From: DASVDK01 sp036381125 [NCBI: Thermodesulfobacteriota bacterium]
GTDB lineage: Bacteria > DASVDK01
DNA: 17,303 bases
Direction of reading: 5' to 3'
NCBI GenBank assembly: GCA_036381125.1
Contig: DASVDK010000253.1
Span: 1-17,303, forward strand
Under the pieces are notes generated by a model, which saw nothing but the letters and a program-made list of their open reading frames with translations, ran no database searches and was not told where the DNA came from. Below, one piece after another: positions 1 to 17,303 of the stretch. How positions within the stretch are numbered: position 1 is the stretch's first letter; each line of letters begins with the position of its first letter. Made by a program: the position numbers and the translations under genes.

Positions 1-231
1 CTCCGCGACGGGGTCGTTGGCGCGGAGGTCGACGTGCCCGCGGTTCTTTGCGACCTTGGGCTCGGGCACGCGTTGCAGGAACACGATCGGCCTGTCCGCG
101 TCGTCCGGAGGGGCGAGCACCACGAACTCGCCGAGCACGTCACGCACGCCATAGCCGAGCGCCTCGCACCAGAATGGCGCGAGAGCGCTCGGAGACGCGC
201 AGTCGATCGTCAGCGCAAACAGTCTCGCCAT
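1..231 (-). CDS. VOC/glyoxalase-like family protein (N-terminal part, cut by window edge)
   Basis: An open frame of 77 codons runs from an ATG at 231 to the window edge without a stop. The translation begins MARLFALTIDCASPSALAPF and continues with a WCEALGYGV stretch, then FVVLAPPDD, a VFLQRVPEPK strand and KNRGHVDLRAND. This is the usual layout of the small glyoxalase-like (VOC superfamily, Glyoxalase_6 type) proteins, in which the KNR-H-DL segment closes the first beta-alpha-beta-beta-beta module. An AGGAGG ribosome binding site lies 8 nt upstream, which fixes the start. The protein is probably cytosolic and usually about 120 residues in full; the C-terminal third is outside the window. The substrate is unknown, as this subfamily is poorly characterised. 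It is separated from the neighbouring dehydrogenase gene by about 300 bp and is probably a separate transcription unit. Confidence 0.8.
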   Translation of the reverse strand, partial: MARLFALTIDCASPSALAPFWCEALGYGVRDVLGEFVVLAPPDDADRPIVFLQRVPEPKVAKNRGHVDLRANDPVAE

Positions 232-530
232 CGTACGGTCCTCCTGAGGTGGACGGCGTTCCCCGGGTACGGCGACGTTGCGATCGTAGCAAGCCCGCGA
301 CTCCGTGCCCGCCGGCGCTCCGCATCGAGCACGTCCGTCGACGCCGCGTCCTCGATGTGCAGGACACGTCTCGGCGCGGCCGATCGGTTCCCGGCAGCAC
401 CCGCAGCGGCCCGTTGTCCGTACCCGTTGTCCGTCGTGGCGTGGTCGTGCCGCGCAACCAGCCGGTTGGCCTCCGGCGACTCGTCGAAGAGGGCGGCTGG
501 AGACGGCCGGGCTGCCGCGCCGACGGCGCA
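232..530. other. Intergenic region without a convincing gene
   Basis: Nearly 300 bp lie between the VOC gene start and the end of the leucine-type dehydrogenase gene. Frames that stay open here are arginine-, serine- and proline-rich with no recognisable domain, and look like the usual chance openness of GC-rich DNA. The VOC ribosome binding site lies at 240-245. Visible structure is limited to a 12-bp direct repeat (410-434) and a short GC palindrome (517-529) right after the dehydrogenase stop codon. I saw no U-tract terminator, so where the left operon ends is not resolved. Confidence 0.55.
410..434. repeat. Two-copy 12-bp direct repeat
   Basis: CCCGTTGTCCGT occurs at 410-421 and again at 423-434, separated by one base, a 13-bp period. 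It is non-coding and has only two copies. It may be a slippage product or a pair of protein binding half-sites upstream of the VOC gene; nothing else supports a function. Confidence 0.5.
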
Positions 531-1595
531 TCAGATCATCCGCAGGTCCCTGGCCATGGCGAGCCGGCGCTCGGCGATCCGGTCGGCGGCCTTCTCGGGC
601 GTGATCCCCTCGCGCTTCGCGATGGCGAACAGCTCGTACGTCCGCTCCTTGATCCGGGAGACGTTCTTCCAGGCCCGCTCGCGGCTGAAGCCCCCCTTCT
701 GCAGCCGGTCGGTGTCGAAGATGGTGCCGCCGGAGTTGGCGACGTAGTCGGGGCAGTAGAGGATGCCCCGCTGCTGGAGCATCTCCCCGTGCCGCTCCTC
801 GGCGAGCTGGTTGTTGGCGCTGCCGCAGACGATCCGGCACCGGAGGCGCGGGATGGTCCGGTCGTCGAGGGTCGCGCCGAGGGCGTACGGGGCGTAGATG
901 TCGCAGGCGACGTCGTAGATCTCGTCGGGCGCGACCGCCTTCACGCCGTACTCCCGCTTCGCCCGCTCGACCTTCGCCTCGTCGATGTCGGCGACGACGA
1001 CGGTCGCCCCCTCCTTGACGAGGCCGACCAGCGCGTTCCAGCCGACGGCGCCGAGCCCCTGGAGGGCGACGGTCCGTCCCTGCAGGGACTCGCTTCCCCA
1101 CGCCTCGTGCGCCGCCGCCTTCATGGCCTGCTGGACGCCGAAGGCGGTGGCCGGGGCGATGTCGCCGGCGCCGCCGCAGTACTCGGGGAGCGTGACGACG
1201 TGGTCGGTCTCCTTGTAGAGCGTCTCCATGTCGTCGAGCGTCGTGCCGACGTCCTCGCCGGTCTGGTACTCGCCGGCGAGGCTCTGGATGCAGCGGCCCA
1301 TCGCCCGGATGAGCGCCTCGGTCTTCTCGCGCTTCGGGTCGCCGATGATGACCGCCTTGCCGCCCCCGAGGTTGATGCCGGCCGCGGCGTACTTGTAGGT
1401 CATGCCGCGGCCGAGGCGGAGGGCGTCCATGATGGCGTCCTCCTCGGAGTCGTAGGTCCACATCCTGAGGCCGCCGGTCGCGGGGCCGAGGGCGGTCGAG
1501 TGGATGGCGATGATCGCCTTGAGGCCGACATCCCTGTTCTGGCAGAAGACGAGCTTGCGGAAGTCGTACTTCGCCATGTAGTCGACGATGTTCAT
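531..1595 (-). CDS. Leucine/valine-type amino acid dehydrogenase (Glu/Leu/Phe/Val dehydrogenase family)
   Basis: 354 residues, the usual size of Leu/Val/Phe dehydrogenases. These cytosolic enzymes convert a branched-chain or aromatic L-amino acid reversibly to its 2-oxoacid plus ammonia and NADH. The N-terminal catalytic domain shows GPATGGLRMW (about 37-46), TYKYAAAG with Lys68, and the glycine-rich LGGGKAV with Lys80, the classic catalytic lysine position of leucine dehydrogenase. Asp115 in GEDVGT fits the second catalytic residue. The NAD-binding domain has GLGAVG at 180-185, followed by VVADID, whose aspartate suits NAD over NADP. NSGGTI near residue 285 is also typical. GGAG lies 5 nt before the ATG. 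It is the last gene of the minus-strand operon, 45 nt after the SDR gene. Placement behind a Liv-type importer and with a 2-oxoacid oxidoreductase suggests it supplies the 2-oxoacid. Exact amino acid preference cannot be read from sequence alone. Confidence 0.93.
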   Translation of the reverse strand: MNIVDYMAKYDFRKLVFCQNRDVGLKAIIAIHSTALGPATGGLRMWTYDSEEDAIMDALRLGRGMTYKYAAAGINLGGGKAVIIGDPKREKTEALIRAMGRCIQSLAGEYQTGEDVGTTLDDMETLYKETDHVVTLPEYCGGAGDIAPATAFGVQQAMKAAAHEAWGSESLQGRTVALQGLGAVGWNALVGLVKEGATVVVADIDEAKVERAKREYGVKAVAPDEIYDVACDIYAPYALGATLDDRTIPRLRCRIVCGSANNQLAEERHGEMLQQRGILYCPDYVANSGGTIFDTDRLQKGGFSRERAWKNVSRIKERTYELFAIAKREGITPEKAADRIAERRLAMARDLRMI

Positions 1596-1640
1596 AGTGA
1601 CTCCGGGGGGCCTGACGGCCCGCAGAGACGGCCGCGGCCG

Positions 1641-2408
1641 CTAGGCCGCCGTCCAGCCGCCGTCGACCATGAGGATGCTGCCGGTGACGTACGACGACGC
1701 GTCGGACGCGAGGAAGACGCAGGGGCCGACCAGCTCCTCGGCCTCGCCGCGCCGGCCGAGCGGCGTCCACTCGCGGATGTGCCGCTCCTTGGCCTCGTTG
1801 TGGACGTTCTCGACCCCCTGCATGACGTTGCGGAAGTAGGCGGGCGCGAAGGCGTTCACCCGCACGTTGTGCTCGGCCCACTCGACGGCGAGCGTCCGGA
1901 CGAGCTGGTTCACGCCCCCCTTGCTCGAGGCGTAGGGGACGAGCCCCTTGATGCCGACGGAGCCGGCGATGGACGAGTTCATGAGGATGCTGCCCTTCCG
2001 CTGCGCGATCATCACCCGGCCGACCGCCTGCGCGCAGAGGAAGTAGCCCTTGAGGTTGACGTCGAGGATCTGGTCCCACTCGGCCTCGGCGTAGTCGACG
2101 GCCGGCTTGATGATGTCGATGCCGGCGTTGTTCACGAGGACGTCGATCCTCCCGAACTCGGCCGTCGCCCTGGCGACCATCGCGTCCACGTCGGCCTTCT
2201 TCGACGTGTCCACGGTGAGCGGCAGCGCCGTGCGTCCGATGTCGCGGACCTCCCTGGCCGCGGCCTCGACCTGCGAGGCGGTGCGCGAGCAGAGGACGAG
2301 GTCGGCCCCCTCTCGCGCGAGGCCGAGCGCGATGGCCTTGCCGAGGCCGCGCCCCGAGCCGGTGACGACGGCGACCTTGCCGGTGAGATCGAAGAGCCTG
2401 CTTGCCAT
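1641..2408 (-). CDS. SDR family NAD(P)-dependent oxidoreductase
   Basis: 255 residues, a classical short-chain dehydrogenase/reductase. It has the nucleotide motif TGSGRGLG at 16-23, NNAG at 93-96, Asn118 in the helix-4 position, a serine pair at 145-146 (NSSIAG) and the catalytic YxxxK as Tyr159 and Lys163. SRTAS after beta-2 (Arg42) hints at NADP binding. The C-terminal end SYVTGSILMVDGGWTA is the standard family ending. GGGAGGAG sits just before the ATG. It lies between the LivM and leucine-type dehydrogenase genes, 15 nt after LivM, so it is co-transcribed. Relatives are called 3-oxoacyl-ACP reductase, glucose dehydrogenase or 3-hydroxyacyl-CoA dehydrogenase. In this context it may act on a hydroxy- or oxo-acid from amino acid breakdown, but the substrate is not determined. 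Confidence 0.93.
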   Translation of the reverse strand: MASRLFDLTGKVAVVTGSGRGLGKAIALGLAREGADLVLCSRTASQVEAAAREVRDIGRTALPLTVDTSKKADVDAMVARATAEFGRIDVLVNNAGIDIIKPAVDYAEAEWDQILDVNLKGYFLCAQAVGRVMIAQRKGSILMNSSIAGSVGIKGLVPYASSKGGVNQLVRTLAVEWAEHNVRVNAFAPAYFRNVMQGVENVHNEAKERHIREWTPLGRRGEAEELVGPCVFLASDASSYVTGSILMVDGGWTAA

Positions 2409-2423
2409 CTTCTCCTCCCTGGA

Positions 2424-3302
2424 TCAGACCGCGCGTCGGGCGCCGACGCGGCGGAACCAGACGGTGAGCACGATGAGGCCGAGACCGATCACCACCTGCC
2501 GGATCGCGGCCACCTGGGGCGCGCCGAGGCCGGGGGCGACGTCCTTCGCGAACCGCGTCCCTTCGAGGACCGTGTAGAGGATGGCCGTGCCGAGGAGCGC
2601 GCCGCGCATCGAGCCGGGCCGGCCGATGATCATCGCCATCCAGGCGTAGAAGGTGATCTCCGGCGTGAACTGGTCGGGCGACACGTAGCTGATGTAGTGG
2701 GCCGAGAGGGTCCCCGCGACCGCGGCGATGGCCGCGCCCACGGCGAGCGCCGTGAGGCGGAAGGCGAGCACGTCCTTGCCGAGCGAGGCGGCGGCGACGT
2801 CGTCGTCGCGGACGGCGCGCAGCGTGCGGCCGAGGGGGCTGCGGGTCAGCACCTCGCAGATCGCGTAGGCGGCCGCCACGGTGGCGACGACGAGGAGCAG
2901 GTAGAGGTGGCTCGACGGGACGCCGCCGATCGAGGCGAGGCGCGGGATGTCGGAGATGCCGAGGACCCCCCGGGTGAGCCCGCGCGCGTTCGTGAGGAAG
3001 AGGCGAACCAGCTCCGAGAAGCCGAGGGTGAGGATGGCGAAGTAGTCCTCGCGCAGCCTGAGCGTGGCGGTGCCGATGAGGAGGCTCGCCGCGATGGCGA
3101 GACAGACGCCGACCAGGAGCCCCGCGACGGGCGGCCAGCCGAGGGTGACGCTCAGGATCGCCGACGAGTAGGCGCCGATCGCGTAGAAGGCGACGTGGCC
3201 GAAGTTGACCAGGCCGGTGATCCCGTAGTGGAGGTTGAGCCCCAGGGCGAGGAGCGTCTGGATGCCGATCAGCGTCGCCAGCGCGATCAGGTACTCGGTC
3301 AC
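2424..3302 (-). CDS. livM: Branched-chain amino acid ABC transporter permease, LivM type
   Basis: 292 residues starting at a GTG that overlaps the LivH stop codon (GTGA). The frame stays open further upstream, but that extension is arginine- and proline-rich antisense-like sequence inside the LivH gene, so the coupled GTG is preferred. The protein is a polytopic inner-membrane subunit. Hydrophobic segments begin at LIALATLIGIQTLLALG. The family stretch GLNLHYGITGLVNFGHVAFYAIGAY is present, and the cytoplasmic coupling segment SPLGRTLRAVRDDDVAAASLGKDV lies in the second half, followed by GRPGSMRGALLGT. It forms the translocation path with LivH and is driven by LivG and LivF. Liv-family importers take up branched-chain or other amino acids, and sometimes urea, amides or aromatic acids. 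The adjoining amino acid dehydrogenase supports an amino acid substrate here. Confidence 0.94.
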   Translation of the reverse strand: MTEYLIALATLIGIQTLLALGLNLHYGITGLVNFGHVAFYAIGAYSSAILSVTLGWPPVAGLLVGVCLAIAASLLIGTATLRLREDYFAILTLGFSELVRLFLTNARGLTRGVLGISDIPRLASIGGVPSSHLYLLLVVATVAAAYAICEVLTRSPLGRTLRAVRDDDVAAASLGKDVLAFRLTALAVGAAIAAVAGTLSAHYISYVSPDQFTPEITFYAWMAMIIGRPGSMRGALLGTAILYTVLEGTRFAKDVAPGLGAPQVAAIRQVVIGLGLIVLTVWFRRVGARRAV

Positions 3303-4159
3303 TTCGCGCCCCAGATGCCGCGCGGCCGGAAGAGGAGGCAGAGCGCCATGACGGTGAAGGCCACCGCCTCCTTGTAGACCGACGGGATGACGAGGGTCGA
3401 CCACTCCTGCGCCAGGCCGATGACGGCCGCGCCGCCGAGGGCGCCGTACGGGTTGCCGATGCCGCCGAGGATGGCCGAGGCGAAGATCGGGATGATGAGA
3501 TCCCAGCCCATGTTCGGCTGGATGACGAGGTTGAGGCCGAGGAGCACGCCGCCGACGGCCGCTGAGAGCACCGCGATCACCCACATGGCGATCCGCGCGC
3601 GCTCCACGTCGACCCCGGCGATCTGGCAGAGGACCGGGTTGTCGGCCATCGCCCGCAGGATGCGGCCGAGCTTCGTGCGGGAGAGGAGCAGGTGGAGCGC
3701 CAGGGCCAGGACGAGCGCGGTCAGGATGGTCGCCATCTGGTTCGGCGTGAGGCGCACCGGCCCGAAGACCTTCGCCCGCTGGAGCGGCACGGCGTACTGG
3801 AAGAGCTCGCTGCCGAAGAGGAGCAGCACGAGGTGCCGCAGCACGAACGACACGCCGATGGAGATGATGAGGAGCTGCACCGTGCTCGTGACCGGCAGCT
3901 TGTCGTACGCCACGCGGGCGATCGGGACGCCGACGAGGAGCGCCAGCCCGACGCCGGCGACGGCGGCCAACCCGAAGGGCCAGCCGGCGAGGACGTTCAA
4001 CGCGAAGGTGGCGTAGGCCCCGAGCATCATGAAGTCGGGGTGCGCCACGTTGGCGAAGCGCGCCACGCCGAAGGTGAGCGAGAGCCCGACGGCCCCGAGG
4101 GCCAGCAGGCTCCCGATCAGGAGGCCGGTGACGCTGAGGTGGACGAGGTCGGCGAGCAT
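3299..4159 (-). CDS. livH: Branched-chain amino acid ABC transporter permease, LivH type
   Basis: 286 residues from ATG 4159. The sequence begins MLADLVHLSVTGLLIGSLLA and continues into GVARFANVAHPDFMMLGAY, the typical LivH N-terminal region. The coupling segment TKLGRILRAMADNPVLCQIAGVDVER and the later ASAILGGIGNPYGALGGAAVIG are family hallmarks. It is an integral inner-membrane protein pairing with LivM, whose GTG start overlaps this stop by 4 nt. No good ribosome binding site precedes the ATG. Instead a strong hairpin (4171-4200) sits 11 nt upstream, so initiation may depend on coupling or be reduced relative to the substrate-binding protein gene. An open extension upstream of 4159 has low-complexity Arg/Ser/Pro composition and was rejected. 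Confidence 0.93.
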   Translation of the reverse strand: MLADLVHLSVTGLLIGSLLALGAVGLSLTFGVARFANVAHPDFMMLGAYATFALNVLAGWPFGLAAVAGVGLALLVGVPIARVAYDKLPVTSTVQLLIISIGVSFVLRHLVLLLFGSELFQYAVPLQRAKVFGPVRLTPNQMATILTALVLALALHLLLSRTKLGRILRAMADNPVLCQIAGVDVERARIAMWVIAVLSAAVGGVLLGLNLVIQPNMGWDLIIPIFASAILGGIGNPYGALGGAAVIGLAQEWSTLVIPSVYKEAVAFTVMALCLLFRPRGIWGAK

Positions 4160-4170
4160 GGAAGCCGGGG

Positions 4171-4200
4171 GGCGGGGGCGCCCCGAGGGCCGCCCCCGCC
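4171..4200 (-). promoter_or_regulatory. Intercistronic hairpin between the binding-protein and LivH genes
   Basis: GGCGGGGGCG (4171-4180) and CGCCCCCGCC (4191-4200) are perfect reverse complements around a 10-nt loop. The stem lies in the 52-nt gap after the substrate-binding protein stop codon and 11 nt before the LivH ATG. There is no U-tract, so it is not an intrinsic terminator. Stable hairpins in this place, as in malE-malF, are known to protect the upstream message and lower downstream expression. That role here is inference. Confidence 0.55.
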
Positions 4201-4211
4201 GGCGGGCGTGG

Positions 4212-5456
4212 CTACGCCGCCTTGATCTCCGCGGCCTTGATCGTCTGCTCGAGGACCCACTTCCCGGACTTGATGCGGTGGATGCCGAAGTCGGTGTAGA
4301 CGTCGCCCGCCGCGTCGAAGTCGCAGGAGCCGGAGGCACCCTCGTAGTTGATCGCCTCCCCCTTCTGGACCAGCGGGGCCGCCTCGGCCCAGGTGCCCAC
4401 CGTCTTGCCGGGAGGGTTCGAGACCTTCCGGATGTTGTCGCGGATGGCGGTGCCGTCGCCGCTCTTCGCGGAGAGCGCGGCGAGCGAGACGACGAGCATG
4501 TGGTCGTACGCCATGGCGGCGAAGAACTCCGGGTCGGTCTTGTAGGCCGCCCGGTAGAGCTTCGTCAGGTGGGCGAGGGCAGGGGAGCCGAGGGTCGGGA
4601 CGGCCTCGACGACGATGATCCCCTCGGCCGCCTCCCGGCCGATGCCCTGGATGAACTGCTGGTTGAAGGCGAAGCCGGGCCCCATCCAGGTGCCGCCGAG
4701 GCCGAGCTGGAACCACTCCTTGAAGACCAGGATGCCGTCGGCCGTGTAGCCGCCGAAGACGATCACGTCCGGCTTGCCGGCGAGCGCCTCCTGCACCTCG
4801 GAGCGGTAGCTCGCCTGGTTCGGGTTGTAGACGACGCGTCCGGTGATCTTCCCGCCGGCCTTCTGGAAGCGCTCGGCGAAGGTGTCGCCGAGGGTGATGC
4901 CGTAGGGGTTGTTGAGGAGGACGAGCGCCGCGCTCTTGAAGCCGAGCTTCTGCGCGGCGGTCGTGTAGATGCTGCTCACCAGGACCTGGGAGGTGTAGGT
5001 CCGGTAGAGGAAGTCGTCGTCCTGGAAGGTGGTCACGGCCGAGGAGCTGGACACGTTGAAGTGCGGGATCTTCGCCGCCGCCGTGAGCGGCGCGACCGCG
5101 AGCGTGACCGCCGACGACCAGGTGCCGAGGAGGACGTTGACGCGGTCGACCTCGATGAGCTTCTTGGCGGCGCGGACCGCCGCGTCGGGGTTGGTCTGGC
5201 CGTCCTCGACGAGGAGCTGGATCGGCCGGCCGCCGATGCCGCCCTGCGTGTTGATGTCGTCGGCGACGATCCTGTACGTGTTCGCGAGGATGGTGCCGTA
5301 CACGGAGCCGGCGCCGGTCAGCGGGCTCAGCGTGCCGATCCTGATCGGCCCCGAGCCCTGGGCCACGGCCGCGCGCGGGAAGCCGAGGTTGCCGGCGAGC
5401 AGGGCGGTGCCGCCGACCCCCGCGGTGGTGAGGAACCGGCGCCTGTCGAGCCTCAT
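4212..5456 (-). CDS. Liv-type ABC transporter substrate-binding protein, Tat-exported
   Basis: 414 residues from ATG 5456. A GTG six bases further upstream is in frame, but the GGGAGG ribosome binding site overlaps it, so the ATG is the better start. The N-terminus MRLDRRRFLTTAG contains a twin-arginine motif (Arg5-Arg6-x-Phe8-Leu9), followed by a hydrophobic stretch and an AVA-Q cleavage site near residue 32, indicating export folded through Tat. The mature part starts IRIGTLSPLTGAGS, the classic opening of periplasmic type-I binding proteins of the LivJ/AmiC family. VEDGQTNPDAAVRAAKKLI and FGGYTADGILVFKEW also fit. It presumably captures the ligand in the periplasm and passes it to LivHM. 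It lies between the ATPase genes and the permease genes, with its own candidate promoter and a hairpin after it. Ligand is not certain: branched-chain or aromatic amino acids fit the context. Confidence 0.92.
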   Translation of the reverse strand: MRLDRRRFLTTAGVGGTALLAGNLGFPRAAVAQGSGPIRIGTLSPLTGAGSVYGTILANTYRIVADDINTQGGIGGRPIQLLVEDGQTNPDAAVRAAKKLIEVDRVNVLLGTWSSAVTLAVAPLTAAAKIPHFNVSSSSAVTTFQDDDFLYRTYTSQVLVSSIYTTAAQKLGFKSAALVLLNNPYGITLGDTFAERFQKAGGKITGRVVYNPNQASYRSEVQEALAGKPDVIVFGGYTADGILVFKEWFQLGLGGTWMGPGFAFNQQFIQGIGREAAEGIIVVEAVPTLGSPALAHLTKLYRAAYKTDPEFFAAMAYDHMLVVSLAALSAKSGDGTAIRDNIRKVSNPPGKTVGTWAEAAPLVQKGEAINYEGASGSCDFDAAGDVYTDFGIHRIKSGKWVLEQTIKAAEIKAA

Positions 5457-5461
5457 GGCCA

Positions 5462-5467
5462 CCTCCC
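5462..5467 (-). promoter_or_regulatory. Ribosome binding site that selects ATG 5456
   Basis: GGGAGG on the minus strand lies 5 nt before ATG 5456 and covers the first base of the alternative GTG at 5462. A ribosome cannot use this site for the GTG, which decides the start of the substrate-binding protein. Confidence 0.75.
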
Positions 5468-5484
5468 GGTCAAGTTAAAACAAC

Positions 5485-5493
5485 ATTATATCA
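5485..5493 (-). promoter_or_regulatory. Candidate extended -10 promoter for the substrate-binding protein gene
   Basis: On the minus strand the sequence reads TGATATAAT, a perfect extended -10 element (TGnTATAAT). Its TGA is also the stop codon of livF. It sits in an AT-rich patch of about 30 nt within very GC-rich DNA, and a start of transcription about 6-7 nt downstream would give a leader of about 22 nt. The -35 position 17 bp upstream (GAGGGA) is poor, which extended -10 promoters tolerate. Confidence 0.5.
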
Positions 5494-6204
5494 CATGACG
5501 CCTCGCGTCCCTCCGAGGTAGAGCCGGCCCACCTCCTCGTCGGCGAGCAGCGTGGAGCCCGGCCCCTCGAGGCGGTTGCGGCCGCCGGCGAGCACGTAGC
5601 CGCGGTGCGACAGGGCGAGGGCCTCGCGGGCGTTCTGCTCGACGAGCAGGATCGCGACCCCGGCCCGGTTGATCTCGACGATCTTCGCGAAGACCGTCTC
5701 GACCATGAGCGGCGAGAGCCCGGCCGACGGCTCGTCGAGGAGGAGGAGGGCCGGGTCGAGCATGAGCGCGCGCCCCATGGCGACCATCTGGCGCTCACCG
5801 CCCGAGAGCGCGCCGACCTTCAGGCGCCGTTTGGCGGCCAGGTTGGGAAAGAGCGCCGCCACCTGCTCGAGCCGCTCGCGCACGCCGCCCTGCCGCGCGA
5901 CCGCGCCGATCTCGAGGTTCTCCTCGACCGTGAGCGAGGGGAAGACGTTCTCGACCTGCGGCACGTAGGAGATGCCGCGCCGGACGATCGCCTCGGGCTT
6001 GAGGGCGCCGATCGGCTCGCCCCGGAAGCGGATCTCTCCGCCGGTCGGCCGGAGGAGCCCGAAGACGGTCTTCATCAGGGTGGACTTGCCGGCGCCGTTG
6101 GGACCGACGAGGGTGACGATCTCGCCCTCGCCGACGCGGACGTCCACGCCGTGGAGGATCTCCATGCCGCCGTAGCCGGCGCGGACGCCGCTAACCTCGA
6201 GCAT
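5491..6204 (-). CDS. livF: Branched-chain amino acid ABC transporter ATP-binding protein, LivF type
   Basis: 237 residues, normal for LivF. The ATPase shows Walker A GPNGAGKST at 34-42, a Q-loop in SYVPQVENVFPSLTVEENL, the ABC signature LSGGERQ at 133-139 and Walker B LLLLDEP at 153-159. The usual switch histidine position reads VEQNAREAL, with Gln replacing His, which is the normal state in LivF proteins. It works on the cytoplasmic face with LivG to power uptake. Its ATG lies inside the end of livG (14-nt overlap), so the two are translationally linked. Its stop codon is embedded in a candidate promoter for the next gene. Confidence 0.95.
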   Translation of the reverse strand: MLEVSGVRAGYGGMEILHGVDVRVGEGEIVTLVGPNGAGKSTLMKTVFGLLRPTGGEIRFRGEPIGALKPEAIVRRGISYVPQVENVFPSLTVEENLEIGAVARQGGVRERLEQVAALFPNLAAKRRLKVGALSGGERQMVAMGRALMLDPALLLLDEPSAGLSPLMVETVFAKIVEINRAGVAILLVEQNAREALALSHRGYVLAGGRNRLEGPGSTLLADEEVGRLYLGGTRGVM

Positions 6205-6967
6205 GCTTCCGGCCGAGGTAGGCCTCGAGCACGCGGGGGTCGCGCCGGACGTGCTCCGGCGTCCCCTCGGCGAGCGTGCGCCCCTCGCTCATGACGATGA
6301 CCGGGTCGCAGAGGCTCATGACGAGGTCCATGTCGTGCTCGATGAGGAGCACCGTGACGCCCCGCTCGGTGGCCAGCCGGCGGATGTAGCCGGCCAGCTC
6401 CCCCATGAGCGTGGGGTTCACGCCGGCCCCCGGCTCGTCGAGGAGGAGGAGCTTCGGCTCGGCCATCATGATCCGCCCGAGCTCGAGGAGCTTCTTCTGG
6501 CCGCCCGAGAGGGTCGAGGCGAGCTGGTCCCGGACGCCGGCGAGGCCGAGGAACGCGAGGACGTCGTCGGCCCTGGCGCGCAGGCGCGCCTCCTCCTCGC
6601 GGACCGCGCGGCCGCGCAGCCAGGGCGCCCAGAGCCGCTCGCCGAGCTGCTCCCCCGGGACCACCATCAGGTTCTCGAGAACGGTGAGGTCCTTGAACTC
6701 GCGAGGGATCTGGAAGGTGCGGCAGAGGCCCCGGCGGAAGACCCGGTGAGGCTTCTCGCCGGTGATGTCGGCGCCGTCGAAGACGATGCGGCCGGCGTCT
6801 GGCGTGTGGACGCCGGCGATCAGGTTGAAGAGCGTCGTCTTGCCGGCGCCGTTGGGGCCGATGAGGCCGGTGATGGCCCCCTCCCGGACGCCGAGCGTGC
6901 ACGCCTCGACGGCGTGCACGCCACCGAACGCCTTGGCGAGCGACTCGACCGAGAGGAGTGTCCTCAC
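6191..6967 (-). CDS. livG: Branched-chain amino acid ABC transporter ATP-binding protein, LivG type
   Basis: 258 residues from a GTG at 6967 that overlaps the stop of the oxidoreductase gene (GTGA). The frame is open for a long distance upstream as an antisense-like shadow inside the oxidoreductase gene, so the coupled GTG was chosen. It begins VRTLLSVESLAKAFGGVHAV. It has Walker A GPNGAGKTT at 37-45, the LivG-typical RTFQIPREFKDLTVLENL at 83-100, signature LSGGQKK at 153-159, Walker B LLLLDEP at 173-179 and switch His211. The C-terminal SEGRTLAEGTPEHVRRDPRVLEAYLG is a LivG hallmark. It pairs with LivF as the ATPase heterodimer of the importer. Confidence 0.94.
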   Translation of the reverse strand: MRTLLSVESLAKAFGGVHAVEACTLGVREGAITGLIGPNGAGKTTLFNLIAGVHTPDAGRIVFDGADITGEKPHRVFRRGLCRTFQIPREFKDLTVLENLMVVPGEQLGERLWAPWLRGRAVREEEARLRARADDVLAFLGLAGVRDQLASTLSGGQKKLLELGRIMMAEPKLLLLDEPGAGVNPTLMGELAGYIRRLATERGVTVLLIEHDMDLVMSLCDPVIVMSEGRTLAEGTPEHVRRDPRVLEAYLGRKHARG

Positions 6968-9900
6968 CCCGCCCCCGCGCCGACCGGCGGAGGCGTCTGC
7001 GTGGGCGGCGTCGCGGCGCCGAGGCGCGCGGCGAGCTCGGCCGCCTTCGCGCGGAACGCGGCGACGCTCCGCAGCTTGATCTGCTCGTAGCCCCGGACCA
7101 TGTCCGGCAGCTCCGCCAGGGCGACGGCCGTGTCGTAGTCGCGCGCCGCGAGCGCCTTCGCCACGAGCCCGCGGTACTCCTCCGGCAGGGCGCGCTCGAC
7201 GCGCCGCACCTCGGTGCGGCCGAAGGGGTCGAGCGGCGTGCCGCGCAGGCCCTTGAGGCCGCGGAGCATCGCCAGCGCCGGCCGGAACCAGGGCCCGAGC
7301 CTGAGCTTGCGCCGAAGCCCCATGGCGCGCAGGAGCGGCGGGTGGAGGTTGTACGAGACCCGCGCCCCCTCGGGGAAGTACCGCCGGATCTCGGCCGTCG
7401 GCTCGTCGCGCAGGAGCAGGCGCGCCACCTCGTACTCGTCCTTGTACGCCATGAGCTTGAAGAGGTTCCGGGCGAACGCCTCGGCGAGGGCCGTGGAGCC
7501 GGGGCGCAGCGTCTGCTCCTCTCGCGCGACGCGCGCGACCGCGTCGACGTATCGCTCCGCGTAGCGGGCGTTCTGGTATGCGACCAGCTCGGGGATCCGC
7601 GTCTCGAGGAGTCGCAGAAGCTCGCCCGTCGCCCCCGACGCCGCGAGGAGCCGATCGGCCGCCGCCCGCTCGCGGGTCGAGAGCCGGTCGGCCGGCGAGG
7701 CCGCGTGCCCGTTGCCCCGCGACGCGACCTCCGGCGCCGGCTGCCCGGAGGCGGCCCGCAGGGCGGCGTCGACCGCCGCGCGGTCGGCGACGTACCGGCG
7801 GCCCCAGCGGAACGCCTGCCGGTTCATCTCGACCGCGACGCCGTTCAGCTCGATGGCCCGCTCGATCGAGTCGGCCGAGAGCGGGATGTAGCCCGCCTGG
7901 TAGGCGGCGCCGAGCGTCACCAGGTTGGACGCCATGTGGTCCGCGAAGAGCCCCTCGGCGATCGCCTCGGCGTCGAGGTAGACGTTGCGCCCCTCGCGCG
8001 TGTGCCGCTCGATCGTGCGGGTGAGGACGAACGGGTCCGGGAAGTGGGTGGCCACGTTCGCCACCATCTCGCCGGTCGCCACCCGGCTCACGCTCACGAC
8101 CGCCGACGTCCGATCGGGGTGGGCCCGCTCGAGGTTCTTCGGGCTCGCGGCGCCCAGGAGATCGAACCCGAGGTAGAGGTCGGCCTCGCCCGCCCCCACG
8201 CGGTTGGCGACGTCGGGCGACTCGCGGTCGAAGAGCTTGAGGCTCGACACCACCGGCCCGCCCTTCTGCGAGAGGCCGGTCTGGTCGAGGCCGCGCACGC
8301 GCCGGCCGTCGAGCAGGGCGGCCGTGCCGAGCAGCGCGTTCACCGTGACGACGCCCGTGCCGCCGATCCCCATCATGTAGATGGCGTACCCCTCGCGGAA
8401 GGGCGCCTTGTAGGCCGGCTCGGGCAGCGGCACCTCCACCTTCGGGATCGGACGCTTCGGCTTCGCGGCCGGCAGGGGCGTCGGCGCGCCGACCGGCTCC
8501 ACCGTGAGGAACGACGGGCAGTCGCCCTTGAGGCAGGAGTAGTCCTTGTTGCACGACGACTGGTGGATGCGCGTCTTGCGGCCGAACGCCGTGTCGACCG
8601 GCTGCACCGAGAGGCAGTTCGACTTGACGCCGCAGTCGCCGCACCCCTCGCAGACCGCCTCGTTGATGAAGACCCGCATCGCCGGCTCGGCCTGCTTGCC
8701 GCGCTTGCGCAGCCGGCGCTTCTCGGCCGCGCACTGCTGGTCGTAGACGAGGACGGTCGTGCCCGGCGTGTCGCGCAGCCGGGCCTGCACCTCGAGCAGC
8801 TCGTCCCGATGGTGGACGGTCGTGAGCTTCGCCAGCGGCGCCGCCTTCCACTTCTCCGGGTCGTCGGAGACCAGGGCGATCGCCGTGACCCCCTCGGCCT
8901 CGAGCTGGCGCGTCAGCGCCGGGATCGGCACCTGACCGGCCGCCTGCTGGCCGCCGGTCATGGCCACGGCGTTGTTGTAGAGGACCTTGTAGGTGATGTT
9001 GGCGCCGGACGCCACGGCCTGCTTGATGGCGAGGTAGCCCGAGTGGAAGAGGGTCCCGTCGCCGATGTTCTGGAACATGTGGGTCATCGTGGTGAAGGGC
9101 GCCATCCCGACCCACTGCACCCCTTCGCCGCCCATGGGGGTCACGCCCACCGTGTGCCGGTCCGGGAGGAACATCGCCATGGTGTGGCAGCCGATGCCGC
9201 CGCCGGCCGCGGAGCCCTCGGGCACCTGCGTGGACGTGTTGTGCGGGCAGCCCGAGCAGAAGTACGGCGTCCGGGCGACCGTGAGCGGCAGCGCGCGCCG
9301 CTCGATCGCCTCGAGCGTGGCGATGCGGGCGCGCGCCGACTCCGGCAGCGCGAGGCCGGCGAGGCGGCGTGCGAGGAGCCGCGTCACGAACTCCGGCTCC
9401 AGCTCCCCGTACGCCGGGACGAGCGGCCGTCCCTCCTCGTCGGCCTTGCCGACGACGTTCGGCCGGTCGGCCGTGTGGTAGAGGATGTCGCGGATGAACA
9501 GCTCGAGGAAGGGCCGCTTCTCCTCGACCACGACGATCTCGCGCAGCCCGCGGGCGAACTCCTTCACGACTTCCCGCTCGAGCGGGTAGAGCATCCCGAA
9601 CTTGAGGAGCCGGATGCCGGCCTCCCGCAGGGCCGCCTCGTCGAGGCCGAGGTCGCGCAGCGCCTGCTGCACGTCGTACCAGGTCTTGCCGGCGGCCACG
9701 ATGCCGATCCGGTCGTGCTCGCCGCGCACGACGATGCGGTTCAGCCGGTTCACCGCCGCGTAGAGCCGGGCCGCCACGAGCCGCGTCTCGCGCGTCCGCT
9801 CGAGGTCGAGCGAGTGCGGCGTCATGAGCCGCGGGTCCACCTGCGCCGCGAACGGCTGTCCACCCGGCCGGAAGTCGGGCAGCACCGGCCGCACGCGATC

Positions 9901-10557
9901 GGGGGACACCTCGGCCGTGGCGGCCTCGTCGCAGACGTTCGTCACGCACTTGACGCCCACCCAGAGCCCCGAGTAGCGCGACAGGGCGTAGCCGTGCAGG
10001 CCGAGGTCGAGGACCTCCTGGATGCTGCCGGGGTAGATGACCGGGAACTGGGCGTCGTAGAAGGTGGGCTCGCTGGCGGACGGGATGGTGGAGGACTTGG
10101 AGTGCGGGTCGTCGCCCGCTAGCGCCAGCACCCCGCCGTGCGGGCCTACGCCGGCGAGGTTCGCGTGCTTGAAGATGTCGCCCGAGCGGTCGACGCCCGG
10201 GCCCTTGCCGTACCACATCCCGTAGACGCCGTCGTACTTCGCGCCCGGGAAGAGGTGCGCCATCTGGCTGCCGAAGATGGCCGTCGCCGCCAGCTCCTCG
10301 TTGAGCCCGTTCGAGAAGACGATGTCGTGCTCGCGCAGGATGGCGCCGGCGCGCTCGATGGTGGTGTCGAGGCCGGCCAGCGGCGAGCCGCGGTAGCCCG
10401 AGACGAAGGCGGCGGTCCTGAGGCCGCGCCGCCGGTCGGCGCGGTGCTGGTCGATCAGCAGGCGCACGAACGCCTGCGTGCCGTTGAGGTAGATGGTCCC
10501 CTCCTCGAGCCGGTACTTGTCCTCCAGGGAGAAGGGGATGACGCGGGCTGTGCTCAC
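6964..10557 (-). CDS. Indolepyruvate ferredoxin oxidoreductase family protein, fused alpha-beta form
   Basis: 1197 residues, the size of the bacterial single-chain family. It oxidatively decarboxylates aryl- or branched 2-oxoacids with CoA to acyl-CoA, passing electrons to ferredoxin; it is cytosolic. The N-terminal pyrimidine-binding part contains FVSGYRGSPLAGLD (51-64) and SNGLNEELAA. The TPP region contains FCSGCPHNTST (433-443), GGGIGCHTM (452-460) and NIGDGTLFHSG (497-507). A cysteine-rich segment has Cys636, 639, 642, 648, 669, 675 and 680, fitting Fe-S ligation. The gamma-like domain has MMGIGGTGVVTVNALL near 728, and a helical tail of about 250 residues follows. GTG start with AAGGAGG 5 nt upstream. 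It is the first gene of the minus-strand operon, coupled to livG by a 4-nt overlap. The co-operonic leucine-type dehydrogenase would supply its 2-oxoacid (inference). Confidence 0.95.
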   Translation of the reverse strand: MSTARVIPFSLEDKYRLEEGTIYLNGTQAFVRLLIDQHRADRRRGLRTAAFVSGYRGSPLAGLDTTIERAGAILREHDIVFSNGLNEELAATAIFGSQMAHLFPGAKYDGVYGMWYGKGPGVDRSGDIFKHANLAGVGPHGGVLALAGDDPHSKSSTIPSASEPTFYDAQFPVIYPGSIQEVLDLGLHGYALSRYSGLWVGVKCVTNVCDEAATAEVSPDRVRPVLPDFRPGGQPFAAQVDPRLMTPHSLDLERTRETRLVAARLYAAVNRLNRIVVRGEHDRIGIVAAGKTWYDVQQALRDLGLDEAALREAGIRLLKFGMLYPLEREVVKEFARGLREIVVVEEKRPFLELFIRDILYHTADRPNVVGKADEEGRPLVPAYGELEPEFVTRLLARRLAGLALPESARARIATLEAIERRALPLTVARTPYFCSGCPHNTSTQVPEGSAAGGGIGCHTMAMFLPDRHTVGVTPMGGEGVQWVGMAPFTTMTHMFQNIGDGTLFHSGYLAIKQAVASGANITYKVLYNNAVAMTGGQQAAGQVPIPALTRQLEAEGVTAIALVSDDPEKWKAAPLAKLTTVHHRDELLEVQARLRDTPGTTVLVYDQQCAAEKRRLRKRGKQAEPAMRVFINEAVCEGCGDCGVKSNCLSVQPVDTAFGRKTRIHQSSCNKDYSCLKGDCPSFLTVEPVGAPTPLPAAKPKRPIPKVEVPLPEPAYKAPFREGYAIYMMGIGGTGVVTVNALLGTAALLDGRRVRGLDQTGLSQKGGPVVSSLKLFDRESPDVANRVGAGEADLYLGFDLLGAASPKNLERAHPDRTSAVVSVSRVATGEMVANVATHFPDPFVLTRTIERHTREGRNVYLDAEAIAEGLFADHMASNLVTLGAAYQAGYIPLSADSIERAIELNGVAVEMNRQAFRWGRRYVADRAAVDAALRAASGQPAPEVASRGNGHAASPADRLSTRERAAADRLLAASGATGELLRLLETRIPELVAYQNARYAERYVDAVARVAREEQTLRPGSTALAEAFARNLFKLMAYKDEYEVARLLLRDEPTAEIRRYFPEGARVSYNLHPPLLRAMGLRRKLRLGPWFRPALAMLRGLKGLRGTPLDPFGRTEVRRVERALPEEYRGLVAKALAARDYDTAVALAELPDMVRGYEQIKLRSVAAFRAKAAELAARLGAATPPTQTPPPVGAGAG

Positions 10558-10562
10558 CAGGG

Positions 10563-10569
10563 CCTCCTT
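10563..10569 (-). promoter_or_regulatory. Strong ribosome binding site supporting the GTG start of the oxidoreductase
   Basis: AAGGAGG lies 5 nt before the GTG at 10557. The site supports a GTG start that would otherwise be doubtful, since the reading frame has no nearby ATG at the family's usual N-terminus. Confidence 0.8.
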
Positions 10570-10595
10570 GTGGTTGGCCGTGCGAGTCAGGGCGC

Positions 10596-10614
10596 CGGGC
10601 CCGGGTAGGGCCCG
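10596..10614. other. Dyad in the leader of the left operon
   Basis: CGGGCCC (10596-10602) and GGGCCCG (10608-10614) form a perfect 7-bp stem with a 5-nt loop. It lies between the candidate promoter and the ribosome binding site of the oxidoreductase gene, so it would be in the 5' leader. It could be a regulatory hairpin, but GC-rich DNA makes such dyads by chance. Confidence 0.35.
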
Positions 10615-10622
10615 ACAGCCCC

Positions 10623-10651
10623 AAAATAGCGCACTTAGGAGGCCCGGTCAC
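10623..10651 (-). promoter_or_regulatory. Candidate sigma-70-like promoter of the left operon
   Basis: On the minus strand, GTGACC (10651-10646) and TATTTT (10628-10623) are separated by exactly 17 bp, four of six matches each to TTGACA and TATAAT. It is the only AT-rich -10-like block in this leader, about 66 nt upstream of the GTG start. Weak but well placed. Confidence 0.35.
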
Positions 10652-10965
10652 GAACGATCGAGGACGCGGCTTGCCTGGCATCCGAGGGGATCGGGGCGAG
10701 CGGAAATCCCGTTCGGGCAGGTCGGGGGCGGCAATGGCCAGCTCGGCGAGAACGAGGCGCCTCGGAGGCTTCGGCGGAGCCGTACCCTGGAACACGCATT
10801 CGACCCCTCCGAATCGCTGATACCCATTGGAGCTCGAGCTCTGGACCCTCGCGGGTGTGCGAGTCCACGAGCTGGAGCGAGTCGCCCGCTGCGCCCCGAA
10901 TGGCCTGAGCGAAGGCGGCCAGGCTGCGCAGATCCGACGCGGCCGACGCCCCCCGGGTTACGGGA
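10652..10965. other. Divergent intergenic region with palindromes, no convincing gene
   Basis: About 310 bp lie between the two candidate divergent promoters. Open frames here (for example minus strand 10994-10635) match no family I recognise and one starts inside the iclR promoter. The region holds several dyads. GAGCTCGAGCTC at 10830-10841 is a perfect 12-bp palindrome. A bulged hairpin at 10842-10867 pairs TGGAC with GTCCA and TCGC with GCGA around a 6-nt loop. GAGGCGCCTC is at 10754-10763. These may be regulator sites or chance. Confidence 0.45.
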
Positions 10966-10994
10966 TTGACACAACGTTCGCGAGCGGATAGCAT
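10966..10994 (+). promoter_or_regulatory. Candidate sigma-70 promoter of the iclR-led operon
   Basis: A perfect -35 box TTGACA (10966-10971) is followed 17 bp later by TAGCAT (10989-10994), which matches TATAAT at four of six positions. Transcription would start around 11001-11003, at or just before the first possible ATG of the regulator. The operator-like repeats follow directly, the position expected for repression. Confidence 0.6.
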
Positions 10995-11002
10995 GTCATT
11001 CC

Positions 11003-11030
11003 ATGAGACTTCAGTCTCATAGAATGAGAC
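11003..11030. promoter_or_regulatory. Operator-like cluster of three alternating 7-bp half-sites
   Basis: ATGAGAC (11003-11009), its exact reverse complement GTCTCAT (11014-11020) and ATGAGAC again (11024-11030) stand in a row. The first pair forms an 18-bp palindrome (ATGAGACT-TC-AGTCTCAT) and the second pair a 17-bp one with a 3-nt centre. The cluster covers the predicted transcription start. IclR-family proteins such as PcaU and PobR bind palindrome-plus-repeat arrays near their own promoters, so autoregulation by the adjacent protein is likely (inference). Confidence 0.65.
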
Positions 11031-11812
11031 AACCGACCGGGCCCGTGAACAGCGGGCGCACGTTGACGCGCGGGCTGGAGATCCTCTTCGCGGTCATCGA
11101 CGCAGGACGTCCCGTCAGCGTGACGGAGCTGTCGGCCGGGACGGGGCTGCACAAGGCGACCGTGTCACGCATGCTGGCGACGCTGGCGGAGCTGGACTAC
11201 GTGTCCGTGGACCCTCGCACGGGTCTCTACCTGCCCGGCAGTCGCGTCGTGTCCAGGCTGCGTACCTCGCAGCTCGAGAGCCTGCTGCAGGCCTACGCCA
11301 TGCCGATCATGACGGAGCTGCGCGACGAATCCTCGGAGACCGTCGGGCTCTACGTGCCAGTCTGGCCCGACCGCGTCTGCATCGCGGAGGTCGCGAGCCG
11401 TTTGGGCCTGCGACGGACGCACGCGCCCGGCGAGACCTGGCCGCTCACCGTCGGGGCCACGGGGCTCGTCTACCTGGCGCATATGCCCGACGACGAACTG
11501 GATCGACTGGTGAAGGTGAGGCCGCTGCGCGGCATCACGGCGGCTCAGCTCAGGGAACGCGTCGCCGAGGTCCGCCGCAGCGGTGTGGCGATCTCGAGGA
11601 CTGCGACGCACATCCCCGGCATGCTCGGTATGGCGGCGGCGATCCTGTCGTCCGACGGGCGGCCGGTGGCCATGCTGACCGTCTCGGGTCCGATGGAGCG
11701 CTGGAACCCGGAGGTCATGGCGCGCTTCGCGCCTCGGCTGCGCGACGCCGTGTCGCGCCTCTCGCGCCTTCTCGGGTACGAGGATGGGCGGGTGCGCGGT
11801 CGCAAGCGGTGA
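11003..11812 (+). CDS. IclR family transcriptional regulator
   Basis: 269 residues from ATG 11003; ATG 11024 and GTG 11045 are in-frame alternatives, and none has a clear ribosome binding site. The N-terminal winged helix-turn-helix spans about residues 18-80: TLTRGLEILFAVIDAGRPVSVTELS, then GLHKATVSRMLATLAELDYV as the recognition part. The C-terminal effector-binding domain (about 88-260) shows GLYVPVWPDRVCIAEV, PLTVGATGLVYLAH and GVAISRTATHIPGMLGMAAAIL, typical of IclR. The protein should be a DNA-binding dimer or tetramer that senses a small carboxylate or aromatic acid. It precedes the plus-strand operon by 33 nt and presumably controls it and itself through the half-sites at its own start. 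The C-terminus ends in a basic RGRKR tail. Confidence 0.92.
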   Translation: MRLQSHRMRQPTGPVNSGRTLTRGLEILFAVIDAGRPVSVTELSAGTGLHKATVSRMLATLAELDYVSVDPRTGLYLPGSRVVSRLRTSQLESLLQAYAMPIMTELRDESSETVGLYVPVWPDRVCIAEVASRLGLRRTHAPGETWPLTVGATGLVYLAHMPDDELDRLVKVRPLRGITAAQLRERVAEVRRSGVAISRTATHIPGMLGMAAAILSSDGRPVAMLTVSGPMERWNPEVMARFAPRLRDAVSRLSRLLGYEDGRVRGRKR

Positions 11813-11845
11813 GTCGTCGTCGGCACCTGGAACAAGGGGGACGGA

Positions 11846-13057
11846 ATGGCAGCAATCGAGCAGCGAACGCCGGCCATCGGTGACCGGCCGCAGGAGGGCG
11901 TGATCACCGACGAGGGCATCGCCCGGGCGCGGGAGATGATCGGAACGATCCTTCGGCCAGAAGGTCCATACCTGCAGGACGCGACCCCCGACACGCTTCG
12001 CAACTGGTGCAATGGGATCGGCGACATGAACCCGCTGTACCGCGAGGCCGAGTACGGCCGCGCGACTCGGTACGGTAGTCAGATCGCACATCCGATGTTC
12101 CCGATGGCCTACGGCTGGATAGGCCGGACGAGGTGGGGCCTCCCGGGTGTGCACGGCTTCGGCGCCGGGAACGACTGGGAGATGTTCCGCAACATCCGGC
12201 CCGGAGACCGCATCAGCTGCATCGAGCGGATCGTCGGCGTCGAGGAGAAGCCGAGCAAGTTCTCGGGCCGCATGGTCATGCAGTACGTCGAGGCGAGCTT
12301 CATCAACCAGCACGATCAGCTTCTCGCCCGCGTGCTGGGCTGGTGCGCGCGACACGAGCGAAAGGCCGCCCGTGAAGCTGGCAAGTACAAGGACGTCAAG
12401 GCTTACGAGTACACGGCGGAAGAGATCGAGCGGATCGATGCGGCCGTGCTCAACGAGCCGAAGACCATCCGCGGCCGGGAGACCCGGTACTGGGAGGACG
12501 TGCACGAAGGCGAGGAGCTGACGCCGATCGCCCGCGGCCCCCTGTCCCTCATGGACACGATGGGCTTCCTCGTGGCCTCTGGCCGCGGGCACACGCACGG
12601 CGTACTCCTGCAGTCGGCCGCACGGCATCCGGGCCACTACTTCCGGAATCCCGAGGCGGGAGGTGGCGTCGAGTATACGGGCATCGGCCATCACCGGGAG
12701 TCCACGGCGAAGGCCGTCGGTGCGCCTGGCACGTACGACTACGGGCCGCAGAGGCACGCCTGGATGTGCACGCTGGTGACGAACTGGATGGGCGACGCGG
12801 CGTTCCTCAAGCGGCTGCGCTCGGAATGGCGCCGGTTCAATATCTTCGGCGATACGACCTGGTGCAAGGGACGCGTCTCGCGGAAGTACGTGAAGGACGG
12901 CTACGCACTGGTCGACCTCGACATCTGGGGCGAGAACCAGCGGGGCGAGGTCACGACGCCTGGGCTCGCGACGGTCATGCTGCCGGCGAGGGACATCAGG
13001 CTGAAGCCCGTACTGGACGGATCGGGCCTCGACCTCGAATTGCCGGTCGTGCGGTGA
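11846..13057 (+). CDS. MaoC-like/FAS1-like double hot-dog acyl dehydratase (hydratase)
   Basis: 403 residues, two hot-dog domains. The N-terminal half (to about 170) resembles the FAS1-like dehydratase domain, with GDMNPLYREAEYG at 59-71 and AHPMFPMAYG following. The C-terminal half (about 205-400) resembles MaoC, with YWEDVHEGEEL at 215, then WMGDAAFLKRL and FGDTTWCKGRVSRKYV near 315-349. Such proteins add or remove water on enoyl-CoA thioesters. In the first half the usual hydratase-2 His of GDxNPxH is Tyr65, and the second half has ASGRGHTHG (244-252) in place of a clear GDxNPxH, so catalysis may use other residues or another substrate class. AGGGGG precedes the ATG. It is followed by an HMG-CoA-lyase-like gene; mesaconyl-C1-CoA hydratase and itaconyl-CoA hydratase are functional analogues of this fold. 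Confidence 0.85.
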   Translation: MAAIEQRTPAIGDRPQEGVITDEGIARAREMIGTILRPEGPYLQDATPDTLRNWCNGIGDMNPLYREAEYGRATRYGSQIAHPMFPMAYGWIGRTRWGLPGVHGFGAGNDWEMFRNIRPGDRISCIERIVGVEEKPSKFSGRMVMQYVEASFINQHDQLLARVLGWCARHERKAAREAGKYKDVKAYEYTAEEIERIDAAVLNEPKTIRGRETRYWEDVHEGEELTPIARGPLSLMDTMGFLVASGRGHTHGVLLQSAARHPGHYFRNPEAGGGVEYTGIGHHRESTAKAVGAPGTYDYGPQRHAWMCTLVTNWMGDAAFLKRLRSEWRRFNIFGDTTWCKGRVSRKYVKDGYALVDLDIWGENQRGEVTTPGLATVMLPARDIRLKPVLDGSGLDLELPVVR

Positions 13058-13074
13058 GCCACGCGGGGGGCGCG

Positions 13075-13995
13075 ATGCACTTGCCGAAGCGCGTGTGGGT
13101 CACGGATGTCGGCCCTCGGGACGGATTCCAGATCGAGAAGGCGTTCATCCCCACCGACGTGAAGGTCCGGGTCGTCGACCGGCTCGCCGAGGCGGGACTG
13201 CCCGCCATCGAGGTGACCTCCTTTGTCAACCCCAAGCGCGTCCCGCAGATGCGTGACGCGGAGGAGGTCATGGCGAGGATCGAGCGGCGACCCGGCACGA
13301 GCTACCAGGTGCTCGTGCCGAACCAGCGCGGCGTGGAGCGGGCCATCGCCGCCCGAGCAGACCAGATCAACGTCGTGGTGTCCGCGAGCGAGAGCCACAA
13401 CCGCGCGAACCTCGGCATGTCGATCGAACAGTCGTTACAGGGGCTCGACGCGGCCATTCGCATGGCCACCACGGCCGGCGTTCGGGCGCATGGCGGCATC
13501 TCGGTGGCGTTTGGCTGCCCGTTCGAGGGGCTGGTCCCGGTCGACCGCGTCATCTCCATCGCCGGGAGGCTCCTGTCATCTGGGGCGGGGGGCATCACGC
13601 TCGCCGATACTACGGGCATGGCGAACCCGCGAGAGGTCGCCGAGGTCGTGGCGGCCGTCCGCTCGGCGCTGCCTGGAGCCGAGATCCACTGCCACTTTCA
13701 CAACACTCGGGGCATGGGCCTGGCGAACGTCCTCGCGGCGTTGGGGGAAGGCGTCGTGCACTTCGACGCCTCGCTGGCCGGGATGGGCGGATGCCCGTTT
13801 GCTCCCGGGGCGACGGGGAACATCGTCACCGAGGATCTCGTCCACATGCTCGAGGGGATGGGGATCGAGACTGGGATCGACCTCGAGCGGCTCCTGTGCG
13901 TTGCGAGGGAGCTCGAGGCGACCATCGGCCGCCCGCTACCCGGACAGGTGATGAAGGCCGGGCCAAGCAGCGTCCGTCATCCCGTTCCGGCGTGA
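13075..13995 (+). CDS. HMG-CoA lyase family protein (hydroxymethylglutaryl/citramalyl-CoA lyase-like)
   Basis: 306 residues from ATG 13075, preceded by a G-rich tract. An in-frame GTG at 13054 overlaps the hydratase stop and would add seven residues. The TIM-barrel aldolase has DVGPRDGFQ with Arg15 and Asp16, EVTSFVNPKRVPQM (47-59), CHFHNTRGMGLAN with metal-binding His207 and His209, and GGCPFAPGATGN with Cys240 and Asn249. All residues known to be catalytic in HMG-CoA lyase are present. It should cleave a 3-hydroxy-3-methyl-type acyl-CoA to acetyl-CoA plus an oxoacid, using a divalent metal. Authenticated HMG-CoA lyases read RDGLQNE where this reads RDGFQIE, and R-citramalyl-CoA lyase of Chloroflexus belongs to the same family. 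A citramalyl-CoA or similar substrate is therefore possible (inference). Confidence 0.92.
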   Translation: MHLPKRVWVTDVGPRDGFQIEKAFIPTDVKVRVVDRLAEAGLPAIEVTSFVNPKRVPQMRDAEEVMARIERRPGTSYQVLVPNQRGVERAIAARADQINVVVSASESHNRANLGMSIEQSLQGLDAAIRMATTAGVRAHGGISVAFGCPFEGLVPVDRVISIAGRLLSSGAGGITLADTTGMANPREVAEVVAAVRSALPGAEIHCHFHNTRGMGLANVLAALGEGVVHFDASLAGMGGCPFAPGATGNIVTEDLVHMLEGMGIETGIDLERLLCVARELEATIGRPLPGQVMKAGPSSVRHPVPA

Positions 13996-14024
13996 CCGGG
14001 CCGTACGAGCGCCGAGGTGCCGCT

Positions 14025-14810
14025 ATGACCGTGCTGCTCCGAGAGGCCGTGGACGACGGGCGGATCGTCGTGCTCACGCTTAATCGCCCGAGAGTCCGCA
14101 ACGCCTTCGACACGCAGCTCGGGATCGAGCTCGGCGAAGCGATCGCGGCCATCCAGAACGAGGAGCGGGTCCGCGCCGTCGTCCTGACCGGCGCCGGGTC
14201 TCAGGCTTTCTGCGCCGGCGGCGACCTCAAGGAGCGGCACGGCATGACCGAGAAGGCGTGGACGCTCCAGCACCGCATATTCGAGGAGACACACCGCCGG
14301 ATCCGCAACTCGCGCCGTCCCGTCATCGCCGCCGTGAACGGCTACGCGATTGGCGGAGGGTGCGAGCTCGCGCTGTCGACCGACTTCGTGATCGCTTCGG
14401 AAAACGCGATGTTTGGGCTGCCCGAAGTGAAGCGGGGGATCATTCCCGGGGTTGGCGGTACCCAGCTCCTCCCGAGGTTCGTTCCACGCGGTATCGCGAT
14501 GGAGCTCCTCCTGACGGGAGACCTCATCCCGGCCGACGAGGCGATGCGGATCGGCCTCGTCAACCGTGTCGTGCCCCTGGACCGGCTCCTCGACACCACG
14601 CTCGGCATCGCGCGCAAGATCGCGGCCAACTCGCCCCAAGCGGTGTACGCGGCGCGGCGAGCGGTGCGGCTCGGCCTCGACCTCCCCCTGGACCACGCCA
14701 TCGACATCGCGCTCGCGGCGTACGAGACCACTATCGGGCACGGCGACCGGACCGAAGGGGTCCGGGCCTTCATCGAGAAGCGGGCGCCGAACTTCGCCGA
14801 CATGTATTGA
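14025..14810 (+). CDS. Enoyl-CoA hydratase/isomerase family protein (crotonase)
   Basis: 261 residues, the normal crotonase length. ATG 14025 has GAGGTG about 5 nt upstream and the N-terminus MTVLLREAVDDGRIVVLTLN fits the family. The oxyanion-hole segment AFCAGGDLKE lies at 61-70. AAVNGYAIGGGCELAL carries Glu114 and FGLPEVKRGIIPGVGGTQ carries Glu134, matching both catalytic glutamates of mitochondrial crotonase (Glu144 and Glu164), so it is an authentic hydratase candidate. The C-terminus ends with AFIEKRAPNFADMY. It should hydrate a trans-2-enoyl-CoA in the cytosol. It lies 29 nt after the lyase gene. In leucine breakdown the step before HMG-CoA lyase is methylglutaconyl-CoA hydratase, also a crotonase, so that role is possible, but no methylcrotonyl-CoA carboxylase is in view. 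Confidence 0.93.
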   Translation: MTVLLREAVDDGRIVVLTLNRPRVRNAFDTQLGIELGEAIAAIQNEERVRAVVLTGAGSQAFCAGGDLKERHGMTEKAWTLQHRIFEETHRRIRNSRRPVIAAVNGYAIGGGCELALSTDFVIASENAMFGLPEVKRGIIPGVGGTQLLPRFVPRGIAMELLLTGDLIPADEAMRIGLVNRVVPLDRLLDTTLGIARKIAANSPQAVYAARRAVRLGLDLPLDHAIDIALAAYETTIGHGDRTEGVRAFIEKRAPNFADMY

Positions 14811-14831
14811 GCGGCGCTCGCGGACCATCGC

Positions 14832-14838
14832 AAGGAGG
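14832..14838 (+). promoter_or_regulatory. Ribosome binding site that selects GTG 14844
   Basis: AAGGAGG ends on the first base of a GTG at 14838 and lies 5 nt before the next in-frame GTG at 14844. The upstream GTG is inside the site and cannot be used with it, so 14844 is the start of the SucC-like gene. Confidence 0.75.
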
Positions 14839-14843
14839 TGGTC

Positions 14844-15995
14844 GTGCAGCTACGAGAGGCGGTCGCCAAGAGGTACCTGAAGGCCGGCGGCGTGTCGGTC
14901 CCCGAGGGGCATCTGTGCCGATCCGGGACCGAGGCTCGGGAGGCCGCCAGGACGATCGGGCTGCCGGTCGCGGTCAAGGCCCAGCTCAAGCAATGGGGAC
15001 GAGGCAAGGCTGGGTTGGTGCGCCGCTGCGAGACCCTGGCGTCCGTCGAGGAAGCATTCGCGTCGGTACAGCGGTCCGCCACTCGGGACGAGGGCCGGGC
15101 GACGGAGCCGGTCGCGTGTCTCGTCGAGCGATGGATCCCCGGCATGCGGGAAGTCTACCTGGCGGAGATGGTCGATCCGGAGATTGGCGGCAGTACGCTC
15201 CTCTTCTCCCGCTCGGGAGGCGTCGACATCGAGGCGGCATCGGCCCTCGCGCGGCTGCTGGTGCCGGTGAGCACTGGCGTGACGCCCTTCCACGTGCGGC
15301 GTGTCCTCGCGGACTACGGCCTGCCCGGCACGGTCGCGCCCGATCTCGGCCGGCTCCTGGCGAGCGTGAACGACCTCTTCACGCAATGGGACATGCGCCT
15401 GCTCGAGATCAACCCGCTCGGTTGGTCGGTGGACGCGGGGTTTGTCGCGCTCGATGCGAAGATCGTCGTCGACGACAACGCGCTCGCGCGACATCCCGAA
15501 CTCGGCGATCGATATCGCGAGGAGGCGATCGACGATCCGAGCGACGAGCTGCGGATCGAGCACGGCATCGAGTACGTCGCGCTCGACGGCGAGGTCGGCC
15601 TCATCAGCGGCGGGGCCGGCATGACGATGGCCGTCATGGACCTCATCGGCAAGCAGGGCGGCCGGCCGCGCTGCTTCCTCGACTGCAGCCAGAACGCGAC
15701 GAGTGCCGGCTACGGACACGCCCTCGACACGCTCTTCGGCGACCCGCGTACGCGGTCGGTACTGGTGAACATCGTCGGGGGCGGGACGCAGGTCGACCAG
15801 GTGGCAAGCATCTTCGTCGATCTCCTGGCCGCGAGGCGCCGGGCGGGCGAACTGCCGAAGCCTTTCTTCATCCGGCTCGAAGGCACGAACAGCGACCTCG
15901 CGAAGGAGATCCTCCGTGCGAACGGCCTGCCGTGGTTCGACTCGCTCGAGGAGGCGGTGGCGAGCGCCGTTCGGGCGGCGGCGGTGAGCGTATGA
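14844..15995 (+). CDS. SucC-like ATP-grasp acid-CoA ligase, beta subunit
   Basis: 383 residues, matching SucC/MtkA length (about 388). The ATP-grasp domain shows PVAVKAQLK and GRGKAGLV (41-58), and LLEINPLG (187-193) and DAKIVVDDNALARHPEL (205-220) match SucC metal/ATP-site segments. The CoA-ligase part contains SGGAGMTMAVMDLIGKQGG and VLVNIVGGGTQVDQ, then FIRLEGTNSDLAKEIL, all aligned with SucC. With the SucD-like partner it should form a cytosolic ADP- or AMP/GDP-coupled acid-CoA ligase, like succinyl-CoA or malate-CoA ligase. It differs where SucC has FLDVGGGA (here FLDCSQNA) and FGGIxRCD (here VGGGTQVDQ), so the acid may not be succinate. The stop overlaps the next start (ATGA). Confidence 0.88.
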   Translation: MQLREAVAKRYLKAGGVSVPEGHLCRSGTEAREAARTIGLPVAVKAQLKQWGRGKAGLVRRCETLASVEEAFASVQRSATRDEGRATEPVACLVERWIPGMREVYLAEMVDPEIGGSTLLFSRSGGVDIEAASALARLLVPVSTGVTPFHVRRVLADYGLPGTVAPDLGRLLASVNDLFTQWDMRLLEINPLGWSVDAGFVALDAKIVVDDNALARHPELGDRYREEAIDDPSDELRIEHGIEYVALDGEVGLISGGAGMTMAVMDLIGKQGGRPRCFLDCSQNATSAGYGHALDTLFGDPRTRSVLVNIVGGGTQVDQVASIFVDLLAARRRAGELPKPFFIRLEGTNSDLAKEILRANGLPWFDSLEEAVASAVRAAAVSV

Positions 15996-16894
15996 GCATC
16001 CTCGTCGATCGAAGCACGCGGGTCGTCATCCAGGGCATCACCGGACGGCGCGGACGGAGCATGGCGAAGGACATGCGGTCCTACGGGACGCAGGTCGTCG
16101 CCGGCGTCTCCCCGGGGCACGGCGGGGAGATCGTGGAAGGGGTGCCCGTCTTCGATTTCGTCGACGACGCGGTTCGATCCACCGGCGCCAACACCGCGCT
16201 CGTACTCGTGCCCGGGCTGCCGGGGGGCCTCGCTGCGATCACCGAGACGGCCCTGTCGGGCGTGGAGCTCGCCGTTTGGCTTGCCGACCCCGTCCCGATT
16301 CACGACATGATCCGGCTCATGGCGCTGCTGCCGCGGACGGGCATGCGGCTCGTCGGACCCAACAGCCCCGGCCTCATGTCGCCCGGTCGCGCCAAGGTCG
16401 GCTTCATGCCGACGCAGTGCTACGCGCCGGGCCCGGTCGGCGTGGTCTCGAAGAGCGGGTCCCTGTCGTACGAGGTGAGCCTGCGGCTCACGAGGCGGGG
16501 CCTCGGGCAGTCGACGGTCGTCGGGATCGGCGGGGACCCCGTGAAGGGTACAGGCCTCGCCGACGTCGTACGGATGTTCGAGGCCGATCCAGACACGCGC
16601 CTCATCCTTGTCCTCGGCGAGGTCGGCGGCACCGAGGAGTACGAGCTCGCACGGCTGGTCGCTTCCGGGGAGATCCGCAAGCCGGTCGTGGCGCTGATCG
16701 TGGGCGCCACGGCCCCTACCGGCAAGAAGCTGGGCCATGCCGGCGCGATGATGTTCCGAGGCCGCGAGGGCTTCCTCCCCAAGGTGCGCGCGCTGGAGGT
16801 GGCCGGTGTCCGGGTGGCCGACTCGCTCACGACCGTCGCCGACGTCGTCGCGGAGCATCTCGGACCGGCCCCCGCCGGCGAGGCGCGCCGATGA
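15992..16894 (+). CDS. SucD-like acid-CoA ligase, alpha subunit
   Basis: 300 residues. The N-terminal CoA-binding Rossmann domain begins RVVIQGITGRRGRSMAKDM and continues YGTQVVAGVSPGHGG, parallel to SucD. GPNSPGLMSPGRAKVGFMP (122-140) and GVVSKSGSLSYE (150-161) are family motifs. KLGHAGAMM contains His249, the phosphorylated active-site histidine of this ligase family. The substrate-side segment that in SucD reads ITEGIPVHDM is LADPVPIHDM here, so the charged Glu is lost. It forms the alpha-beta ligase with the upstream gene, with which it shares ATGA. The operon context suggests it activates the pathway's starting acid rather than serving the TCA cycle. Malate-CoA ligase and itaconate-CoA ligase are alternatives, and succinyl-CoA ligase cannot be excluded. 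Confidence 0.88.
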   Translation: MSILVDRSTRVVIQGITGRRGRSMAKDMRSYGTQVVAGVSPGHGGEIVEGVPVFDFVDDAVRSTGANTALVLVPGLPGGLAAITETALSGVELAVWLADPVPIHDMIRLMALLPRTGMRLVGPNSPGLMSPGRAKVGFMPTQCYAPGPVGVVSKSGSLSYEVSLRLTRRGLGQSTVVGIGGDPVKGTGLADVVRMFEADPDTRLILVLGEVGGTEEYELARLVASGEIRKPVVALIVGATAPTGKKLGHAGAMMFRGREGFLPKVRALEVAGVRVADSLTTVADVVAEHLGPAPAGEARR

Positions 16895-17303
16895 GCGGGA
16901 CGCGCCCACTGCCGTTCGAGGGGCTGCGCGTCGTCGACCTGACGCACGTGCTCGCCGGGCCCTTCGGGGCGATGATCCTCGCGGACCTCGGCGCGACGGT
17001 GTACAAGATCGAGAAGCCGGGCCGAGGCGACACCACGCGCGGGACCCCGCCGTTCATCAACGGGATCAGTCACTACTTCCTGGCCGTCAACCGCAACAAG
17101 TACAGCGTCGGCGTGGACATCAAGACGCCTCGAGGCCGAGAGGTCGTCGCGGAGCTCGCGCGCCGCAGCGACATCATGATCAACAACTTCAGGCCCGGCG
17201 TCCTGGCCCAATACGGTCTCGACTACGAGAGCCTGAAGGCGGCGAACCCCGGACTCATCTATTGCTCGATCAGTGGCTTCGGCGAGTCGGGTCCCTACCG
17301 CGA
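16891..17303 (+). CDS. CaiB/BaiF family III CoA transferase (N-terminal part, cut by window edge)
   Basis: 137 codons from ATG 16891, open to the window edge. The start overlaps the SucD-like stop (ATGA). The protein begins MSGTRPLPFEGLRVVDLTHV and continues LAGPFGAMILADLGATVYKIEKPGRGD, then VNRNKYSVGVDIKTPRGREV and INNFRPGVLAQYGLDYESL, ending YCSISGFGESGPY. These are standard opening motifs of family III CoA transferases (formyl-CoA, carnitine, succinyl-CoA:malate/citramalate types), which are about 400 residues and interlocked dimers. The catalytic aspartate lies beyond the edge. It probably moves CoA between acids in the same pathway as the ligase. The donor and acceptor cannot be told from this part. 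Confidence 0.92.
   Translation, partial: MSGTRPLPFEGLRVVDLTHVLAGPFGAMILADLGATVYKIEKPGRGDTTRGTPPFINGISHYFLAVNRNKYSVGVDIKTPRGREVVAELARRSDIMINNFRPGVLAQYGLDYESLKAANPGLIYCSISGFGESGPYR

Follow-up and report, generated by a model that had tools for sequence, protein, structure and literature searches.

In the 17,303-nucleotide stretch of DNA that was analysed (the window), seven genes on the plus strand encode, in this order, an IclR-family regulator, a MaoC/FAS1_DH-type protein of 403 aa (MaoC403), a lyase of the HMG-CoA-lyase family (HMGL), a crotonase, SucC-like and SucD-like ligase subunits (SucCD) and a CaiB-type CoA-transferase (Table 1). SucCD, MaoC403 and crotonase recur together in other genomes, and judged from sequence conservation MaoC403 is the centre of a widespread conserved cluster. 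We tentatively propose that the array is a catabolic operon for a short branched-chain dicarboxylate, most likely with five carbons, which would be cleaved most likely as (R)-citramalyl-CoA.

Table 1. Genes of the array, with positions in the window and family matches
Feature	Position	Strand	Matches and remarks
IclR-family regulator	11003..11812	+	Pfam HTH_IclR 2.6e-15, IclR_C 5.2e-19
MaoC403, putative 403-aa hot-dog hydratase/dehydratase	11846..13057	+	Pfam FAS1_DH_region 9.1e-19
HMG-CoA-lyase-family aldolase	13075..13995	+	Pfam HMGL-like PF00682 1.4e-51; NF004283 367 bits
Crotonase-type enoyl-CoA hydratase	14025..14810	+	Pfam ECH_1 1.9e-70
SucC-like ligase beta subunit	14844..15995	+	ATP-grasp_2 3e-27; NF001913 252 bits (cut-off 370)
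SucD-like ligase alpha subunit	15992..16894	+	NF004230 316 bits (cut-off 336)
CaiB/family III CoA-transferase	16891..17303	+	CoA_transf_3 1.2e-53; gene truncated at the window end (137 aa visible)

The preliminary description of this DNA had noted an IclR regulator followed by six genes in a tight array and had assigned their enzyme types; the former is borne out by coordinates, spacing and Pfam matches, the latter by Pfam and NCBIfam matches. Distances of 33, 17, 29 and 33 bp along the array, followed by 4-bp overlaps of SucC/SucD and SucD/CaiB, suggest a single operon from IclR to CaiB, of which the regulator gene is probably the first since the hydratase gene starts 33 bp downstream. The top NCBIfam model for the regulator was BhcR with 102 bits, far below the cut-off of 350. 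The SucC-like gene has a GTG start codon preceded by AAGGAGG. An Rfam scan gave no match, and palindromes upstream were short and unconvincing. On the opposite strand of the window, an amino-acid dehydrogenase and an indolepyruvate oxidoreductase are encoded; the minus-strand Liv and SDR genes were left out of the pathway because they are only 26-47% identical to their counterparts in other clusters and in a haloarchaeal plasmid.

MaoC403 matched no NCBIfam family at E<=0.001. Relatives are encoded in 305 stretches of genome contigs (best 78% identity) and, at 70-73% identity, on eight plasmid records; among 299 sampled genomes of one phylum, the centre genome itself was the only one with the hydratase at E<=1e-120. 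Relatives with approximately 32-36% identity on Rhodococcus, Sphingobium and Comamonas plasmids are uninformative on function. Top Foldseek matches of the AlphaFold model were MaoC hydratases including mesaconyl-CoA hydratase and PaIch, and because of a pLDDT of 61 and low TM-scores only the predicted hot-dog fold was taken from it. In a phmmer search against the PDB at E<=1, PaIch was absent from the matches. At the position where hydratases usually have a histidine (GD-NPLH), MaoC403 carries a tyrosine, Y65, which is invariant in 28/28, and ordinary hydratase activity of MaoC403 is therefore only putative.

Neighbours within 8 kb were counted for the 79 contigs with the best MaoC403 matches (identity 70-78%). 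CaiB1 and CaiB2 were each found on 73 of them, an itaconyl-CoA-hydratase-like MaoC protein on 65, a CitE-like lyase on 58, and SucC and SucD on 14. In one of these clusters, L001, the second MaoC protein (290 aa) matches PaIch in the PDB with 1.4e-65, and the best NCBIfam model for the CitE-like enzyme is RipC/Ccl with 151 bits, below the cut-off of 375; tblastn found neither protein in the window at E<=1e-5. Since a separate itaconyl-CoA-hydratase-like protein lies nearby on 65/79 contigs, MaoC403 should, by this gene neighbourhood, do something other than itaconyl-CoA hydration. These clusters of Alpha- and Betaproteobacteria (L001-L086) have in common with the window activation by CaiB and/or SucCD, a hydratase and a retro-aldol lyase. 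They mostly carry the PaIch-like hydratase and the CitE-like lyase and often genes for CysH, SDR, HIBDH-like and lactonase-like proteins and a Liv transporter, whereas neither an HMGL nor the window-type crotonase was near MaoC403 on any of the 79 contigs. CysH, an isochorismatase-fold hydrolase, accompanies MaoC403 on 64/79 contigs and is absent from the window, so that the pathway substrate may differ there.

A second group of MaoC403 copies, separated from the first by identity alone (57-61% versus 70-78%), belongs to one betaproteobacterial family, and flanks were read for 16 of the 25 matches of this kind. Of these 16 loci, 14 have window-type SucCD, ten a crotonase and three an HMGL-like lyase; all SucCD-MaoC403 loci with crotonase come from this single family and are hence not independent. 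The gene-order search across genomes suggested in the preliminary description thereby revealed SucCD, MaoC403 and crotonase recurring jointly, with HMGL seldom among them. In all five genomes with a crotonase adjoining MaoC403, this copy was the one in the genome that best matched the window's crotonase, and the same was true for the linked SucC in the six genomes searched; because of this, a chance assembly of generic genes is rejected for SucCD and crotonase. It is not rejected for the HMGL because the linked copies are not the best matches: where the SucCD-MaoC403-crotonase locus includes an HMGL (three genomes), a different HMGL of the genome always outscored the linked copy against the window's lyase. 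The best CaiB relative among the fetched loci (58% identity) lies roughly 5 kb from MaoC403 in L085.

Crotonase and ligase have intact catalytic motifs, namely the glutamates of GGGCEL and FGLPE in the crotonase and the phosphohistidine motif GHAGA in the SucD-like subunit. The crotonase also carries a DLKER-GMT motif. The SucC-like loop is altered, reading GGGTQVD versus GGIMKCD (GGI-KCD in five presumed housekeeping pairs), and the SucD-like subunit carries PNSPGLMSPGR and SGSLSYE versus PNCPGVITPD and SGTLTYE in the same five pairs. These window motifs are common to MaoC403-linked SucCD, unlike presumed housekeeping SucCD, and the SucD-like protein is 46-55% identical to linked SucD versus 41-43% to the five presumed housekeeping SucD. 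In SucC and SucD trees without an outgroup, the window lies on a long branch between the linked and the presumed housekeeping groups; the SucD tree places window and housekeeping sequences on one side with a support of 82, not starred and with a long-branch warning. Since trees without an outgroup cannot decide the side, the grouping is based on motifs and identities. An identity as housekeeping succinyl-CoA ligase was rejected in view of the differing loop and alpha-subunit motifs and the scores below the NCBIfam cut-offs.

The lyase retains the catalytic residues R15, D16, E46, H207, H209, C240 and N249 (Arg-Asp, Glu, two metal-binding His, Cys and Asn) according to alignment to PDB structures and a motif table. 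Its motifs QIE, NPKRVPQM and HNTRGM differ from QNE, SPKWVPQM and HDTYGQ found in 3/3 carboxylase-linked lyases elsewhere, from which the leucine-type motif set was defined here; motif sorting is imperfect, as one lyase in a CaiB context (L088_6) carries QNE and PKW. Of the solved structures, 6nds (285.6 bits; deposited under the name HMG-CoA lyase) is closest and shows the window-like motifs QIE, SPKAIP and HFHNTRG; 1ydo, the B. subtilis HMG-CoA lyase, scored 272 bits. In 13/13 fetched plasmid loci, a close relative of the lyase lies directly beside CaiB, and ten of these loci also have tripartite tricarboxylate transporter genes; LeuCD follows the lyase locus in C. necator pBB2 and in a haloarchaeal plasmid. 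By its sequence, the window lyase resembles such CaiB-paired lyases.

Our inference on the substrate, on the sequence of steps, on what MaoC403 catalyses and on the regulation is as follows. The acid would be joined to CoA by a specialised SucCD ligase with ATP or by CaiB, with succinyl-CoA or a different thioester as CoA donor. Positioning of the double bond and hydration may then be carried out by MaoC403 and crotonase and lead to a 3-hydroxy-3-methyl dicarboxylyl-CoA, i.e. a tertiary 3-hydroxyacyl-CoA, from which the HMGL would form acetyl-CoA and a 2-oxo acid by metal-dependent retro-aldol cleavage; the best candidate is the cleavage of (R)-citramalyl-CoA to acetyl-CoA and pyruvate. The IclR regulator would sense the substrate.

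In its make-up, the array resembles a rearranged form of the known routes for itaconate and citramalate. In Chloroflexus aurantiacus, the (R)-citramalyl-CoA lyase reportedly belongs to the HMG-CoA-lyase family (Friedmann et al. 2006/2007), and its gene is presumably paired with that of succinyl-CoA:D-citramalate CoA-transferase. By family, rather than by sequence comparison, this pair may be likened to the window in combining an HMG-CoA-lyase-family lyase with a CaiB transferase for a branched C5 3-hydroxyacyl-CoA; the window adds SucCD, MaoC403 and crotonase, and its lyase and CaiB are three genes apart. PMC8307300 lists (R)-citramalyl-CoA lyase as EC 4.1.3.46 and its CoA-transferase as EC 2.8.3.20. 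With the Pseudomonas/Cupriavidus itaconate-methylsuccinate cluster (ict, ich, ccl, mcd, msi), the window has CoA activation, hydratase and retro-aldol logic in common. Succinyl-CoA synthetase may stand in for Ict in that cluster, and with CaiB and SucCD the window appears equipped for the activation step. It has no PaIch-type hydratase and no CitE/HpcH-type lyase, its only lyase being of PF00682, another superfamily, in agreement with the preliminary description, which had set the enzyme types apart from the CitE-like Pseudomonas operon.

That the array is a plain itaconate operon, with HMGL replacing the CitE-type lyase and MaoC403 acting as itaconyl-CoA hydratase, is very unlikely. The overall logic would be identical, and according to PMC12290011 itaconate can be activated by succinyl-CoA synthetase; however, the separate itaconyl-CoA-hydratase-like protein near MaoC403 and the missing PaIch match of MaoC403 speak against it, and it was rejected as two defining enzymes are missing from the window. 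An HMG-CoA-type route, in which hydration of 3-methylglutaconyl-CoA would fall to the crotonase and cleavage of HMG-CoA into acetyl-CoA and acetoacetate to the lyase, whether as the final part of leucine breakdown or after activation of free 3-methylglutaconate or HMG by SucCD, also appears unlikely. The lower half of the leucine (Liu/Yng) pathway likewise has a crotonase and an HMG-CoA-lyase-family enzyme in tandem, and such a route is consistent with the lyase scores against 6nds and 1ydo, with the dehydrogenase and oxidoreductase genes on the opposite strand and with the crotonase scores, where PRK07657 (250.1 bits), presumably the B. subtilis YngF/AUH type, is second to EchA19 (250.7 bits) and clearly best for the linked crotonase of L142 (291.6 versus 230.7 bits). 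The window differs, however, in its lyase motifs and in having an additional ligase, transferase and MaoC403, the latter being left unexplained by this route, and neither methylcrotonyl-CoA carboxylase nor isovaleryl-CoA dehydrogenase was among its genes (13 scanned; LivH and LivG judged from sequence; right side of the window cut). For the lyase, motifs and the missing carboxylase thus disfavour the leucine pathway, and the match to leucine breakdown drawn in the preliminary description is weakened.

Likewise unlikely is a larger acid of aromatic, cyclic or terpenoid origin, for which the array would provide the final steps, with upper enzymes encoded beyond the right window end or elsewhere, and lyase and crotonase would accept a bulkier 3-hydroxyacyl-CoA. 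The cut window end, the distant plasmid relatives of MaoC403, uninformative on function as they are, and the varied contexts of HMGL-family lyases, some beside AMP-ligase or acyl-CoA dehydrogenases, would fit. SucCD-type ligases, however, act on small dicarboxylates, the MaoC403 clusters hold itaconyl-CoA-hydratase-like and RipC-like enzymes, and no oxygenase was among the recurrent MaoC403 neighbours that could be named, not every family having been identified. For the C5 dicarboxylate reading, families and comparative data support the sequence of thioester formation, hydration and retro-aldol cleavage put forward in the preliminary description. Its match to itaconate or citramalate breakdown holds for this shared logic and is not supported for a plain itaconate operon, as MaoC403 finds no itaconyl-CoA hydratase among solved structures and the CitE-like and 290-aa MaoC proteins are absent. 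Its suggestion that an undescribed variant may serve a branched C5-C6 dicarboxylate is backed by the SucCD-MaoC403-crotonase recurrence and by the itaconyl-CoA-hydratase-like and RipC/Ccl-like neighbours on most MaoC403 contigs, the substrate being a proposal.

Possibly, MaoC403 defines an undescribed widespread CoA pathway for an itaconate precursor rather than for itaconate, a reading that we hold with reservation. In it, evolution would have joined MaoC403 to different hydratase-lyase endings, either a PaIch-like with a CitE-like enzyme or a crotonase with an HMGL-like one, and the window would be one of these combinations. A hydroxylated, lactonised or amidated C5-C6 dicarboxylate is suggested as such a precursor because lactonase-, HIBDH- and CysH-like genes accompany MaoC403. 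Mevalonate and itamalate/paraconate were considered as ideas only, and a literature text search for itamalyl-CoA, itamalate and paraconate gave nothing beyond a genome announcement.

Branched C5 dicarboxylates form a connection between soil carbon turnover, CO2-fixation cycles and itaconate immunity. Conserved operons with MaoC403, a protein with no curated NCBIfam name, occur both on chromosomes and on plasmids, which points to a substrate that is common. The window gives an indication of the alternative enzymes able to perform the same pathway ending, and its ligase and lyase would offer a direct way to that substrate.

The window's seven plus-strand genes encode, in order, an IclR regulator, MaoC403 (a 403-aa FAS1_DH/MaoC hydratase-type protein), an HMG-CoA-lyase-family (HMGL-like) lyase, a crotonase, SucC-like and SucD-like proteins, and a CaiB-type CoA-transferase whose gene is incomplete and runs off the window end. 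Gaps of 33, 17, 29 and 33 bp are followed by two 4-bp overlaps, and Pfam and NCBIfam concur on the enzyme types, so that the tight array of six genes behind the regulator proposed in the preliminary description was borne out. The NCBIfam succinate ligase models scored below their curated cut-offs for both SucC (252 bits; cut-off 370) and SucD (316 bits; cut-off 336), and MaoC403 matched no NCBIfam model at E≤0.001. Among the loci compared, the closest relative of the CaiB fragment (58%) is a CaiB encoded about 5 kb from MaoC403 in another genome (L085). The GC content of the window is 70.5%.

A conserved cluster is centred on MaoC403. Relatives were found in 8 plasmid records (70–73% identity) and in 305 stretches of the genome_contigs scan (top identity 78%), of which the best 80, representing 79 distinct loci, were used for analysis of neighbors. 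Within 8 kb of MaoC403 and at set identity thresholds, the 79 contigs contained two CaiB-type transferases, CaiB1 and CaiB2 (73 each), a second MaoC protein of about 290 aa (65), the isochorismatase-fold hydrolase CysH (64), a CitE-like lyase (58), and SucC and SucD (14), while the window-type crotonase and HMGL were found in none. Genes for an SDR, an HIBDH-like dehydrogenase, a lactonase-like protein and Liv-type transporters were present in many clusters. The 290-aa MaoC of L001 has PaIch, an itaconyl-CoA hydratase, as a PDB match (1.4e-65), and the top NCBIfam model for the CitE-like enzyme was the itaconate-pathway lyase RipC/Ccl (151 bits; cut-off 375), so that in most clusters MaoC403 is accompanied by a hydratase and a lyase of the itaconate type. 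In the window, CysH, the 290-aa MaoC and the CitE-like protein had no match at E≤1e-5. Plasmids of Agrobacterium, Cupriavidus, Salipiger and Qingshengfaniella (L001–L007), two of them typed as conjugative, carry the cluster, which was likely spread by transfer. Three MaoC403 copies are present in L072, a locus sharing its genome with L104.

The larger part of the window's enzyme set was found again elsewhere. The comparison of gene order across genomes suggested in the preliminary description showed that most of it recurs in one betaproteobacterial family, where MaoC403 (E≤1e-120) occurs in 29 of 74 genomes with 42 matches in total. From 20 further regions and two G002 contigs, 21 loci were counted, leaving out L104. 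Sixteen of these, representing 16 of the 25 family matches in this class, encode MaoC403 with 57–61% identity to that of the window; SucC and SucD are nearby in 14, CysH in 15, crotonase in 10 and HMGL in only 3, with an extra partial HMGL at a contig end in L103. The gene order SucC-SucD-MaoC403-CysH-TctC-crotonase-HMGL of L137 is typical. The linked crotonase was the genome's top match to the window crotonase in all five genomes with a linked copy (a sixth, G001, has none), with identities of 51 versus 45–46%, 51 versus 41%, 50 versus 41%, 50 versus 39–41% and, for a copy cut at a contig end, 56 versus 42% for the other crotonases. Likewise, a SucC copy confirmed as linked to MaoC403 was the top match to the window SucC in 6/6 genomes, narrowly in G366 (37 versus 36%). 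The linked HMGL was the top-scoring match in none of the three genomes having one, trailing by 2.5 bits in G362. In L137, L142 and L147, a LeuC-like gene, 28–29% identical to LeuC of C. necator pBB2, is located several kb from the SucCD-MaoC403-crotonase-HMGL array.

The SucCD ligase of the window is predicted to be specialised. Its motifs were aligned with those of 12 pairs linked to MaoC403 and of five pairs presumed to be housekeeping, the latter assigned from sequence and not from context. Where housekeeping SucC reads GGI-KCD, the window and 11/12 linked copies carry GGG (GGL in L076); in SucD, PN(S/T)PG-SPG(K/R)AK replaces PNCPGVITPD and SGSLSYE replaces SGTLTYE in the window and all 12. 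Identities to linked and housekeeping copies were 46–55% versus 41–43% for SucD and 36–41% versus 31–34% for SucC. In trees of both subunits without outgroup, the five housekeeping copies grouped on one side with full support, and the window was placed on a long branch between them and the linked group.

The lyase has intact catalytic residues and, judging by its motifs, is unlike the leucine type. As reference, three lyases adjoining carboxylase genes identified by eye were used (carboxyltransferase in L163 and L171, biotin-carboxylase frame in L172); all have QNE, SPKWVPQM and HDTYGQ, where the window has QIE, NPKRVPQM and HNTRGM. This sorting is imperfect, as L088_6, in CaiB context, also carries QNE and PKW. 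Among 118 matching plasmid records, the best 25 were 50–56% identical; in 13 loci examined out of these, CaiB was always directly adjacent to the lyase, and tripartite tricarboxylate transporter genes were nearby in ten. LeuC/LeuD-like genes follow the lyase on C. necator pBB2 and a plasmid of the archaeon Halomarina. LeuCD enzymes are able to interconvert citraconate and (R)-citramalate, and this arrangement is thus consistent with an (R)-citramalyl-CoA lyase. The unit on the haloarchaeal plasmid L196 is bacterial-looking, and L158 perhaps has a third way of activating a similar substrate.

Positions of the genes divergent from the array and of loci in other genomes
Feature	Position	Strand	Remark
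VOC/glyoxalase-like reading frame	window 1 to about 240	minus	cut by left window end; judged from sequence
Trp/Leu/Phe-type dehydrogenase, SDR, LivM/H/K, LivF/G, fused indolepyruvate ferredoxin oxidoreductase	window 531-10557	minus	divergent cluster
CaiB, MBL, CaiB, HMGL, LeuC, LeuD	L196:5962-12250		consecutive; Liv, SDR and MmgE/PrpD genes alongside
HMGL-like lyase, frame reading like AMP-ligase, crotonase	L158:8452-13226		Roseomonas MAG; crotonase 48% identical to the window's
MmgE/PrpD-like gene, CaiB genes, MaoC403 copy	L104:2139-9263		MaoC403 copy at 67%

The products of the divergent cluster probably import and oxidise aromatic or branched amino acids. Its dehydrogenase is ScyB-like (347 bits; cut-off 600), and the nearest relative of the indolepyruvate oxidoreductase is just 52% identical (14 genomes searched, 8 with a match).

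Gene content, recurrence and the catalytic motifs, which are intact in lyase, crotonase and ligase, form the observed basis of a proposed mechanism in which SucCD or CaiB would form the thioester, MaoC403 and crotonase would prepare a branched enoyl-CoA and add water to it, and the lyase would cleave the tertiary alcohol, yielding acetyl-CoA plus a 2-oxo acid. The reaction of MaoC403 is the weakest point, because its N-terminal domain has an invariant tyrosine in place of the usual hydratase histidine, and because its structure model is weak. The first-ranked Foldseek match of this model was a Chloroflexus MaoC dehydratase, and mesaconyl-CoA hydratase and PaIch were also matched, at low TM-scores.

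In the open-access literature searched, no description of this enzyme combination was found. We rate the array as a candidate route of a known type, CoA-dependent breakdown of branched dicarboxylates, in which the joint occurrence of a specialised SucCD, the unassigned hydratase MaoC403 and an HMGL-family lyase is new.
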